Shown here piece by piece: positions 1-64,000 of a DNA stretch of 64,000 nucleotides; position 1 is the first letter of the stretch; every line of letters begins with the position of its first letter. Where the stretch lies: positions 62,001-126,000 of the forward strand of contig JAIQGG010000006.1 in the NCBI GenBank assembly GCA_020072785.1. The letters are read 5' to 3'. The notes under the pieces are model-generated. The model had not been told where the DNA came from, searched no databases, and worked only from the letters and a program-made list of their open reading frames with translations. Origin of the DNA: Terriglobia bacterium. GTDB lineage: Bacteria; Acidobacteriota; Terriglobia; Acidiferrales; UBA7541. The translations under genes and the position numbers were made by a program.

Positions 1-339
1 GAAGCTCATGGCCGTGCGCACCCCGCGGAACTTGGCCTCGTAGCTGGCCGAAGCCACCACGCCGCGTCCCACCAGCACCGGCTTGCCGCGCAGCTTGGGG
101 TTGAGCACCTGCTCCACCGAGGCGAAGAACGCGTCCACGTCCACGTGCACGATGTGGGGATGCTTTGCGCTGCGGAGTTTGCCCAGTCCGAGCCACCGCG
201 CGGGTGACCAGGAGGTTTTTTCCGCCGCGCTTTCCGGGGTTTCGGAAAAAGCCGCAGGGCTGGCGCCCTGCGCTACAGCTTCGTGCGGAATCGCATTGCT
301 GGGTGGGGCAGGGAATGTGCTTTCGACGCAGGTTTGCAT
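1..339 (-). CDS. dinB: DNA polymerase IV (Y-family), N-terminal part, cut by window edge
   Basis: Translesion DNA polymerase of the Y family, which copies past damaged bases. Only the first 113 residues lie in the window; the reading frame runs open through base 1. Residues 66-73 read VDVDAFFA, the first metal-binding motif of the family (catalytic Asp and the FF steric-gate region), followed by SVEQ and a typical palm segment with [11 protein letters not shown]. The ATG at 339 has a good AGGAG ribosome binding site seven bases upstream. This start gives about 63 residues before the polymerase core, longer than the usual few residues of DinB. The extension is Ala/Pro-rich and its DNA contains a GCAGGGC/GCCCTGC inverted repeat, so it may be a recent non-functional addition. 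An ImuB-like member is possible, but the motif is closer to DinB. Confidence 0.85.
254..271. repeat. GCAGGGC-TGGC-GCCCTGC inverted repeat inside the dinB 5' end
   Basis: A 7-bp perfect inverted repeat with a 4-base loop, followed by CGCTACAG. Hairpins of this type (two CCCTGC-like arms next to GCTAC) are, from general knowledge, very common dispersed elements in acidobacterial genomes. Here it lies within the predicted coding sequence of the N-terminal extension of DNA polymerase IV. Confidence 0.6.
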
Positions 340-570
340 GGCAGCTCCTGTTAAGTGTGACCGCAGAGCGGTCAACGCAGGGAAACGAGCGGTTTTTCTG
401 GACGTTCGCCCGCGGGATTTAACGGGTGGCGACCGGCTCCTGCGAGTCGCCAGGACCCTGGAGCCGGAACGCCACCCGCTTCCCGTTTCCTCTACCAGGG
501 GGGACTATAGGCGAACAAAAAGCGAAAGTCAAGAAAACTCTGCGCACTCTTGCCGGGACTAGGGTCTTTC

Positions 571-2793
571 TCAGAACACGCGGCCGAGGCGGAAGAACCA
601 CTTCTGGTGGCTGCTGTCGCCGACGCTGCCGCCCAGGAAGATGGGCCCGAAGGCCGTCTGCACCAGGATGCCGCCGGAGAAATCGTTGGGGAGGCGCGCG
701 GCCGTGGAGCCGGGATTGGCCGCGCCGTACATCTTTCCGAGCTCGTACTGGGCCGTGAAGTAGATCTTCTTGCCGAAAAACGGCGGCAGGTCCATGAGGT
801 TGCGCAGGTAGCCGCCCTGGAAGAGGAAATACTGGTTGCCGCGCAACTCGTTCATGCCGTAGGCGGCGAGGCGCTCCGGCCCGCCGAGGGCGAACTGCGG
901 CAAGCCGGTCTGTTGCAAGCCGAAGGTCGTGCCACCCGAGGAGAGCAGGAAGAAGGAATTGGCGCGGGAGAGCGGCTGGAAATAGCCGGTGCGCAGCTCC
1001 AGGACGGGGAAGGACTCGCCGGCGCCGGGGCTCTTGACGTACCAGTGGAAATTGGATTCGATGCGCAGGCCGCGGCGGGGGATCTCCGGGTCGTCGGTCC
1101 AGTCGGTGCGGTAGCGCAGGCGCGCGGCGCTCCAGGCGCCGTTCAGAGCGGGGAGCAGCGGCGCGCCGATGCGCAGTTTGTTGCTGTAGTAGCCGGCTTC
1201 GTAGCCCACGCGCAGCTCGCTGAAGCGGTCGAAAGCGTAGCCCAGATCCGCACCCGTCGCCGCGCGGTTCACGCGGTATTCGGCGAGCGGGTCGTTCTTC
1301 TCGTAGATTTTGTACGCGGAGTTGCCCACGCCGATCTCCGGCGCAAGAAACCATTTGCTGGCTGCGGTGAAGGGGTGGAAATATTCGGTGTGCACGCTGT
1401 ACTGCGAGCCGAAGAGGAAATCGGTGCGCCATTCCGAGCGGTAGCCGCCCACGTCGAGAAACGTCAGCCGCGCCCCCAGCGTGAAGTTGGCCTCCCCGGT
1501 TTCCGAGCCCTCCAGTTCGAAGCCGGGCTGCAGCGTGCGCGAGGTGAAGCCTTTCTGGTGCACGTCGATGAGCAAGCCGTCGCGGCCCTCGCTGGCGGTC
1601 ATGCGGTAGCCGGCCTGGTCGAAGCGGCCCATGCCGGTCAGTTGGGTCAGATCGGCCTCCAGCTTCCGGGTGTCCAGCGGACGGCCCTGATATCGGGCGA
1701 GCAGGCTCTCGATATTTTTCTTGGTGTCCGCATCGGCGCCGTGCACTTCCACGAACTGCGGCACGGGCACGGTGTGCCTCTCCCGGGCCGCGCGCTCGCG
1801 GAGGTATTCGGCCCAGGCCGCGTCGTCCAGCGCATAGGGCGCCAGCAGGCGCGACTTCTCCTGCGCCGCCGCCAGCCCCTTGGCGATAATGGCTTCGTGG
1901 CGCTTGTATTCCGTGGAGCTGTAGCCGGCAAGGTCCACGCTGATGACCAGGTCCGCGTTGGCCAGCCCGCGCAGCTCGTTTTCATTCAGCACCGCGTCAA
2001 TCGAGCGGTCCAGCACCTCGAACAGCGACTGAATGCTCTCCGCATCCGGTTTTTTCTTCTGCAGGTGCACGGCGATGACGATGTCCGCGCCCATCTGGCG
2101 TACGGCGTCGGTCGGCAGGTTGTCCAGCAGGCCGCCATCCACGTAGACGTGCTCGCCGAGGCGCACCGGGTTGAAGACCCCGGGCAGGGAGATGGTGGCG
2201 CGCAGGGCCTCCGCCAGCGGGCCGTCGCGAAAGGTCACCTGCTTCCCGCTCACCAGGTCGGTAGCCACGCAGCGGAAGGGGATCGGCAGGGCGTCAAAGT
2301 CCTTCACGTTCGAATAGGGCAGCGTCTCTTTTTCGATCAGCAGGCCGATCTGCTGTCCGGTGTTCAGCCCGGCCGGGAGGGTCACCCCGCTGCGCAGGCG
2401 CAGGAGCAGCGCATTGGGGAAGGCGCGCTGGTCTTCCTTGCGGCGGAAGGAGATTTCACTGTAGGGGATTTCGGCGCCGAACGTGGCGTCCCAGTCCAGC
2501 TCCGCGACCAGTTTGCGCAGTTCCGCCGGGCTCTTGCCGCTGGCATAGAAGCCGCCCACCAGCCCGCCCATGCTTGTGCCGGCGACGTAGTCCACCGGGA
2601 TGTGGTGCTGCTCCAGCCATTCGAGGACCCCGATATGCGCGAGGCCCAGCGCGCCGCCGCCTTCCAGGGCGATGCCGATCTTCGGCCGCGCCGCCGGTTG
2701 GGCGGCTTCCTTCGCCGGTTGTGGAGCTGATTGTTGCGCGCGCAGCGCGCAGGGAACCGCGAGTAAGAGAAAGACGACCAGACTTCGGCGCAT
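571..2793 (-). CDS. Patatin-like phospholipase with outer-membrane beta-barrel (PlpD/BamA-like)
   Basis: Predicted outer-membrane lipid hydrolase of 740 residues. A signal peptide (residues 1-19, ending ALRAQ) is followed by a patatin domain at about 37-330: the GGGALG oxyanion loop at 45-50, the nucleophile serine in GTSMGG (Ser74) and the catalytic Asp in DGG (Asp219). Then come a POTRA-like segment (about 360-450) and a C-terminal barrel ending in phenylalanine, as in type Vd (PlpD) secreted phospholipases. The ATG at 2793 is preceded by AAGGAG at ideal spacing; longer in-frame starts upstream would add about 107 residues of repeat-derived low-quality sequence and were rejected. It stands alone, with dinB and a DMT transporter on the same strand but separated by long gaps. 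Family assignment is firm; substrate and whether the passenger is released are unknown. Confidence 0.88.
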   Translation of the reverse strand: MRRSLVVFLLLAVPCALRAQQSAPQPAKEAAQPAARPKIGIALEGGGALGLAHIGVLEWLEQHHIPVDYVAGTSMGGLVGGFYASGKSPAELRKLVAELDWDATFGAEIPYSEISFRRKEDQRAFPNALLLRLRSGVTLPAGLNTGQQIGLLIEKETLPYSNVKDFDALPIPFRCVATDLVSGKQVTFRDGPLAEALRATISLPGVFNPVRLGEHVYVDGGLLDNLPTDAVRQMGADIVIAVHLQKKKPDAESIQSLFEVLDRSIDAVLNENELRGLANADLVISVDLAGYSSTEYKRHEAIIAKGLAAAQEKSRLLAPYALDDAAWAEYLRERAARERHTVPVPQFVEVHGADADTKKNIESLLARYQGRPLDTRKLEADLTQLTGMGRFDQAGYRMTASEGRDGLLIDVHQKGFTSRTLQPGFELEGSETGEANFTLGARLTFLDVGGYRSEWRTDFLFGSQYSVHTEYFHPFTAASKWFLAPEIGVGNSAYKIYEKNDPLAEYRVNRAATGADLGYAFDRFSELRVGYEAGYYSNKLRIGAPLLPALNGAWSAARLRYRTDWTDDPEIPRRGLRIESNFHWYVKSPGAGESFPVLELRTGYFQPLSRANSFFLLSSGGTTFGLQQTGLPQFALGGPERLAAYGMNELRGNQYFLFQGGYLRNLMDLPPFFGKKIYFTAQYELGKMYGAANPGSTAARLPNDFSGGILVQTAFGPIFLGGSVGDSSHQKWFFRLGRVF

Positions 2794-2900
2794 CTGGGTG
2801 CTCCTTGTTGCGTTCGAACCTTTGTAAGCAGTGTAGCGCGAGGCGCCGATCCCCGGTGGTGCGGGTGTCCCGGGCGGGTGTCGCGGACACCAAGGGAGGC

Positions 2901-2980
2901 GAAACGCGAAACTCGAAACTCGAAACGCATCCTCTTTCATCGGGCTCTTGCGAATTTCGGATTTCGATTTTCGAATTTCC
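2901..2980. repeat. Low-complexity CGAAACTCGAAA / CGAATTTCGG repeat block
   Basis: On the plus strand 2901-2929 is a run of GAAACGCGAAACTC units, and 2951-2980 a run of CGAATTTCGGATTTCG units. Read on the minus strand they translate as EIRKSKSEIRKS-like peptides. Sequences translating this way (FRISDFGFR/IRNPKSE) recur between genes in many Acidobacteria, Verrucomicrobia and Planctomycetes, from general knowledge. This is probably a dispersed non-coding repeat, not a protein. Confidence 0.5.
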
Positions 2981-3102
2981 TCTTTCCGGTTCATGGCAGG
3001 TTTCTCTTGAAAAAGACGCTTTGCCGCACGACTGTAAATTTTTTCAGGCGCGCTGGGGAATGGGAAGCCGCGCGCATGGTATGGGGTCCCGCGGGGAATC
3101 GC

Positions 3103-3119
3103 AAAGGAGGACAATCATG
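3103..3119 (+). promoter_or_regulatory. Orphan ribosome binding site and ATG
   Basis: AAAGGAGG (3103-3110) sits six bases before an ATG at 3117. The frame stays open to 3461, but most of that is antisense to the C-terminal half of the DMT transporter and resembles no protein. The site looks like the surviving start of a deleted gene, or a very short peptide. Confidence 0.4.
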
Positions 3120-3202
3120 AAAATGCTGCGAACGGGAAAGCCAGGAGTTGCGGCTTGTATTCTTTGCGGATTTTCCAGGGTTGCCGCAACAACAGGAAAG
3201 CT

Positions 3203-4210
3203 TCAGGCGCCTTCGCCGGCGTCCGCCTCGGCTGCGGCAATCGCCGCGCTGGCTTCCGAATTGGCTTCGTACTCGGGCGGCTCGGCCGGGCGCGTCTTGC
3301 GGTTGGCCAGTCCGATGCCGCCGAGGACCAGCGCTCCGCCGAAGATCTGCGTGGCGGCGAGCGGCTCGCCCAGCAGCAGCGCGGCCAGGACCGCGGTCAG
3401 CGGGGCCTGCGCCAGCAGGCTCACGGAAGTCGCCGTCGCGGGCAGATGGCCCATCGCATAGGTCAATCCGAGATAGCCACCCAGTTGCGAGACGAGGCCC
3501 AGGCCCAGCAGCGCGGCCCACGTGCGCCCGGAAGGCACAACGAACGACACGCCCATGGCCAGGTTCAGCACAAACAGGAAGATCGTGCTCGAGGCGATGG
3601 CCACCCGCAAAAACGCCAGCGTGCCGGTCGAGGAGCGCACGCGTTCGGTGACGATCAAATAGACGGCGAAGCAGCCGGAAGCGCCGAGCGCCATGGCATC
3701 GCCCACGCCGAGCCGCGCCAGCCGCGCCAGGTCGCCCCAGAGAATGATGAGCGTGCCCGACAAGGCCATCGCCAGCCCGATCCAGAACGCCGCCGCGGGC
3801 CGCCGCCGGAAAACCAGCCAGGTGATCAGACCCACGAATACCGGTGTGTTGTTGCCGAGCAGCGTGGCATTGGCCGCCGAAGTCTGCAGGATCGATGTGT
3901 TGTAGAGGGCGAGGTCCATCCCGAAGAAAACGCCGCCCATAGCAATAATCGCCAGGGTCGCGCGCGAAATGCGCTGCGCGGGCGGCTTCCGGAATCGGGC
4001 CGGCAAAAGCCGCGTTGGCAGAAACCACGTGGGCAGAAGAATGACCGCCGCAATCAGAACGCGGTAGAACGCCGACGCCGGTCCGGGGATGTCCGTCCAG
4101 CGCACGAACAGCGCCGACCAGGCGATGCACATCATTCCCGCAACCAGCGCCAGGTAGGGCAGGGAGCCGCCGGAGTGCGGCGCAGCGTTCGGATTGTCAG
4201 GCGCGGCCAT
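3203..4210 (-). CDS. DMT-superfamily (EamA) transporter
   Basis: Inner-membrane permease of the drug/metabolite transporter family; substrate unknown. The protein of about 335 residues has roughly ten hydrophobic segments arranged as two EamA repeats, the second beginning near the FAVYLIVTERVR segment and ending in the family-typical GEPLAATQIFGGALVLGGI. The tail (about 40 residues, Ala/Glu-rich) is cytoplasmic. The ATG at 4210 (MAAPDNPN) was chosen because the sequence upstream to the alternative ATG at 4273 is Ala/Arg-rich and unlike the family; neither start has a clear ribosome binding site. Transcribed alone, tail toward the patatin gene. Confidence 0.82.
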   Translation of the reverse strand: MAAPDNPNAAPHSGGSLPYLALVAGMMCIAWSALFVRWTDIPGPASAFYRVLIAAVILLPTWFLPTRLLPARFRKPPAQRISRATLAIIAMGGVFFGMDLALYNTSILQTSAANATLLGNNTPVFVGLITWLVFRRRPAAAFWIGLAMALSGTLIILWGDLARLARLGVGDAMALGASGCFAVYLIVTERVRSSTGTLAFLRVAIASSTIFLFVLNLAMGVSFVVPSGRTWAALLGLGLVSQLGGYLGLTYAMGHLPATATSVSLLAQAPLTAVLAALLLGEPLAATQIFGGALVLGGIGLANRKTRPAEPPEYEANSEASAAIAAAEADAGEGA

Positions 4211-4382
4211 GGGAATTGCACGCAGTATGGCACATGCGGCCAGTGCGCCGTAGCGCGGGGCGCCCCGCCGCACCCGGCCAATCTGGCCCGTGCTCGAATT
4301 TCTCGCGGAGGCGCAGCATCGGCGGCCGCAGGTGTACTAGAATCCTCGCTCGGTCCTTTCCCCGAGCAGGTGGCCTGACGAC

Positions 4383-5279
4383 ATGACAAATGCGGAAGCA
4401 AGAGACGCCCTGGAAGCGCTGCAGCCTCTTGAAAATGTGCGCGTCACCGGCCTGGCGCTGAATCTGCCCGGGCCGGTGGCCGCCGCGCGGCTGGCGCGCA
4501 TGGGGGCCAGGGTCATCCAGATCGTGCCGCCTGCGGGCGATCCCATGGAGAGCTACAATCCCGATTTCTACCGCGCGCTGCATGACGGCCAGGAGATCAT
4601 CCGCCTCGATCTGAAGAATTCCGCGGACCGCGAGAAGTTCGAGGCCATTCTGGCCACCACGGATGTGCTGCTCACGGCCTTTCGCCCCGCGGCGCTCGAG
4701 CGGCTTGCGCTGGGCTGGATGGCGCTGCATGCGCGGCATCCGCGGCTGTGCCAGGTGGCGCTGGTGGGCGACGCCGCGGGCGCGGAAAACGTGCCGGGGC
4801 ACGACCTCACCTACCAGGCGGCGTGCGGCTTGCTCTCGCCTCCGGCGATGCCGCTGACTCTGCTCACGGACATGGCCAGCGCCGAGCGCATGGTGAGCAC
4901 GACGCTGGCCCTGCTGCTGGCGCGGGCGCGCTCCCAGCAGGGCGGCTACGCGCAAGTGGTGATGACGGCAGTGACCGAAGATTTTGCTCTGCCGCTCTAC
5001 CGGGGGATGACCGCGCCGGGCGGGTTCCTCGGCGGGGGCTCGCCCTTCTACAACCTGTACCGCGCGCGGGATGGCTGGGTGGCGGTAGCTGCGCTGGAGC
5101 CTCATTTTCAAAAGCGTCTCCTCGCCGAGTTGCATCTGGAATCCGCGGTGTACGAGAAGTTCTCCTCCCTTTTCGCGGAGCGCAGCGCGGCGGAGTGGCA
5201 GCGCTGGGCTGCCGAACGCGACCTGCCGCTGGTTGCCGTGCGTATGCCGCCGCCCGCTTCGCCCACCGCCGGCGGGTGA
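4383..5279 (+). CDS. CaiB/BaiF-type (family III) CoA transferase, short form
   Basis: Predicted CoA transferase moving CoA between carboxylic acids. The 298 residues carry the family features LNLPGPVAAARLARMGA near the N-terminus, GHDLTYQAACGLL (the Asp aligns with the catalytic aspartate that forms the aspartyl-CoA anhydride), a LARARSQQGGYAQV segment and YRARDGWVAVAALE near the end. Typical members have 380-430 residues; this one ends about 100 residues early without an obvious frameshift in the flanking DNA. It may be a naturally short subfamily or a truncated remnant. The ATG at 4383 lacks a good ribosome binding site. No neighbour indicates a substrate. Confidence 0.7.
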   Translation: MTNAEARDALEALQPLENVRVTGLALNLPGPVAAARLARMGARVIQIVPPAGDPMESYNPDFYRALHDGQEIIRLDLKNSADREKFEAILATTDVLLTAFRPAALERLALGWMALHARHPRLCQVALVGDAAGAENVPGHDLTYQAACGLLSPPAMPLTLLTDMASAERMVSTTLALLLARARSQQGGYAQVVMTAVTEDFALPLYRGMTAPGGFLGGGSPFYNLYRARDGWVAVAALEPHFQKRLLAELHLESAVYEKFSSLFAERSAAEWQRWAAERDLPLVAVRMPPPASPTAGG

Positions 5280-5406
5280 GCCCCCGGTTGAAGAGGGTGT
5301 TCGTTTAGCGGCGGGATGCTGCGCGGCCCCTTGTGGCGGCACTCGGTAAAGACTACGGTTCCCAGATAGAGGATGCGCCACCGGCAGGAACAAGGGAGAA
5401 TCAGCG

Positions 5407-6075
5407 ATGAGCGAAACGCTTCCGGCCGCGGCGGAGAAGCCTCCCGTAAGCCTGTGGGTGTGGCTCTTCCGCATCCTGCGCTGGAGCACTTACGCCGCGG
5501 CGCTCGTCACCGTGGCGCTCGCTCTGCACAAGAGTGCGCCTCCGCCGATCCAGGCCAGCCCGCTGGCCGCCGAGCGCGCCGAACAGAAAATCCGCCAGGT
5601 GGATGAGGCGCTGGCCTCCGGCACGCCCGCCACGCTGCGCCTGGACGAATCTGAACTCAACTCCTTCCTCGCAACACACCTCGATCTTGCGCCCAGCGCG
5701 AGCCCCGTTGCCGGAATCGCTTCCGCGCCCGCCACGCAGCCCGCCGCCGAGCCCACTGAGGGGCAAGTGCGCTCTTCGGTCCGGGACGTCAAGGTGCAGC
5801 TCATGGAAGACCGCATCCGCGCCTACATTGTCTTTGATTTGCACGGCAAGGAGATGACCTTGTAGCTCGAGGGCCGGCTCCATGACGTGAGCGGCTATCT
5901 GCAATTTGTCCCCACGGAGGGAGCCATCGGATCGCTGCCCATACCGCAATACGCCTTGGAGAACGCCCTGCGACGGGTGATGGAGTCGCCGGAAAACCGA
6001 GAGAAATTAAAGTTGCCAGCCGGTTTGGACGATATCCGGATCGAAAACGGGGAAGTCGTGATTTCGTACAAGTGA
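5407..6075 (+). pseudogene. Hypothetical membrane-anchored protein interrupted by in-frame TAG
   Basis: One reading frame of 222 codons broken by a single TAG at 5863-5865 (residue 153). The first part has a good ribosome binding site (GGGAG eight bases before the ATG at 5407), a TM segment at about residues 20-40 and a soluble domain. After the TAG the same frame continues without a gap for 69 codons to a normal TGA, with clearly protein-like sequence (VSGYLQFVPTEG, SLPIPQYALENALRRV, DIRIENGEVVISYK). A point mutation of CAG, GAG or AAG, a sequencing error, or readthrough would each explain it. I do not recognise a named family; the C-terminal motif pattern resembles a conserved acidobacterial hypothetical protein. 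Confidence 0.7.
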
Positions 6076-6283
6076 AGAGAGGCGCGGGAGTGGACAGGTT
6101 TGACTGTACTTTAAGCCTTTATTTTGTTGAAGGTACATTGTGCAAGAGCCTGCGAGTGGATTGCCCGGCTCTCGTTCTAGTACGCTGGTACTCTTTTTCC
6201 AGCAAACGATTTTGTACCCGCAGTCCTATTGTCGATTGGGACTCTCCCCACTAGAATCTGTACTCGTCCCAGGAGGCTCTGCC

Positions 6284-6619
6284 TTGACAGACGCCGAACG
6301 TCGCAATTCTCAGCGCTTTCAGATGCGCTTGCCGATCACCGTCCGCTGGAGCACCGGCGCCGCCGTGGCGGAAACCAGCACGGAGTCCCGCGATGTCAGC
6401 TCACGCGGGGTCTATTTCTTCCTCTCCAAGGATGTCAAGGAAGGTTCGGCGGTGGAGATCATTCTGACCTTGCCCAACGAGATTACGATGGCCGGTCCGG
6501 TCAAAGTGCGGTGCCTGGGCCGCGTCCAGCGCACCGAAGAGCGCGCGGAAGGCGCCATGGGCGTGGTCGCCGCCATTGAGCGCTACGAATTTCTGCGCAG
6601 CGATGAGGGCGAAAAGTAA
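6284..6619 (+). CDS. PilZ-domain protein (putative c-di-GMP receptor)
   Basis: Single-domain PilZ protein of 111 residues, expected to bind cyclic di-GMP in the cytoplasm and change conformation or partners. The RxxxR part is present as RRNSQR near residues 6-11, and the DxSxxG motif as DVSSRG around residue 40, with the usual beta-barrel pattern after it. The start is TTG at 6284, preceded by a perfect AGGAGG seven bases away; the longer frame upstream from 6140 is not family-like. A strong intrinsic terminator follows at 6661, so this is a monocistronic unit. The output partner is unknown. Confidence 0.85.
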   Translation: MTDAERRNSQRFQMRLPITVRWSTGAAVAETSTESRDVSSRGVYFFLSKDVKEGSAVEIILTLPNEITMAGPVKVRCLGRVQRTEERAEGAMGVVAAIERYEFLRSDEGEK

Positions 6620-6660
6620 CGGATTTCTTGTCCGCTACCTGCGGAGGCGGGCAGGATAAG

Positions 6661-6701
6661 CCGGGGCGCCTCGACCCCTCAGCGGAGCGCCCCGGTTTTT
6701 T
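6661..6701 (+). terminator. Rho-independent terminator after the PilZ gene
   Basis: CCGGGGCGC (6661-6669) pairs with GCGCCCCGG (6687-6695) as a 9-bp perfect GC-rich stem, immediately followed by six T residues. It ends the PilZ transcript about 40 bases after the stop codon. Confidence 0.9.
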
Positions 6702-6969
6702 GCTCTGACGGCCAGCCCAGGCGTCCTTCCCGCCCAACGAAACATACGGCACTCGCGTTCCGTGAACCGCCTGCCTTTCAAGGGTGTACGCCCTTTCCAC
6801 GGCGAAGCAACCGGCTCGCGGGGTTATCTTTGCGCCGCCTGCCCTTCGGGGCAGGCGATTTCCACAGGCTCTTTCATGGATCATTGCGGCAGCTAGAAAT
6901 CCTGGGAAAGGAGCCCACTCGCTTCGTGGCTTGCTCGACGCCGTTGCGCCACGCACGCCGGCTGCCTTC

Positions 6970-9036
6970 ATGGCCCTCTTCAATCCATTGACCGCACAAG
7001 ACAGTGACGCGTCTGCATCCCCTTTCGCGGGCGAGGAGCGGGGAAACGTCTCTCTGGAAAGCGAGGAAGCGGGAGATGCGCCGGTCGGGGAAAGCGTTCC
7101 GGAAGCCATCCCGCTTCTGGAACTCGCCGAGCTTCTCGACCAGCATCGGGAGTGGGTGGAATCCGCGGGCCAGCATGGCAAGAGAGCGGATTTACGCCAC
7201 GTCGATTTGGAGCATGCGGAACTCGCGGGAGTGAATCTGCAGGGCGCCGATCTGCGCAAGGCCAAACTGCGCGGCGCCGACCTGTCCATGGCCAATCTGC
7301 AGGGCGCCTCGCTGGTGCAGGCCGATCTGCAGGAGAGCAGTCTGCTGGGCACGGAGTTGCGCGGCGCCAATCTCATGGGCGCGAATCTGCTCGGCGCGGC
7401 GGGACTGTGGCTCGGGCGCATGGGGCGCACCAATCTCTTCGGCGCGGTGCTTCCGGATTCCGCCTTCGACCTGGACGGCACCAAAGCCGCGGACCAGGCC
7501 ACCACCCGCGCGCGCTGGTTCTACGCCGCGCTCTTCGCCTGCGCCCTGCTCGCCGCCTTGGGCATTTTCACCACCAGCGATTTGCGCCTCCTGCAGAATG
7601 CTTCCACCATCCCCTTGCCGGCCCTCGGCAATGTCCTGCCGATGAGCGGTTTCTATCTGGGCGGTCCCCTGCTGCTCTTCGGCCTGTACCTGCGCTTTCA
7701 TTTTCTGGTGCTGCGCCTGTGGGGAAGCCTGACGGCGTTGCCGGCGGTTTACCCCAACGGGCAGACGATGGAACGCAGCGGCTCGTGGTTTTTGATGGGT
7801 CTGGCGCGGGGCCATTTTCCCTGGCAGCGGGAGAGCCGTACGGCCTTTTCCCGCCTGGAGACGGCGGTGTGCGCCTTGCTGGCCTACTGGGTAGTGCCGG
7901 CGGTGCTCTTCCTGTTCTGGGTGCGCTATCTGACGCGCCAGGACCTGCGCGGGACGCTGCTGCACGCGGCCCTGCTGACGGCCGCGGTGTTCGTAGCGCT
8001 CTCTCTTCCGGGCATGGTCGCGCGCATTCTCGAGACGGGAGAGTTTCCGCCGCAGGGGCGCGCGAGCGCTTTTCGATCGGTCTTTTTTTCGCTGGGTATC
8101 GCGGTGGCCCTGGGATGCCTGCTGGTGCTCGTCTCGTTCGGAATTCTGCGCGGTGCGGCGCCGGATGGCCGGAGCGCCGATGTCTCTTCCACGGAGATCC
8201 GCCGGCTGGCGGCCCAGGCGCTGTGGTCCGCGGGCTACACCCCGTATGCGGATCTGAACGAAGCCGAGATTTCCTCGCGGCCTTCCAGCGCGGCTTCCGA
8301 AGAGGAGACCGTGGCGCAGGCCCAAGGCGCGCATCTTAATCAGATGAGTTTGCGCTATGCCGAGGGCTACCGCGCCTTTCTGGTGAACGCGCGGCTGTGG
8401 CGTGCGGATCTCGAAGGCGCGCGTCTTTCCGAAAGCGATCTGCGTTCCGCGAATCTGCGCGAGGCCCGCCTGGTCCGGGCTTTGCTGGATCGCGCGCGCG
8501 CCGGGCGCGCGACGCTGGTCGGCGCGGATGCCCGGGGCGCGAATTTCGCCGTCGCCGATCTGCGCGGCGCCGATCTGTCCTACGCCGTGCTCGAGGATGC
8601 CATCCTGGCGCAGGCCAAGCTCGGTGGCGCCACCCTCTATGGCGCCGACCTGCAGCGGGCCCGGCTGCTGCGCGTTGACCTGGATAAGGCGGACCTGCGC
8701 GATGCCAACCTGGAAAATGCCGTGCTCACCCTGGCCGACCTGCACGACGCCGATTTTTCCCAGGCCAAACTCGCCGGCGCGCGCCTGACCGGCGCGCACA
8801 TGAAGGGCACCATGTTCCTGGAAGCCGATCTGCGCCGCGCCGATCTGCACGACGCGGTATTGCCGGAGGCGGTGTTGCGCGAGGCCCTGCTGGACGGCGC
8901 CAACCTGGATGGCGCGGACCTGCGCGGCGCGCTGGGCCTGACTGCGGCCCAGGTCTGTTCCGCGAACTGGCGCGGCGCGCAGATGGACGAGGCCTTGCGC
9001 CAAGAAGTGGAACACCGCTGCGGTGATCTCCGCTGA
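6970..9036 (+). CDS. Membrane protein with two pentapeptide-repeat domains
   Basis: A protein of about 688 residues in three parts: an acidic N-terminus with a run of pentapeptide repeats (A(D/N)LXX units such as ADLRK, ANLQG, ANLMG) at about 74-150; a central membrane region with several hydrophobic helices at about 185-375; and a long second repeat domain at about 460-675. The repeats should fold as right-handed quadrilateral beta-helices on the same face of the membrane. Such proteins are widespread, and a role in stress response or scaffolding is only a guess. The ATG at 6970 is chosen; an upstream GTG at 6784 would add 62 atypical residues and no start has a convincing ribosome binding site. 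It lies alone, after a terminator. Confidence 0.78.
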
Positions 9037-9179
9037 ATGGGTCCGCAGAGCGGGCTGTGAGTGTTCGGCGCTGTTGACTTCGCCGGTTTGGTGAGGAATT
9101 TTGCGCTGCGCTTTGTGCATCCGAGCCCGTAGCGCCGGCGAATTTCGCGTGCTCTTGATCCCCTCGAAGACCTCCGGTC

Positions 9180-9830
9180 TTAGACGGGCACGGTTACCGG
9201 CGCCTTCTTCGACGTGGCGGCGCGGCGCTTCCGGACAATACGCACGGTGCTGGCTTGCGGGCCGTTCTCCCCGGCTTCTTCGGCAAAGGTCACCGGCGAG
9301 CCGACTTCCAAGCGGTCAAAACCTTCGAGCAGCACACTCTGCTTGTGGAAGTAGATCTCCCGCCCGTCGCTGGTTTCCAGAAAGCCGAAGCCCCGCGCGG
9401 GAAAGATCTTGCTGACGCGGGCCTGCGGCAGCGGCTCGTGGATTTTGGTCTGCCCGCGGCGGCGGCGCACGTAGTCCTGCAGGCGCCGGCCGGCGATCTT
9501 GAAGGCGTCGTTGAGCGCCAGGTACATGTCCTTGTGGGACGCTTCCACCTCCAATTGCTTCTTCTCCTGCAGCCGGTCGGTCTGGCGCATCGTGGTGTAC
9601 AGGCTGGGCTGGTGCTTGACGACGATCTCCTCGCCCGGCACGGTCAGATCGATGCGCACGTGATAGGGGTTGCCCTCCACGCGATGGCGGTGCGGTAATT
9701 CCACCATCACGCGGCAGCGCATGATACTGCCGTAAAATTTATCGAGTCCCTTAGTCATCTCTCGGACCCAGTCCTCGACATGGGCAGGACGATCTACATT
9801 GCGAAACCGGATATCGATAGGCAGTTTCAT
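9180..9830 (-). CDS. Ribosome hibernation factor (HPF/RaiA) fused to a cold-shock domain
   Basis: 216 residues with two domains. Residues 1-about 115 match the S30AE/HPF fold that binds the 30S decoding region and inactivates ribosomes (HRVEGNPYHVRIDLTVPGEEIVV, with long basic helices). Residues about 135-200 form a cold-shock OB-fold with the RNA-binding signature ARGFGFLET and DGREIYFHKQSV. The ATG at 9830 has AGGAG nine bases upstream. The C-terminal domain replaces the dimerisation tail of long HPF, so it probably binds RNA rather than joining ribosomes into 100S dimers. Monocistronic, convergent with the pentapeptide-repeat gene. Confidence 0.85.
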   Translation of the reverse strand: MKLPIDIRFRNVDRPAHVEDWVREMTKGLDKFYGSIMRCRVMVELPHRHRVEGNPYHVRIDLTVPGEEIVVKHQPSLYTTMRQTDRLQEKKQLEVEASHKDMYLALNDAFKIAGRRLQDYVRRRRGQTKIHEPLPQARVSKIFPARGFGFLETSDGREIYFHKQSVLLEGFDRLEVGSPVTFAEEAGENGPQASTVRIVRKRRAATSKKAPVTVPV

Positions 9831-10220
9831 GGTGTGCGCTCCTGGCGGGGCAGCAGACCCCGGGGGTAGGGAAGACCCGTATTAGATTGATCGGATTCTC
9901 CCCAATTAGAAACAAAAAAAGAAGTGCACGCCCGCTGCCAGTCGGCACCCCCTATACGCTCTGTAAGCGCTCTCTTTTCGCGGGGATACGTTTTCTGGGG
10001 GGCTTTCGGCAGGTACCTTTACCGGGGGGTGGGCCGTTTTTCACACTCTATGGGTCATTTCAACCAAGGCCGCGGCAGGCTCCCGGCCCGAGGCCCCTAA
10101 GGCAAGTGTTTGCGATGGCTTTTCAACGCGCTGGGACGGGCACGGAATTGCTCCTCTAATGTGCCAGGGACCTGGGGCGAGGTGTGCGGGGGGATTTCGC
10201 TTCCCGCATGAGGGGGGAAC
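9831..10220. other. Divergent intergenic region, no gene seen
   Basis: 390 bases between the divergently transcribed hibernation-factor and phosphoribosyltransferase genes. It should hold both promoters. I see an A-run near 9911 and several G-runs but no promoter or operator that I can defend, and no small gene. Confidence 0.5.
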
Positions 10221-10889
10221 ATGGAGCCGATGGTTTTCCGGGACAGGAAGCAGGCCGGCGAGCTCCTCGCCCGCAAGCTCACCAAGTACGCCAACCGGGA
10301 GGACGTCGTGGTCCTGGCGATTCCCCGTGGCGGCGTGCCCGTCGGTTTTGAGGTAGCCCGGGCGCTGCACGCGCCGCTGGACGTCTTTATCGTGCGCAAG
10401 CTGGGCGTGCCATGGCAGGAAGAGCTGGCCTTTGGCGCCGTGGCCACCGGGGGCATTCGCGTCCTGGATGAGCAGATCGTGGAATCCTTACAGCTCACCC
10501 CGGAGCAGATCGACAAGGTCACCGAGAGGGAAAACAAAGAACTGGAACGCCGCGAGCGGGTCTACCGCGGCAAGCGCGCGGCCCTCGCGGTAAAGGGGAA
10601 GCTCGTGCTTCTGGTGGACGACGGCATCGCCACGGGCTCGAGCATGCTCGCGGGGATCACGGCGCTGCGCCAGCTTGAGCCGGCGCAGATTGTCGTAGCA
10701 ACTCCCGTGGCCCCGCCGACCACCTGCGCACGTCTGCGCAAGAAGGCCGATGACCTGGTATGTGTCTCCATGCCTGCGTCGTTTTTCGCCATCGGCCAGT
10801 TTTACGAAAATTTTCTGCCCACCAGCGACGCGGAGGTGTGCACGTTGGTGGAAGAGGCAAGCGCATCGACCGCGCGCAGCGCGGTCTGA
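10221..10889 (+). CDS. Phosphoribosyltransferase-family protein
   Basis: 222 residues with a type I phosphoribosyltransferase fold. The PRPP-binding loop VLLVDDGIATGSS (two acidic residues followed by a small-residue loop) lies near residue 130, and the N-terminal IPRGGVPVG is typical of the group found next to alpha/beta hydrolases (for example in Mycobacterium and Deinococcus). AGGGGGG precedes the ATG at 10221. The stop is 18 bases before the hydrolase gene, so the pair is an operon. The biological substrate of this subgroup is not established to my knowledge. Confidence 0.85.
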   Translation: MEPMVFRDRKQAGELLARKLTKYANREDVVVLAIPRGGVPVGFEVARALHAPLDVFIVRKLGVPWQEELAFGAVATGGIRVLDEQIVESLQLTPEQIDKVTERENKELERRERVYRGKRAALAVKGKLVLLVDDGIATGSSMLAGITALRQLEPAQIVVATPVAPPTTCARLRKKADDLVCVSMPASFFAIGQFYENFLPTSDAEVCTLVEEASASTARSAV

Positions 10890-10907
10890 GCAAGGAAGGG
10901 GGAGACC

Positions 10908-11612
10908 ATGAGTCCGGCGACGCAAGTGAAACACAAGATTACGGAAACCAGCATTGAGGTGCGCCTCGGCGCCATATTACTTCCCGGTGATCTGGCAATT
11001 CCCGAGGAGACAACCGGCATCGTGCTTTTTGCCCACGGCAGCGGCAGCAGCCGGCACAGCCCGCGCAACCGCTTCGTGGCGCGCATGCTGCAGGAACGCG
11101 GCCTGGGCACGTTGCTCTTCGACCTGCTGACCATGGAGGAAGAGGCGCATGACCGCATTGCCGCGCACCTGCGCTTCGACATCCATTACCTGACGCGCCG
11201 CCTCGTGGGCGCCACCGACTGGGTGCGCCAGAACGCCGCCACGCGCGCTCTGCATCTCGGCTACTTCGGCGCCAGCACCGGCGCGGCCGCCGCGCTGGTG
11301 GCCGCCACGCAGCGCGTCGACGACGTCGCCGCGATCGTCTCCCGCGGCGGACGCCCGGACCTCGCCGGGAAGGCCCTGGCCAAAGTCAAGGCGCCGACGC
11401 TGCTCATCGTCGGCGGCGATGATGAGCCGGTTCTGGGCATGAATCGCGAAGCCTACACCGCTCTCGGCTGCGCCAAGAAAGAGCTGGTCGTCGTTCCCGG
11501 CGCCACGCACCTTTTCGAAGAGCCCGGCACACTCGAACAGGTCGGCAAGGAGGCCGGCGAATGGTTCGCCCGCTTCCTCATGGGCGAAAATCCGGTCATT
11601 GCCACCCTCTAG
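10908..11612 (+). CDS. Alpha/beta hydrolase (dienelactone-hydrolase-like), partner of the phosphoribosyltransferase
   Basis: Cytoplasmic alpha/beta hydrolase of 234 residues. The oxyanion strand FAHGSGSS is at 41-48, the nucleophile elbow GASTG at 121-125 (Ser123), the acid in GGDDE (Asp171) and the histidine in GATHLFEE (His201), a complete triad. A good ribosome binding site precedes the ATG at 10908. In several bacteria the two activities are fused in one protein, which supports a joint but unknown pathway, often suggested to be nucleotide or phosphoribosyl metabolism under stress. Confidence 0.85.
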   Translation: MSPATQVKHKITETSIEVRLGAILLPGDLAIPEETTGIVLFAHGSGSSRHSPRNRFVARMLQERGLGTLLFDLLTMEEEAHDRIAAHLRFDIHYLTRRLVGATDWVRQNAATRALHLGYFGASTGAAAALVAATQRVDDVAAIVSRGGRPDLAGKALAKVKAPTLLIVGGDDEPVLGMNREAYTALGCAKKELVVVPGATHLFEEPGTLEQVGKEAGEWFARFLMGENPVIATL

Positions 11613-11768
11613 CAACGGCTCGCGAGGGTGCGGTTCGCCAGTGTCATCTCAGGGCGCGGACAGTAATTTCTCCAGCCGCGCGTATAGCCGAGCCCTGACT
11701 CAAAATTTGGCCTCGCGGACTTTCGCTTTTTCATCGACTGCATACCGGCCGCCCTTTATACTGCTCCC

Positions 11769-13673
11769 GTGCATTCCAGGACCGAGCTGCTGGGGGCGCT
11801 GCGCCGCTACTGGGGTTACGATTCGTTTCGCCCGTTGCAGGAGCGCATCGTGGGCAGCCTGTTTGGCGGCCGCGACACTTGCGTGATCATGCCCACCGGC
11901 GGCGGCAAATCCCTCTGCTACCAGTTGCCCGCGGCCATGCTCTCCACGCAGACCGTCATCGTGGTGTCGCCGCTGATCGCCCTGATGCAGGACCAGGTGG
12001 CGCAGCTCACGCAGATGGGCCTTCCCGCCGCGCTGCTGAACAGCTCGCTCGCCGCCGGCGAGCAGTCCCAGGTCATGCGCAAATCCCTCGCCGGCGAATA
12101 CCGCCTGCTGTATCTTTCTCCGGAACGCCTCGCCCGCCCGGACACTGTCGCCTGGCTGCAGCGTGTCCCGGTCTCCTTCTTCGCCATCGACGAAGCCCAC
12201 TGCATCTCCGAGTGGGGTCACGAGTTCCGCCCCGAGTACCGCCAGCTCAGCAGCCTGCGCAAGCACTTTCCCGACCGGCCCATCGCCGCCTTCACCGCCA
12301 GCGCCACGCGCCGCGTGCGCCACGACATCATCGAGCAGCTCCAGCTGCGGGCCCCGGACAAGTACATCGTCAGCTTCCACCGCCCCAACTTGCGCTACAT
12401 CGTCAACGAGTGCAACGCGCGCACGCAGTCCGCGCTGCTCGTGAAGTCGCTGCGCCGCTACAGCGGCAGCAACGTCATCGTCTACGCCCCCACCATCGCC
12501 CGCGTCGAAGAGACCGTGGATTTTCTCGAAGAGCAGGGCATTCCCGCCATCGCTTATCACGGCCGGATGGACAGCGGCGAGCGCCGCCGCAATCAGGAGC
12601 GCTGGATGTCCGACGAAGTGCGTGTGCTCGTGGGCACCGTCGCCTTCGGCCTGGGCATCAACAAAGCCGCCGTGCGCGCCGTCATCCATCTCTCGCTGCC
12701 CAAATCCATCGAGCAGTATTACCAGGAAGCCGGCCGTGCCGGCCGCGATGGCCTGCCCGCGGACTGCCTGTTGTTCTGGCAGAAGCGCGACGCCGGCCTG
12801 CTGGCGCACTTCATCGGGCAGCTCAGCGACCCCGCGGAAAAGGATCGCGCCTGGCAGCGCTATCACGAAATCCGCGGCTTCGCCGAAGCGCAGGCCTGCC
12901 GCCACCGCCAGATCTGCTCGCACTTCGGTGAAAAATTTAAATTGGATTACTGCGAAGCCTGCGACGTCTGCGGCTGCGACACCGAGTGGCTGGCCACGCC
13001 GGCCGAAGAGAAGCGCTCCCGGCGCCGCAGAACCGCCGTGCCGTCCCCCGGCGTGGCCCGGCCGCGGCGCTCCCCCTCGCTGGATAAGAGTCTGGTTCCG
13101 GGCGGCGGCGCCTCGGATGTGGACCCCGAATTGCGCGACTATCTCCGCGAGTGGCGGCGCGAAATGGCCAAAGAGAACAACGTTCCCGCCTACGTCGTAA
13201 TGCACGACACCTCGCTCGAAGAGCTCTGCCGCGCGCGCCCCACGGCGCTCTCCGGAATTCGCAGCGTCAGCGGATTTGGCGAGCGCAAGACCGAACTATA
13301 CGGCCGGCAGATCCTGGATGTGCTGAAGCGCTTCCGCGACGGCGTCCGGGCCAGCGCGGCGCCGGAAAAAAAGCGCAAGCCCGTGGACGAAACCCTGCAG
13401 TTGCTCAAAGTAGGCCGCAGCTTCGCGGAGATCGCGGAGATTCGCAGCCGGCAGGTGACCACCGTGATCAGCATGGTCGCCGACCTGGTGGAGCAGGGCG
13501 ACGTGGAATTTCAGCCCGCCTGGGTGGAAGCCGCGAAGCAGGCCCGCATCGAAGCGGCCTGCGCGGGTCTCGGAATCGACCGCCTCCGCCCCCTCAAGGA
13601 AGCGCTCCCGCCGGAAATCTCCTTTGAAGAGATCCGCCTGGTCGTAGCCCGTTTGCGCCGCCTGCAGGCTTGA
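11769..13673 (+). CDS. recQ: ATP-dependent DNA helicase RecQ
   Basis: 3'-5' DNA helicase of 634 residues for recombination and fork repair. Walker A MPTGGGKS is at 41-48, DEAH at 141-144, followed by the RecQ aromatic-rich loop CISEWGHEFRPEY. The RecQ zinc site is present as Cys residues around 378-402 (CRHRQIC, CEACDVCGC). An HRDC domain follows at about 455-535, and a C-terminal helix-turn-helix of the HTH_40/RQC type (RSFAEIAEIRSRQVTTVISMV) occupies the last 90 residues. The start is GTG at 11769, in the conserved N-terminal HxxLxxxxGYxxFRPLQ context. Transcribed alone. Confidence 0.93.
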   Translation: MHSRTELLGALRRYWGYDSFRPLQERIVGSLFGGRDTCVIMPTGGGKSLCYQLPAAMLSTQTVIVVSPLIALMQDQVAQLTQMGLPAALLNSSLAAGEQSQVMRKSLAGEYRLLYLSPERLARPDTVAWLQRVPVSFFAIDEAHCISEWGHEFRPEYRQLSSLRKHFPDRPIAAFTASATRRVRHDIIEQLQLRAPDKYIVSFHRPNLRYIVNECNARTQSALLVKSLRRYSGSNVIVYAPTIARVEETVDFLEEQGIPAIAYHGRMDSGERRRNQERWMSDEVRVLVGTVAFGLGINKAAVRAVIHLSLPKSIEQYYQEAGRAGRDGLPADCLLFWQKRDAGLLAHFIGQLSDPAEKDRAWQRYHEIRGFAEAQACRHRQICSHFGEKFKLDYCEACDVCGCDTEWLATPAEEKRSRRRRTAVPSPGVARPRRSPSLDKSLVPGGGASDVDPELRDYLREWRREMAKENNVPAYVVMHDTSLEELCRARPTALSGIRSVSGFGERKTELYGRQILDVLKRFRDGVRASAAPEKKRKPVDETLQLLKVGRSFAEIAEIRSRQVTTVISMVADLVEQGDVEFQPAWVEAAKQARIEAACAGLGIDRLRPLKEALPPEISFEEIRLVVARLRRLQA

Positions 13674-14112
13674 CCTCGTACCAGGCGAATGCGGGCGAAC
13701 CTCGTTTTTCTCTGTGCCTGCGATACTTTGCCGGTTCGCGTGATTGCCGGGGGTCCGCGGGTTGCTTGCCGGTTAGATCGAGACCTGTCAGAGGCCCGCG
13801 ACCAGCAGTCCGCCCAGGGATTCTTGCTGCTGCTGTGGCTGGAAGCCGGCGTTCGTCAGCGCGGATTCAAACAGCGGGATGCGCGTGGCCCGCAGGCCGG
13901 GTGTCGCACGACCTCCTCGGCGCGGGCGGCGCCGCCCGGAGCGACCACGAGAGAGGTCATCGCCTGGATCGCAGATTGGCATGGGCGAGAAAAGACCATA
14001 GTGGATAACTGTATCTATTATTCCAGTCCTAAAGCGTTCGCATCAAGAACCCAAGAAACACCTTGAATGGCAGGCTAGAGGAGGTTTCTTCCACAGGCAA
14101 AAGAAATGTGAC
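13674..14112. other. Intergenic region before the respiratory cluster
   Basis: About 440 bases with no supported gene. A minus-strand frame of 64 codons (13788-13982) ends in ESALTNAGFQPQQQQESLGG, which looks protein-like but matches nothing I know; it may be the tail of a decayed gene. AT content rises from about 13990 toward the promoter of the respiratory cluster. Confidence 0.4.
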
Positions 14113-14141
14113 TTGACAAACAACAAATACTGGAATACAAG
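14113..14141 (+). promoter_or_regulatory. Candidate sigma-70-type promoter of the nar cluster
   Basis: TTGACA (14113-14118), a 17-base spacer and TACAAG (14136-14141), about 30 bases before the Rrf2 start codon. The -35 is perfect, the -10 matches four of six. I saw no FNR-type TTGAT-N4-ATCAA box nearby, so nitrate or oxygen control may pass through the Rrf2 protein itself. Confidence 0.45.
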
Positions 14142-14172
14142 GTAAAGAATTCCCGAATGGGGATTCGTTAAC

Positions 14173-14667
14173 TTGCTCCTCCAACACGCTTCCGAACTCG
14201 CCATTCGCGCAACGCTCTTCCTGGCGCAGCAGGAGCCCGGGAAGCTTTCGCCGGTCCGCGAAATCGCTGCGCACACGGGTGTTTCGGAGGCGTACCTGGC
14301 GAAGATTTTCCAGCGGCTCGGGGCTTCCGGTTTGGTCCGGTCCTTCCGCGGTCCCGGAAAGGGTATGGAACTCGGCCGCGCACCGAAGAGCATCTCGCTC
14401 GCCGCGGTAGTCCGCGCCGTGGAAGGTGCGAAGGAGCCGGACATATGCGTTCTGGGCCTCGGGGTGTGTTCCGAGGAGAATCCTTGTCCGCTCCATGAAG
14501 AGTGGCTGCCTCTGCGGGCGGCTATCCACAACTTCCTCGAACAAACGACGCTCGCCGATCTGGTCCGTGTGGTGAATGAGAAATCACGCCACCAAAAACC
14601 GGGCGTGCTCAATTTGATCGCTGCGGAGGCCGCGGCAGTCCGAGCGCGAGAAAGGAAGCGGTTGTGA
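14173..14667 (+). CDS. Rrf2-family Fe-S transcription regulator
   Basis: 164 residues with an N-terminal winged helix (ASELAIRATLFLAQ, then PVREIAAHTGVSEAYLAKIFQRL), which is diagnostic for the Rrf2/IscR/NsrR family. Three cysteines in the pattern C-x7-C-x5-C (ICVLGLGVCSEENPC, residues about 92-106) are placed to hold a [2Fe-2S] or [4Fe-4S] cluster. The start is TTG at 14173, matching the family MLL start; GGGGA lies about ten bases upstream. It is the first gene of the nar cluster and overlaps the next start (TGATG), so it most likely senses NO, redox state or oxygen and controls this operon and itself. NsrR is the closest functional analogue. Confidence 0.85.
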   Translation: MLLQHASELAIRATLFLAQQEPGKLSPVREIAAHTGVSEAYLAKIFQRLGASGLVRSFRGPGKGMELGRAPKSISLAAVVRAVEGAKEPDICVLGLGVCSEENPCPLHEEWLPLRAAIHNFLEQTTLADLVRVVNEKSRHQKPGVLNLIAAEAAAVRARERKRL

Positions 14668-15506
14668 TGAAATTCGGATGGTTGCTAAGCGCTTTGCTGT
14701 TGCTGTTTTTCTTGTGCCCCAGAGCACTTGCCCAACAGCCGGCCGACTTTTTTCAACAGAACTGCACCAGTTGCCACACGATTGGCGGCGGGCGGATAAC
14801 GGGCCCCGACCTGAAGGATGTGACGAAGCAAAAGGATCGTGCCTGGCTCGAGCACTTCATCCAAAACCCAAAGGCAGTCATTGATGGCGGGGACCCTTTC
14901 GCTTTGCAACTGCAGCAAGACGCCCGCGGAGTCGTGATGCCTGCGATTCAAGGTTTGACACCGCAAATGGCGAAAGGACTGCTCGATATGATTGAGGCGG
15001 AATCGAAGCTTGCCAAGTCCCGATTCGCCGGGGTGAGTATCAGTGACCGGCCATTTACAGCGGCCGATGTAACCCTGGGGACGGAAATTTTCGCGGGCAC
15101 CCGGAAGTTGAGTCAGGGCGGTCCGCCCTGCATTTCCTGCCATACGCTCGGCACGATTGGCGGTCTGGGAGGGGGCCGGCTGGGACCGGATCTGACGCGG
15201 GTTTATGAGCGCCTGGGCGGACGAAAGGCAGTGGGCGCGTGGCTTTCCGCTCCCGTTACGCCGACGATGCAGGCTGTATTTCGCCAGCACCCTTTGCAAT
15301 CCGAGGAAATCCTGCCGCTGCTCTCCGTGTTTGAGGATGCCTCGCGGCGCTCACAGCCCGCGGACACGGGGACGCAAGTGAATTTTTTCATAGGCGGTTT
15401 TGCGGGTGCATCCCTCGGTCTCCTGGTCATGGGCTGGGTGTGGCGAAACCGGATGCGAACGGTGCGGCGGAGCATGGTGACTGCGGCGCAACGAGGTGCG
15501 GAATGA
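14667..15506 (+). CDS. Membrane-anchored diheme cytochrome c (NarC-like)
   Basis: 279 residues: signal peptide 1-22 (ending ALA), heme site one CTSCH (33-37), heme site two CISCH (155-159), and one C-terminal TM helix at about 240-257 with a basic cytoplasmic tail. It should be a periplasmic electron carrier tethered to the membrane. The gene overlaps both the regulator upstream (TGATG) and narG downstream (ATGA), so it belongs to the nar operon. Thermus thermophilus has the same order, narC-narG-narH-narJ-narI, where NarC is a diheme cytochrome needed for nitrate respiration. NarC is the best working name; a link to the downstream complex III is also possible. Confidence 0.82.
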
Positions 15507-18500
15507 AGCGCAAGAATGGCGTGAGCTGGATCAAGGATGAAAGCAACCCGCAGTTGCGTAGTTGGGAAGAGTTCTATCGCAACCGCTGGCAGCACGACAA
15601 GATCGTTCGCAGCACCCACGGCGTCAACTGCACGGGCGGCTGCACCTGGCAGATTTTCGTCAAAGACGGAATCGTCACCTGGGAGATGCAGGGGCTGGAT
15701 TATCCCCTGCTCGAAGCAAGTCTTCCGCCGTACGAGCCGCGGGGCTGCCAGCGCGGAATTTCCTATTCGTGGTACCTCTACAGCCCACTGCGCGTGAAGT
15801 ACCCCTACATGCGCGGGGCGCTGCTGGACTTGTGGAAAGAAGCGCGGGGCAAGTTTGACGATCCCGTCGAAGCCTGGCAATCGCTGGTGGAGAACCCCGA
15901 GGCGCGGCAGCGCTGGCAGAAGGCGCGCGGCAAGGGAGGATTCCGCCGCAGCGATTGGGAGACCGTGAAGGAGCTGATCGCGGCAAGCTGCCTGTATACC
16001 GCACGGAAGCACGGGCCCGACCGCATCGCGGGCTTTTCGCCGATTCCGGCGATGTCCATGATCAGCTACGCCTCCGCGAGCAGACCGACGTGAACGAATC
16101 CGCCGACTGGTACAACGCCAAGCTGCTGGCGGTGATGGGCTCGAACCTGAACATGACGCGCACGCCGGATTGTCATTTCGCCGCCGAAGCGCGCCACAAC
16201 GGCAGCAAGATGTGGGTCTTCGCGCCGGACTTCAGCCAGGTTTCGAAATATGCGGACGAATGGGTGCGCATCAATGCGGGGCAGGATGGCGCGTGGTGGA
16301 TGGCGGCGAACCACGTCCTTCTGAAAGAGTTTCACCACGAACAGAAGATTCCCTATTTCCTGGATTACACGAAGAAATATACGGACGCTCCGTACCTCGT
16401 CGAACTGAGCCAGGACGGCAACGAGTACCGCGCCGGGCAGTTGCTCCGCGCCGGACGTCTTGCCGCCTATCAGGGCGCCGAGAACGGGGAATGGAAGTTT
16501 CTGATGTGGGATGGGGCGGAGCAGCGGCCGAAGATGCCGATGGGCAGCTCCGGATTCCGCTGGGGCCAGGAGAAAGGGAAGTGGAACCTCGAACTGAAAG
16601 ACGGCCGCGACGGTTCGGCGATTGACCCCGCGCTGACCTTCCTCGGCGAAGGCGACGACGTCGTACAGGTGCGCTTCGACGATTTTGCCGAGGGGAAAAC
16701 GATTTGCCGCGGCGTGCCGGTGCGCAAGATCCGGACAGCGGACGGCGGCACGGTGACCGTGACGACGGCGTACGACCTGCTGATGGCGCAATACGGCGTG
16801 CCGCGCGGCTTGCCGGGCGCCTATCCCCGGGATTATGACGATGCCGACGCGCCCTATACCCCGGCGTGGTCCGAGAAATTTACCGGTTTGGGGCGAGATG
16901 TGCTGATCCGCTTCGCGCGGGAGTGGGGAAGCACGGCGAATCATACCAAGGGCAAGTGCACGGTCATCATCGGCGCGGGGATCAATCACTGGTATCACGG
17001 CAATCTCATGTATCGCGCCGCGATCCACGCGCTGATGTTCTGCGGCTGCGTGGGCGTGAACGGCGGAGGACTGGCGCATTACGTGGGCCAGGAAAAACTG
17101 GCCCCGATGGAGTCCTGGTCTTCGATTGCATTTGCCCGGGACTGGATGCCCGCGGCGCGGCTGCAGAATGCGCCGAGCTGGCACTACGTCAATTCCGATC
17201 AATGGCGCTATGAGAAGCAGTTCACCGATTACCATACCGTTCCTCCCGGCCAGGCTCCCGGATCGCTCGCCGGCGGGCACACGATGGACGCGCAGGTGCG
17301 CGCCGTGCGCAATGGCTGGCTGCCGTTCTATCCGCAGTTCAACCGCAATCCGCTGGAAGTGGTCCGCGAAGCGCAGCAGGCCGGCGCCGACACGCCGGAG
17401 AAGGTGGCCGAATACACCACGAAAAAGCTGAAGAGCGGCGAGCTGAAATTTGCGGTCGAAGACCCCGACGCGGAGGAAAACTGGCCGCGCGTATGGTTCA
17501 TCTGGAGGGGCAACGCGCTGATGGCCAGCGCCAAAGGCCACGAATACTTCCTGAAGCACTATCTCGGCACGCACACCAATAGCATCGCCACGGACATGGC
17601 GGAAGGTTCGGTGAAGGAGGTGGTGTGGCACGAGACGGCTCCGCAGGGAAAGATGGATCTGATCGTGGATCTGAATTTCCGCATGGACACGTCCGCGCTT
17701 TATTCCGACATCGTGCTGCCGGCGGCCACCTGGTATGAGAAGGCCGATCTGAATTCGACCGACATGCACAGCTTCATCCATCCGCTCTCCGCGGCGGTGC
17801 CTCCCTGCTGGGAATCCAAGAGCGACTGGCAGATCTTCGGCTCCCTGGCGAAGAAGTTTTCGGAATTGGCCGCCCGGCATTTCCCCAAGCCCATGTGGGA
17901 CCTGGTGGCGACACCGCTGGCGCACGACACGGCGGCGGAGATCGCGCAGCCGCAAATGCTGGATTGGAAGAGCGGCGAAGTGGAAGCAATTCCCGGGAAA
18001 ACGATGCCCGGGCTGAAGCTGGTCGCGCGCGACTACAGCAACCTCTATAACCAGTACATCTCGTTCGGGCCGCAAGTCCGCGCGCAAGGCTTGGGGGCCC
18101 ACGGCACGCATTACAACTGTGAGGATCTCTACGATGAGGCCGCGCGCAATTTGCCGGTGAGTGTGTGGAACGGCCAGCGCTATCCCTCGATGGCTGCGGA
18201 TGAAGATGTCTGCAATCTGATCCTGCGATTCGCGTCGGTTACCAACGGAGAACTGGCCTACCGCTCGTATCGCGATATGGAAGCCAAGGTGGGCTTGCCG
18301 CTCGCGCACCTGGCCGAGCGCAATCGCGGGTCACGCATCTCCTATAAGGAACTGCAAACCAGGCCGCACCGCCTTTTGAACAGCCCCATGTGGTCCGGGC
18401 TGACGGAAGACGGCCGGGCCTACGCGCCCTTCACTTATAACGTGGAATGCCTGGTGCCCTGGCGAACGCTGACCGGCCGGCAGCATTTCTATCTCGACCA

Positions 18501-19056
18501 TCCCGGCTACATCCAGTTTGGCGAGCACCTGCCGACCTATAAGCCGAAGCCGCTGCCGGTGCAGTACAGCGATCTGCGTCTGAGCGAGGAAGTGGGGCCG
18601 ACCAAGACGCTGAACTATCTGACGCCGCACGGGAAATGGCACATCCACTCGACCTACGGCGACAACCACCGCATGACCACGCTTTCGCGGGGCATCGAGC
18701 CGCTGTGGATGAACGATAAGGACGCGGTGGACATCGCCATCAACGACAACGACTGGGTGGAAGTGCACAACGACAACGGCGTGGTGGTCACGCGGGCGGT
18801 GGTGAGCGCGCGCATCCCGCGCGGCATCTGCATCCAGTATCATTCGCCGGAAAGAACGTTTTCCGTTCCGACTTCGCCGCTGCGCAAGAACCGCCGCGCG
18901 GGCGGGCACAATTCGCTGACGCGCACGCGGCTGAAGCCGAATCTGATGGTCGGCGGCTACGGACAATTCACGTTCCATTTTAACTACTGGGGTCCGGTGG
19001 GCTGTAACCGGGACACGCACGTCTTCGTGCGGAAGCTGCCCGAACTGAAGTGGTGA
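15503..19056 (+). pseudogene. narG: Respiratory nitrate reductase alpha subunit, broken by internal deletion and frameshift
   Basis: Molybdopterin catalytic subunit of membrane-bound nitrate reductase. The N-terminal part (191 codons, 15503-16075) holds the FS0 [4Fe-4S] ligands His39, Cys43, Cys47 and Cys82 and runs to MSMISYAS. The match resumes in another frame at 16078 with [13 protein letters not shown] and continues for 992 residues to a normal C-terminus. Compared with E. coli NarG about 31 codons are missing (GARYL...QTWG) and two bases remain, a net loss of about 91 bases. The lost part includes YCDLPPASP, whose Asp (Asp222 in E. coli) binds molybdenum. Read as it stands, the N-terminal piece stops at 16093. 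No Tat signal, so cytoplasmic type. Either a real null allele or an assembly error; the rest of the gene is well preserved. Confidence 0.9.
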
Positions 19057-19067
19057 GGAGCGCTGCT

Positions 19068-20558
19068 ATGGACGTCCGTTCGCAAGTGGCGATGGTCTTT
19101 CATCTGGACAAGTGCATCGGCTGCCACACGTGCAGCATCGCGTGCAAAAACATCTGGACCGACCGCCGCGGCACCGAATACATGTGGTGGAACAACGTGG
19201 AGACCAAGCCCGGCACGGGCTTTCCCACCCGCTGGGAAGATCAGGAGAAATACCACGGCGGCTGGGAGGTGCATGACGGGAAACTCCAGCTGCGCTCCAC
19301 GAGCAAAGCGAAGACGATCTTCAACATCTATCACAACCCCAGCATGCCCACGATGGATGACTACTATGAGCCGTGGACCTACGACTACCAGCATCTGTTC
19401 AACGCTCCCGAAGGACCGGACCAGCCGACGGCCCGGCCCATCTCGATGGTCACCGGGGAATTAATCCAGATCGAATCCGGCCCGAACTGGGATGACGATC
19501 TGGGCGGCTCACCGGTCTATGCGGAAAACGACCCGAACCTGAAAGGGTTGAGCGCGGAGCAGCGCGCGCAGCTTTCCGCGGTCGAGCGGCTGGTCTTTTT
19601 CTATTTTCCGCGCATCTGCAATCACTGTTTGAATCCGTCCTGCGTCGCTTCCTGCCCGTCGGGCGCGCTGTACAAGCGCGGCGAGGACGGCATCGTTCTC
19701 GTGGATCAGAAGCGCTGCCGCGGCTGGCGCATGTGCGTGGCGGCGTGCCCGTACAAGAAAATGTTTTACAACTGGAACACGGGAAAATCGGAGAAGTGCA
19801 TTCTCTGCTACCCGCGGCTGGAAACCGGGCAAGCTCCCGCCTGCTTCCATTCCTGCGTGGGCCGTATCCGGTATCTGGGCGTGGTGCTGTACGACGCATC
19901 GCGGATCGAGGCGTTCGCGGCGAGTCCGGACGAGAAGCTCGTCGAAGCGCAGCGCGCGCTGATTCTCGATCCGCACGATCCCGAAGTAATCGCGGGCGCG
20001 CGGAAGAACGGCATTCACGAATCGGTCCTCGAATCCGCGCAACGCTCTCCGGTCTATCAATTCGTGAAGGTGTGGAAGATCGCCCTGCCGCCACATATCG
20101 AATACCGGACCATGCCCATGCTGTTCTACGTGCCGCCGATGTCCCCGGTGATGTCGAACCAGGCGGAGGGAACGATTCATCACAATTCCGAGGACCTCTT
20201 CCACGACATCGACGAATCGCGCGTCCCGTTGCAATTTCTCGCCAATTTATTTGGCGCGGGGCATGAAGGCTTCGTGCGGTACGCGCTGCGCAAGCAGAAA
20301 GCCGTCCGCTGGTATCGCCGCGCGCTGACCGTGGGCGATGTGGAGATGGCCACCGCCGAACGGATGCTGCGGGAGGCCGATTGCTCGGCGGCAGAAGCCG
20401 AAGCGATCTACAGGCTGACTTCGCTGTGCACCTTCGACGATCGTTTTGTGATCCCGCCGATGCACCGCGAGGAAGCCATCCAGATGCTGGAAGACCCGCT
20501 GGAGCACAAGCAGGGTGCTGGATTCGGATTTGTCTCCGGACCGCACCGGGGGACGTGA
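19068..20558 (+). CDS. narH: Nitrate reductase beta subunit (Fe-S)
   Basis: Electron-transfer subunit of 496 residues on the cytoplasmic side, passing electrons from NarI heme to NarG. All four cluster motifs are visible: CIGCHTCSIAC near the N-terminus, CNHCLNPSCVASC, KRCRGWRMCVAACP (Trp in place of the second Cys, the hallmark of the [3Fe-4S] cluster in NarH) and KCILC...CFHSC. The ATG at 19068 has GGAG close upstream, 11 bases after narG. It overlaps narJ by one base. Length and motifs are normal, in contrast to the damaged narG next to it. Confidence 0.95.
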   Translation: MDVRSQVAMVFHLDKCIGCHTCSIACKNIWTDRRGTEYMWWNNVETKPGTGFPTRWEDQEKYHGGWEVHDGKLQLRSTSKAKTIFNIYHNPSMPTMDDYYEPWTYDYQHLFNAPEGPDQPTARPISMVTGELIQIESGPNWDDDLGGSPVYAENDPNLKGLSAEQRAQLSAVERLVFFYFPRICNHCLNPSCVASCPSGALYKRGEDGIVLVDQKRCRGWRMCVAACPYKKMFYNWNTGKSEKCILCYPRLETGQAPACFHSCVGRIRYLGVVLYDASRIEAFAASPDEKLVEAQRALILDPHDPEVIAGARKNGIHESVLESAQRSPVYQFVKVWKIALPPHIEYRTMPMLFYVPPMSPVMSNQAEGTIHHNSEDLFHDIDESRVPLQFLANLFGAGHEGFVRYALRKQKAVRWYRRALTVGDVEMATAERMLREADCSAAEAEAIYRLTSLCTFDDRFVIPPMHREEAIQMLEDPLEHKQGAGFGFVSGPHRGT

Positions 20559-21121
20559 TGAGCGACGCCAATATTTACGCGGGGCTTGCCGTGCTCTTCA
20601 GCTACCCGGCGGGCGGCTACCGCCTGCAGGCCGGCGATTGTCTTGGCGCGATGGGCAGCGAGCCGGGCGAAGCCGCCGCTGCCTTCCGGGAGTTTCATGC
20701 CGGCATCGAGGGGCTGGGCACGGAGGAGTTGCAGGAACTTTTCACCCGCACGTTTGACCTGAATCCGATGTGTACGCTGGAGATCGGCTGGCAGCTCTAC
20801 GGAGAGGATTACCACCGCGGCGAATTCCTCGTGAGGATGCGCGAGCAGCTCCGCGAATATGATGTGCCGGAGTCCGGCGAACTTCCCGATCATCTCTCCC
20901 ATGCCCTCCTGCTGCTCGGAAAGCTGGAGGCGGAGGAAGCCGCCGAATTCGCCAGCCGCTATGTACTGCCGGCGCTCGATAAGATGCGCTCCGCCTGGAA
21001 AGAAAATCGCAATGCGTTTGCACCTCTGCTGGAGGCGGCCTTCGCTTTCCTGAAGGACCGGTACCCGTACGATCCCGCGCTGACTCCGAAGCGCGTGCCG
21101 GAATTGCACGTATTGCAGTAA
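20558..21121 (+). CDS. narJ: Nitrate reductase assembly chaperone
   Basis: 187-residue TorD/NarJ-type chaperone that holds apo-NarG until the molybdenum cofactor is inserted and the complex reaches NarI. The conserved helical core is seen (ELQELFTRTFDLNP, TLEIGWQLYGEDYHRGEFL, ELPDHLSHALLLLG). The start overlaps the narH stop (TGATG) and it lies 12 bases before narI, the standard operon position. Confidence 0.93.
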   Translation: MSDANIYAGLAVLFSYPAGGYRLQAGDCLGAMGSEPGEAAAAFREFHAGIEGLGTEELQELFTRTFDLNPMCTLEIGWQLYGEDYHRGEFLVRMREQLREYDVPESGELPDHLSHALLLLGKLEAEEAAEFASRYVLPALDKMRSAWKENRNAFAPLLEAAFAFLKDRYPYDPALTPKRVPELHVLQ

Positions 21122-21133
21122 GAGGAAAAGAAG

Positions 21134-21826
21134 ATGACTAACCCATTCGTCAATCAGCTGCTGTTCATCGTCTTCCCCTATCTGGCGATGTTCATCTTTT
21201 TCCTGGCCACCATCCTGCGCTTTCGCCTGACGCCGTACTCCTACTCGAGCCTGTCCTCGCAGTTCCTGGAAAATCAACGCCACTTCTGGGCGCTTGTGCC
21301 CTTCCACTACGGAATCGTCTTCGTGCTGACCGGGCACGTGGTGGCTTTTCTTCTGCCCCAGCAGATCCTGGCCTGGAATAGCCGGCCCTTGCGCCTGTAC
21401 ATCCTGGAGACGACCGCGCTGGTTTTCGGTCTGCTCACGGTCGTGGGATTGCTGGGAGCGATTGCGCGGCGGCTGACTGTTTCCAAAGTTCGCAAGGTAA
21501 CCAACGGTTTTGACTGGGTGGTGCTGGCGATGTTGCTCGCCGAGGTGTTGCTCGGCGTTTCCGTTGCCGTCTTTCACCCCTGGGGATCGGCCTGGTTCGC
21601 TGCGGCGATTTCCCCGTATCTGTGGTCCCTGGTGCGGTTCAATCCGGATCTGGGTTACGTGGCGATGCTGCCGGGCGCGGTGAAAGCGCATATTGTTCTG
21701 GCGTACGCCATCATCGGCTTCACTCCGTTCACGCGCATGGTGCACATCCTGGTAGTTCCCAATCCCTATCTCTGGCGCAGGACGCAGGTGGTCCGGTGGT
21801 ATCGCGCACCGAAAGAAGCGGCGTGA
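21134..21826 (+). CDS. narI: Nitrate reductase gamma subunit (cytochrome b)
   Basis: Integral membrane quinol oxidase of 230 residues with five hydrophobic segments. The four heme-b ligands are present as His58 and His68 (FHYG, GHVV) and His186 and His204 (KAHIVLAY, MVHILVVP), matching the spacing in E. coli NarI. An AAGAAG-type ribosome binding site precedes the ATG at 21134. Its last codon overlaps the GTG start of the following porin gene, so the porin is translationally coupled to narI. Confidence 0.93.
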   Translation: MTNPFVNQLLFIVFPYLAMFIFFLATILRFRLTPYSYSSLSSQFLENQRHFWALVPFHYGIVFVLTGHVVAFLLPQQILAWNSRPLRLYILETTALVFGLLTVVGLLGAIARRLTVSKVRKVTNGFDWVVLAMLLAEVLLGVSVAVFHPWGSAWFAAAISPYLWSLVRFNPDLGYVAMLPGAVKAHIVLAYAIIGFTPFTRMVHILVVPNPYLWRRTQVVRWYRAPKEAA

Positions 21827-23355
21827 GCAGAAATCTCCAACACGCAGTGGCGAAGCTGGTTCTGGTTTGCGCAGGGATGTGCCCCGGGATCGCTTTTGCG
21901 CAATCCGCGGAACCCGCATCTGCACCGGCCCAGCGCGCTGTGGTGCCGCCGAAACTGGAGACTGCGCCTGCTCCGAAGCGCAAGCTTGGTCCTCTGGATA
22001 TTTCCGGCAGCTGGCGTGTGCGCGTGGAAGGCTGGGACTGGTTCGAAGGCCCGGCAGGCAACAGCAACTATGCCTTCGGCCACTCGCTCTTGCGCGTTGC
22101 CATCGGCCAGCAGAGTGCGCGCTTCGATTGGCAACTCGAAGCCGCGCAAGACACGATTCTCGGCCTGCCCGCGGATGCCGTTGTGGCAGCCCCGCAAGGA
22201 CAGCTGGGATTGGGCGGCACGTATTTCGCCGCCAACGGCAATGGCCGCAACAACGCCAACGGATTCGTCAAGCAGGCCTACATCCGATTCAAGGGGTTGG
22301 GTAAAGGAAATCTCCGGCTCGGGCGCTTTGAATTCCTCGACGGCACGGAGGTCGTGCCTAAGGACGCGACGCTGGCCGCGCTAGTGCAGAGCCGTATCGC
22401 ACAGCGGCTCATCGGCAATTTCGGATGGTCGGCGGTTGGGCGCAGCTTCGACGGCGCGCAGTTCTCCTACAACTTCGGCCAGAACAACCTGACTCTCATC
22501 GGAGCCCGGACGACGCGCGGCGTCTTTCAAATCGATGCCATGGGCGAAGTAAATGCGGAGGTGTACTACGGGGCGCTGACGATCCCTGTCGAGGCCCGGC
22601 ATGGAGCAGGGGAACTGCGGTTGTTCAGCGTGGGCTACGTCGATCGCCGCAGCACAGTACTGAAGACCGACGACCGGCCGCAAGCGGTTCGTGCCGCGGA
22701 CCAGGACCAGATTCGCATTGGAACCTATGGTCTGGACTATATCCATGTTTTCCATACCGCAACGCGCGGCAAGTTCAACTTTCTTCTCTGGGGCGCGCTG
22801 CAAAGCGGCTCGTGGGGAATCCAACAACACGGCGCGGGCGCTTTCATCGGGGAGTTTGGCTGGCAGCCGCCGGTGAAGCACCTGAAACCGTGGCTGAGCG
22901 CCGGCTATTCCTACGGCAGCGGCGACGGAAATGCGAACGATGCGCACCACGGCACGTTTTTCCAGATATTGCCGACGCCCCGGCCTTACGCGCGCTTTCC
23001 GTTCTACAACATGATGAATAACGAAGATTTCTACGGGACGCTGAATCTTCGCCCGCATGCAAAGCTTTCGCTGCGCAGCGAATTGCATGTGCTGCGCCTC
23101 AACAAGTCCACGGATCTCTGGTACCTGGGCGGCGGCGCGTTCCAGCCCAAGACGTTCGGCTATACCGGCCGCCCCAGCAACGGCAACCGCAGCCTGGCCA
23201 ACGTGGCGGACATCAGCGCCGACTACCAGATGACGCGAAACTTCGGAGTTGGTCTTTACTACGCGCATGCCTGGGGCCAAGACGTGATCGCGAAAATTTA
23301 TCCGAACGGCCCAAACGGCCAATTTGCCTTTGTGGAAACAAATTTCCGCTTTTGA
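21823..23355 (+). CDS. Outer-membrane alginate-export-type beta-barrel, in the nar operon
   Basis: 510 residues. Signal peptide 1-26 (ending IAFA), a Pro/Ala-rich spacer, then a long beta-strand-rich region resembling the AlgE-like alginate-export domain used by many diffusion porins, and a C-terminal ETNFRF strand with terminal Phe, the outer-membrane signature. The GTG at 21823 overlaps the narI stop (GTGA), so it is co-translated with nitrate reductase. I infer an anion porin that lets nitrate in or nitrite out. Alginate export itself is unlikely because no alginate genes are near. Confidence 0.78.
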   Translation: MSRNLQHAVAKLVLVCAGMCPGIAFAQSAEPASAPAQRAVVPPKLETAPAPKRKLGPLDISGSWRVRVEGWDWFEGPAGNSNYAFGHSLLRVAIGQQSARFDWQLEAAQDTILGLPADAVVAAPQGQLGLGGTYFAANGNGRNNANGFVKQAYIRFKGLGKGNLRLGRFEFLDGTEVVPKDATLAALVQSRIAQRLIGNFGWSAVGRSFDGAQFSYNFGQNNLTLIGARTTRGVFQIDAMGEVNAEVYYGALTIPVEARHGAGELRLFSVGYVDRRSTVLKTDDRPQAVRAADQDQIRIGTYGLDYIHVFHTATRGKFNFLLWGALQSGSWGIQQHGAGAFIGEFGWQPPVKHLKPWLSAGYSYGSGDGNANDAHHGTFFQILPTPRPYARFPFYNMMNNEDFYGTLNLRPHAKLSLRSELHVLRLNKSTDLWYLGGGAFQPKTFGYTGRPSNGNRSLANVADISADYQMTRNFGVGLYYAHAWGQDVIAKIYPNGPNGQFAFVETNFRF

Positions 23356-23400
23356 ACCAGGCGCCATGACGCCGCACTGCCGCGGCGAGGGAGGAATGCC

Positions 23401-24726
23401 GTGAATCGCATCGAAGGATCACCCAAGCGGGCGTTATGGAGCGCGACCCTGGGCTTTTTCGTCGGCTTCGCGGCGGTCGCTCTCTTTGGACCGTCCGCCA
23501 AACTTTTTCAGCAGGTGATGGGCCTCGGCCCGCTGGCCATGGGGTTCCTGGTCGCCATACCGGCCCTGTCCGGCTCCCTGTTACGAATTCCGTTTTCGGC
23601 GTGGGTGGATACCACCGGGGGCCGCAAGCCGTTTCTGTTGCTGCTGGGTCTTTCCCTGGCAGGGATGACCGGCCTGACACTGGTTGCCCGGTTCCTGTAC
23701 CCCGCACACCTCTCCGCCGCAAGCTTTCCGCTGCTGCTGGCGCTGGGGGTTCTGTGCGGTTGCGGAATCGCAACGTTTTCCGTCGGGATCAGTCAAGTTG
23801 CCTATTGGTTTCCGCAGAAAAAACAGGGGCGCGCTCTGGCCATCTTTGCCGGGGTAGGCAATGTGGCCCCGGGCATCTTCACGCTGATTCTACCCTTCGC
23901 GCTGGCGCGGTTTCGCCTTGCGGGGTCCTACGTACTCTGGCTGAGCATTCTCGCCGCCGGAACGCTTCTCTACGCCATCTCCGGCAGGAACAGCCCGTAT
24001 TTCCAACTATTGAAGCAGGGTCTGGCTCCCGCGGATGCCCGGGCGCGTGCGTGTGAACTCGGCCAGGACTTGTTCCCCGCCGGAAGTTTGAAAGAAAGCC
24101 TGCGAGCGTCCGCTCGCGTGTGGCGGACCTGGGCGCTTGTCTGGATCTACTTTACAACTTTCGGCGGCTTCATCGCGCTGACCGCCTGGCTGCCGACCTA
24201 CTGGATCTCTTTTTACGGCGTCAGCCTGTTGAAAGCCGGGTTGCTGACGGCCGTCTTTTCGATCCTGGCCTCGCTGATTCGAATCGCGGGCGGCGTCCTC
24301 TCCGACCAGTTGCACGAGGGTGGAGAAAACACAGCGATTCTTGCGTTGCTGATCACGCTGGTCGGCGCGCTGGTGATGACCAGCTCGCACCAGTTCGAGC
24401 TCTCGGTGCCGGGCGAGATCTTGATGGCCATCGGCATGGGAATCTCCAATGCGGCGGTGTTCAAGATCGTGCCGCAGGCTGTGCCGCACGCCGTGGGAGG
24501 CGCAGCCGGCTGGGTGGGAGGCTTGGGAGCGTTCGGCGGATTCGTGATCCCGCCGGTGATGGCCTTTGCGGTCCGCAACCTCGGCACTCCAGGATATGCG
24601 ATCGGATTTGTGACCTTTATTTTCCTGTCCCTTTTCTCGCTCTCGATGGCCTGGATTCTCAAATATACGCGCGAGAGTGCGACACCGCCCGCGGTGCAGG
24701 CAGAGCCCGCGGGAGCCGGCCGCTAG
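23401..24726 (+). CDS. narK: Nitrate/nitrite transporter (MFS, NarK family)
   Basis: 441-residue major facilitator with 12 predicted helices. The position next to nar genes and the Gly-rich helices GVGNVAPGIFTL and GGAAGWVGGLGAFGGF correspond to the two nitrate-signature helices (TM5 and TM11) of the NarK/NasA group. The start is GTG at 23401 with GGGAGG upstream. It lies 45 bases after the porin gene. It is expected to do nitrate uptake or nitrate/nitrite exchange. Ten bases separate it from actA, so the respiratory cluster probably continues as one transcript into complex III. Confidence 0.88.
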   Translation: MNRIEGSPKRALWSATLGFFVGFAAVALFGPSAKLFQQVMGLGPLAMGFLVAIPALSGSLLRIPFSAWVDTTGGRKPFLLLLGLSLAGMTGLTLVARFLYPAHLSAASFPLLLALGVLCGCGIATFSVGISQVAYWFPQKKQGRALAIFAGVGNVAPGIFTLILPFALARFRLAGSYVLWLSILAAGTLLYAISGRNSPYFQLLKQGLAPADARARACELGQDLFPAGSLKESLRASARVWRTWALVWIYFTTFGGFIALTAWLPTYWISFYGVSLLKAGLLTAVFSILASLIRIAGGVLSDQLHEGGENTAILALLITLVGALVMTSSHQFELSVPGEILMAIGMGISNAAVFKIVPQAVPHAVGGAAGWVGGLGAFGGFVIPPVMAFAVRNLGTPGYAIGFVTFIFLSLFSLSMAWILKYTRESATPPAVQAEPAGAGR

Positions 24727-24736
24727 GGGGCCACTG

Positions 24737-25390
24737 ATGAACGAGAAAGTCGTCACCATCGTGCTGACTGTGGGGCTGTTGTTCAGCCTGGCCATGTTCG
24801 CTGTGCAGGCGAGCTCGTGGCACATTCCCGGCAATCAGCAGGGGTACGAGCCGGTTCAACCCATTGCTTTCTCTCATCGGTTGCACGCAGGGGAACTGCA
24901 AATCGCGTGCCTCTACTGCCATTCGGGGGCGGAGACGAGCCGCCATGCCGGCATTCCTCCCGCCAGTACGTGCATGAACTGCCACAAGTTTATCCCGGCG
25001 CCGCTCGGTGCGCTGCGCGCCGAAGACGAACTGGCGAAGCGGGAAAACCGCAAGCCGCGGCTGGTCGTGTCACCGGAAATTCAGAAGATCTACGATGCGT
25101 TGGCGCTCGACGAGCGCCTGGTGCGCGATCCGCAAAGGACGCCGCAACCGATCGCGTGGACGCGCGTCAACCGGCTGCCGGATTTCGCCTATTTCAACCA
25201 CAGCGCGCACGTCAGCGCCGGCGTGGCGTGCCAGCAGTGCCACGGCCCGGTCGAAACCATGGACCGCGTGCGCCAGGTGCCGGACTTGACGATGGGCTGG
25301 TGCGTGAACTGCCACCGGACGGCGAATGCAGCGGGCGTAGCGAGCAAACCGGTGCAGCCTTCGATTGACTGCTCGACGTGTCACTACTGA
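24737..25390 (+). CDS. actA: Alternative complex III subunit A, pentaheme cytochrome c
   Basis: 217 residues with an N-terminal membrane anchor (about 6-25) and five CxxCH heme sites: CLYCH, CMNCH, CQQCH, CVNCH and CSTCH, the last two residues from the C-terminus. This matches ActA, the periplasmic multiheme subunit of alternative complex III (quinol:cytochrome c oxidoreductase). The ATG at 24737 lies 10 bases after narK. It starts the six-gene act operon. A class III-type cytochrome in a Psr/Qrc-like complex is the alternative, but the full act gene order decides it. Confidence 0.92.
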   Translation: MNEKVVTIVLTVGLLFSLAMFAVQASSWHIPGNQQGYEPVQPIAFSHRLHAGELQIACLYCHSGAETSRHAGIPPASTCMNCHKFIPAPLGALRAEDELAKRENRKPRLVVSPEIQKIYDALALDERLVRDPQRTPQPIAWTRVNRLPDFAYFNHSAHVSAGVACQQCHGPVETMDRVRQVPDLTMGWCVNCHRTANAAGVASKPVQPSIDCSTCHY

Positions 25391-25399
25391 GGAGTGCGC

Positions 25400-28300
25400 A
25401 TGGCTTCGGGGAAAACGCCGCAATACTGGAAGAGCTGGGAGGAAGGCCCGGGCGCAGCGGATCTCGTACGAATCACCACGGACGAGTTTCCTGAGCCCCT
25501 AGATCGTCCGGCTGAGCAATTCAGCCGGCGCTCCTTCTTGAAGGCCGCGGGCTTCACGGCTGCCGTAGCGGCGGCCGGAATCGGCTGTTCGCGCGCGCCC
25601 GTCGAAAAAGCGATCCCCTATCTGATTCAGCCCGAAGAGATCGTTCCTGGAGTTTCCTATTTCTACGCGAGCACCTGCGGAGGATGCCCGGCGAGCTGCG
25701 GGGTTCTGGCCAAGAACCGCGATGGGCGGCCCATCAAACTGGAAGGCAATCCGCAACATCCGGTCTCGCGGGGCGGACTCTGCGCCGTGGGACAGGCTTC
25801 GCTGTTGGAGCTCTACGATTCGCACCGCTGCACAGAACCGCAGCTGGATGGTCAGCCCGCCAACTGGGACGAAGTGGACCGGCAGGTCGCCGCCCAGCTC
25901 GCCCTGCACCGCAGCGCGGACAGGCCGGTTCGTTTTCTCACCGGGACGATATCGAGTCCCACGTTGAACGCGGAGATCCGGAAGTTCCTCGCGCCATTCC
26001 GCGATGCACGCCACATCGTTTATGACGGGCTGTCCAGCTCCGCGATCCTGGATGCGCACAAAGACACGCACGGGGAGCGATTGCTACCGCACTACCGGTT
26101 CGATCACGCCGACGTGATCGTGAGTTTCGACGCGGATTTTCTGGCAACGTTGATCTCGCCGGTGGAGTTTAGCCGCGGCTACGCCGCCGGGCGCCGGCTC
26201 GATGTCCATCCGCCGCGGATGTCGTATCACGCGCAATTTGAATCGCGCTTGTCGGTGACCGGAGCCAAAGCCGACCGGCGCGTCCGCGTGTCGCCCCAAG
26301 AACTCGGCGAAGCAATGGTGGGCCTCGCTGCGCGCCTGGCTCTTCTCGCGGGCGCGGCGTTTCCTCTCCGTGTCGGCGGGGCGGGCCATCCGCCGGATAC
26401 ATTGCTCGACGACCTCGCGCACCGGCTCTGGCAGGCACGCGGCCGCAGCCTGGTCCTTTGCGGCTCTCAAGACGTCCGGCTGCAGGTGCTCGTCAATTTC
26501 CTCAACGACCTGCTGGGGAATTACGGATCGTCGCTGGAGCTGGAGCGTCCTTCGCTGCAGAAGGCTGGCAACGATCGCGAGCTGCAGACACTTCTGGAAG
26601 AGCTGCGTGACGGTAAGGTCGCTGCGCTCTTTCTCCATGGAGTTAATCCCGTCTACGACCTGCCCAGCGGAGACGCGCTGGCCGGACAGATTCGAAAAGT
26701 GCCGCTGGTAGTGAGCTTTGCCGGCCGTCTGGATGAAACCTCCGCGCTCGCGCGGTTTGTTTGCCCGGACCACCATTCCCTGGAATCCTGGGGCGACGCC
26801 GAACCCGTGCGCGGCACGATCGGCTTGTTCCAGCCGGCGATACGCCCTCTGGGCAATACGCGCGCTGTCCAGGAGAGTCTCGCGATTTGGGGAGGCCAGC
26901 CGAAAGCGGCCTACGACATCCTCCGGGATTACTGGCGCGAGAATATATTTCCGCAGCGCAAAGGCGATGCGGATTTCCAAACGTTCTGGGATCGTGCCGT
27001 CGAAGCCGGGTTTGCGGAAGTGCCTTCCGCGGCGCCCAAGCCTAGCCATTTTCGCGCTGCGGCACTTCAGGCGGTGCCGCCTCCGGCTCCCGCTGGCGGC
27101 GAGTTCTCCTTGGTTCTCTATCCTAAGGTCGCGATGCTGGACGGCCGCCACGCGGAAAATCCCTGGTTGCAGGAGCTGCCGGATCCCATCAGCAAGGTGA
27201 CTTGGGATAACTACGCATGCGTTTCTCCTGCCGCGGCGCAACGGCTCGGACTGAAAGATGGGGACGTCGTTCGCCTCGAAGCGGATGCCGGGAAGGGAAG
27301 CGCGGCCGCGCTGGAACTGCCGGTTTATGTGCAGCCGGGACAGCACGACCAAGTGATCGCCGTGGCGCTTGGCTACGGCCGCAAAGCCACGGCGCGATTC
27401 GCCAGCGTCGGGCCGAAATGGCTTTTCGGCGGGCCGGACGTGGGCGAAGACGGCCGGATCGGAAAAAATGCCGCAGCGATGCTCATCCTCGCTGGCGGAA
27501 GCCTGCAATACGTTCATGAGGGGATCCGTCTGAGTAAGACCGGCAAGCGGCACGCGCTGGCCTCCACGCAGACCCATCACAGCTTGACGATGCCGCAGAA
27601 CGTGCCGCTGGTCGGCGGCGAACATCGCGAAATCGTGCGCGAAACAACGTTCGGCGCGTTGATCGCAGAGGCCGGGGAACCTTCCCCCGCCGCGTCCGGC
27701 AAGAACGGCCTCTGGCCGGCGGACCATCCGTACAACGGCCATCGGTGGTCCATGGCCATTGATCTGACTGCGTGCACAGGCTGTTCCGGCTGTGTCGTCG
27801 CTTGCCAGGCCGAGAACAACATTCCCGTCGTGGGCAAGGATGAGGTTCTTCGCCATCGCGAGATGCACTGGATCCGAATCGATCGCTACTACTCGGGCGA
27901 TGCGGACGTCGACGTGGTGCAGCAGCCAATGATCTGCCAGCAATGCGACAACGCACCGTGCGAAACCGTTTGCCCGGTGCTTGCGACGGTGCACAGCGCC
28001 GAGGGGCTCAACCAGCAGATCTACAATCGTTGCGTGGGCACGCGCTATTGCGCCAACAACTGCCCCTACAAGACGCGCCGTTTCAACTGGTTCAACTATG
28101 TCCGCAACGATCGTCTGCAAAACCTCGCGCTCAATCCCGATGTGACTGTGCGATCGCGCGGCGTGATGGAAAAGTGTTCCTTCTGCGTGCAGCGAATTGA
28201 AGCCGCGCGCATCGAGTCCCGGCGGCGCGGCAAGCCGATTGCCGACGGGCAGATCCAGACCGCGTGCCAGCAGTCGTGTCCATCGCAGGCGATTGTTTTC

Positions 28301-28468
28301 GGGGACCTGAACGATCCGAACAGCCGCATCGCCCAGATGGCGCGCGATCCACGGCGGTTCGGGGTACTCGAGGAGTTCAACTTCCGGCCGGCGGTGAATT
28401 ACCTCAGTCTGGTCCGGAATCGCGATTCCGCGGACAGAACCTCAAAAGAGGGCCAGAACAATGGCTGA
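25400..28468 (+). CDS. actB: Alternative complex III subunit B, molybdopterin-fold plus Fe-S protein
   Basis: 1022 residues. A Tat-type RRSFLK motif near residue 42 and a hydrophobic stretch are followed by CGGCPASCG and a large domain with the fold of molybdopterin oxidoreductases, which in ActB is known to carry no cofactor. From about residue 780 a ferredoxin-like part holds four cluster motifs ([39 protein letters not shown]...CQQSC). This fused architecture is characteristic of ActB. GAGGAG precedes the ATG at 25400. It overlaps actC by eight bases. Confidence 0.92.
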
Positions 28469-29909
28469 CTTTCCTGTACCGCTGCAAAAGCCTTTGATCA
28501 CCGGCAACAAGACACCGGCGGATGTCACGCGAGATATCTGCCATTCCCTCGAAGGGCGGCCCACGCCGCTGTGGTGGGGCGGATTTCTTGTGGCTCTTGC
28601 GCTCCTGCTCCTCGGCGCATTGGCCGTGAGCTATGAAGTGGCCACCGGAATCGGCACGTGGGGCGTGAATCGCACCGTCGGCTGGGCCGTGGGCATCACT
28701 TCCTTCGTTTTCTGGATCGGCATCGGCCACGCGGGCACCTTGATTTCCGCGATCCTCTTCCTGCTGCGCCAGCGTTGGCGCACCTCCGTGAATCGTTCCG
28801 CCGAAGCCATGACGATCTTCGCGGTCATGTGCGCGGGCATTTTCCCCGTGATTCACCTCGGCCGGCCCTGGATGGCGTACTGGCTGTTTCCCTATCCCAA
28901 CACGCGCGGGCCTTTGTGGGTCAATTTTCGTTCGCCGCTGGTGTGGGACGCTTTTGCGGTTGGCACGTATTTCACAATTTCCTTGGTCTTCTGGTACCTG
29001 GGACTGATCCCGGATTTGGCGACGGTGCGCGACCGGTTGCGCAGTGGTTTCCGCTGGCGGTTGGCGTCCGTGATGAGCCTCGGCTGGAATGGCTCCTTCC
29101 GCACCTGGCATCGCTACGAATCCTTGTATCTGATGCTCGCGGGACTCGCGACGCCGCTGGTCCTCTCGGTGCACACCATCGTGAGCTGGGACTTCGCGAC
29201 CGGAGTGATTCCGGGCTGGCATGCCACCATCTTCCCGCCGTACTTTGTTGCCGGAGCGATCTTCTCCGGGGTGGCCATGGTTTTGACGCTGGTCCTCGTG
29301 GCGCGCAAAACCATGCGTCTGGAAAACTACATTACGCTGCGCCACGTCGATGTGATGTGCAAGCTGCTCCTGCTGACCAGCGGAATTGTTGCCCTCGCCT
29401 ATGCCACGGAATTTTTCACCGCCCTCTATTCGACGAATGCGTATGAAGAATTCGCGTTTCTGAATCGCGCCTTCGGGCCCTTCGGCTGGGCCTATGGGAT
29501 CATGGTGGGTTGCAACGTGCTCACTCCGCAGTTGCTCTGGTTCCGAAAGGTGCGGAGCAATCTCTGGCTGGTCTTTCCCATCTCCATCCTGGTGAATGTC
29601 GGCATGTGGTTTGAACGCTTCGTCATCATCGTGACCTCGCTGCACCGCGATTTCCTGCCCTCCAGCTGGACGAGTTACCGCCCCACGCCCATCGAGATCT
29701 CCATGCTGCTCGGGAGTTTCGGCCTGTTCTTCACCTTATTTCTCCTCTTCTGCCGGTTTTTGCCGGTCATCGCGATGGCCGAGGTGAAAGGCGTGCTGCA
29801 CGTTGGCCACCAAGCGAAAGTACCGGGTTCCGAGCGGCATCCCGCAGGACGGCCGCTGGAAAAATTGAAGACCGCCGCTGTGCAGACCGGGGAAGGAGGA
29901 TTCGCATGA
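28461..29909 (+). CDS. actC: Alternative complex III subunit C (NrfD-like membrane protein)
   Basis: 482-residue polytopic protein of the NrfD/PsrC family with about ten TM helices, the quinol-binding membrane subunit of alternative complex III. Typical features are [15 protein letters not shown] in an early helix and the [14 protein letters not shown] segment. It overlaps actB by eight and actD by four bases (ATGA), indicating tight coupling. Its paralogue actF lies three genes downstream, as in all complete act operons. Confidence 0.92.
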
Positions 29910-30448
29910 GCCGGCGAGTCGTTGTCGGAGTGTTTGACGACGAAGCGAATCTGCTGGGGGTCACGCAGGAGGCCCGCGCCAAGGGATGGAAGGTCATCGA
30001 CGTCTACACCCCGTATGCCGTGCATGGATTGGACGCGGCGATGGGCTTGCGTCCGTCGCGTCTTCCCTGGGTTTGCTTCCTGGCGGCGATCACCGGGGCC
30101 GCGCTGAAACTTTGGTTTGAATTCTGGACCACCATGGTGGACTGGCCGCTCAACATCGGTGGCAAGCCCTGGAACTCTCTCCCCGCCTTCGTGCCCGTGA
30201 CGTTTGAAGTCATGGTGCTTTCCGCCGGGTTGACGACCATGTTTGCTTTCCTCGTGCTGGCGCGGCTCCGGCCGGGCAAGCGGCCGGTTATGCCTTTTCC
30301 CGGCGTCACCGACGACCGCTTTGTCCTGGTGCTGGAAGAGTCGGACGCGCGCTTCGACCTGGCGCGGGTGCGCCGGCTGTTTGAGAAGTTCGGTGTTGTG
30401 GCGTTTGAGGAACGGATCGAGGAGGCTGGATGTCCCGGCGAACTCTGA
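29906..30448 (+). CDS. actD: Alternative complex III subunit D (DUF3341)
   Basis: 180 residues, two TM helices at about 55-75 and 95-120, with the N-terminal signature of the family ([23 protein letters not shown]). ActD is a small membrane subunit whose exact role is structural or unknown. It overlaps actC by four bases and actE by 19 bases. Confidence 0.9.
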
Positions 30449-31026
30449 ACGTCGCGCTGCTGGCGGTGTTCCTGGCGAGTCTGGCGCTGAACTGGGCGAT
30501 GCGCCCTCAACCCTGGCGGCCGAACCGCGAGTTTATTCCGGAGATGGTGCGAACCCCGCGCTTCAATGCGTACTCCACGAACCCCAACTTTGCGAACGGG
30601 ATGACGCTGCAGACTCCGGTTGCGGGAACGATCCCGCGCGGATTTCTCCCGTTGCACTATGCCCCCACCCCAGAAGATGCGGTTCGCGCGGGTGACACTT
30701 TGGAGAGCCCCATTCGGCCTGATGACGCCCAAGCTATCTCCCGCGGCTCCGTCGTCTTCGCTAATTTCTGTGTCCCGTGTCATGGCGCCGCGGGCAAAGG
30801 CGACGGCCTGGTAATACAGCGAGGTTATCCCGCGCCGCCTTCGCTGTATGCGGACAACGCCAGGAAAATTAAGGATGGCCAGATTTTCCACATTTTGACC
30901 TACGGCCAGAAGAACATGCCCTCCTATGCAAGCCAGCTCTCACGGGAGGATCGCTGGCAGGTGATTGCATTTGTGCGCTCTCTCCAGAAGCAAGCCTCGC
31001 CTGTTCCGGCGGGAGGTCAGCCATGA
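30430..31026 (+). CDS. actE: Alternative complex III subunit E, monoheme cytochrome c
   Basis: 198 residues: N-terminal hydrophobic anchor (about 6-22), one heme site CVPCH near residue 114 and the probable axial Met in KNMPSY near 160. ActE passes electrons from ActA to the soluble or membrane acceptor. The start lies inside actD (19-base overlap) and the stop overlaps actF (ATGA). Confidence 0.9.
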   Translation: MSRRTLNVALLAVFLASLALNWAMRPQPWRPNREFIPEMVRTPRFNAYSTNPNFANGMTLQTPVAGTIPRGFLPLHYAPTPEDAVRAGDTLESPIRPDDAQAISRGSVVFANFCVPCHGAAGKGDGLVIQRGYPAPPSLYADNARKIKDGQIFHILTYGQKNMPSYASQLSREDRWQVIAFVRSLQKQASPVPAGGQP

Positions 31027-32219
31027 ATGATCACCAGGTTCCTGCGCGACTGGCCGCTTTGCGGAGGCCGGCAGCCGCGGTTGCCGCGATCGCTGGGGTA
31101 ATTCTCCTGCTGGGACTCCGGATTGCTCCGGGCCGAGCCTGGCCGGATCTGTTGCTCGCCAGTTTCGCGATGGTGTGCCTCGGCTTGTCCGGCATCTTTT
31201 TTGTCGCTCTCCAGTATGCGAGCGGAGCGGTGTGGAGCATTCCGCTACGGCGCGTGGGCGAAGCTCTCGCGGCCGCCCTACCCCTGGGAGGCCTGGGAAT
31301 TCTGGCGGTACTCCTCGTGCATCCCTCGATTTATCCCTGGTACGGCCATACAGAAATCGTCACGGAAGGATGGGCGGGCTTCAAACACGCCTGGCTTTCC
31401 TACCCTTTCTTTCTCGTTCGTGCCGTGCTCTACCTTGCGGCCTGGCTGGGATTTTCGTCGGCGATTCGAAGGAATTCGCGCCGTCAGGATCGGGATGGCG
31501 GCATGGAGTTAAGCCGGAAGAACACGCGCCTTTCGGTGGCCTTCCTGGTGGTCTTCGGGGTGACCTTCTGGCTGGCGTCCACGGACTGGATCATGTCGCT
31601 CGAGCCCCACTGGGCCAGCACGATCTTCGGTATCTACCACTTTTCCGGGATGTTTCTTTCGGGTTTGGCCATGATCGCTCTGTTGGCCCTGGCCTTGCGT
31701 ACGACCGGACCGCTGCGCCACGGAGTTAGCGACGATCAGTTTCTGGATCTGGGCCGCATGATCGTGGCCTTCGCAACGTTTTGGGCTTACATCTGGTTCA
31801 GCCAGTACATGTTGATCTGGTATGCCAATCTCACTGAAGAAACCTCTTACATGGTGCTCAGGACAAGCTCGGGGTGGGGACAATTGTTTGTCGTGAACCT
31901 GCTGCTGAACTGGGCGTTGCCCTTTTTGCTGCTTCTGCCGCGCGCAAATAAGATCAACCCACGGACCCTCGCCGCCGCTTCTACGATCGTTCTGCTAGGC
32001 CGTGTTTCCGACCTCTACCTTATGATCATTGCGCCGTTCGCAGCGGCAAGTCCGCGGCCTATGATCTGGGACTTTGCAGCACTCGCGGTTGTGGCGGCGA
32101 GCTTGGTTCTGGTGACCCTGCGCGCGTTTTTTGCATCCGAGCCAGTTCCTGTTGGCGACCCGCTCTTCTCTCCAAGCCTGCAGGGCCATGCGCGAAAAAC
32201 GCGCCCCGCACAAACTTAA
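31023..32219 (+). CDS. actF: Alternative complex III subunit F (NrfD-like, short)
   Basis: 398-residue polytopic membrane protein, paralogue of ActC, with about ten helices and family segments such as FWLASTDWIMSLEPHW and FATFWAYIWFSQYMLIWY. It is the last gene of the cluster. No ActG or cytochrome oxidase genes follow; the next element is the tRNA-derived island junction at 32447. So the complex III here is linked to nitrate reductase genes rather than to a terminal oxidase. Confidence 0.92.
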   Translation: MNDHQVPARLAALRRPAAAVAAIAGVILLLGLRIAPGRAWPDLLLASFAMVCLGLSGIFFVALQYASGAVWSIPLRRVGEALAAALPLGGLGILAVLLVHPSIYPWYGHTEIVTEGWAGFKHAWLSYPFFLVRAVLYLAAWLGFSSAIRRNSRRQDRDGGMELSRKNTRLSVAFLVVFGVTFWLASTDWIMSLEPHWASTIFGIYHFSGMFLSGLAMIALLALALRTTGPLRHGVSDDQFLDLGRMIVAFATFWAYIWFSQYMLIWYANLTEETSYMVLRTSSGWGQLFVVNLLLNWALPFLLLLPRANKINPRTLAAASTIVLLGRVSDLYLMIIAPFAAASPRPMIWDFAALAVVAASLVLVTLRAFFASEPVPVGDPLFSPSLQGHARKTRPAQT

Positions 32220-32317
32220 GACAGGGTTTTTTGCTTCGGTCGCGAACAAACCTTCGTCAAGAGCATCGTGAACCAAGTCAGAGCCTTCGGAGAGTCCGGT
32301 TGTTGTCAGCAAAAACC

Positions 32318-32335
32318 GGGGTCCAATTGGGGTCC
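32318..32335. repeat. GGGGTCCAATT / TTGGGGTCC repeat left of the island junction
   Basis: Two GGGGTCC units at 32318 and 32329 (GGGGTCCAATT then GGGGTCC), period 11. The reverse complement (TTGGACCCC) matches the TTGGACCCAAG units on the other side of the tRNA fragment at 32447. The arrangement resembles arm-type binding sites of tyrosine recombinases, which is inference. Confidence 0.4.
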
Positions 32336-32446
32336 GAATCCTGCCAAATACATGGAAGCGATGAAAAAAGCAGGCAAGTCACTACAATTTCCGCTACCGT
32401 GCAATAAGCGCGATGAACGCTAACGTCCACAACGCGTCGAAAGATC

Positions 32447-32493
32447 TGGTCGGGGCGCCCGGATTTGAACCGGGGACCTCCTGCGCCCAAGGC
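32447..32493 (-). repeat. Partial tRNA-Pro 3' end: island attachment site (left)
   Basis: 47 bases identical to the 3' part of the intact tRNA-Pro at 55523-55599, from the encoded CCA through the T arm and variable loop to the anticodon loop, in the same orientation. The 5' half of the tRNA is absent (the match stops after CCCAAGGC on the plus strand). This is what integration of an element at a tRNA 3' end leaves. It marks the outer left edge of the island complex and separates the act operon from the kdp genes. Confidence 0.88.
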
Positions 32494-32554
32494 GGTTGCA
32501 CAAATACTATCTGCTTGGTCCGTTTAGCTTTGTTTTGCGTCACAGTACACGGTT

Positions 32555-32599
32555 TTGGACCTAAGTTGTCAGTACTTGGACCCAAGTTGGACCCAAGTG
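32555..32599. repeat. Three TTGGACC(C/T)AAGT(T/G) repeats inside the left junction
   Basis: Units start at 32555 (TTGGACCTAAGTT), 32576 (TTGGACCCAAGTT) and 32587 (TTGGACCCAAGTG), the last two with an 11-base period. They lie 60-105 bases from the tRNA fragment and are inverted relative to the GGGGTCC units on its other side. Likely recombinase or excisionase sites; no recombinase gene is near. Confidence 0.45.
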
Positions 32600-32613
32600 G
32601 GTGAGGTGAACCC
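32600..32613. repeat. 14-base direct repeat, left copy (GGTGAGGTGAACCC)
   Basis: Identical to 41312-41325 in the same orientation. The two copies lie just inside the two ends of the 9-kb kdp island, which suggests they belong to the integrated element. Confidence 0.5.
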
Positions 32614-32618
32614 TATTC

Positions 32619-33743
32619 TCAATCGGGTTCTTGCGTGACGATGTGGACGTCCACGGCAGGAGCTTGGCGGAGAAAGCGATTGATGGCGTTCATGTAGAGG
32701 AATTTCCTCCAGCCGTCGACCGCGGACCTGCCAAAGATCACTTGGGTAACGTGCTTATCGCGCGCGAAAGCCGCAACAGGATCTGCCACGTTGTCGCCTT
32801 TCAGGCGCACCATGGTGGCGCCCAGGCTCTCCGCAAACTGCACATTGGCTTCCAGCGTCTTCTGATCTTCCTCGTCCGCATCTTCGCCAAGGTCCACATA
32901 CACGGCATAAAGCTCCGCGTCGATCCGCCGAGCCATGCGCGCTGCCCGGGCGATCAAGTATTGGGTTCTCGGGTGCGGGCTGATGCACACGGCAATTCGT
33001 TCCCGGACGGGCCAGGTCTCCTGAATCTCCTTTTGCTCCATGTACGATTCAAGAGTTCGATCCACCTGCTCGGCCACCTGCCGCAAGGCCAGCTCGCGGA
33101 GAGCGATCAGGTTGCCGCGCCGGAAAAAATTCCTGAGCGCTTGATCCACTTGTTCCGTGGCATACACATCGCCTCGTTTCATGCGGTTCTGCAGCGCTTC
33201 CGGAGTCAGGTCCACCATGACCGCTTCTTCCGCCGACTGCACAACCCAGTCCGGCACCGTCTCCCGCACCTTGATTCCGGTAATCGCTCCGACCGTGGGG
33301 GCGATGCTTTCCAGATGCTGAATATTGACGGTCGAAAGAACGTCGATCCCCGCCGCGATGATCTCCAGCACGTCCTCGTACCGCTTGCGGTGTTTGCTGC
33401 CCGGAACATTGGTGTGCGCTAATTCATCGACAACGACGACGTGCGGCTTCCGGCTGAGGATGGCGTCGGTGTCCATTTCCTCGAAGAGGGTGCCTTTATA
33501 ATCGATTTTCTTGCGCGGGATGGTAACAAGCTGCGCGGCCAGTTCCGCGATTGCCCTGCGGCCGTGCGTTTCCACAACTCCGACAACAACATCTTCGCCC
33601 CGGGTGTGGCGGCGAATCGCCTCGCTCAGCATTGTGAACGTCTTGCCTACGCCGGGGGCATAGCCCAAAAAGACCTTAAAGCTGCCGCGAACCTTCTTCG
33701 GCGGCGACGCCACTTCCAGCCACTGCTCCGGTGTCTTGGGCAT
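32619..33743 (-). CDS. kdpD: KdpD N-terminal half: KdpD sensor plus UspA-like domain, no kinase
   Basis: 374 residues: the KdpD domain (about 20-230) with Walker A APGVGKT near residue 29 and Walker B-like VVVDELAHTNVPG, then a universal-stress-protein-like domain (about 250-370). This is only the cytoplasmic input half of KdpD; it ends before the TM helices and the kinase, which are encoded separately on the opposite strand starting 50 bases away. It is cytoplasmic, probably binds ATP and c-di-AMP-like ligands via the Usp part as known for some KdpD proteins, and must act on the kinase in trans. AAGAGAG lies before the ATG at 33743. Confidence 0.9.
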   Translation of the reverse strand: MPKTPEQWLEVASPPKKVRGSFKVFLGYAPGVGKTFTMLSEAIRRHTRGEDVVVGVVETHGRRAIAELAAQLVTIPRKKIDYKGTLFEEMDTDAILSRKPHVVVVDELAHTNVPGSKHRKRYEDVLEIIAAGIDVLSTVNIQHLESIAPTVGAITGIKVRETVPDWVVQSAEEAVMVDLTPEALQNRMKRGDVYATEQVDQALRNFFRRGNLIALRELALRQVAEQVDRTLESYMEQKEIQETWPVRERIAVCISPHPRTQYLIARAARMARRIDAELYAVYVDLGEDADEEDQKTLEANVQFAESLGATMVRLKGDNVADPVAAFARDKHVTQVIFGRSAVDGWRKFLYMNAINRFLRQAPAVDVHIVTQEPD

Positions 33744-33793
33744 ATCTCTCTTCTCGTCGGCAGAACACGCAAAAGCTAAGTTACAATGTAGCC

Positions 33794-35254
33794 ATGCGCG
33801 GTTTCCTCACCAGCCGTCTTCCCGGTTTTGTCGTCGCCCTGGGGACCGTGGCAGCGATCACCTTCCTCTGCTACAGGACCACTCACGTCAACGCGACGAC
33901 AATTGCGCTCATCTTTCTTCTAGCTATTTTAGCAGTCTCCACCGTCTGGGGCATCCTTGTTTCCGTCGTGATGTCTCTGGCGGCGGTCTTCGCGTTCAAC
34001 TTCTTCCTCCTGCCTCCCGTCCTGACCTTCACGATTGCTGACCCGCAGAACTGGGTGGCCCTGTTCGCCTTTCTGGTCACTGCCGTCATTGGCAGCCATC
34101 TTTCCTCCAGAGCCCGCAACCAGGCCGAAGAAGCGGACCGGCGCCGGCGAGAGATCGAAAGGCTCTACGATTTCAGCCAAAAACTTCTCAGCGCCGGAAA
34201 CGTCATCGAACTCATGAATGCCATCCCGCGCCAGGTTGTGGATTCCTTTGAACTCGGCGCAGCCGCCCTGTTCCTGACGGAAAAGCAAAAGGTATATCGC
34301 TCGGGCTTGCTGATTCCACAATTGGATGCGGAGAAGTTGAAAGCCGTGGTTGCCCGCGAAGAATTGCAGGTGGATGGAGCACAGAGTCTATGTTTCGTCC
34401 CTGTCCGACTGGGTGTGCGCGTCATCGGCTGTTTGGGAATTTCCGGCCAAATCCTTTCCCGGCAATCCCTGGAAGCGCTTGGCACACTTATCGCCGTCGC
34501 CATCGAAAGGGCACGGGCCATCGAACAACTCGGCAAGACCGAAGCCTCTCGCGAGGGAGAGCGCTTGAAGTCGGCCTTGCTGGACTCCATTACCCACGAC
34601 TTCCGAACTCCACTCACTTCGATCAAAGCTTCGGTGACCAGCCTGCTCTCGGACTCCCGCCTGGATGCGGAGCACCGCACGGAACTGCTCACGATCATTG
34701 ATGAAGAGACCAACCGCCTTAATACCTTGATCGGCGAGGCGGCCGAGATGGCGCGCCTGGAGGCTGGGGAAGTCGAGCTGAATTTGCAGCCGCACCCCAT
34801 TTCCGAGCTCGTTTCCGCCGCTCTCGAACAATGCAAGGGTTTGCTCGGCAACCGGCCTGTACAGGTTCAAGTGCCGAAGAACCTCCCTTCCGTGCGAGCA
34901 GACATGAACAGCGCCAAGCAGATCCTGGTCCAGCTGCTGACGAACGCCCACAACTACTCGCCACCCGATCTCCCGGTCACCATCAGTGCGGAGGCGAACG
35001 GCAATTTCGTCCTGACGAGCGTCGCCGACCGCGGGCCTGGGATTGAAGAGATGGAGCTCGGCCTGATCTTCGACAAGTTTTACCGTGGCAAAGACCAGCG
35101 CTACCGCGTACATGGGACGGGGATGGGCTTGCCCATCGCAAAGGCCATCGTGGAAGCCCATGGCGGCACCATCAGCGTCGTCAGCCAGTTGGGTCACGGG
35201 TCCGTGTTCACCTTTAGCCTGCCCGTGGAGCGCAGCCAGGGCAGACGGCAATGA
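33794..35254 (+). CDS. Sensor histidine kinase, KdpD C-terminal half
   Basis: 486 residues: TM helices of the DUF4118 type at about 10-100, a GAF-like domain at about 130-250, then HisKA with the phosphoacceptor in SITHDFRTPL (His268) and HATPase motifs (N box LLTNAHNYSPPD, G1 DRGPGI, G2 GTGMGLPIAKAIVE). It equals the second half of KdpD and forms an operon with kdpE (ATGA overlap). TACAAT at 33782-33787 lies only seven bases before the ATG at 33794 and no ribosome binding site is seen, so the transcript may be leaderless. It lacks the N-terminal KdpD/Usp domains, supplied by the divergent neighbour. Confidence 0.88.
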   Translation: MRGFLTSRLPGFVVALGTVAAITFLCYRTTHVNATTIALIFLLAILAVSTVWGILVSVVMSLAAVFAFNFFLLPPVLTFTIADPQNWVALFAFLVTAVIGSHLSSRARNQAEEADRRRREIERLYDFSQKLLSAGNVIELMNAIPRQVVDSFELGAAALFLTEKQKVYRSGLLIPQLDAEKLKAVVAREELQVDGAQSLCFVPVRLGVRVIGCLGISGQILSRQSLEALGTLIAVAIERARAIEQLGKTEASREGERLKSALLDSITHDFRTPLTSIKASVTSLLSDSRLDAEHRTELLTIIDEETNRLNTLIGEAAEMARLEAGEVELNLQPHPISELVSAALEQCKGLLGNRPVQVQVPKNLPSVRADMNSAKQILVQLLTNAHNYSPPDLPVTISAEANGNFVLTSVADRGPGIEEMELGLIFDKFYRGKDQRYRVHGTGMGLPIAKAIVEAHGGTISVVSQLGHGSVFTFSLPVERSQGRRQ

Positions 35255-35961
35255 GTTCCGCGAATATTCTGGTGGTTGACGACGAGCCTCAGATTCGGCG
35301 TGTGATGCGCACCACTTTGGCGAGCCAGGGTTACACGATCAAGGAAGCGCGCAGCGGCGAAGAAGCCCTGGAAATGCTCGGAAGCGAGCAGCCCGATCTG
35401 GTTCTTCTGGACGTGAACATGCCAGGAATGGGCGGGCTGGCGGCCTGCCGGGAAATTCGAGAACGTTCCGACGTCCCCATCATCATTCTTACGGTCCGGA
35501 ATGCGGAAAAAGACAAGGTGCAGGCGCTCGACGCAGGAGCGGACGACTATGTAGTGAAGCCCTTCGGGATCGAGGAGCTTCTTGCCCGCATCCGCGCCGC
35601 TCTCCGCCGGTCATCTGCCGCGGAGCCCCTGGCTCCCGTGGATACGCCCGATCTCCACATTGATTTTGAGAGCCGCAAAGTCCTTGTCCAAGGGCGGCCG
35701 GTTCGATTGACTCCCAAGGAATTTGGCTTGCTTAGACAACTCGTCGCCAATCCAGGCAAGCCCATTGCGCACCGCAGTCTGTTGCAGGCGGTCTGGGGAC
35801 CGGACTACGGAGAGGAAACAGAATACCTTCGGGTGTTCATCAATCAGCTTCGCAAAAAAATCGAGCCTGATCCGCACCACCCTCGCTATATTTGCACCGA
35901 GCCCTGGGTCGGCTACCGCTTTGAATTGCCCCGGGCCAGCTCCGCAAAAACTCGCCGTTGA
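35251..35961 (+). CDS. kdpE: Response regulator KdpE
   Basis: 236-residue OmpR-class regulator. Receiver domain with acidic pocket Asp10/Asp11, phospho-acceptor Asp54 (LLDVNMPG) and the switch Lys in VVKPFG; winged-helix DNA-binding domain from about 130 to 230 (RLTPKEFGLLRQLVANPG, YLRVFINQLRKKIE, VGYRFEL). It starts within the kinase stop (ATGA). It should activate kdp transcription under low potassium. The gene ends 13 bases from the convergent end of kdpC. Confidence 0.93.
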   Translation: MSSANILVVDDEPQIRRVMRTTLASQGYTIKEARSGEEALEMLGSEQPDLVLLDVNMPGMGGLAACREIRERSDVPIIILTVRNAEKDKVQALDAGADDYVVKPFGIEELLARIRAALRRSSAAEPLAPVDTPDLHIDFESRKVLVQGRPVRLTPKEFGLLRQLVANPGKPIAHRSLLQAVWGPDYGEETEYLRVFINQLRKKIEPDPHHPRYICTEPWVGYRFELPRASSAKTRR

Positions 35962-35974
35962 TTGAGATGCTCCC

Positions 35975-36547
35975 TTAGTGAAGCGGATGGCGCTGATCCA
36001 ATTCGAGATTCAGCTCCAGCACATTTACGCGCGGCTCGCCAAGAAACCCGAGATCGCGATCTTTTGTGTGTTTCTTCACTAAACCACGCACCTCGTCCTC
36101 TTTAATACCGCGTGCGCTGGCCACGCGTGGAATCTGGAACTCCGCGGCCGCAGGAGAGATGTCCGGGTCCAGACCAGATCCCGATGTCGTCACCAGGTCC
36201 ACCGGAATCGGCGCACTCGGATTCTCACTTTGGAGCTTTTGCACGTCGCTTTTCACCCGGTCAAGCAGAGTCTTGTTCGTGGGAGCCAGATTGGAGCCGC
36301 TGCTGGCCGTGGGATCATATCCAGTTCCGGCTGCAGACGGCCGCGGGTGAAAGTAGCTGGGGCTGGCGAAGGCCTGGCCGATGATTCTGGAGCCTACGAG
36401 TTTGCCGTCCTTTTCGATTAGTTGTCCGTTCGCCCGGTCGCGGGAAAAAAGCTGTGCGAGGCCCGTGATTCCGAGCGGGTAGAGGAGACCGAAGATCACG
36501 GTTGTCACCAGCGTGAACCACACGGCGATGAGAAGGTTCTTCTTCAT
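35975..36547 (-). CDS. kdpC: K+-transporting ATPase subunit C
   Basis: 190 residues with one N-terminal TM helix (about 7-30) and the conserved periplasmic domain (FHPRPSAAGTGYDP, SGSNLAPTNK, LVTTSGSGLDPDISPAAAEFQIPRVA). KdpC stabilises the KdpABC complex and influences ATP binding. It is the last gene of kdpFABC, 9 bases after kdpB. Confidence 0.95.
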   Translation of the reverse strand: MKKNLLIAVWFTLVTTVIFGLLYPLGITGLAQLFSRDRANGQLIEKDGKLVGSRIIGQAFASPSYFHPRPSAAGTGYDPTASSGSNLAPTNKTLLDRVKSDVQKLQSENPSAPIPVDLVTTSGSGLDPDISPAAAEFQIPRVASARGIKEDEVRGLVKKHTKDRDLGFLGEPRVNVLELNLELDQRHPLH

Positions 36548-36556
36548 AAGTTCCTC

Positions 36557-38605
36557 TCAGACAATCCCGACGTACGTTAGCAGTACATCGATAAGCTTGA
36601 TCCCTATAAACGGGGCGATCACTCCGCCGACGCCATACAGCAGCAGATTGCGGCGTAGCAGCGCCGCGGCCCCTACAGGCCGGTAGCGCACGCCGCGCAG
36701 AGCCAGCGGAATCAGAGCAATGATGATCAGCGCGTTGAAAATAACCGCGGACAGAATTGCGGACTCCGGAGTGCGGAGCCGCATGATATTCAGAATTCCG
36801 AGCTGCGGGAATGCGGCGGCGAACATCGCGGGAATAATGGCGAAGTACTTGGCCACATCATTCGCAACCGAAAACGTGGTCAGCGCGCCGCGAGTAATCA
36901 GGAGTTGCTTGCCGATTTCGACGATTTCGATGAGCTTCGTCGGGTTGGAGTCGAGGTCAACCATGTTGCCGGCTTCTTTCGCGGCTTGCGTGCCGGTATT
37001 CATGGCCACTCCAACGTCGGCCTGCGCAAGCGCCGGAGCGTCGTTGGTGCCGTCGCCGGTCATGGCAACAAGTTTCCCCTTCGCTTGCTCTTTGCGAATG
37101 AGAGCCATCTTGTCTTCCGGCTTGGCTTCGGCGAGAAAATCGTCCACGCCAGCTTCGCGGGCGATAGCCGCCGCGGTTAGCGGATTGTCCCCTGTGATCA
37201 TCATCGTCCGAATGCCCATGGCGCGGAGATGATCGAATCGTTCGCGCATCCCGCCTTTGACAACATCCGTCAGAGCGATGGCCCCCAGTACGCGGCGATT
37301 CTGTGAGACCAGCAGCGGAGTCCCGCCGGCATTGGAGATTTCCTTGACGATCTCCAGGATCTCGGCAGGCACCTCATGGCCCTTCTCCGCCACGTATTTC
37401 GCAATGGATTCCGGAGCTCCTTTGCGAATTTCGTGGATGTCCATGTCTACGCCGGACATGCGCGTCTGCGCCGAAAATGGAATGAACGTGGGATTGTGCG
37501 CCGCCAACTCACGGCCGCGAAGCCCATATTGTTCCTTGACGAGGACGACAATGGAACGGCCCTCGGGCGTTTCATCCGCTAAGGACGCAAGTTGCGCGGC
37601 GCTGGCGAGTTCCACCTCTGCGACATTCGGGCAAGGGTACAGAGCAGTCGCCTGACGGTTTCCCAGCGTAATCGTGCCGGTTTTATCGAGCAGAAGTACG
37701 TCCACGTCTCCCGACGCCTCCACGGCGCGTCCGGACATCGCGATGACATTTCTCTGAATCAGCCGGTCCATGCCCGCGATGCCAATCGCGGACAGCAGCC
37801 CGCCGATCGTCGTCGGAATCAGGCAGACAAGAAGAGAAACAAGGACAAAGATGCTCTGAGGCGCGCCGGCATAGATTGCAAACGGCTGCAGGGTCACGAC
37901 GGCGAGCAAGAAGATGATGGTCAACCCTGCTAGAAGGATATTGAGCGCGATCTCGTTGGGTGTTTTCTGCCGGGAAGCGCCCTCGACAAGGTGGATCATG
38001 CGGTCGAGGAACGTCTCACCGGGATTCGAAGTGATGCGAACCTTGATCTCATCCGAGATCACGCGTGTACCCCCAGTAACCGCCGAGCGGTCTCCGCCGG
38101 ACTCGCGGATCACCGGCGCAGACTCCCCGGTAATCGCGGATTCGTCTACCGAGGCCACGCCCTCAATCACCTCCCCGTCTCCCGGAATGAATTCTCCGGC
38201 GCTCACCAGAACCTCATCTCCGGCGCGCAACACCGAACTCACTACGACCTCTATGGAACCATCCGGCCGCAAACGACGCGCTTCAGTCTCTGCTCGGGCT
38301 TTGCGCAGAGTCTCCGCCTGTGCCTTGCCGCGCCCCTCCGCCATAGCCTCGGCAAAATTCGCAAACAGCACCGTAAACCACAGCCACAAGCTGATCTGCA
38401 GGCCGAAACCGATCTGTCCCGCATGATGGAGGGCATTCCACGCGAGTTGGACCGTGGTCAGTGCGGCACCGACCTCAACCACAAACATAACGGGGTTCTT
38501 GACAATCGTCCGGGGGTTCAACTTGCCAAAGGAGTCCACCACTGCCCGAGAAAGAATCTTCCTGTCAGTGAACGACTTTTTCCTGATTTTAGCGGCTGGA
38601 TCCAT
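36557..38605 (-). CDS. kdpB: K+-transporting P-type ATPase subunit B
   Basis: 682-residue catalytic subunit. Phosphorylation site Asp307 in DKTGT, at the same residue number as in E. coli, and the TGES loop at 159-162 with Ser162, the inhibitory phosphorylation site known in E. coli, are both present, as are [16 protein letters not shown] and seven TM segments. The ATG at 38605 has TGAGG upstream; an in-frame GTG six bases earlier is less likely. It follows kdpA by seven bases. Confidence 0.95.
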
Positions 38606-38612
38606 AGACACC

Positions 38613-40385
38613 TCAGAAAGATTTCCCTGCGAGCATCAGCAGGTGTTCGAGAATAGGTCCCAGACTAAGAGCTGGGAAGAAAGTGAGCGCACCCACGATC
38701 AAGATCGTGGCAACGAGCAAACTTGCGAACAGGCCGCCTGTTACGGGGAATGTCCCGGCCGACTCAGGAAGAATCTTCTTCTTGGCTAGGCTTCCGGCAA
38801 TCGCCAGCACTGGAATGATCATGAAGAACCGCCCGAGCAATTGGGCGGCGGCCGTGGACGTGTTGTACCACATGGTATTGGCGCCCAGACCTGCGAACGC
38901 CGAGCCATTGTTGCCGGCGGACGAGACGTACGCGTAGAGCACCTGCGAAAGCCCGTGCGGTCCCGGGTTCGAGATACTCGAAGTGCCAAAAGGCTTAGCC
39001 ACGGCAACTGCCGAAAAGCTCAGGATCGTAAACGTCAGGACAAGAATCGCCAGCATGGCCATCTTCACGTCGTAGGATTCGATCTTCTTCCCCAAGTACT
39101 CTGGAGTTCGACCCACCATCAGTCCCGCGATGAAGACCGCAAGGATCACAAACACCACGATTCCGTAAAGCCCGGCGCCGACCCCGCCGAACACAACCTC
39201 TCCCAGCATAATGTTGATCAAAGGGACCATGCCGCCAAGCGGCGTGAACGAATCATGCATGCTGTTCACGGCGCCGCAGCTCGCATCGGTCGTCACGGTC
39301 GCGAACAGCGCGGAGTTCGCGATACCGAAACGCACCTCTTTCCCTTCCATGTTTCCGCCAGTTTGCAGCGCGCTCGCTCGCTGATCCGTGCCGGCTAGGA
39401 GTGGATTCCCTCTGGCCTCCGCCCAGTACGCTGTCGTCACACCCGCAAGAAACAGGAACGCCATCGCGGCCCACACGGCCCAGCCGTGCCGCTGAGACCC
39501 CGTCATGCGGCCCAGGGTGTACGTGAGACCCGAGGGAATCGCGAAAATCAGCACGATCTGGAAGAAGTTCGAGAGTGGCGTTGGATTTTCGAAAGGATGC
39601 GCGCTGTTGGCGTTGAAAAATCCGCCGCCATTCGTGCCGAATTCCTTGATTACTTCCTGTGATGCCACGGGGCCCTGGGCAATTACCTGCTGCGTCACCG
39701 TTTGTGTTGTGGTCTTGCCGTCCGGGCCGGTCACCTGCACGGTCTGCGGTTCGATCAACTGCACTGTGGCGTAGGGCTTCAGATTCTGTACGACACCCTG
39801 AGACACGAACACCAGCGAGCCCACTATGCAAATGGGCAGCAGAACCCACAGCAGACACCGCGTGGTGTCAACCCAAAAGTTTCCGAGCTTGTCCGTTTCC
39901 TTGCGGGCGATTCCGCGAATGACCACGATGGCCAGCACGATACCCACAGCCGCGGAGGCGAAGTTGTGGTACGCCAGCCCCGCCATCTGCGTGAGATAGC
40001 TCATCGTGGATTCGCCGCTGTAAGCCTGCCAGTTCGTATTGGTCGTGAACGAAGCCGCCGTGCCAAACGCCAGGCCGGGCTCCACATTGGGGAATTTCTG
40101 CGGGTTGAGCGGCAGCCACTTCTGCGTGCGCTCGATGAGATAGAGGAGCGCCATGGAGACGCCGCTGAACAGGAGCATGGCGATGGCGTACTCCGTCCAG
40201 CGCATCTCATGCTTCTCGTCCACGCCGGTCAGGCGGTATACGATTCTTTCGACCGGCCGCAGGACCGGATCTAGGAACGTCTTCTCCCGGCTGAATACTC
40301 GCGTCATGAAGATGCCGAGTGGCTTGGTGAGCAGAAAAATCACCAGGAGATAAAACGCAATTTGCAACCAGCCATTTGCCGTCAT
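38613..40385 (-). CDS. kdpA: K+-transporting ATPase subunit A (channel-like)
   Basis: 590-residue potassium-selective subunit with ten TM segments and the four selectivity-filter-like loops (for example [40 protein letters not shown] and [12 protein letters not shown]). The ATG at 40385 is preceded by GGAGGAG and lies two bases after the kdpF stop; a longer frame upstream is not kdpA-like. Complete and normal. Confidence 0.95.
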
Positions 40386-40387
40386 GA

Positions 40388-40477
40388 TCAGAACTCCTCC
40401 GCCTTCAGGAGGGCGTAGAGCAAATACCCAAAGAGAAGGGCGCAAATGATCAGCAACACCGCATTACCTGCATTCAT
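40388..40477 (-). CDS. kdpF: KdpF small subunit
   Basis: 29-residue single-helix protein, [20 protein letters not shown] followed by YALLKAEEF. The Leu-rich helix and the GYLxYALxxAExF ending are those of KdpF, which stabilises KdpABC. It lies directly before kdpA, with GGAGCGAGCCA as translation signal. It is easily missed because of its size. Confidence 0.88.
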
Positions 40478-40487
40478 TGGCTCGCTC

Positions 40488-40574
40488 CTACCTCAGCCGT
40501 TCGCACCCGCGAACGTAGAGAATGGCTACTCCGACAAACAGCGCCGTCGCGACGATGAAAATGACGTCTAGCAT
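40488..40574 (-). CDS. 28-residue membrane peptide upstream of kdpF
   Basis: MLDVIFIVATALFVGVAILY followed by VRGCERLR. One hydrophobic helix and a short basic tail with a Cys. An excellent ribosome binding site (AGGAGGAG) lies about ten bases before the ATG at 40574, and the stop is 10 bases before kdpF, so it is a genuine translated gene in the kdp operon. Similar tiny proteins with a VRGC-type ending occur before kdpF in some bacteria, from memory. Function unknown; likely a Kdp accessory peptide. Confidence 0.7.
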   Translation of the reverse strand: MLDVIFIVATALFVGVAILYVRGCERLR

Positions 40575-40611
40575 GATTGTTTCTCTCCTCCTGACGATGT
40601 GCACTTCACGG

Positions 40612-40797
40612 CTAACGACGCTGTCGAGAGCCTTTCGGAATCATAGTGACCAAGCGCACTGACTGCGCCCCCTGGAGTTTCGAGTTAGAACCCTGTCGAT
40701 GAGCTCTATTCGTTCGCTTTGACTCGCGGAAAAACTGAACCAACGCGTACAACATGAACGCAAGACCAAAGCCCGCGAAACTTATGAAGACCCACAT
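40612..40797 (-). CDS. Small membrane protein at the head of the kdp operon
   Basis: 61 residues: MWVFISFAGFGLAFMLYALV and QFFRES form one TM helix, followed by a basic, Ser/Gln-rich tail. GAGGGCG lies just before the ATG at 40797; a GTG at 40839 with AGGTG upstream would add 14 hydrophilic residues. It points the same way as and lies 37 bases before the 28-residue gene, so it would be the first gene of the kdp transcript. I do not recognise the family; coding status is likely but not certain. Confidence 0.55.
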   Translation of the reverse strand: MWVFISFAGFGLAFMLYALVQFFRESKRTNRAHRQGSNSKLQGAQSVRLVTMIPKGSRQRR

Positions 40798-40883
40798 CGC
40801 CCTCAGATCCTTTTCTTTCGCTGGGCCGCCCTTGTTCACGGTTCACCTGGCGGGTATCCGCCCATGGCTCCAAGCTTCACCTG

Positions 40884-40927
40884 CGACACGTAAAGAAGTC
40901 CTGATGAAGTCGTAAGGATTTCATAAA
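40884..40927 (-). promoter_or_regulatory. Candidate KdpE-binding region: four 11-base direct repeats
   Basis: Read on the minus strand: TTTATGAAATC, CTTACGACTTC, ATCAGGACTTC, TTTACGTGTCG in direct succession. The 11-base period, a little over one helical turn, and the TTTA(T/C)G start of the outer units are what an OmpR-class dimer such as KdpE would contact; the E. coli KdpE site is likewise TTTAxxC-rich. It lies about 90-130 bases before the first small gene of the kdp operon. Not proven. Confidence 0.4.
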
Positions 40928-41311
40928 GTTTCTTTTGCCCTTGGCTGTGCCTGTCTGCCAACGTTCGGTCTCGACACAATTCATTGAATCGAAACCAAGC
41001 GTGACTCCGCGAAGGCCGGGTGAAGACGGTACAGCCTATTGAGCGATGGTTTCTAAATGATTTCGGCAGGTGAAGACTTAGGATGAGGTGTCCGCAGCGT
41101 GTCTGAAACGATGCTTCCTGGCTGGGAACGGGCTAATCCCACCCCTACAAGACATTATCTGCCCGGTCCCTGCCCGCGCCCTCTGCCGTCACAGGCTACC
41201 TCAGTCCGATTTGGATTCACTTGAAGAAATTTTTGCCAGCGAGCGACACATTTTCCTTCCTCACCGCTGATTAGGTAGATAGAGGAGTTGTTCTCCCCTC
41301 ATTCTCCTGCT
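40928..41311. other. Non-coding end of the kdp island
   Basis: About 380 bases, AT-richer than the surroundings, between the kdp promoter region and the right end of the island. A plus-strand frame of 60 codons (41088-41270) shows no protein-like features. I see no recombinase remnant. Confidence 0.4.
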
Positions 41312-41350
41312 GGTGAGGTGAACCCCTAAGCTGGCACAAATTGGCACAGA
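41312..41350. repeat. 14-base direct repeat (right copy) and TTGGCACA tandem repeat
   Basis: GGTGAGGTGAACCC at 41312-41325 repeats 32600-32613. It is followed at 41332-41350 by CTGGCACAAATTGGCACAG, two TGGCACA units with a 10-base period, about 30 bases from the tRNA fragment. The layout (short tandem units beside a tRNA-derived core) parallels the left junction. Confidence 0.45.
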
Positions 41351-41376
41351 CAGTTCATTGAAAATAAGGAAGTAAG

Positions 41377-41421
41377 TGGTCGGGGCGTCCGGATTTGAAC
41401 CGGGGACCTCCTGCGCCCAAG
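41377..41421 (-). repeat. Partial tRNA-Pro 3' end: attachment site between the two islands
   Basis: 45 bases matching the 3' part of tRNA-Pro (55523-55599) with one mismatch at 41388, same orientation, including the CCA. It lies between the kdp island and the catabolic island. With the copy at 32447 and the intact gene it divides the region into two tandem islands of about 8.9 and 14.1 kb. The single mismatch suggests this copy came with a different element or is older. Confidence 0.88.
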
Positions 41422-41888
41422 CCAAGCGTGCTATCTCTGGGAAGTCCTTCCTTTTCAGTCTTACTTCGGAAAGCAAAGGATTTAGCTAAAGAATTTGGTA
41501 GTGGCACGATGTGCGAGGATGTGCCTCCGCATGCATGGAGTCCCCACACTTTTCCCCACAGCGAATGGGAAGTGAAAAACCATCCGAACGATTCTAGATT
41601 CCAAGTGAAATCAATCCTGCTGTTCTGAATCGAAGGGTAGCAATAATATACTGCGATTATATAACGAAAGCGTACTGTGGTAATAACAAAGCAAGCGATT
41701 TAATTTTTCAAGACCGCCGGTTTCAACCGCTCACCCACTCCTCCGTTTTTAATTCTTGCGTATTCTGCGATTTAGCGGCCAATTTGCTACAGTGCGGATT
41801 CGAACTGCTGCATTTTGATGCAATGTACGGGCAGCTTCTTCTTCGATTGCCCAGCAATATTTAGCAAAACCTCGGGAGATTTCCGCGC
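41422..41888. other. AT-rich non-coding stretch at the right end of the catabolic operon
   Basis: About 470 bases downstream of the acyl-CoA ligase gene with no credible gene on either strand. Clearly more AT-rich than the rest of the window (for example around 41640-41720), as expected for the ruins of an integration module, but no integrase fragment is recognisable to me. Confidence 0.45.
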
Positions 41889-43430
41889 TCACCCTTCCAA
41901 GTATTTTACGCGGAGTTCGCGCTTTGACAGCTTGCCGGCCGAGTTGCGCGGCAGCTTGTCAACGAAGTCCACGCTCTTAGGCGCTTTGACGCTCCCCAGC
42001 CGCTGCTTGCACAACGCGATGATTTCTTCGGCGGTCACCGCCGAACCGGCATTCAGCTCCACCACGGCTTTTACCGCTTCGCCCCACTTATCGTCAGGCA
42101 CGCCGATGACAGCGCAGTCGCGAACCGCCGGATGGCTGTTGACTACTCCCTCGACCTCGGCGCTAAACACGTTGTAGCCTCCCGTAATGATCATGTCTTT
42201 TTTTCGGTCGGTAATATGCAGGTAGCCTTCGCGGTCGAAAAATCCCACGTCGCCGGTGTGCAACCAGCCGTCTATGATGGTCTCCGCCGTCTTCTGCGGG
42301 TCCTTGTAGTAGCCCTTCATCAGGATGTCGCCGGCCACGCAGATCTCGCCCACCTCGCAATCCGGCAAAGGCCTGTTCTTGCTGTCCAAAATCGCGCATC
42401 GCACTAGAGGGTAGGGGCGCCCGCAGGAAGAAAGGCGCGAGTCGGGGGCGATCTCTCCGTTAATGAAGTGTTCTTCGGGAGCAAGGTAGCTGATCGTGCC
42501 CGGGGCTTCGGTTTGGCCGTAGCCCTGCATCATCACCGGCCCAAAAGTCTTGATGGCCCTCCGCAGCTTTTCCGTTGACATAGGCGCTGCGGCATAAATG
42601 AAATAGCGCAGGGATGAATAATTTCGCTGGTTGATACCGGGCAGATCCAGTAGTCCGTAGATTACGGTGGGCGGCAGGTAGAGCTCGGTGATGCGATATT
42701 TTTCGATTGCGTCCAGGAGCGGTCCCGGTTCCAAGCGCGGAAGGATGACTACAACACCGGCCCGCACCGAGGTCACCAGCGTCATGATTCCGCTGGCGTG
42801 CGTAAGTGGCGCCGCCGCCAAATTGACCGGTCGTTGGCCAACCGGGTATGGCATTGCGGCCAGCCAACTGGCTACCAAGGTCTGAATGGCGCGATGCGTG
42901 TTCATCACCCCCTTGGGTTTGCCCGTTGTGCCACCCGTTGGTTGCAAACAACAGACGTCCTCCATGGCGTATTCGACAACCGGCGGCAAATCCGGTTTGT
43001 CGGCAATCCAGCGATCCAGTGACAACCCCCCTTCCCATTCGCCGTCGATGCAGATGTACTGGCGCACCTTCGGCAGCTTCGGGCGGAGGCTCGCCACCAC
43101 TTCGCTGAACCGTCGCTGAAAGAACAGCACCTCGCAGTCAAAGGCATCGAGGATATAGCCGTTCTCCTCGGCAGAGTTGCGGGGGTTGATTGGGACCCAC
43201 GTTAAGCCGGCACGCCAGATGGACAGGGTGCACAGCCAGCCCACTGCATCGTTGCTAGCCCATACCGCGGCATGTGTTCCCTTTCTGCAGCCCAATGCGA
43301 GGAGCCCGTTGGCAACGCGATAGCTGAACCGCTGCGCCTCCCGGTATGTGAAGCGGCGCTCCCCGAAGATCAGATAATCACTGTCTGGAGCGATTCGGCA
43401 GCCACGATCAAAATAGTCAATGATTGCCAT
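41889..43430 (-). CDS. Acyl-CoA ligase (AMP-forming)
   Basis: 513-residue member of the ANL superfamily, activating a carboxylic acid to its CoA ester through an acyl-AMP. Motifs: PTGGTTGKPKG (P-loop, near 165), YGQTEAPG (A5), GWLHTGDVG (A7), DRKKDMIITGGYNVFSAEVE (hinge and A8), and the catalytic Lys in SAGKLSKRELR. The family pattern is that of fatty- or aryl-acid ligases; the substrate cannot be told. It is the last gene of the minus-strand catabolic cluster, 156 bases after the SMP-30 gene, and may make the CoA ester used by the thiolase and mutase upstream. Confidence 0.88.
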   Translation of the reverse strand: MAIIDYFDRGCRIAPDSDYLIFGERRFTYREAQRFSYRVANGLLALGCRKGTHAAVWASNDAVGWLCTLSIWRAGLTWVPINPRNSAEENGYILDAFDCEVLFFQRRFSEVVASLRPKLPKVRQYICIDGEWEGGLSLDRWIADKPDLPPVVEYAMEDVCCLQPTGGTTGKPKGVMNTHRAIQTLVASWLAAMPYPVGQRPVNLAAAPLTHASGIMTLVTSVRAGVVVILPRLEPGPLLDAIEKYRITELYLPPTVIYGLLDLPGINQRNYSSLRYFIYAAAPMSTEKLRRAIKTFGPVMMQGYGQTEAPGTISYLAPEEHFINGEIAPDSRLSSCGRPYPLVRCAILDSKNRPLPDCEVGEICVAGDILMKGYYKDPQKTAETIIDGWLHTGDVGFFDREGYLHITDRKKDMIITGGYNVFSAEVEGVVNSHPAVRDCAVIGVPDDKWGEAVKAVVELNAGSAVTAEEIIALCKQRLGSVKAPKSVDFVDKLPRNSAGKLSKRELRVKYLEG

Positions 43431-43586
43431 CGTTCGCTCCGCTCCCCAGGTATGCGCGGGGAGAACTACTCTCCGGCAAGGAGGAGAGCTTGCCCCCAGT
43501 TCTAGACAGTCCAGATTTCGGTCGGCGCCCGTTTGAAGTTGGAGCCCACAATTCCTTCTTGCTTCTCAACTTCATCCCGCACTCCG

Positions 43587-44537
43587 CTACTGATAGTTAA
43601 GGCGAAGACCCGGCCTAGGCCAGTCGAACGCAGCTAGCCGTCCCGTGGCCAGCAGTGTGACATAGGCCGTTTTCAGATTCTTGCCGCCGAAGCAGAGGTT
43701 GGTGGGAGCCATATCCGGCATGGGAATTTTCTGGTACGCGCCATTGCGCGGATGAAAAACGGTTAGGATGCCGGCCCCAGGAGTTGCGACTACGACATAG
43801 CCCGCCGAATCCAGCGCCAAGCTATCAAAAAAAGCCATCCCGTCCGGGCCGCCTACGAAATACCCGCCGTGCTCGGGGAAAGGACTGGGGGAACGCTTGA
43901 TTTCACCAGGGCCGGCAATTTCGAACTTGTAAAGATGGTGCGTGAACGACTCTGCTACATAAAGCCAATTTCCATCCGGCGAGAGTCCGATACCGTTGGG
44001 GCCCATGAACGGTCCCATCACTTCGCGAATCAAGCTGCCATCCGCCTTGGCGTAAAAGACGCTGCCACGGTCAACGTTGCGCGGGCGCATGCGGCCAAAA
44101 TCCGTGAACCAGAATCCACCCTGGGCATCGAAGACCAGATCGTTGGGACCGGTCAGGCCCAGCTCACCGGCGGCTTCGTATAGCATCTCGACCTTGCCGG
44201 TATCGAGATCGAAACGCTGAATGTATCCCCGTGCCTCGGGGTCATTCGGCTCATCCTCTTGAACGGGTAAGAGCAAGTCGCCGATCTGGCGCCATCGCGA
44301 AGAACCACGATTGCAAACGTAACATTTGCCGTCTGGACCGAGGGCTAAGCCATCCGGCGTACCTCCGGTCACCGCCGCCACAACTTTGCTGCCGTCGGGC
44401 ATGACACGGGTCACGCGCCCTTCGGCCATCTCGCAGACTAATACACTGCCATCGGCAAGCGCCACCGGCCCTTCTAAGCCGCGCAAGCCATCTGCAAGCA
44501 CGCGATAATTCTTGATCTCTTTTCCTTTGTGCTTCAT
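43587..44537 (-). CDS. SMP-30/gluconolactonase-family hydrolase
   Basis: 316-residue six-bladed beta-propeller of the SMP-30/LRE family, Ca- or Zn-dependent lactonases and related hydrolases. Seen: LEGPVALADG with the metal-binding Glu, TGPNDLVFDAQGGFWFTDFG with the Asn/Asp ligand region, and GPNGIGLSPDG with another metal-site Asn. No signal peptide. GAGG precedes the ATG at 44537. In this operon it could open a lactone intermediate. It starts 97 bases after the thiolase gene. Confidence 0.85.
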   Translation of the reverse strand: MKHKGKEIKNYRVLADGLRGLEGPVALADGSVLVCEMAEGRVTRVMPDGSKVVAAVTGGTPDGLALGPDGKCYVCNRGSSRWRQIGDLLLPVQEDEPNDPEARGYIQRFDLDTGKVEMLYEAAGELGLTGPNDLVFDAQGGFWFTDFGRMRPRNVDRGSVFYAKADGSLIREVMGPFMGPNGIGLSPDGNWLYVAESFTHHLYKFEIAGPGEIKRSPSPFPEHGGYFVGGPDGMAFFDSLALDSAGYVVVATPGAGILTVFHPRNGAYQKIPMPDMAPTNLCFGGKNLKTAYVTLLATGRLAAFDWPRPGLRLNYQ

Positions 44538-44634
44538 ATCGACCTCTTACTCCCAAGTAAATGGTTGCGCCGGTGAAATGCTTGCCGCAAGCCTCACAGC
44601 CTGCTTTGGCGGACGCAGTGTACGTCCGGGTCTC

Positions 44635-45906
44635 TTATTTCCCCAGGATATTTACGCAAGCTGCGGCTTCTTCGACGCCGTAGAATCCGCCGCCGTTTGC
44701 AGCGATTGCCAGACGCGCACCAGGAACCTGCCGGGTGCCGGATTCTCCACGCAGCTGGCAAGTCAGTTCGCAGATTTGGGCGATGCCCGTGGCACCCACC
44801 GGATGTCCCTTGGATTCCAGTCCTCCGGAAACATTGATGGGAATCCGCCCGCCCAAGCGGGTAGCGCCGCTTTCGGCAAGCGCCCCTCCCTCACCAACTC
44901 CGCAGAAACCCAAACATTCGCTCTGCAGGATTTCGCCGAAAGCGGTGGCATCGTGCACCTCGGCTACGGACATATCTTCCGGACTCAAACCGGCCTGCTC
45001 GTATGCCTGCACGGCGGCGCGCCGAGCAATGTGCTGGTCGAACTGGCCCCATTCCCGTTCAACCCCACTGGCCAAGACACTGGCCAGAACTTTGATTGGC
45101 CGGCTCTTGGGGAACCGGCACAGCGCCTCTCGGCTGCACAGTAAGATCGCAGCTGCGCCGTCGCTTATGGGCGAGCACATGGGCAAGGTGAGCGGCCAAG
45201 CGACAGTCTTGGCTGCCAAGACCTCTTCAACTGTCATGGGGTGGCGGTATTGTGAGTGTGGATTGAAGACGGAGTGTTCGTGGTTTTTCGATGCCACTAT
45301 CGCCAGTTGGCGTTCCGTCAGCCCAAAGGTTTTCATGTGATACTTGGCAATAGCGGCATAGACGTCGAGAAACACGCTCTTCAGCTCCTGGTCTTTAATT
45401 CCAGGCGGCGGCGAAACTCCATCTCCCAAAGCGAGCAACCGGGCGACTATCTTGTTGGACTCGTGAACATCCCAGCCACCGGAAAATACGGAGAACGTTT
45501 TTTGCTTATCAGCGCTGTACATCTTCTCGCAGCCCACCGCGAGCGCCACATCGGCAATTCCGGCTTGGACATAAACGCAGGCCAAATGGAAGGCGGTGCT
45601 CCCGCTGGCACAGGCGTTCTCCACATTGGCAATGGGGACGCCGTGAATTCCCATAGCGCGTAACGCAATCTGCCCTCGCACAACACTCTGGCCTTCCAGA
45701 ATGCCCTGGGTGGCGTTTGCAAAGAATGCCACGCCGATCGGCTCGCTCCCCGAACCGGCGTCGGCGAGAGCCTCCGTCACAGCTTGCCTCGTGAGGTCCT
45801 TCACCGTAAGGTTCTCAAGTTTACCAAACGGCGTCATGCCAATACCGGCCACATACACCCGGTTTATCGGTAAAGTCCTGTTACCCAATCCATTGCTCCT
45901 TGCCAT
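44635..45906 (-). CDS. Thiolase-superfamily protein (SCP-x / lipid-transfer type)
   Basis: 423 residues with thiolase fold. The nucleophile Cys99 sits in ENACASGS, the catalytic His in AEVHDATAFGE and in SGGLESKGHPVGATG. This is the non-decarboxylating SCP-x-like branch, which includes thiolases and retro-aldolases of sterol side-chain and related degradation; no DUF35 partner gene is adjacent. It would release acetyl- or propionyl-CoA from a 3-oxoacyl-CoA. The start overlaps the end of the B12-subunit gene, so it is the same transcript. Confidence 0.85.
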   Translation of the reverse strand: MARSNGLGNRTLPINRVYVAGIGMTPFGKLENLTVKDLTRQAVTEALADAGSGSEPIGVAFFANATQGILEGQSVVRGQIALRAMGIHGVPIANVENACASGSTAFHLACVYVQAGIADVALAVGCEKMYSADKQKTFSVFSGGWDVHESNKIVARLLALGDGVSPPPGIKDQELKSVFLDVYAAIAKYHMKTFGLTERQLAIVASKNHEHSVFNPHSQYRHPMTVEEVLAAKTVAWPLTLPMCSPISDGAAAILLCSREALCRFPKSRPIKVLASVLASGVEREWGQFDQHIARRAAVQAYEQAGLSPEDMSVAEVHDATAFGEILQSECLGFCGVGEGGALAESGATRLGGRIPINVSGGLESKGHPVGATGIAQICELTCQLRGESGTRQVPGARLAIAANGGGFYGVEEAAACVNILGK

Positions 45907-45908
45907 CC

Positions 45909-46310
45909 CTACTCGCGCACATGTTCATGAATGAAAGCTGTAATTTCTTGGATCGTGGTACCCGGCCCGAAGATGGCCTTGAAACCCGCCGCTTGCAACA
46001 ACGGGATATCTTCGGCTGGAATCACTCCCCCGCCGATAAGCAGTACGTCGGTCATTCCCGCTTCTTTCAACAGTTCTGCGACACGGGGAAAGTGGTATTC
46101 GTGCGCGCCAGAAAGACAACTGAGTGCGACGACATCCGCGTCCTCTTCGATGGCAGCCTGCACAATCAGTTCTGCGGGCGTTCGAATGCCGAGATAAATG
46201 ACCTCCATGCCGGCATCCCGAAGTCCCAACGTGAGTACGTGCGCTCCACGATCGTGGCCATCCAGTCCCGGTTTCGCCAGCACCGCTTTGATTGGTCTTT
46301 GTCGCGTCAT
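45909..46310 (-). CDS. B12-binding small subunit of acyl-CoA mutase
   Basis: 133 residues equal to the C-terminal cobalamin domain of methylmalonyl-CoA mutase. KPGLDGHDRGAHV carries DxHxxG, with His19 as lower axial cobalt ligand; SCLSGAHEYHFP, GGGVIP and FGPGTTIQE complete the Rossmann-like core. The ATG at 46310 gives the usual short N-terminus; an ATG at 46334 overlapping the large-subunit stop would add eight residues. Two bases separate its stop from the thiolase start. Together with the large subunit it forms a two-chain mutase like HcmAB, IcmAB or archaeal MCM. Confidence 0.92.
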   Translation of the reverse strand: MTRQRPIKAVLAKPGLDGHDRGAHVLTLGLRDAGMEVIYLGIRTPAELIVQAAIEEDADVVALSCLSGAHEYHFPRVAELLKEAGMTDVLLIGGGVIPAEDIPLLQAAGFKAIFGPGTTIQEITAFIHEHVRE

Positions 46311-46333
46311 AAATTTGCCCCGGCGCAGGGCCA

Positions 46334-48004
46334 TCAGCGATACTCGCCGTAAACCTCACGCAGGGCGTTGCAGACTTCCCCCATAGTTGCGTACGCGCCT
46401 ACCGCTTGGAGCACAGGTTCCATGACGTTTGTGCCCATCCGGGCTGCCCGTCGCACCTGCTCAAGTCCCTTCTCCACTGCGGCACAGTTCCGTTTGGCGC
46501 GCAAACAACGAACCTTTTCCACCTGCCGAGCCTCTTCTCTCCGGTCCACCCGAGTAACCTCGATAGGTATGGTCTCGTTCATCTGGAACTTGTTGACGCC
46601 GACGACTGTGCGGTCGCCGGAACCCACCAGGGTGGATTGCCGGTATGCTTCTTTTGCAATATGTCCAATCTGATAGCCCTGCTCGATGGCAGCGACCGCA
46701 CCACCCATTGCTTCTATTTCGTCGAATAATTTCATTGCGCGCTGTTCCAGTTCGACGGTCAGCGATTCCAGGTAATACGACCCGCCCAGAGGATCCGCGG
46801 TTCCCAGCAGACCACACTCGTTATGAACGATCTGCATGGTCCGCAGTGCCAGGGTGGCACTCTCCTCGGTTGGAATGGACAATGCCTCGTCCATAGTCGC
46901 AATGTAGGTGGCTTTAGCGCCGGATAGTACTTGAACAAGCGCCTGGATAGTGCCGCGCACAAGATTGTTCCGCGGTTGCTGGGCGGTGAACAAGCTGGCT
47001 TGGGAACCACAGGTAAGCGTCATGGCTAGAACGCGAGGGTTGGTTGCGTCAAACCGCTCTTTCAGCATTCGAGCCCACATGCGCCGAAATGCTCGATGCT
47101 TGGCAACCTCTTCGAATAGGTCGAGTCCCGCCACGAATAAACTTCGGGGAAGTGGAAGCTCGTCAACGCTTAGTCCTCGGTTCACGAATTCCTGTACGTA
47201 GGCTGCGGCGTTCGACAGGGTGAAAGCGATCTCATGGACGGCGCTGCCGCCGGCTTCGCGAATGTGATATCCGCAATAAAGGATGGGCACCATGAACTTC
47301 AGGTGGCGCTTGGCTACGAACTCCATACAATCGACGCTGAGCTTGAGACCTGCCTTCGGCGGAAATATCTGGGTGCCGCGTGCAAAATATTCTTTCAGCA
47401 CATCATTTTGAACCAGGACCTTTATCTGCTCGAGAGAAACGCCTTGCTTCTCACCCGCCGCAATAATCATGGCAAGCATAACCACACTATTGGCGTTCGC
47501 CTGGGCGCCTACGAAGACCTTGTCCAGCGGAATGCCTTCAAAGATGACTTCCACATCGGCCAGGGAGTTGATGGGGCAGCCAATCTTGCTGACTTCCCCT
47601 TTGGCCAAAGGGTGATCGCTGTCATAGCCGATTTGCGTGGGCAGATCGGGAGCAATGATCAGTTCCTTGGCCCCCTGCGCCAGAAGGTGCTTGTAGCGGG
47701 CATTGGTCTGCTCCGCCGTGGGGCAGCCGGAATAGGCGTAAATGCGGGGCGGAGCGCCGCGATACATAGTGGCGTTGTCACCCCGAGCAAATGGGAACTG
47801 ACCAGGGAAACCCAGGTCCCGCGTGTAATGCAAGTTATCCGTATCTGAGGGCGTGTACACGCGCTGCACCGGAATTCCAGAATATGTCTCGAACCGATTC
47901 GTCCATTCTCCGGTGACGGATAGTTCCGGTTCGAGACACTCCTTCTGCCAGGTTTGTTGAGCGCAGCGAATGGCCGCATCGTCACTGTCGTGCGGCTCTT
48001 TCAT
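46334..48004 (-). CDS. Large (substrate) subunit of B12-dependent acyl-CoA mutase, atypical
   Basis: 556-residue TIM-barrel subunit of the methylmalonyl-CoA mutase family. Tyr246-His247 (GYHIREAG), Gln199 and Arg209 (VQNDVLKEYFAR) match Tyr243, His244, Gln197 and Arg207 of Propionibacterium MCM, and Tyr91 matches Tyr89. But the CoA-binding Thr85 and Arg87 are replaced by Arg87 and Tyr89 (PPRIYAYSGC instead of PWTIRQYAGF). Retention of Tyr and Arg argues for a carboxyacyl substrate, as in MCM, and against isobutyryl- or 2-hydroxyisobutyryl-CoA; the altered loop argues for something unusual. The ATG at 48004 lies just after the E1-beta stop. No MeaB-type G-protein chaperone is nearby. Confidence 0.85.
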   Translation of the reverse strand: MKEPHDSDDAAIRCAQQTWQKECLEPELSVTGEWTNRFETYSGIPVQRVYTPSDTDNLHYTRDLGFPGQFPFARGDNATMYRGAPPRIYAYSGCPTAEQTNARYKHLLAQGAKELIIAPDLPTQIGYDSDHPLAKGEVSKIGCPINSLADVEVIFEGIPLDKVFVGAQANANSVVMLAMIIAAGEKQGVSLEQIKVLVQNDVLKEYFARGTQIFPPKAGLKLSVDCMEFVAKRHLKFMVPILYCGYHIREAGGSAVHEIAFTLSNAAAYVQEFVNRGLSVDELPLPRSLFVAGLDLFEEVAKHRAFRRMWARMLKERFDATNPRVLAMTLTCGSQASLFTAQQPRNNLVRGTIQALVQVLSGAKATYIATMDEALSIPTEESATLALRTMQIVHNECGLLGTADPLGGSYYLESLTVELEQRAMKLFDEIEAMGGAVAAIEQGYQIGHIAKEAYRQSTLVGSGDRTVVGVNKFQMNETIPIEVTRVDRREEARQVEKVRCLRAKRNCAAVEKGLEQVRRAARMGTNVMEPVLQAVGAYATMGEVCNALREVYGEYR

Positions 48005-48005
48005 C

Positions 48006-49010
48006 TCATCCCGCTTGGGCATATTTGGAACCAGCCGCCAAGGCGGCGCGGACCCCTTCGATGACGTTCTGGGGACTTGGAGCAAGTAACTTCATCAAAT
48101 CCACCGAGCGTGCAAATGGAACATGCGGCATCCCAAGCCGGATGATTGGCGCCTTCAGCTCGTGAAATAACTCCTCGGAAACAAAAGCCGCGATTTCGCT
48201 GCCCGTACTCCCTTGTTTCCAGGTCTCCTGGGCAATCACGAGCGTCCCTGTCTTTTTTACCGACTCTCGAATTGCTTCGCGATCGAAGGGGACCACCGTT
48301 CGCAAGTCCACCACCTCTACATCAATGCCTTCTTTGCTCAGTTCTTCGGCGGCGCTCAGTGCGTGATTAACCATGTTGCCGAAACCTACAACAGTAACAT
48401 CTTTCCCCGGGCGCTTGACCTCGGCTACGCCGATGGGGATGAGGTACTCTTCATCCGGGATTTCACTGCGCTTGCCGGTACAAATGGCCAAATGATCGAG
48501 GTACACCACCGGGTTATCGTCACGAATGGCGGATTTCATCAATCCCTTGGCGTCATAGGCATTGGAGGGAGCGACGACTTTGACCCCGGGAATGTGTTGC
48601 AGCCAGGCGTGGTAATCTCCCGGATGGCCGCGAGTCACCCCAACGCCATAGCGGGCCCGCACCACCATCGGCACCGTGAGCGTGCCTGCCGAAAAGTAAT
48701 AAGCGCTGCCCGCGTCCACCGCCAAGTGCCCCATGATCAGCGCGAGGAACTCTGAAAAGAGGATGTCGCAGATGGGGCGCATGCCGGTCATGGCCGCCCC
48801 TATACAGGAGCCTATGATGACGAGTTCGGACATGGTGACGTCCACCATGCGCTCCGGAAATTCCTTCTCCATGCCGGTGTAGGCTTGGTAGGCTTGGATC
48901 CCCTGGTGACCCACAATTTCTTCTCCGAGCACGAAAACGCGCTCGTCGCGGCGCATCTCCTCACTCATTGCCTCAATCAGCGCTTCATTGGAAGTAAGCC
49001 GTTTTGCCAT
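48006..49010 (-). CDS. 2-oxoacid dehydrogenase E1 beta subunit
   Basis: 334 residues, the transketolase-type pyrimidine-binding domain followed by the C-terminal domain (VTMSELVIIGSCIGAAMTGMRP, GVKVVAPSNAYDAKGLMKSAIRDDNPVVYLDH, DLRTVVPFDREAI). With the alpha subunit it makes a thiamine-diphosphate enzyme that decarboxylates a 2-oxoacid or splits acetoin and transfers the acyl group to lipoate. AGGAG lies before the ATG at 49010, four bases after the alpha stop. It is close in pattern to AcoB/PdhB types; the substrate is open. Confidence 0.9.
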   Translation of the reverse strand: MAKRLTSNEALIEAMSEEMRRDERVFVLGEEIVGHQGIQAYQAYTGMEKEFPERMVDVTMSELVIIGSCIGAAMTGMRPICDILFSEFLALIMGHLAVDAGSAYYFSAGTLTVPMVVRARYGVGVTRGHPGDYHAWLQHIPGVKVVAPSNAYDAKGLMKSAIRDDNPVVYLDHLAICTGKRSEIPDEEYLIPIGVAEVKRPGKDVTVVGFGNMVNHALSAAEELSKEGIDVEVVDLRTVVPFDREAIRESVKKTGTLVIAQETWKQGSTGSEIAAFVSEELFHELKAPIIRLGMPHVPFARSVDLMKLLAPSPQNVIEGVRAALAAGSKYAQAG

Positions 49011-49014
49011 GATG

Positions 49015-49971
49015 TCAGCTCCTGCCCACTGCATAGACGAGTTCCGGCCGCAACTCCTCGGGCCCGGGTGGCGGATCGCTTTTCGCCTGGGCAATCGCGG
49101 CGGTGACTTCGCTGGCCGCCTGCTCGTGAATGGACTTGATATCGCCGTCGGTAACCAGTCCTTCCGCCTTGAGGCGATTCTCGAATACCAGGATGGGATC
49201 TCGCTCGCGCCAGTGACGGCGCTCCTCCTGGGGCTGATAGGCGGCGGGATCGGTTGTCCAGTGCCCGCTGACGCGATAGGTGAGCGCATCGATGAGCGAC
49301 GGACCTTTCCCGGCGCGCGCGTGAGCAACCGCTTGCATTAGGGCTGCATTCACCGCTTCCACGTCGTTCCCGTCGGCAAGAATCCCGGGCATGCCATAGC
49401 CAATGGCCCGGTCTACAATGCGCCCTGCGGTGCCGCGCTCCGCGGACATGGAAATGCAAAACTGATTATTCTGGCAAATAAAGACTGCGGGTAATTTCAG
49501 GACGCCGGCAAGGTTCAACGATTCGTGAAATTCTCCCTTATTAGCGCACCCATCGCCGAATACCACCACGGCAACTTCGTCGGTCTTCCTGAGTTTCGCG
49601 CTCAGAGCGGCGCCGGCGCCGTAGGTGATGGTAGTTCCCAGAAAGCCTCCCATAGTGCTGAAGTTCTTGGGTTCGGCTCGGCCCCGCACCTCGGAGAAAA
49701 ACCGCCCGCGATCGTACGCCGTAACTTTTCCCAGGACGCCGGCGACGAGCCGGTGCATGGAAGCGCCGCGCACCAGATTTGCCGCCAAGGCCCCGCGGTA
49801 ATGGGGGATGTAAACGTCGTCGGGCCGGAGACCGAAGGCGCTGCCCACCACAACCGCCTCTTCGCCGACAGCGCTGTGAAAATAGGGATGAAAGCTTATG
49901 ATGCCATTTTCCAGCTCCCGGGCGCGCACGAGCGCGCGATAGAGCGATAATCTCGTTTCATTCGATGCCAT
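49015..49971 (-). CDS. 2-oxoacid dehydrogenase E1 alpha subunit
   Basis: 318 residues with the thiamine diphosphate motif FGDGCANKGEFHESLN...ICQNN (GDG to NN). YIPHYRGALAANL and SGHWTTDPAAYQ are family segments. AAGGA precedes the ATG at 49971. It lies between the lipoyl gene (16 bases upstream) and E1 beta (4 bases downstream). An acetoin or 2-oxoacid substrate is possible; no E2 catalytic domain or dihydrolipoyl dehydrogenase is encoded in this operon. Confidence 0.9.
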   Translation of the reverse strand: MASNETRLSLYRALVRARELENGIISFHPYFHSAVGEEAVVVGSAFGLRPDDVYIPHYRGALAANLVRGASMHRLVAGVLGKVTAYDRGRFFSEVRGRAEPKNFSTMGGFLGTTITYGAGAALSAKLRKTDEVAVVVFGDGCANKGEFHESLNLAGVLKLPAVFICQNNQFCISMSAERGTAGRIVDRAIGYGMPGILADGNDVEAVNAALMQAVAHARAGKGPSLIDALTYRVSGHWTTDPAAYQPQEERRHWRERDPILVFENRLKAEGLVTDGDIKSIHEQAASEVTAAIAQAKSDPPPGPEELRPELVYAVGRS

Positions 49972-49987
49972 CGTGAATTTCCTTTGT

Positions 49988-50230
49988 CTAAAGTGATGTT
50001 CCTTGAATTCTCGCAACTACGGCGTCCTCCGCCGCAAATTCGTCCACGGGAACCAGGATCTCGGTGATCACGCCGTCGGAAGGCGCTTCGATTTCGAAGT
50101 TCACCTTCTCCGTCATTATCTCCACGATGCTCTCACCGGCTCGCACACTGTCACCGGCTTTCTTGTGCCAGTAAACTACCTTTGCCTCTACCGATCCATG
50201 TCCAAGTTTTGGGATCTTGATCTCGATCAT
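49988..50230 (-). CDS. Stand-alone lipoyl-domain carrier protein
   Basis: 80 residues forming a single lipoyl/biotinyl beta-barrel (IPKLGHGSVEAKVVYWHKK, GDSVRAGESIVEIMTEKVNF, PSDGVITEILV). Lys42 in TEKV is at the hairpin tip and is the expected lipoylation site. In normal complexes this domain is the N-terminus of E2; here the protein ends after the domain and no acyltransferase follows. First gene of the operon, with AGAGAG before the ATG at 50230. It presumably accepts the acyl group from E1 alpha/beta. A biotin carrier is less likely because the MKM motif is absent. Confidence 0.85.
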   Translation of the reverse strand: MIEIKIPKLGHGSVEAKVVYWHKKAGDSVRAGESIVEIMTEKVNFEIEAPSDGVITEILVPVDEFAAEDAVVARIQGTSL

Positions 50231-50362
50231 GCTCTCTCTCTGTTGTTCAGTTCAGAAACTTCAGGACCGGTCTCTGTTCTTCAGCCCTGTGTAAAAACGG
50301 AGTGTAGCCCACGTTGGCCGGCTGGCACACGGCCGCCCGGGGACCACGCTGGGCCATCGCGT

Positions 50363-50518
50363 TCATACCCGCCGATCTGTGGCCGCTGAGAGCTTGGCCT
50401 TCAGAAGGAGGGTCGCAGCGGCAATCCTATCGTAGGAGGGCCACTGCTCGAAATCTTCCGGGGTCTTCGCCGCCTGGTCCCGAGTAACCAGCGCCACCTT
50501 GCCGGACAGACCAAACAT
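50363..50518 (-). pseudogene. Remnant of a short-chain dehydrogenase N-terminus
   Basis: A 51-codon frame beginning MFGLSGKVALVT, the classic start of short-chain dehydrogenases (first beta strand before GASxGIG), with GGGAG just before the ATG at 50518. After VTR it changes to RDQAAKTPEDFEQWPSYDR, unrelated to the NAD-binding loop, and stops. It looks like a gene start fused to foreign sequence by deletion. The flanking 50231-50362 and 50519-50584 hold nothing else that I can recognise, apart from the presumed promoter of the lipoyl operon. Confidence 0.5.
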
Positions 50519-50584
50519 CGCTCTCCCACCATAGTGTCTCTTTGCATTCTGCCGGATCAGCCACTCGCTGTACGCTGTGATCCC

Positions 50585-53500
50585 TCAGAAGTTGTACTTC
50601 AGCGCGAACTGGATCAGCCGCGGCGATACCGCAGTGGAATTGATCACCCCGAAACCAGGGGAACCCACGTCCAGAGACGGATTGTCGAACTGCGGATGAT
50701 TAAAGGCATTGAAGAACTGCACTCGAAACTCCACGTTCGTTGCCTCGGTGAATCCCTTGACTTTGGTGATTTTGGCCAAGGATATGTCCCAGTTGTTCTG
50801 ATCTGGCCCCCTCAGCGCACCACGGCCAATGTTGCCGTAGCCGGTGCCATCCCCAATCGCAGGCGGGGGGCAGATTGCGTTCGTGTTGATATAGCCATTC
50901 AGCCGTGATTGCACGCTGCCGCTTGTGACCAAGCTGGCATTGCTGGCCCCGGGACAGAAGTTGGCGGGCATATAGAAAAAGCGCGTAAGGCTGGCCCCAT
51001 AGATGGATCCGGCCCGCGCGTCCACCAGCGTGAGAGGATTCCCGCTTTGGATCGTGGTGACACCCGAGACCTGCCAGCCTCCCAGCAGTTTGCCCCAAAG
51101 GCCTGTGCCCCCGTGGACGTTGGAAAAACTGTAGAGATAGCTCAGCACCAGGCGCTGCGGGCGCGAGTATTCTGCTGGGCCGCGGCCGTCGCTCACCATT
51201 CTTTGCGAAATGCCCCCGTACAGGGTGCCGATGGAAGCATTTTGAGAAACTACCTGGTTGTCCAGGATTTTGCTGAATGTGTAGGTGGCCTGAATTTGCA
51301 GTCCGTGGCTCATACGCTTGCGCACGGTCGCTTCCAGTCCATGGTAGGAACTCGTTCCCGCCGTCTCGGTGGCACGCAGGCCGTCCGGCGTAAAGCCCAC
51401 GATAGGTACCCGCATCCCGACGTTCTCAACCGTGTTGGTCGTTTCGCCATTTATGGGGTGCTGCGGGCTGGCCAGTTGTGCCTGGTTCAGTTCGGTCAGC
51501 TCCAGTAGCCGTGTACCGTGCGAACCAACATAACCAAGCTGGGCCATTACGCCACCCTTAAGCTCGTACTCGAAATTCAGGCTCCACTGCTGTGCCATCG
51601 GCGAATCAAAATCGGGTGCCAGAACCACCGTAGACATATTGCTGCCTACTTGCCGAGGTGTCCATATGGGAAAGGCGCTCGCAGGCGGCGGCGCGGGGTT
51701 GAACGGCTGCTGCAAACTAGCCAGGGTATTTGCCGGCCCGCTCAATTGGGAGAGGACGAAATAAGGCTGCGCCAAGCTGGTGCCAAAGATCCCACTGGTG
51801 CTGGTGCGGGAGTAAAAGACGCCATATCCAGCATGGACCGCGAAGTTCTGATTGCCGGCGATGGGACGCCACGCCAGACCGATACGGGGAGCGACGTTGT
51901 GCAGCGGGGTTCCACCGGCTAACGTGCTCTTGTTATCGCTCCGCGTTACGCCTGTGGGTATAGTGCCCGGAAAGTTCGAGGCCACTACGAATCCGCTGAA
52001 GGTTCCACCGGGCGGTGGGACGGGATCTGCCAGTGCCGGGTTGAAATTAGTGATCAACCCATTGATTTCCGAGGCAGGCCCGTTAACTTCCCAGCGAAGA
52101 CCGACATTCAGCGTGAGCTGCGGGTGCAGCTTGTAATCGTCCTGGAAGAACAAGGACCAGTCGTTGATCCGGCGGTGCCGGGCCACTGTTCCGGAGAAGC
52201 CGACGGACACTAACAGGTTGCTGAACGGGATGCCGGTCGTGTTTCCGGGGTTAAAGGGATTGCAAGTGGCCGGAAAGGTGCCGGGGGGGCAGCCGGGCAA
52301 GCCCAGCAGGAAGTCGGGGAAACTGGGAAGCACCACGAATCCGCGTTCCACTCCGTCGGCATTGTCATTTTGACGGATGCGCTCGAAGCCGAACCCCGCG
52401 CGCATGTTGTGCTTGCCCTTCGTCCACGCAATCTGGTCGGCAAACTGAAAGTTTTCAGCGGCTGTCTTTTCGCCGTCATTGATGTCCGCGCCCAATGAAA
52501 ATAAGCCCGGCATGGCGATGGAAGGCATTTCGCTCGACATCGGGCCTGGCTGCATCCCCACCTGTTGGGCGCTTAGCGGCGCTCCACTCTGGGTAACGCC
52601 AACATTGCGAATGAAGCTGAAACGGCCTTCGTTCACGAAGTTGTTCGTAAGAATCGAAGTGAGTTTGGCGGTCAGGGTGTGGTTGCGGAAAGCGCCGAGC
52701 GGGCCGTTCCCGGGAACCGCGTTCAAGTTCTGTATGAGGCTGGACTGGGGGAAACCCAGCTTTTCGTCATCCCAACCGGAAAACCAGTGCGCGCTGAAGG
52801 TGTGCTTCGCCGAGATCGCGTAATCAACGTTCTCGATCATCTGGTCCTCGGAAAAACGGGAGGGCACACTATAGGTGGACATGCCCAGGCCATTGACGAT
52901 GATTTGCGGCGTGGGGATGTAGTAGCTGCCGTCGGGCAGTTTGAATTGGAGCAGTGTCAGGGCCACGGGATTGATGTTGCTGCCGTCCGCCAGAATCGCC
53001 GGGCCCACGCCCCCGAACAGCATCTGAAACAAACCGCGCTGCCCCGCGAATATCGCGCCCAGCGACCCGGCGGAGCGGTCGTTGGTGAGCGGCGGCAGGT
53101 TGATGCTGCGCAGCGAAGAAGCCCCCAACCCGTTCACCTGACGGGTGCCTTGGTAGGAACCGAAGAAGAAAAGCTTGTTGCGTTTGACCGGCCCTCCCAG
53201 CGTAAATCCAAACTGGTTCTGTTTCATCACCGGCCGCGGCTGGCCGTTGCGGTTGAGGAAGAAATCGTTGGCGTTAAGCACGTCGTTGCGGAAATACTCG
53301 AAAACCGCACCGTGGAAATCGTTGGTGCCGGACTTGGTCACCACGTTTACATTGGCGCCCATGCTCCTGCCCGAGCCGGCGTCGTACTGCCCGGTCTGGA
53401 TATTGAACTCCTGGATGGCATCCGGATTGGGGACGGGGATTCCACCGAATGCCGTGGTGTCCCCGGCACGGCCACTGTAGGAGTTGTTGATCTGGGCGCC

Positions 53501-54082
53501 ATCCATCTGGTAGTTGTTGTCCAGCGTAGTTCCGCCGTGAACGTATACATCCTGGGTGTTGCGTCCCACCTCCGCGGCGTTCGTGAGGCTGGCCGTTACC
53601 CCGGCCGACAGGTGCAGCATCTGGGTGTAATTGCGGTTAGTCAGGGGAATATCCCTGAGATCATTTTCGCCAATCAGTTGGCCAAGCGATGAGGTCTCCG
53701 TTTGGACCTGCAACTGATCGGCCTTCACCTGGATGATTTCGCTCCTCATACCTATTTGCAGCGAAGTGTTGACGATCGTCGTTTCCGACACGTTCACCCT
53801 GAGGTCGGTCCTCTTGACAGTCTTGAAACCCGAGATGCTGAATTCGACGGAGTACTTGCCGGGTGGGAGCAACGCAAAACGAAATACGCCGTCCGTGTCA
53901 GTCACCACAGTACGTCGCGCGCCCGTTTCTTGCTGGAGCAACACGACGGTCACACCCGGCAGCACTGCACCTTGGGAGTCGGCGACCGTGCCGGAAAGCG
54001 CGCCGGTAGCCGAGGTTTGTGACAACAATGGCAGCGAGAACAAGACCGCCGCTAGCAGCGAAGCCGTGACTGGTCTGAGCAT
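50585..54082 (-). CDS. TonB-dependent receptor-like outer-membrane protein with CarboxypepD_reg domain (Oar-like)
   Basis: 1165 residues. Signal peptide about 1-22 (ending LLSQ), a carboxypeptidase-regulatory-like beta-sandwich at about 28-115 (ATGALSGTVADSQGAVLPGVTV), a plug domain (MDGAQINNS, TGQYDAGSGRSMGANVNVVTKSGTNDFHG) and a large barrel ending in QFALKYNF with C-terminal Phe. This architecture is abundant in Acidobacteria and resembles Oar of Myxococcus. AGGAG precedes the ATG at 54082. Same strand as the catabolic operon and next to the IclR regulator, so it likely imports the substrate or an oligomer of it. No TonB box was verified. Confidence 0.9.
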   Translation of the reverse strand: MLRPVTASLLAAVLFSLPLLSQTSATGALSGTVADSQGAVLPGVTVVLLQQETGARRTVVTDTDGVFRFALLPPGKYSVEFSISGFKTVKRTDLRVNVSETTIVNTSLQIGMRSEIIQVKADQLQVQTETSSLGQLIGENDLRDIPLTNRNYTQMLHLSAGVTASLTNAAEVGRNTQDVYVHGGTTLDNNYQMDGAQINNSYSGRAGDTTAFGGIPVPNPDAIQEFNIQTGQYDAGSGRSMGANVNVVTKSGTNDFHGAVFEYFRNDVLNANDFFLNRNGQPRPVMKQNQFGFTLGGPVKRNKLFFFGSYQGTRQVNGLGASSLRSINLPPLTNDRSAGSLGAIFAGQRGLFQMLFGGVGPAILADGSNINPVALTLLQFKLPDGSYYIPTPQIIVNGLGMSTYSVPSRFSEDQMIENVDYAISAKHTFSAHWFSGWDDEKLGFPQSSLIQNLNAVPGNGPLGAFRNHTLTAKLTSILTNNFVNEGRFSFIRNVGVTQSGAPLSAQQVGMQPGPMSSEMPSIAMPGLFSLGADINDGEKTAAENFQFADQIAWTKGKHNMRAGFGFERIRQNDNADGVERGFVVLPSFPDFLLGLPGCPPGTFPATCNPFNPGNTTGIPFSNLLVSVGFSGTVARHRRINDWSLFFQDDYKLHPQLTLNVGLRWEVNGPASEINGLITNFNPALADPVPPPGGTFSGFVVASNFPGTIPTGVTRSDNKSTLAGGTPLHNVAPRIGLAWRPIAGNQNFAVHAGYGVFYSRTSTSGIFGTSLAQPYFVLSQLSGPANTLASLQQPFNPAPPPASAFPIWTPRQVGSNMSTVVLAPDFDSPMAQQWSLNFEYELKGGVMAQLGYVGSHGTRLLELTELNQAQLASPQHPINGETTNTVENVGMRVPIVGFTPDGLRATETAGTSSYHGLEATVRKRMSHGLQIQATYTFSKILDNQVVSQNASIGTLYGGISQRMVSDGRGPAEYSRPQRLVLSYLYSFSNVHGGTGLWGKLLGGWQVSGVTTIQSGNPLTLVDARAGSIYGASLTRFFYMPANFCPGASNASLVTSGSVQSRLNGYINTNAICPPPAIGDGTGYGNIGRGALRGPDQNNWDISLAKITKVKGFTEATNVEFRVQFFNAFNHPQFDNPSLDVGSPGFGVINSTAVSPRLIQFALKYNF

Positions 54083-54145
54083 TCCCCACTCTCCTGCGAG
54101 ATTCGCATCTCTTTTACGCACGGCTCAGGGGAGTGTCAAGACGGG

Positions 54146-54164
54146 TGGTCCAAATATGGGACAA
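54146..54164. promoter_or_regulatory. Imperfect inverted repeat upstream of the receptor gene
   Basis: TGGTCC-AAATATG-GGACAA (54146-54164), 64 bases before the receptor start codon. Its reverse complement TTGTCCCATATTTGGACCA resembles the perfect repeat at 55239 (TGTCCAG-TTATTTG-CTGGACA) upstream of the IclR gene: TGTCC, ATTTG and GGAC parts are shared. Candidate operator of the local regulator. Confidence 0.4.
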
Positions 54165-54248
54165 AAACTGAGTCTCTGAGGGGTATTTCGCTGAACTCGG
54201 TCCAGCTACTTTGACATGAGCTCCTGTTAAGACCCGGATCGGCTCTGC

Positions 54249-55106
54249 TCAGGCTTGGTGAGCGTAGTGCACAACTGGTAGTTCGAGGATGCGTCCGACG
54301 CCGGGAAGGCAGCGTCGCGACATATCAGACAAGAGTCCCACTCCTTCTGCCGAGAGCTGGTCGGGATGGTTCAGCTGCTGCATTAGCATCTGTGCCGCTT
54401 CCTTCACCGAGGCCCCTATCTGCGGCAACCTCTCCTCGCGTATATGGCCAACAAATCCGGCCACACCGATGCAACCTTTCAAATGCCCGCAAGGTCCGAA
54501 GACCGGGGCGGAAACGAAGCGCAGTCCGTGGATGGTTCTTCCATCATCCACCGTGTAGCCCTGTTCTCGGATCTGTGCGAGTTCCTCCATAAGATGGGAC
54601 AAGTTGCTAATCTTGATCGGCACACGGCGCATCAGCTGTTGCTGCTCCAGCTTGGCGAGCACTTCCGGCTCGGCACGGTAGGCCAAGGAGAGTTTGCCGC
54701 AGGGCGAGGGATGAAACTCATTCTGAGAAATTTTCCAGTTCTCCGGTCTCATGTCCGGCAAAGAGCAATGCAAGATCCAGCCAGAACTGGCCAAACCAGT
54801 GCTGAGATGAGTTTGCTCCGTAAGCCACATTAGAACGGGAATCGCCAATCGCTTGATGCGCTTCTCGGTCAAGGATTGGCCGAAAGTTGCCATTTTCATG
54901 CTCAGCCGGTAGCGCCCGTCTTCGGCATCTCGCAGCACGTAGCCCTGTGACTCAAGTGTCCGCAGGATGTACCAAGCAGACGTTTTGGGAATCCCCAGGC
55001 GGCGGGCAATCTCACGGCAGCTCATTCTGTCGTGTTCACCAAAAGCTTCAACGATCGCCAGCGCGCGCGCCACCGCTCGCGACGTGCTCTTGTTTTCAGA
55101 ACGCAT
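54249..55106 (-). CDS. IclR-family transcription regulator
   Basis: 285 residues. N-terminal winged helix (ARALAIVEAFGEHDRMSCREIARRLGIPKTSAWYILRTLESQGY) and C-terminal IclR effector domain (about 85-265) with the usual CGKLSLAY and GYTVDDGRTIHGLRFVSAPVFG segments. It lies directly upstream of the receptor gene on the same strand, followed by the catabolic operon, so it is the likely regulator that senses the substrate or its CoA ester. The ATG at 55106 is used, with GGGGTGG upstream; a GTG at 55118 is possible. Confidence 0.88.
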   Translation of the reverse strand: MRSENKSTSRAVARALAIVEAFGEHDRMSCREIARRLGIPKTSAWYILRTLESQGYVLRDAEDGRYRLSMKMATFGQSLTEKRIKRLAIPVLMWLTEQTHLSTGLASSGWILHCSLPDMRPENWKISQNEFHPSPCGKLSLAYRAEPEVLAKLEQQQLMRRVPIKISNLSHLMEELAQIREQGYTVDDGRTIHGLRFVSAPVFGPCGHLKGCIGVAGFVGHIREERLPQIGASVKEAAQMLMQQLNHPDQLSAEGVGLLSDMSRRCLPGVGRILELPVVHYAHQA

Positions 55107-55238
55107 GATCAATTCCACCCCGGCTTGATGAGACTCGTCTAGCCCGGCCGGCGGCTACATTGCCGTATAGAATCGCAGGGAACATATCACAACAAATTCG
55201 CCGTCGCAAGTGAGCGTATCGCGGGTATCAGGTTCAAT

Positions 55239-55259
55239 TGTCCAGTTATTTGCTGGACA
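55239..55259. promoter_or_regulatory. Perfect inverted repeat TGTCCAG-N7-CTGGACA, candidate IclR operator
   Basis: Seven-base arms with seven-base spacer, 133 bases upstream of the IclR start. A related repeat occurs before the receptor gene at 54146. Spacing fits a dimer of a winged-helix regulator. Autoregulation by the IclR protein is the simplest reading. Confidence 0.45.
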
Positions 55260-55522
55260 CTACACCAGGTCGATGAGGATAGAGATGCGCGAGGTCCCCG
55301 CAATTTTCCCCACACCCACAAGACGACCTACTCTCAACTTACGTTAATTCAACAATTTCTGAAATTGATCTTCCGGCCATTGCGTTTTTGCATCGACAGC
55401 GCGCAGCGAAGTTGTGGGAATTGAACGGCTTGCGAAAACAAACCTCCTGTCTAGGAGAAATCCACAAGAGCAGTGACAGCAAAGTGAGCGTTGCTAAACC
55501 ATGAGAAACAAAACTCATAAAT
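55260..55522. other. Intergenic region between the IclR gene and tRNA-Pro
   Basis: No gene seen. It holds a perfect 15-base palindrome CAATTTCTGAAATTG (55353-55367). The final part borders the tRNA 3' end and should be the right-hand junction of the catabolic island. The TTGGACCC or TTGGCACA repeat types of the other junctions were not found here. Confidence 0.5.
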
Positions 55523-55599
55523 TGGTCGGGGCGCCCGGATTTGAACCGGGGACCTCCTGCGCCCAAGGCAGGCGCGCTACCAGGCTGCGCTACGCCCCG
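55523..55599 (-). tRNA. tRNA-Pro (anticodon TGG), intact
   Basis: 77 bases fold as a complete cloverleaf: acceptor CGGGGCG/CGCCCCG, D stem GCGC/GCGC, anticodon stem CCTGC/GCAGG with loop CTTGGGC (anticodon TGG), T stem CCCGG/CCGGG with TTCAAAT, discriminator A and an encoded CCA. It is the integration target: its 3' 45-47 bases recur at 41377 and 32447. The intact copy lies at the core-genome side, next to nth. Confidence 0.97.
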
Positions 55600-55678
55600 A
55601 CACAACGATTCTAGCATCTCTTACCATGGCTGTTCTCGTGAGGATTCCAACTCGCGACTCGAGACCTGTCCGGCTTGC

Positions 55679-56392
55679 TCAGACCGTCTTGTCCTTCGAA
55701 TGGCACAGCGGCTCCAGGTTGCACTCCGCGCATTTCGGCTTGCGCGCCTGGCAGACCCGCCGCCCGTGCCAGATGATCTGGTGGGAAAAAAGAATCCATT
55801 TCTCTTTCGGAATCACCCGCATCAGATCCGCTTCGACCCCCTTCGGGTCTTCGTGCTGCGAAAGACCCAGCCGCTTCGAGAGCCGCAGCACGTGCGTATC
55901 CACCACCACGCCGCTGGCGATCCCGTACGCCGTGCCCAGCACCACGTTCGCCGTCTTCCGCGCCACCCCCGGCAGCGTCAGCATCTCTTCCATCGTCCGC
56001 GGCACCTTCCCGCCGAACTTTTCCACGATGGCCTTGCTTGCCCCCATGATCGATTTCGTCTTGTTGCGGAAAAATCCCGTCGGCCGGATCTCCTGCTCCA
56101 GCTTGCTCGGCGTCGCATAGGCAAATGCTTCCGGCGCCGGATATTTCGCGTACAGCGTCTTGGCCACTTCGTTGACGCGCACGTCGGTGCACTGCGCCGA
56201 GAGGATCGTGGAGACCAGCAGCTGAAACGGATTGTCGTGCTGCAGCTCGCAGCTCGCCGCCGGATACGCCGCATCCAGCCCCGCGAGGATCGCCGCCACC
56301 CGCTTGGCGTTCGCCCCGCCTCCCGCCGTTCCTGCTGATTTTGTCTTCTTGGCCGCTGCTGGTTTCTTCGCTGCTTTTTTCTTGGTCGCCAT
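55679..56392 (-). CDS. nth: Endonuclease III
   Basis: 237-residue DNA glycosylase/AP lyase for oxidised pyrimidines. The helix-hairpin-helix LPGVARKTANVVLG contains catalytic Lys146, VVDTHVLRL holds Asp165, and the [4Fe-4S] loop is C-x6-C-x2-C-x5-C (CQARKPKCAECNLEPLC) at the C-terminus. The first 30 residues are a Lys/Ala-rich tail not found in E. coli Nth. It lies 71 bases after rdgB on the same strand. Confidence 0.95.
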   Translation of the reverse strand: MATKKKAAKKPAAAKKTKSAGTAGGGANAKRVAAILAGLDAAYPAASCELQHDNPFQLLVSTILSAQCTDVRVNEVAKTLYAKYPAPEAFAYATPSKLEQEIRPTGFFRNKTKSIMGASKAIVEKFGGKVPRTMEEMLTLPGVARKTANVVLGTAYGIASGVVVDTHVLRLSKRLGLSQHEDPKGVEADLMRVIPKEKWILFSHQIIWHGRRVCQARKPKCAECNLEPLCHSKDKTV

Positions 56393-56463
56393 AAGCGCAA
56401 AACTATAGCACAGCCCGTTTGGTGCGGCCGCCTTCCGGCGGGCTCCTTCTTCTTCCGCCTCCG

Positions 56464-57069
56464 CTACACAAACAGCTGCAGCAATTTGCGAAACGCCCGC
56501 CCGCGGTGGCTGTACAGGTTCTTTTCCTCAGGGGCCATCTCGGCGAAGGTCTTGCCCAGGGCGGGGAAGTAAAAGATCGGATCGTAGCCGAACCCCCCGC
56601 CGCCCCGCGGCGCCTTCAGGATTTCCCCGTCCACCCGGCCGGTCACCACTGCCACCGCGCGCCCGCGTTCAGCCAGCGCAATCGCGCAGACGAAATGCGC
56701 CGCGCGCCCTGCTCCCGTCTTGCCGCGCAGCGCACCCAGCAATTTCTGGATTCGCCGCTCATTGCTGGCCTCCGCTCCGGCGTAGCGCGCCGATTGCACC
56801 CCCGGTGCTCCGCCCAGCGCCGGAACCACCAGCCCCGAATCGTCCGCAAAGACCAGCCCCTCGCGCAGCCGCGAATAGTACAGCGCCTTGCCCAGCGCGT
56901 TCTCCGCGAACGTCGCCGCGGTTTCTTCAAATGCCGGCAGAGACTCGAACCCCGGCAGCAGCTCCAGTTCCAGCGCAACGCCAGGCGCGAACACGCGCGC
57001 AAGCGCACGAAACTCCCGCAGCTTTCCGGCGTTGGACGATGCGAGGAACAACTTAGCGGGTGCGCGCAC
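56464..57069 (-). CDS. rdgB: XTP/dITP diphosphatase
   Basis: 201-residue HAM1/RdgB pyrophosphatase that removes deaminated purine nucleotides. Motifs: [12 protein letters not shown] at the N-terminus, [38 protein letters not shown] and [11 protein letters not shown]. The start overlaps rph by 17 bases. The order rph-rdgB is conserved widely, for example in Bacillus subtilis. Confidence 0.94.
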
Positions 57070-57790
57070 TGAATTGCACGGGCAGGACGGCGCGCTGCTG
57101 TTCGGTCAGCCGGCGGATTCCCGCGGCGGCCAGCGCCAGCAGATCCTGCATCTCTCCGCCGGAAAACGGCTGGCCCTCGGCCGTGGCCTGAATCTCCACG
57201 AATTTCCCGCTTCCGGTCATAACCACGTTCATGTCCACTTCCGCGCGCGCGTCCTCTTCGTACGACAGGTCCAGCAGCGCGCGCCCGTCCACCATGCCCA
57301 CGCTCGTGGCGGCCACCGTGTCGGTCAGCGGCAGCGTCTTCAGTATCCCCGCCGCGACCATGCGCTCGAACGCCAGTGCCAGCGCGACGAACGCCCCGGT
57401 GATGGAAGCCGTGCGCGTTCCCCCGTCGGCCTGGATCACGTCGCAATCCAGCCACACGGTGCGCTCCCCCAGCGCTTTCTGATCGGTCACCGCGCGCAGC
57501 GAGCGCCCGATCAGCCGCTGGATCTCCAGCGTCCGCCCGGACTGCTTGCCCCGCGCCGCTTCCCGCGGCGTGCGCTGCTCCGTGGCCCGCGGCAGCATCC
57601 CGTATTCGCTGGTCACCCAGCCCTTGCCGCTGCCCTTCAGAAACGACGGCACCCCGTCATCCACCGTGGCCGTGCAGATCACCCGCGTGTTGCCCAGCTC
57701 GATCAGCACGCTGCCCTCCGCCGAGGAAATAAAATCCGGCGTGATCTTCAGGGACCGCATCTGGTCGGCGCTCCGGCCGTCAATTCGCAA
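57053..57790 (-). CDS. rph: Ribonuclease PH
   Basis: 245-residue phosphate-dependent 3' exoribonuclease for tRNA maturation. [11 protein letters not shown] at the start, [50 protein letters not shown] and [18 protein letters not shown] are diagnostic. The start is TTG at 57790 with GGAGGAAG just upstream, matching the family N-terminus. Part of the amidase-GerMN-rph-rdgB cluster. Confidence 0.95.
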
Positions 57791-57879
57791 GACTTCCTCC
57801 TGCCCTTCCCAACTTATCTATTGATCCGCAGTACCCGCAATTCTCATCCCGTCTCTCACCGTCCGCAACGCGTCCCGCC

Positions 57880-58629
57880 TCACGGTTTCTTCTCCGCCGG
57901 GCTCAGTTTGCCGGGCGCCGTGCCGGGTGTCAACTTCGCCGGCGGCCCCGCTGCCGGAGCCGCCGTTGCGGCGGGCGCAACGATAGAGGGCTTCGCCGCG
58001 CCCGGCATCGTTCCCGGCGCTGCGGGCGCCGTGCTCCCTCCCGTTCTCACCACAAACGGTTCCGTCAGGTCCAGATGTCCCGCCAGTGTCTCCGTCTCCT
58101 GCCCATGTATCAGTATCTTCAGCCGCTGCACCTGCGGCACATTGGCTTCCAGCGTCCGCGTGATGGACTCCACCGCCAGCTTTTCACTTTCGATCCCGGA
58201 GGGCAGGGAAGTCGCCAGCGGCTCGGAGAAATCCGCAATCGCTGTGCCGTCCGGCAGGAGATAAAATTCCAGCAGCGCCGCGTCTGGCGGCAGGGTGCGC
58301 AGTTCCGTGTCCACCGGTCCCGCGAGCAGCGTGTTCAGCACCTGCTTGGCCCGCAGCACCGGCTCGTTCGTCAGGGGCAGCTCCACCGTCACGGCAGCCA
58401 GTCCGCCGTCTTCCTCCGGCGAAGCCCAGAACAGCTGGGCCTTGACCCGCGGCTCCCCTGGCGCAACTGCCACCGGCTGCGAAAGCTCGCGCCGCGCCTG
58501 CTCGATCGACTGTGCTTGCAGCCGGGCCGCGCGCTGGATGCGCCGGCGCAGCACCGGAAAATAGATCGCGCCGGCCACTACCGCCGCCGCCAGCCCGGCA
58601 ACCAGCCAGACACGCCAGCGCGGACTCAT
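57880..58629 (-). CDS. GerMN-domain protein, membrane anchored
   Basis: 249 residues: an N-terminal TM helix (about 8-26), a coiled region, then a GerMN domain at about 60-190 (AVTVELPLTNEPVLRAKQVLNTLLAG, ADFSEPLA, ITRTLEANVPQVQRLKILIHGQ) and a Pro/Ala-rich tail. GerMN domains occur in cell-envelope and spore proteins; here the organism is presumably not a spore former. It overlaps the amidase stop (ATGA) and precedes rph. B. subtilis has gerM-rph-rdgB in the same order. Role unknown; envelope-linked. Confidence 0.82.
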   Translation of the reverse strand: MSPRWRVWLVAGLAAAVVAGAIYFPVLRRRIQRAARLQAQSIEQARRELSQPVAVAPGEPRVKAQLFWASPEEDGGLAAVTVELPLTNEPVLRAKQVLNTLLAGPVDTELRTLPPDAALLEFYLLPDGTAIADFSEPLATSLPSGIESEKLAVESITRTLEANVPQVQRLKILIHGQETETLAGHLDLTEPFVVRTGGSTAPAAPGTMPGAAKPSIVAPAATAAPAAGPPAKLTPGTAPGKLSPAEKKP

Positions 58630-59438
58630 GGCTGCGCTCCCGGGACCTGCGCGGCGTCGTAAACCGCCTTGAATTCAGCCACCGCGCGCGCAAGGGCGCT
58701 GGCCACGTCCGGTCCCATCTGCTCCAGCACCGCGCTATCTTCCACGGAGACGCTCGAGAGTTCCACGGCGATGGCCGGCAAGGCCAGCGAGCGCAGTTGC
58801 CGCACCGGGGCCGTCTGCGCGCTGCTGGGTGATCCTTTGAACCGCTGCGAGAACTCGGCCTGCGCGAGCTCCGCGAGCCTGCGGCTCAGCGGCAGCGCCG
58901 CGGCCTGTGCCCGGTCCCACGGCAGCAGCCTGCCCGGCGCCGGCGCCGCAGCCGGAAAGTCCGGCAGCGTATAGACGCGCACGCTGCCGGGCAGCCCGGT
59001 CGAACCGATGTGCAAGGTTATAAAGACCGCCCCGCGCTGCGCATTGGCCATGGCCGCCCGGTCGTCGAAGGAAGGATTGTCGTTGCCTTGCCGCGTCAGC
59101 AGCACGGAAAAGCCCTGCTTTTCCAGCGCCGCGCGGATCTGCGCCGCAAAGCTCAGCACCAGCTCGCTCTCGCGCATCCCGCCCGTGCCCCGCGCTCCGG
59201 GATCCGTCCCCCCGTGCGCCGGGTCCAGCACCACCATCCGCAACCCCGTCCGCTGCTGCGGCGGCTCGGTCTGTGGAGCGGCCTGCGCCGCGGCTGGAAT
59301 CGTCGCCGGCGTCTGCTGTTGCGCTGCATTCGGCGCGCTCCTGCCTGCGGGCGCTGCCGGCGTCTGCGCGCACGCCCCGGGAATCAGCATGCCGGTCAGA
59401 AATAGAAGGAAAGCCGCGATACGCACGTCGAGCAGCAT
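58626..59438 (-). CDS. N-acetylmuramoyl-L-alanine amidase (Amidase_3)
   Basis: 270 residues: signal peptide 1-24 (ending ACA), Ala/Pro/Gln-rich spacer, catalytic domain from about 65. Zinc ligands are visible in LDPAHGG, MRESELVL and FITLHIGS, with the catalytic Glu in AIAVELSSVS. Cleaves the bond between muramic acid and peptide during division or turnover. It overlaps the GerMN gene by four bases. Confidence 0.88.
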   Translation of the reverse strand: MLLDVRIAAFLLFLTGMLIPGACAQTPAAPAGRSAPNAAQQQTPATIPAAAQAAPQTEPPQQRTGLRMVVLDPAHGGTDPGARGTGGMRESELVLSFAAQIRAALEKQGFSVLLTRQGNDNPSFDDRAAMANAQRGAVFITLHIGSTGLPGSVRVYTLPDFPAAAPAPGRLLPWDRAQAAALPLSRRLAELAQAEFSQRFKGSPSSAQTAPVRQLRSLALPAIAVELSSVSVEDSAVLEQMGPDVASALARAVAEFKAVYDAAQVPGAQP

Positions 59439-59477
59439 ATCAAAAATGCCCGCCCCGCGGTGCCGCCCGCGGCAATC

Positions 59478-62400
59478 TTATGGCGCAGTCAGCGACTCCA
59501 GATGCGCCCGGCGCAGCAGTTCGTTCACGCGCGGCAGGTCCTGCGCTGTTATTTCCTTCCAGCGGGAGACCACGGAGCGCCGCGCCTCCAGGAGCCCGCT
59601 GATGGCTGCCGTGGCATCTGCCGATGGCGCGGCGTCCGCGCTTTCCACAATGTTCATCAACGCCCTGAGCGCCTCGGGCAGCGAGCGCGGCGTTTCGTCT
59701 TCGTCGCCGGGAACGCTCAGCCCGAAGACCCCCTGGCCCACGCCGCTCTCCGGCGCCAGGACGCCACGCACTTTTGCATCGAGGGCCGCAAGCTCTTCGC
59801 CAAGCTTCTTGTTTTTCCCGACCTTGTCGCCGAGGGCCTGAATTTGCGCGCGTACCCGTCCGGCTTGTGTTGCGATGGCCGCGGCCTCCCCATAGGCCCC
59901 GGCGAGGCTCTGGTCTGCTTCAAACTGCCCCGCCAGATCTTCCCCCGAAACATTCACCCGCGGGTCCATCTTCACGACGAGCGGCTCGGTCATGCTCTTG
60001 CCGTTCACCGTCAGACGCACGCTGTAGTTTCCCGGCAACGCCCACGGGCTGGGTGTATCGTACTGCGAAGAGGGCATCCCGGCGGGCGCCGGATAGCGCA
60101 GGTCCCAGACCAGGCGATGCATCCCCGGAGCGGAGGCCAGCGGCGCAGCCGGATGCACCCAGTACATCGGGATAGGGAGCGAGGCCGGAGCAAGACTCTG
60201 CGGCTTGTCGTCGCTCGCAAAGCGCCGCACCAGCTTTCCCGCCGCATCGAAAATCTCCAGCAGCACGGGCGTCGCCGGCGTCTCCTTCAGGTAGTAATCG
60301 AGCAGCGCGCCGTTTGGCGGATTCTCTCCGAGCGCCTCGTCGAAAGGCAGCGGCGTTCCCTGATCCGAGCCCGGGCGGACGCGATAGGCCGTTTGCGGGC
60401 GGAAGAGCCATGCGTCCGCCGCAGCGACCCGCGCGTTGCTCTGCCGCAGCGGCGTCACGTTGTCCAACACCCAGAAGGAGCGGCCATGTGTCGCGATCAC
60501 CAGATCGTCCTCGTGCACCACCAGGTCGCGCACCGGCGTCACCGGTAGATTCAGCTGCAGCGGCTGCCAATCCTCCCCGTCGTTGAACGACACGAACACG
60601 CCCGTCTCCGTGCACGCATACAACAGCCCTTGCCGCGCGGGGTCCTCCCGCACGCAGTTGACGTAGCTGCCCTCCGGGATGCCCCGTGCGATGCGCTGCC
60701 AGCTCTTCCCGAAGTCCCGCGTGCGGTAGAGATAGGGCTGCAGGTCGTCGAGGCGGTGGCGGTCCACCGCGGCGTAGGCCGTGGCGGCATCGAAATGCGA
60801 AGCTTCCAGGTGCGTCACCTTGCTCCACGCCGTGACTTCCGCGGGCGTCACGTCCTGCCAGGCCTTGCCTTCGTCGCGCGTCACCTGGATGACGCCGTCG
60901 TTGGTGCCCGCCCAGATCTCCCCGGCGCGCACCGGCGAGGGCGCGATCGTGTAAATCAGCCCCCGGGTCTTGCCCGGCGCTCTGTTTGCCGCCGCCGAGG
61001 CATCCAGATTTCCCGGCACCCCGGGGTCTTCGTGCCCCAGTTCCGGGCTGATGATCTGCCAAGAATTTCCCTCGTCGGCCGTGCGGAACAGCACTTGCGC
61101 GCCGAAGTACAGCACATGCGGATCGCTCGGCGAAAAGACCAATGGCAGCGTCCACGTGCGATGATATCTGCCCGCATACGCCAGCGTCGGGGGCACCGCG
61201 CGGTTCTGCTCGGTCTTCAGGTCCTGCCGCGAGACGAATCCTCCGTACACCACCCCCGGGTGCAGCGGGTCGGGAGCGATGGACCCGCTCTCCTCGCCGG
61301 CATCGATCGGCCGCCAGTCGTGGAAATTCAGCGCCCGGTAGATGCTGCGGCTCGGCGTGGCCGCGGCTCCGCTGTCCTGCTGTGCTCCATAGACCCAGTA
61401 CGGGAAGCGGTTGTCCGTGGCCACGTGATAAAACTGCCCCGTCGGCTGGTTGTACCAGGAGCTCCACGTCTCCCCGCCATTCCTCGTGACCACCGCGCCC
61501 TGGTCGCTTCCCACAATCATCCGCCGCGGCTCATCCGGATCGATCCACAACGAATGATAATCGTCGCCGCCCGGCGCGCCCTTGATCGCCGTGAAATTCT
61601 TTCCGCCGTCCTGCGAGCGGTACAGCGATGTATTCGGCACGTACACCGTATCCGCGTCCTTGCTGTCCACGATCACTTCGCCGAAATACCAGCCGCGTCC
61701 CCAGATGCGCTTGTCCGTGGAAACCCGCGCCCAGCTCTCCCCGCGGTCGTCGGAACGGTACAGCCCGCCCTCCTTGGCATCCACGATCAGGTATACCCGC
61801 CGGGCATCGCTCGGCGCGAAGGCTATGCCCATGCGCCCCAGCCCCTCCGGCGGCAAGCCGTGTCCCGTAATCTGCTCCCAGTGCTCGCCGCCATCCGTCG
61901 TCCGGTACAGCCCGCTCCCCGGCCCTTTCGACGGCGGATAGACGTTCCACGGCGGACGCCGCGTCTGCCACAGCGCCGCAAAAATCATTTTCGGATTGCG
62001 CGGGTCCATCGCCAGGTCGATCGCCCCCGTGTTTTCGTCATGAAACAGCACCCGCTGCCAGCTCTTCCCGCCATCCCGCGAACGAAACACTCCGCGCTCG
62101 CGGTTCGGCCCGTAGGCATGTCCCAGCGCCGCGACGTACACCGTGTTCGCGTCCCCCGGATCCACCACTATTCGCGCGATCTGCCGCGTCTCGCCCAGCC
62201 CGATGTGGCTCCAGCTCTTCCCCCCGTCGCTCGATTTGTACATTCCGTTGCCGTAGGTGATGTCCGAGCGCATGTCGGCTTCGCCCGATCCCGCGTAGAT
62301 CACGCGGGCATCCGACGGCGCCACCGCGATCGCTCCGATGGAGGCAATCGGCTGTCCATCGAAAATCGGTTTCCACGTGCGCCCCGCGTCATTCGTGCGC

Positions 62401-62633
62401 CACACTCCGCCGCCCACCGCTCCGAAATAGAAAACGTCCGCTTGCCCGCGCACGCCCGTGACCGCCAGCGCCCGTCCCCCGCGAAACGGCCCGATCGGTC
62501 GCCAGCGCAGCTCTTGGAACAAACTCGGATCAACCGTCGGACTTTCCGCCGGCGCAGCCGCCACCCGCCCAAGCCCGAATAGAGATGCCAGCAGGAAAAA
62601 AATGGCCAGCCACGCACCGTGCACTGTTTTCAC
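59478..62633 (-). CDS. Secreted sortilin/BNR-repeat (Vps10-type) beta-propeller protein
   Basis: 1051 residues: signal peptide 1-27, then two beta-propellers built from BNR/Asp-box repeats (SSDGGKSW, SRDGGKSW, TTDGGEHW, SDDRGESW, SQDGGKNF, TRNGGETW, TRDEGKAW), similar to xyloglucanase/sialidase-like and sortilin N-terminal folds, and a C-terminal region with a coiled helix. Often annotated as a glycosyl hydrolase, but catalytic residues are not evident; a surface-binding role is equally likely. The start is GTG at 62633 with GGAGAG upstream. Common in Acidobacteria. Confidence 0.82.
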   Translation of the reverse strand: MKTVHGAWLAIFFLLASLFGLGRVAAAPAESPTVDPSLFQELRWRPIGPFRGGRALAVTGVRGQADVFYFGAVGGGVWRTNDAGRTWKPIFDGQPIASIGAIAVAPSDARVIYAGSGEADMRSDITYGNGMYKSSDGGKSWSHIGLGETRQIARIVVDPGDANTVYVAALGHAYGPNRERGVFRSRDGGKSWQRVLFHDENTGAIDLAMDPRNPKMIFAALWQTRRPPWNVYPPSKGPGSGLYRTTDGGEHWEQITGHGLPPEGLGRMGIAFAPSDARRVYLIVDAKEGGLYRSDDRGESWARVSTDKRIWGRGWYFGEVIVDSKDADTVYVPNTSLYRSQDGGKNFTAIKGAPGGDDYHSLWIDPDEPRRMIVGSDQGAVVTRNGGETWSSWYNQPTGQFYHVATDNRFPYWVYGAQQDSGAAATPSRSIYRALNFHDWRPIDAGEESGSIAPDPLHPGVVYGGFVSRQDLKTEQNRAVPPTLAYAGRYHRTWTLPLVFSPSDPHVLYFGAQVLFRTADEGNSWQIISPELGHEDPGVPGNLDASAAANRAPGKTRGLIYTIAPSPVRAGEIWAGTNDGVIQVTRDEGKAWQDVTPAEVTAWSKVTHLEASHFDAATAYAAVDRHRLDDLQPYLYRTRDFGKSWQRIARGIPEGSYVNCVREDPARQGLLYACTETGVFVSFNDGEDWQPLQLNLPVTPVRDLVVHEDDLVIATHGRSFWVLDNVTPLRQSNARVAAADAWLFRPQTAYRVRPGSDQGTPLPFDEALGENPPNGALLDYYLKETPATPVLLEIFDAAGKLVRRFASDDKPQSLAPASLPIPMYWVHPAAPLASAPGMHRLVWDLRYPAPAGMPSSQYDTPSPWALPGNYSVRLTVNGKSMTEPLVVKMDPRVNVSGEDLAGQFEADQSLAGAYGEAAAIATQAGRVRAQIQALGDKVGKNKKLGEELAALDAKVRGVLAPESGVGQGVFGLSVPGDEDETPRSLPEALRALMNIVESADAAPSADATAAISGLLEARRSVVSRWKEITAQDLPRVNELLRRAHLESLTAP

Positions 62634-62782
62634 GTCAGGTTCTCTCCGCGGAAGTAAGTATGGAACAAGTTTGTCTGGGATCGGGACACAGCGCAGGAAT
62701 TTTAGAGGTCCCCGCCGGTCAAGTCAACGCGCGGGCTGCGGCTGCGCCGCGCCGGGGTTCGGAACAGAAAAGGCGGACGTCT

Positions 62783-63244
62783 CTACGCCGGCTGGCGACG
62801 GTAGCGGCGATGGCGGCGCCGGTATTCGCGCCGTTCGCGCTCCCTGGCGCGCCAGATCTTCCGCTGGTGCGGATTCAGCGCGCTCATCACCTGCCGGTGC
62901 ATGGTCCTCCGGATTTGCCGGATCCTCAGCCTCTTCTGCACCGGCGTCAGCGAAGGATTGTTGCGCACCGCCTGCACCTGCGCTCTCCCGTTTTCCCGGA
63001 TCTGCTGCAGTTGCTTCTTCTGCTCCGGGGACAGGTTCAGTTTCCGGTCGTCCACTTCCTCCGCCTCCGCGCCCGGGCCCTCCTCCTGCGGCGGGGCCTG
63101 GGTCTGCGGTTGATTCTGGGGCTCGCTCTGGGATGGGGCTGGCGCGGCGCCGGCGTCCTGCGCAGCCAGCGCCGTCCGCGGCAGCGCCGCGGCAAGAAGC
63201 GCAGCCGTCAGAACGGTAAGCAGCAGGGAAAATTGTTTTCGCAT
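62783..63244 (-). CDS. Small exported protein, Spy/CpxP-like helical segment
   Basis: 153 residues: signal peptide 1-26 (ending ALA), an acidic Gln/Pro-rich linker to about residue 65, then LNLSPEQKKQLQQIRENG and SALNPHQRKIWRARER in a strongly basic helical region ending in Arg/Tyr-rich RRHRRYRRQPA. The LxPEQ...LxP(H/E)QR pattern recalls Spy/CpxP-type periplasmic proteins and LTXXQ repeats. The ATG at 63244 with GAGGA six bases upstream is used. Function unknown. Confidence 0.65.
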   Translation of the reverse strand: MRKQFSLLLTVLTAALLAAALPRTALAAQDAGAAPAPSQSEPQNQPQTQAPPQEEGPGAEAEEVDDRKLNLSPEQKKQLQQIRENGRAQVQAVRNNPSLTPVQKRLRIRQIRRTMHRQVMSALNPHQRKIWRARERERREYRRRHRRYRRQPA

Positions 63245-63363
63245 GATCGTCCTCACAGACCTCTATAGGACTCTAGCGGATTCCATGGAACCAAGGCTTG
63301 GCAGAAACCTCAATATGAATCAACAACCCTTCGGAAGGGGAAAAGTTTCGAAATGGGGCCGTA

Positions 63364-64000
63364 CTAGTCTGCGTGCTCGGTGGTGGCTTCCAACGAGCCG
63401 GCCACCACAGGCCCGGCAACCCGCGTCGCCGGCAGCAGCGTGCGCAGGCCATAGATCGCGAATCCCGCCGCGATGATGAGCACGCCAAAGACCAGCCCGT
63501 TCATCCCCAGGAACTCCTCGCGCTGGCTGCGCACTACCGAGAGGCTCAGCAGCAGCATGGGAAAGACGCCCAGAAGCACGGCCCCGGCCAGGCCCCCGGG
63601 CACGCGAAACGCCCGCCGCAGTTGCGGCTCGCGAATGCGCAGCGCCACCAGCGTCACGAATTCCAGCGACAGGCTGGCCCCGTACAGCATCACGTCCAGC
63701 GTCACCAGGCGCTCGAATCCCAGCCCCAGGCACAGCGCCCAGCCCGTCGCGCAGACCAGGATGGCCACCCACGGCGCCCTCGTCTTAGGGTGCACCTTCG
63801 CGAAAAACTTCGGCAGCATTCCATCCTGGGCCATGGCCAGCGGCAGCCGCGAATAGCTCATCACCAGGGCGTTGAACATCCCGAAGCCGCTCATCATTCC
63901 GCCCAGCACCAGGGCCACGCGCAGCCAGTTCCCGCCGATCAGCCCGGCCAGGTCGGCCCACGACCCGGTTTCGAACGCCGCGGCCGGGATCCCCGTGAGG
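63364..64000 (-). CDS. Amino-acid permease (APC superfamily), C-terminal part, cut by window edge
   Basis: At least 211 residues, open to the right edge of the window. Family segments: GGMMSGFGMFNALVMSYSRLPLAMAQDGMLPKFFAKVHPKTRAPWVAI (helices 8-9 of APC transporters) and further TM helices with RVPGG. The N-terminal half is outside. It would import an amino acid or polyamine; specificity unknown. Confidence 0.85.
   Translation of the reverse strand, partial: LTGIPAAAFETGSWADLAGLIGGNWLRVALVLGGMMSGFGMFNALVMSYSRLPLAMAQDGMLPKFFAKVHPKTRAPWVAILVCATGWALCLGLGFERLVTLDVMLYGASLSLEFVTLVALRIREPQLRRAFRVPGGLAGAVLLGVFPMLLLSLSVVRSQREEFLGMNGLVFGVLIIAAGFAIYGLRTLLPATRVAGPVVAGSLEATTEHAD

Follow-up and report, generated by a model that had tools for sequence, protein, structure and literature searches.

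The nar gene cluster

The stretch of DNA analysed (the window, 64,000 nucleotides) belongs to a genome of 3.73 Mb in 11 contigs that is 98.88% complete (G000). In the window, narG is accompanied by narH, narJ and narI, as in a nitrate reductase operon, with a regulator and a cytochrome gene upstream and a transporter gene downstream (Table 1; cut-offs for narH, narI and narJ are those of NCBIfam). The genome used for comparison throughout, G007, belongs to the same genus and is the nearest narG-bearing genome among those compared. As had been stated in the preliminary description of this DNA, everything in narG outside the lesion and the genes narH, narJ and narI are intact, as judged from profile matches and, for narJ, which scores just under its cut-off, from its likeness to the G007 gene; the NarK-type transporter gene is likewise intact, and all of these are conserved. 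In Thermus thermophilus JL-18, narG is preceded by the gene for a c-type cytochrome, to which the narC-like cytochrome is 28% identical (E 8e-17).

Table 1. Features of the nar cluster and adjoining genes, in window coordinates.
Feature	Position	Strand	Evidence and remarks
Rrf2-family regulator	14173..14667	+	Upstream of the cluster; TIGR00738, 113 bits
narC-like cytochrome c	14664..15506	+	Orf; CxxCH motif present twice, as CTSCH and CISCH; precedes narG, which it overlaps by 4 bases
narG 5′ fragment	15503..16093	+	NarG residues 1-191, then ASRPT and stop; TIGR01580, E 4e-91; 98% identity to G007
Deletion junction TCC/GC/GAG	16073..16080	+	91 bases fewer than G007; position ambiguous by one G
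narG 3′ fragment, other frame	16078..19056	+	992 residues (NarG residue 223 to end); TIGR01580; 98% identity to G007
narH, intact	19050..20558	+	TIGR01660, 658 bits (cut-off 524)
narJ, open full length	20558..21121	+	TIGR00684, 54.1 bits, just under the cut-off of 59.35; 88% identity to G007, full-length
narI, intact	21134..21826	+	TIGR00351, 110.8 bits (cut-off 105.6)
Porin-like orf	21826..23355		Between narI and narK; our own reading, no NCBIfam match
NarK-family nitrate/nitrite MFS transporter	23401..24726	+	TIGR00886, E 1.6e-48, under the curated cut-off
Alternative complex III-like cluster	24677..32219		Directly downstream of the nar cluster; multiheme cytochrome, molybdenum oxidoreductase-like/ferredoxin protein, NrfD, ActD, cytochrome c

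In G007, about 30 bp take the place of the porin-like orf, and the G009 and G038 stretches yielded no counterpart. Beyond the alternative complex III-like cluster, tRNA-Pro(TGG) is encoded by one complete gene, whose 3′ end recurs in two truncated copies, all in the same orientation (32447-32493, 41377-41433 and 55523-55599, all on the minus strand); the truncated copies are 47 bp at 100% identity and 57 bp at 93%. These repeats resemble the attachment-site repeats of islands that use tRNA-Pro for integration, here between about 32.4 and 55.6 kb, and similar repeats are found in G007 (C111:24411-24531 and C7:6461-6610). The segment 40144-50328 of the window shares 96% identity with G007 at a dS of about 0.08-0.16, and most neighbouring genes have dS of about 0.2-0.35; this pattern may reflect either a recent exchange or an island that both genomes owe to a common source.

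Structure of the narG lesion

The narG gene spans 15503-19056 on the plus strand and is broken at 16075/16078. Its 5′ frame begins with the ATG at 15503 and runs to MSMISYAS (last codon TCC, 16073-16075), followed by ASRPT and a TGA stop codon at 16091-16093; the NarG sequence resumes two bases after the TCC codon, at the GAG of 16078, in a different frame that is open up to 19056. This is the break to which the preliminary description had drawn attention. On the TIGR01580 profile of 1235 positions, the 5′ piece covers 26-204 and the 3′ piece 233-1233; the 3′ fragment passes the family cut-off by itself (1123.5 bits versus 1084.15) and the 5′ fragment scores 306 bits. No uninterrupted full-length alpha-subunit frame is present in G000.

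In G007, the narG frame is continuous and blastn finds exactly 91 bases more at the site of the break: the alignment stops and resumes at window position 16076, opposite positions 1918 and 1827 of G007 contig C7. Over the whole gene, the two genomes are 94-95% identical in DNA, with the 91-base gap as the sole indel. The extra bases encode 31 residues, 192-222 of G007 NarG (P0001), and the earlier estimate of about 31 codons, or about 91 bases, holds. Residue D212 of G007 NarG aligns with position 222 of E. coli NarG (mature chain numbering as in 1r27/3egw, an offset of +10), and Asp222 of the E. coli enzyme coordinates molybdenum (PMC8301774, PMC5405038). The equivalent of this aspartate falls within the missing 31 residues, in agreement with the earlier claim that the molybdenum ligand is gone.

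Because the missing stretch holds the molybdenum ligand and also shifts the frame, both ligand and frame are lost, and the allele as written is predicted to be incapable of yielding an active enzyme, the same conclusion that had been drawn beforehand. Relative to the intact gene, the 91-base deletion would remove an active-site segment with its molybdenum-ligating aspartate, and the resulting frameshift would stop translation after 196 residues, giving a predicted product that keeps the N-terminal Fe-S region and has no molybdenum site. GTG and ATG codons occur in frame soon after the junction, and starts at these internal codons could at most give a C-terminal fragment without the molybdenum ligand.

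Distribution of the lesion and of related genes

When a 107-residue probe across the lesion site was compared with 399 genomes of the class (E 1e-10 or better), the narG region was matched in 54 of them and was split solely in G000; every other full NarG-type match in this sample runs continuously through the segment. Within the genus, the region is present in three of the 36 genomes (G000, G007 and G009). The same deletion is absent from the relatives in both sets, and no second strain of the species that shares the junction came to light. G000 has an inactivating lesion where near relatives have an intact orthologue, as in a null allele.

The G000 genome contains no second narG and no copy elsewhere of the missing 91-base piece. 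A replacement of the NapA type was considered and rejected: there are only weak matches to the wider molybdopterin family, none of them above the curated cut-off for NapA. With both the NarG and the NapA types searched, these results support a loss of nitrate reduction by the whole organism, as far as gene content can predict it.

Elsewhere in the genome, a formate dehydrogenase-like frame (L126, at about 37000-39000 of contig C1) has an in-frame TGA codon within the motif CNRTUHAPSVVGL, which fits, as expected, a selenocysteine ligand of molybdenum. Two tRNA-Sec genes (anticodon TCA) are located on contig C2 at 1112064-1112158 (L177) and 1115713-1115807 (L176), both on one strand and separated by 3.65 kb; they are 88% identical over 157 bp, and no similarity extends beyond these 157 bp in the flanks compared.

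Selective constraint and age of the lesion

The remaining parts of narG are under strong constraint, with dN/dS of 0.02-0.06 between G000 and G007. When changes in the 3′ part were polarised, there were eight replacements on the G000 branch versus four on the G007 branch, which is no significant excess, and 32 versus 28 synonymous changes; the 5′ part has no replacements on either branch. Neither relaxed constraint nor a second lesion was seen in the G000 gene. Given the 32 polarised synonymous changes, a narG evolving neutrally over the entire branch would, by rough reckoning, have about a hundred polarised replacements. Neutral decay is not yet visible, and a real deletion must therefore be recent; a similarly rough calculation suggests that the lesion, if real, arose within about the last tenth of the period since G000 and G007 diverged.

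Deletion or artefact

The preliminary description had offered two explanations, a recent loss of nitrate reduction or a collapse in the assembly. The former fits best; collapse of a repeat is unlikely, since the breakpoints share only GGCG and no flanking repeat exceeds four bases. GGCG is present at both ends of the gap, with a single G in common at the exact junction. Had one deletion used the full GGCG repeat, 90 bases would be gone and the frame preserved; in fact 91 are missing. The 91-base deletion would likely have arisen by replication slippage or by end joining across the short GC-rich similarity. A hairpin-driven deletion was rejected, the intact region folding no better than shuffled sequences (z -0.96).

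The gap in narG might instead be a local artefact, such as a chimeric or deleted read, a minority-strain allele in the consensus or a low-coverage polishing error, in which case the real gene would be intact. The absence of decay in the rest of narG, narH and narI speaks for this possibility, because constraint is also expected of an error in a working gene; moreover, the lesion is confined to one genome, and template switching could be favoured by the GC-rich GGCG found at either end. However, no other frameshift was found in the window genes that were compared with G007, which indicates that base quality is good and excludes widespread frameshift errors; the loss of 91 bases from a consensus without a repeat would be an unusual error, and the contiguity and completeness of the assembly are high. 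An artefact is accordingly rather unlikely, although it deserves to be taken seriously. Two functional readings are given much less weight. The two fragments could complement each other, or a frameshift could join them into a shorter active enzyme, as might be imagined from the good conservation of both fragments beyond the junction and from the GTG and ATG codons shortly past it; this is hardly credible, because the molybdenum-ligating aspartate and its 30 neighbours are in neither fragment and are not supplied from elsewhere in the genome, and because the segment is retained in every other full NarG-type match of the class sample. It is also very improbable that a lineage that just lost nitrate respiration has kept the electron-transfer parts NarC, NarH and NarI for another use, for example electron branching via the NarC-like cytochrome.

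The preferred reading is that a recent deletion of 91 bases probably turned narG into a null allele within an otherwise conserved narCGHJI-narK operon. We infer that the deletion is present in the DNA molecule itself, and that nitrate respiration via Nar would be closed to the cell. From narHJI and most of narG, annotation pipelines would label this organism a nitrate reducer, even though the allele as written is inactive; the lesion is a caution against deducing nitrogen cycling solely from a genome sequence. With the NarG region in so few of the genus genomes compared, the locus is possibly a snapshot of the early loss of nar.

Comparison with known nitrate reductases

Jointly, the matches of the two narG fragments to the family of E. 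coli NarG (TIGR01580) begin close to its start and extend to its end; the Fe-S motif region HGVNCTGGC is present, and narH, narJ and narI follow as in the membrane-bound respiratory NarGHI system. The difference lies in the broken frame and in the lack of residues 192-222, with the equivalent of Asp222. The cluster of G007 is the same, but its narG is the longer, continuous one and its narI and narK have no porin-like orf between them. The gene order matches the narCGHJIK operon of T. thermophilus (PMC7694296), with a cytochrome c before narG and an MFS transporter after narI, and the best plasmid match is the NarG of a Thermus plasmid, at about 65%. In contrast to G000, where narG is broken and a porin-like orf separates narI from the transporter gene, the Thermus operon is intact. 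Pseudogenes do occur in Thermus nar clusters (PMC7694296); since inactivated genes are already known in clusters for nitrate respiration, the probable loss of narG in G000 is an ordinary kind of event, in which a nar operon of patchy distribution undergoes pseudogenisation.

Follow-up and report, generated by a model that had tools for sequence, protein, structure and literature searches.

At positions 41889-50230 of the window (the whole 64,000-nucleotide stretch of DNA analysed), a soil Acidobacterium carries an operon of eight genes on the minus strand, in the order lipoyl protein, E1 alpha, E1 beta, mutase large and small chains, thiolase, SMP-30 hydrolase and acyl-CoA ligase. In a profile search, all eight match their own families (Biotin_lipoyl, E1_dh, Transket_pyr/Transketolase_C, MM_CoA_mutase, B12-binding, Thiolase_N/Thiolase_C_1, SGL and AMP-binding, respectively) with scores far above the curated cut-offs. 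The operon is real, and its positions, strand and family matches bear out the first-pass annotation, which had proposed a minus-strand operon of these eight genes. The E1 beta gene overlaps the mutase large-chain gene (mutL), mutL and the small-chain gene (mutS) overlap by 1 nt (TGATG), and mutS is separated from the thiolase gene by 2 nt; the genes for E1 beta, the mutase chains and the thiolase form a translationally coupled block. The SMP-30 gene follows after a gap of 97 bp and the ligase gene after one of 156 bp.

The lone lipoyl protein of 80 aa (49988-50230, minus strand, as are all features below unless otherwise indicated; PF00364, E = 3e-18) carries a predicted lipoyl-Lys42 within the motif MTEKVNFE and has a further match to PRK14875, an E2 model of acetoin dehydrogenase. 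We rejected a broken E2 as the origin of its gene, because a sister species keeps a separate small ORF with a dN/dS of 0.13 between the two. E1 alpha (49015-49971, 318 aa, ThDP-binding, start revised to 49971; PF00676, E = 2e-71) and E1 beta (48006-49010, 334 aa; PF02779, PF02780; PDB 1um9_B, E = 9e-66), whose start was revised to 49010 as the listed 440-aa ORF is too long, provide by these Pfam matches the ThDP-dependent alpha/beta pair of a 2-oxoacid dehydrogenase complex. The top NCBIfam match of E1 alpha is TIGR03181, under its cut-off, and the nearest type is PDH_E1_alph_x. Bacillus-type E1 alpha, the nearest by NCBIfam, is likewise not known to have a GGSMH segment, and the absence of this segment was rejected as a sign of a new kind of E1. 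Heteromeric E1 chains and a lipoyl domain with a lipoyl-lysine motif are shared with PDH and BCKDH; unlike in those complexes, the lipoyl domain here is a free 80-aa protein, with no E1-binding or acyltransferase domain and no E3 in the operon. The profile search found neither an E2 nor an E3 within the operon, as first proposed, the only Biotin_lipoyl match being that of the 80-aa protein.

The B12-dependent acyl mutase is split into a large TIM-barrel chain (46334-48022; PF01642, E = 1e-162), starting at 48022 or 48004, and a B12-binding small chain (45909-46334; TIGR00640, 136 bits, above cut-off; PDB 2yxb and 4r3u_C), in which the DxHxxG B12 motif is intact as DGHDRG. The MM_CoA_mutase barrel fold is indicated by PF01642, by an AF2 model (pTM 0.88) and by the fit to 4r3u (Z 48.4, TM 0.93). 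The SCP2/archaeal-type thiolase (44635-45906; PF22691, PF00108; PDB 6hsj, E = 1e-63) retains its nucleophilic Cys and its HD and GHP motifs, and the operon itself leaves no gap for a DUF35 partner gene. An SMP-30/gluconolactonase-type hydrolase (43587-44537; PF08450, E = 8e-40) and an AMP-binding acyl-CoA ligase (41889-43430; PF00501, E = 1e-74; PF13193) complete the set. The operon contains neither an acyl-CoA dehydrogenase nor a hydratase gene, which leaves a gap between the mutase product and the thiolase step.

The whole operon recurs with unchanged gene order in a sister species of the same genus; gene by gene, the DNA identity is about 95-97% and dN/dS is 0.09-0.24. The operon genes are under purifying selection, and the shared set and order, together with these ratios, indicate that the operon reflects neither chance nor decay. 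The first-pass annotation would have counted absence of the unit from other genomes against its proposal; the unit is in fact intact elsewhere, but in one sister species only, and occurs in just 2 of the 89 family genomes searched. We saw no dedicated E2 or E3 co-occurring with the operon; a dedicated pair that always accompanies it was the other arrangement named as contrary to the proposal. The searchable literature yielded no description of a unit of E1, lone lipoyl protein and B12 mutase, and no named pathway matching it. The data support the view that the genes for the lipoyl carrier, E1 and the B12 mutase form a conserved and translationally coupled unit. The sister operon begins with an intact SDR gene (L142 10216-11001), of which the window retains a remnant alone (50484-50534; blastn, 77% over 52 columns, with flanks at 91-95%).

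From the missing E2 and E3, a non-standard handover of the acyl group to CoA had been proposed. This argument is weak: the host genome encodes three full E2s (PF00198 occurs solely at C1, C5 and C9) and one true lipoamide dehydrogenase (E3, at C1:88437), and its other two E1-E2 clusters also have no E3 of their own. As the single true E3 of the genome, this enzyme is common to its other complexes. E1 next to a lone lipoyl protein occurs twice more in the host genome (C2:549693 and C5:107397) and also on plasmids of Rhizobium, Agrobacterium and Novosphingobium. In an E1-alpha tree with an unresolved backbone and long branches that meet, the lone-lipoyl E1s are dispersed among E1s with full E2s, which does no more than suggest that such E1s arose repeatedly. 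The recurrence of E1 with a free lipoyl protein raises the general question of how acyl groups leave carriers without a dedicated E2.

Two rival readings concern the E1-lipoyl unit and its neighbours. The first, which we consider rather unlikely, resembles acetoin dehydrogenase: an SDR would make an acyloin from a vicinal diol, cleavage of this acyloin by E1 would yield an aldehyde plus an acyl-lipoyl group, and the remaining operon would handle the products. The operon shares with AcoA, AcoB and AcoC an E1 alpha/beta pair and a lipoyl unit without a classical acyltransferase (the AcoC/PRK14875 type, which the lipoyl protein matches), and SDRs adjoin the lone-lipoyl E1 units of the sister operon, the C2 cluster and Novosphingobium. 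Moreover, the rhizobial lone-lipoyl units are followed by an alpha/beta hydrolase, the domain that is fused in PRK14875-type E2s. However, the top-scoring models for E1 alpha are of the pyruvate-dehydrogenase type, the SDR has been lost from the window, and the operon lacks a hydrolase-type E2: neither an alpha/beta hydrolase domain nor such a neighbour is present, the adjoining hydrolase being of the SMP-30/SGL family. We saw no acoX or AcoR-like gene, and the B12 mutase sets the operon apart from acetoin systems. The Rhizobium and Agrobacterium plasmid clusters (e.g., pRL8 and pAt15955) similarly place E1 by a free lipoyl protein of 77-78 aa without an acyltransferase, but their E1 chains are fused, alpha/beta hydrolase and sugar genes adjoin, and no B12 mutase is present.

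In the second reading, the thiolase would stand in for E2, its active cysteine taking the acyl group from the lipoyl carrier and either giving it to CoA or condensing it. The thiolase gene lies inside the coupled block and is the best conserved of the operon (dN/dS 0.09), with its Cys, HD and GHP motifs in place. Against this, the 59% relatives of the thiolase found on Sulfitobacter plasmids belong to clusters for ordinary acyl-CoA degradation that lack E1, and no thiolase lies close to the lone-lipoyl unit at C5. We regard this role as improbable.

There are few B12 acyl mutases, and how wide a range of substrates they accept is an active question. Tyr110, Arg228 and His265 (human numbering), the substrate contacts of methylmalonyl-CoA mutase (PMC11988910), are all kept in the alignments of the operon mutase. 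In contrast, a W-T-M/I-R segment found in every homologue compared reads P-R-I-Y here (WTMRQ to PRIYA, with the same change in both species), and the channel segment, which includes Arg108, is not preserved. In an alignment of 113 homologues, the enzyme is changed at 48 of 161 columns conserved at 96% or more, adenosyl-side segments among them; GLSVAFD has become ELIIAPD, and the HxQT and GGTQSLHTN segments are altered too. Its best homologue reaches just 51% identity, and plasmid searches returned no relative above 60%. The host genome has two ordinary mutase-family paralogues with the canonical motif, at C1 and C2, and ordinary mutases were among the matches listed in the contig profile search. 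In fold, split chains and DxHxxG motif the enzyme resembles methylmalonyl- and 2-hydroxyisobutyryl-CoA mutases, with the Tyr/Arg/His of the former, and it differs in the segments named above; the Hcm signature residues are also absent. Judged by its sequence, it is a new variant under selection, with an acyl-CoA-mutase fold and a remodelled substrate and adenosyl pocket. With so many pocket changes, the enzyme may accept no CoA ester whatsoever, a point against the reading favoured below.

Could these changes simply reflect relaxed constraint in a degenerate or non-catalytic mutase? The altered conserved columns, including those on the adenosyl side, and the lower model confidence at residues 121-139 and 371-380 would be consistent with this. 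However, the large chain has a dN/dS of 0.14 and no frameshift relative to the sister species, the substrate contacts and B12 motif are retained, and the altered motif is identical in two species, which makes degeneration highly improbable. Residues fixed in all relatives compared are altered in a mutase that is nevertheless under selection and coupled to an E1-lipoyl acyl source. Its substrate, if found, would show either a carbon-skeleton reaction new to B12 enzymes or a substrate other than a CoA ester.

Kurteva-Yaneva reportedly described, in 2015, the roles of the Hcm residues Ile90, Asp117 and Gln208. By alignment, these are Tyr, Ala and Arg in the operon mutase. This replacement bears on a further reading, which we hold to be unlikely, in which two separate pathways do no more than share one promoter. 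The ligase would then make the CoA ester on which the mutase works, following the scheme of 2-hydroxyisobutyrate catabolism, with its ligase, mutase, dehydrogenase and thiolase. The ligase, two-chain mutase and thiolase do cluster together as in that pathway, the SDR of the sister species completes the set, and the closest solved structure to the mutase is 2-hydroxyisobutyryl-CoA mutase. Yet the Hcm specificity residues are absent, the operon adds E1 and lipoyl genes, E1 beta overlaps mutL, and the gene order is the same in both species. It is very unlikely, in our estimate, that the mutase acts on an acyl group held by the lipoyl carrier rather than by CoA, with E1 loading the 80-aa carrier, the lipoyl arm entering the rebuilt barrel channel and release to CoA following afterwards, for example by the thiolase; if true, the substrate of a B12 carbon-skeleton mutase would here be bound to a protein.

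We tentatively favour, as plausible if short of probable, an island-borne catabolic operon that relies on a genomic E2 in trans and the shared E3. SMP-30 and the ligase would prepare a lactone- or acid-form precursor by opening and activating it. E1 alpha/beta with ThDP would split a 2-oxoacid, or a ketone resembling one, and load the acyl group onto lipoyl-Lys42 of the carrier, from which one of the ordinary E2 cores of the genome would transfer it to CoA, the dihydrolipoyl group being reoxidised by the sole E3. The AdoCbl mutase would then rearrange the carbon skeleton of an unusually shaped substrate, probably one with a carboxylate or polar group, since Tyr110 and Arg228 are kept. The SDR (lost in the window, kept in the sister species) and the thiolase would complete the conversion to acyl-CoA units.

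Upstream of the operon lie a TonB-receptor-like outer-membrane protein (50585-54121; PF25183, PF13620; dN/dS 0.22), possibly the uptake gene of the island, and an IclR-family protein (54249-55118; PF01614, PF09339), its likely regulator. A tRNA-Pro(TGG) predicted by ARAGORN (55523-55599) marks the right end, and a partial copy of 60 bp (41374-41433, plus strand), a 92% direct repeat of 55520-55579, marks the left. The low-GC segment between them encloses the operon, and this composition and location indicate that the segment was probably acquired. No integrase was seen in the island, which is consequently recognised by its tRNA repeats, GC content and patchy occurrence. We note that three observations go beyond the first-pass annotation: the changed pocket of the mutase, the loss of the SDR, and the island with its flanking tRNA sequences.

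All eight genes that the first-pass annotation had grouped into one operon are borne out, each matching its Pfam family far above the cut-off. In order along the minus strand, they encode a stand-alone lipoyl protein (49988-50230), E1 alpha (49015-49971), E1 beta (48006-49010), the large (46334-48022) and small (45909-46334) chains of a B12 mutase, a thiolase (44635-45906), an SMP-30 hydrolase (43587-44537) and an acyl-CoA ligase (41889-43430), with a TonB-receptor-like gene and an IclR regulator upstream. The E1 beta gene overlaps the mutase large-chain gene, the two mutase genes overlap by 1 base, and the thiolase gene starts 2 bases past the small-chain gene, which suggests that the E1 beta, mutase and thiolase genes are translationally coupled. 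The SMP-30 and ligase genes are preceded by gaps of 97 and 156 bases, respectively, and could have a separate transcription start.

The operon forms a functional and conserved unit whose distribution is narrow. A genome of the same genus (G563) carries the complete gene set in identical order, with about 95-97% DNA identity across the eight genes and dN/dS of 0.09-0.24 for all genes. Mutase orthologues (E <= 1e-160) occur in 2 of the 89 genomes of the family and in 2 of the 399 sampled in the class. Among the matches listed for a phylum sample of 396 genomes, no mutase relative above 51% identity was found in other genomes, and within the class, identity to the next E1 alpha reaches 43% at most. 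The sister operon starts with an intact SDR dehydrogenase gene, flanked by the lipoyl and receptor genes; in the window, this gene is reduced to a 51-bp remnant (50484-50534).

The fold of the mutase is clear from the AlphaFold model of its large chain (pTM 0.88), which VIA-align superimposes on 2-hydroxyisobutyryl-CoA mutase (Hcm; 4r3u) with Z 48.4 and rmsd 1.9 over 548 residues, and on the human mutase (2xiq) with Z 46.9 and rmsd 2.2 over 530 residues. Tyr110, Arg228 and His265, the substrate contacts of human methylmalonyl-CoA mutase (PMC11988910), are all kept, and the small chain retains DGHDRG. In the alignment, the Hcm signature Ile90, Asp117 and Gln208 is absent. The retention of the Tyr and Arg suggests that the putative substrate bears a carboxylate-like group on its acyl chain.

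Other segments are altered. P-R-I-Y stands in place of the W-T-M/I-R found in all relatives compared, a segment that includes Arg108; in the human enzyme, the change of Arg108 to Cys causes severe disease and distorts the substrate tunnel in simulation (PMC11988910). ELIIAPD occupies the GLSVAFD site, and HxQT and GGTQSLHTN have likewise given way to other residues. Overall, the window mutase differs at 48 of 161 alignment columns conserved at >=96% among 113 homologues (human and Hcm sequences included), against 1 for the median homologue, 30 for the human enzyme and 24 for Hcm, counts that are inflated for the latter two, and somewhat for the window protein, because the set is mostly one bacterial enzyme type. 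Several changed positions probably fall among those annotated as CoA-binding in the human enzyme (96-99, 106-110, 216-218 and 304-306 in human numbering). The altered motif is the same in both species. Since selection is maintained, the mutase is best read as having a rebuilt substrate or carrier pocket rather than as decaying.

The first-pass annotation had also treated the absence of E2 and E3 from the operon as meaningful, which it is less so in the light of the whole genome (3.73 Mb, 11 contigs, 98.9% complete), whose gene content, the TonB-receptor-like type for instance, suggests Acidobacteriota. In fact, this genome encodes nine E1-alpha-type genes (E < 1e-6), three true E2s (contigs C1, C5 and C9) and a single true E3 (C1:88437), so that two of the three E2 clusters likewise function with no E3 within them. 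Two more lone lipoyl genes (C2:549693 and C5:107397) each lie beside an E1 alpha/beta pair. The C2 unit (locus L009, 8685-16724) comprises the lone lipoyl gene, an SDR, E1 alpha/beta, a further SDR, a thiolase and hydantoinase/acetone-carboxylase-like genes, with no E2. In the C5 unit (locus L010, 3179-9634), the lipoyl and E1 alpha/beta genes are followed by methyltransferase-like, MetE-like and methylene-tetrahydrofolate-reductase-like genes, and this unit may belong to one-carbon or aromatic catabolism. We note intradiol-dioxygenase-like genes close by. Of 12 genomes sampled in the genus, 2 have the window type, 3 the C5 type and 1 the C2 type.

Similar units are found on alphaproteobacterial plasmids. 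In those of Rhizobium/Agrobacterium (L146, L147 and L148), E1 alpha/beta is fused, except in L147 where it is split, and is accompanied by a 77-78 aa lipoyl protein and an alpha/beta hydrolase; these units look like a split AcoC-type system amid sugar genes, and a lipA copy adjoins one of them. A Novosphingobium plasmid encodes E1 alpha, E1 beta, a small lipoyl protein and SDRs. Because these plasmids and the C2 and C5 units share it, the pairing of E1 with a free lipoyl carrier recurs, and the window unit is one instance of it; our literature search found no description of this arrangement. The earlier interpretation is partly supported: the missing E2 and E3 are ordinary, and the unusual features are the mutase itself and its coupling to an E1-lipoyl unit, conserved in G563.

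In the scheme we propose, E1 would charge lipoyl-Lys42 with an acyl group, which an E2 acting in trans would pass to CoA, and the carrier would be reoxidised by the shared E3. A housekeeping E2 is our first choice for this transfer, with the thiolase or another route otherwise. The mutase would then rearrange an unusually shaped substrate, the SDR (lost in the window) and thiolase would complete breakdown, and SMP-30 and the ligase may supply the precursor. Neither a hydratase nor an acyl-CoA dehydrogenase is among the operon genes, which leaves a gap ahead of the thiolase. Action of the mutase on an acyl group still attached to the lipoyl carrier would fit two features, the overlap of the E1 beta and mutase genes and the missing universal channel motif, and we consider it improbable.

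The operon was probably acquired by horizontal transfer. A tRNA-Pro gene (55523-55599) has partial copies at 41374-41433 (60 bp, 92% identity) and 32447-32493 (47 bp, 100% identity), GC is 53-59% from 32 to 56 kb versus 59-69% in the rest of the window, changing sharply at 56 kb, and the DNA adjoining this tRNA-Pro varies among same-genus genomes. No integrase was seen in the island.

The partial copies also bound a second low-GC segment in tandem (32447-41374), which holds kdp potassium-ATPase genes and kdpD/kdpE-like regulators. At the ligase end of the window's island is a 45-bp sequence (41778-41822) whose 89% identical counterpart in the sister species (L192, 847-891) lies close to the IclR end instead. 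Elsewhere in the window, 15440-29909 holds a respiratory cluster, judged from translations to comprise a narG/narH-like nitrate reductase and an alternative-complex-III-like oxidoreductase.
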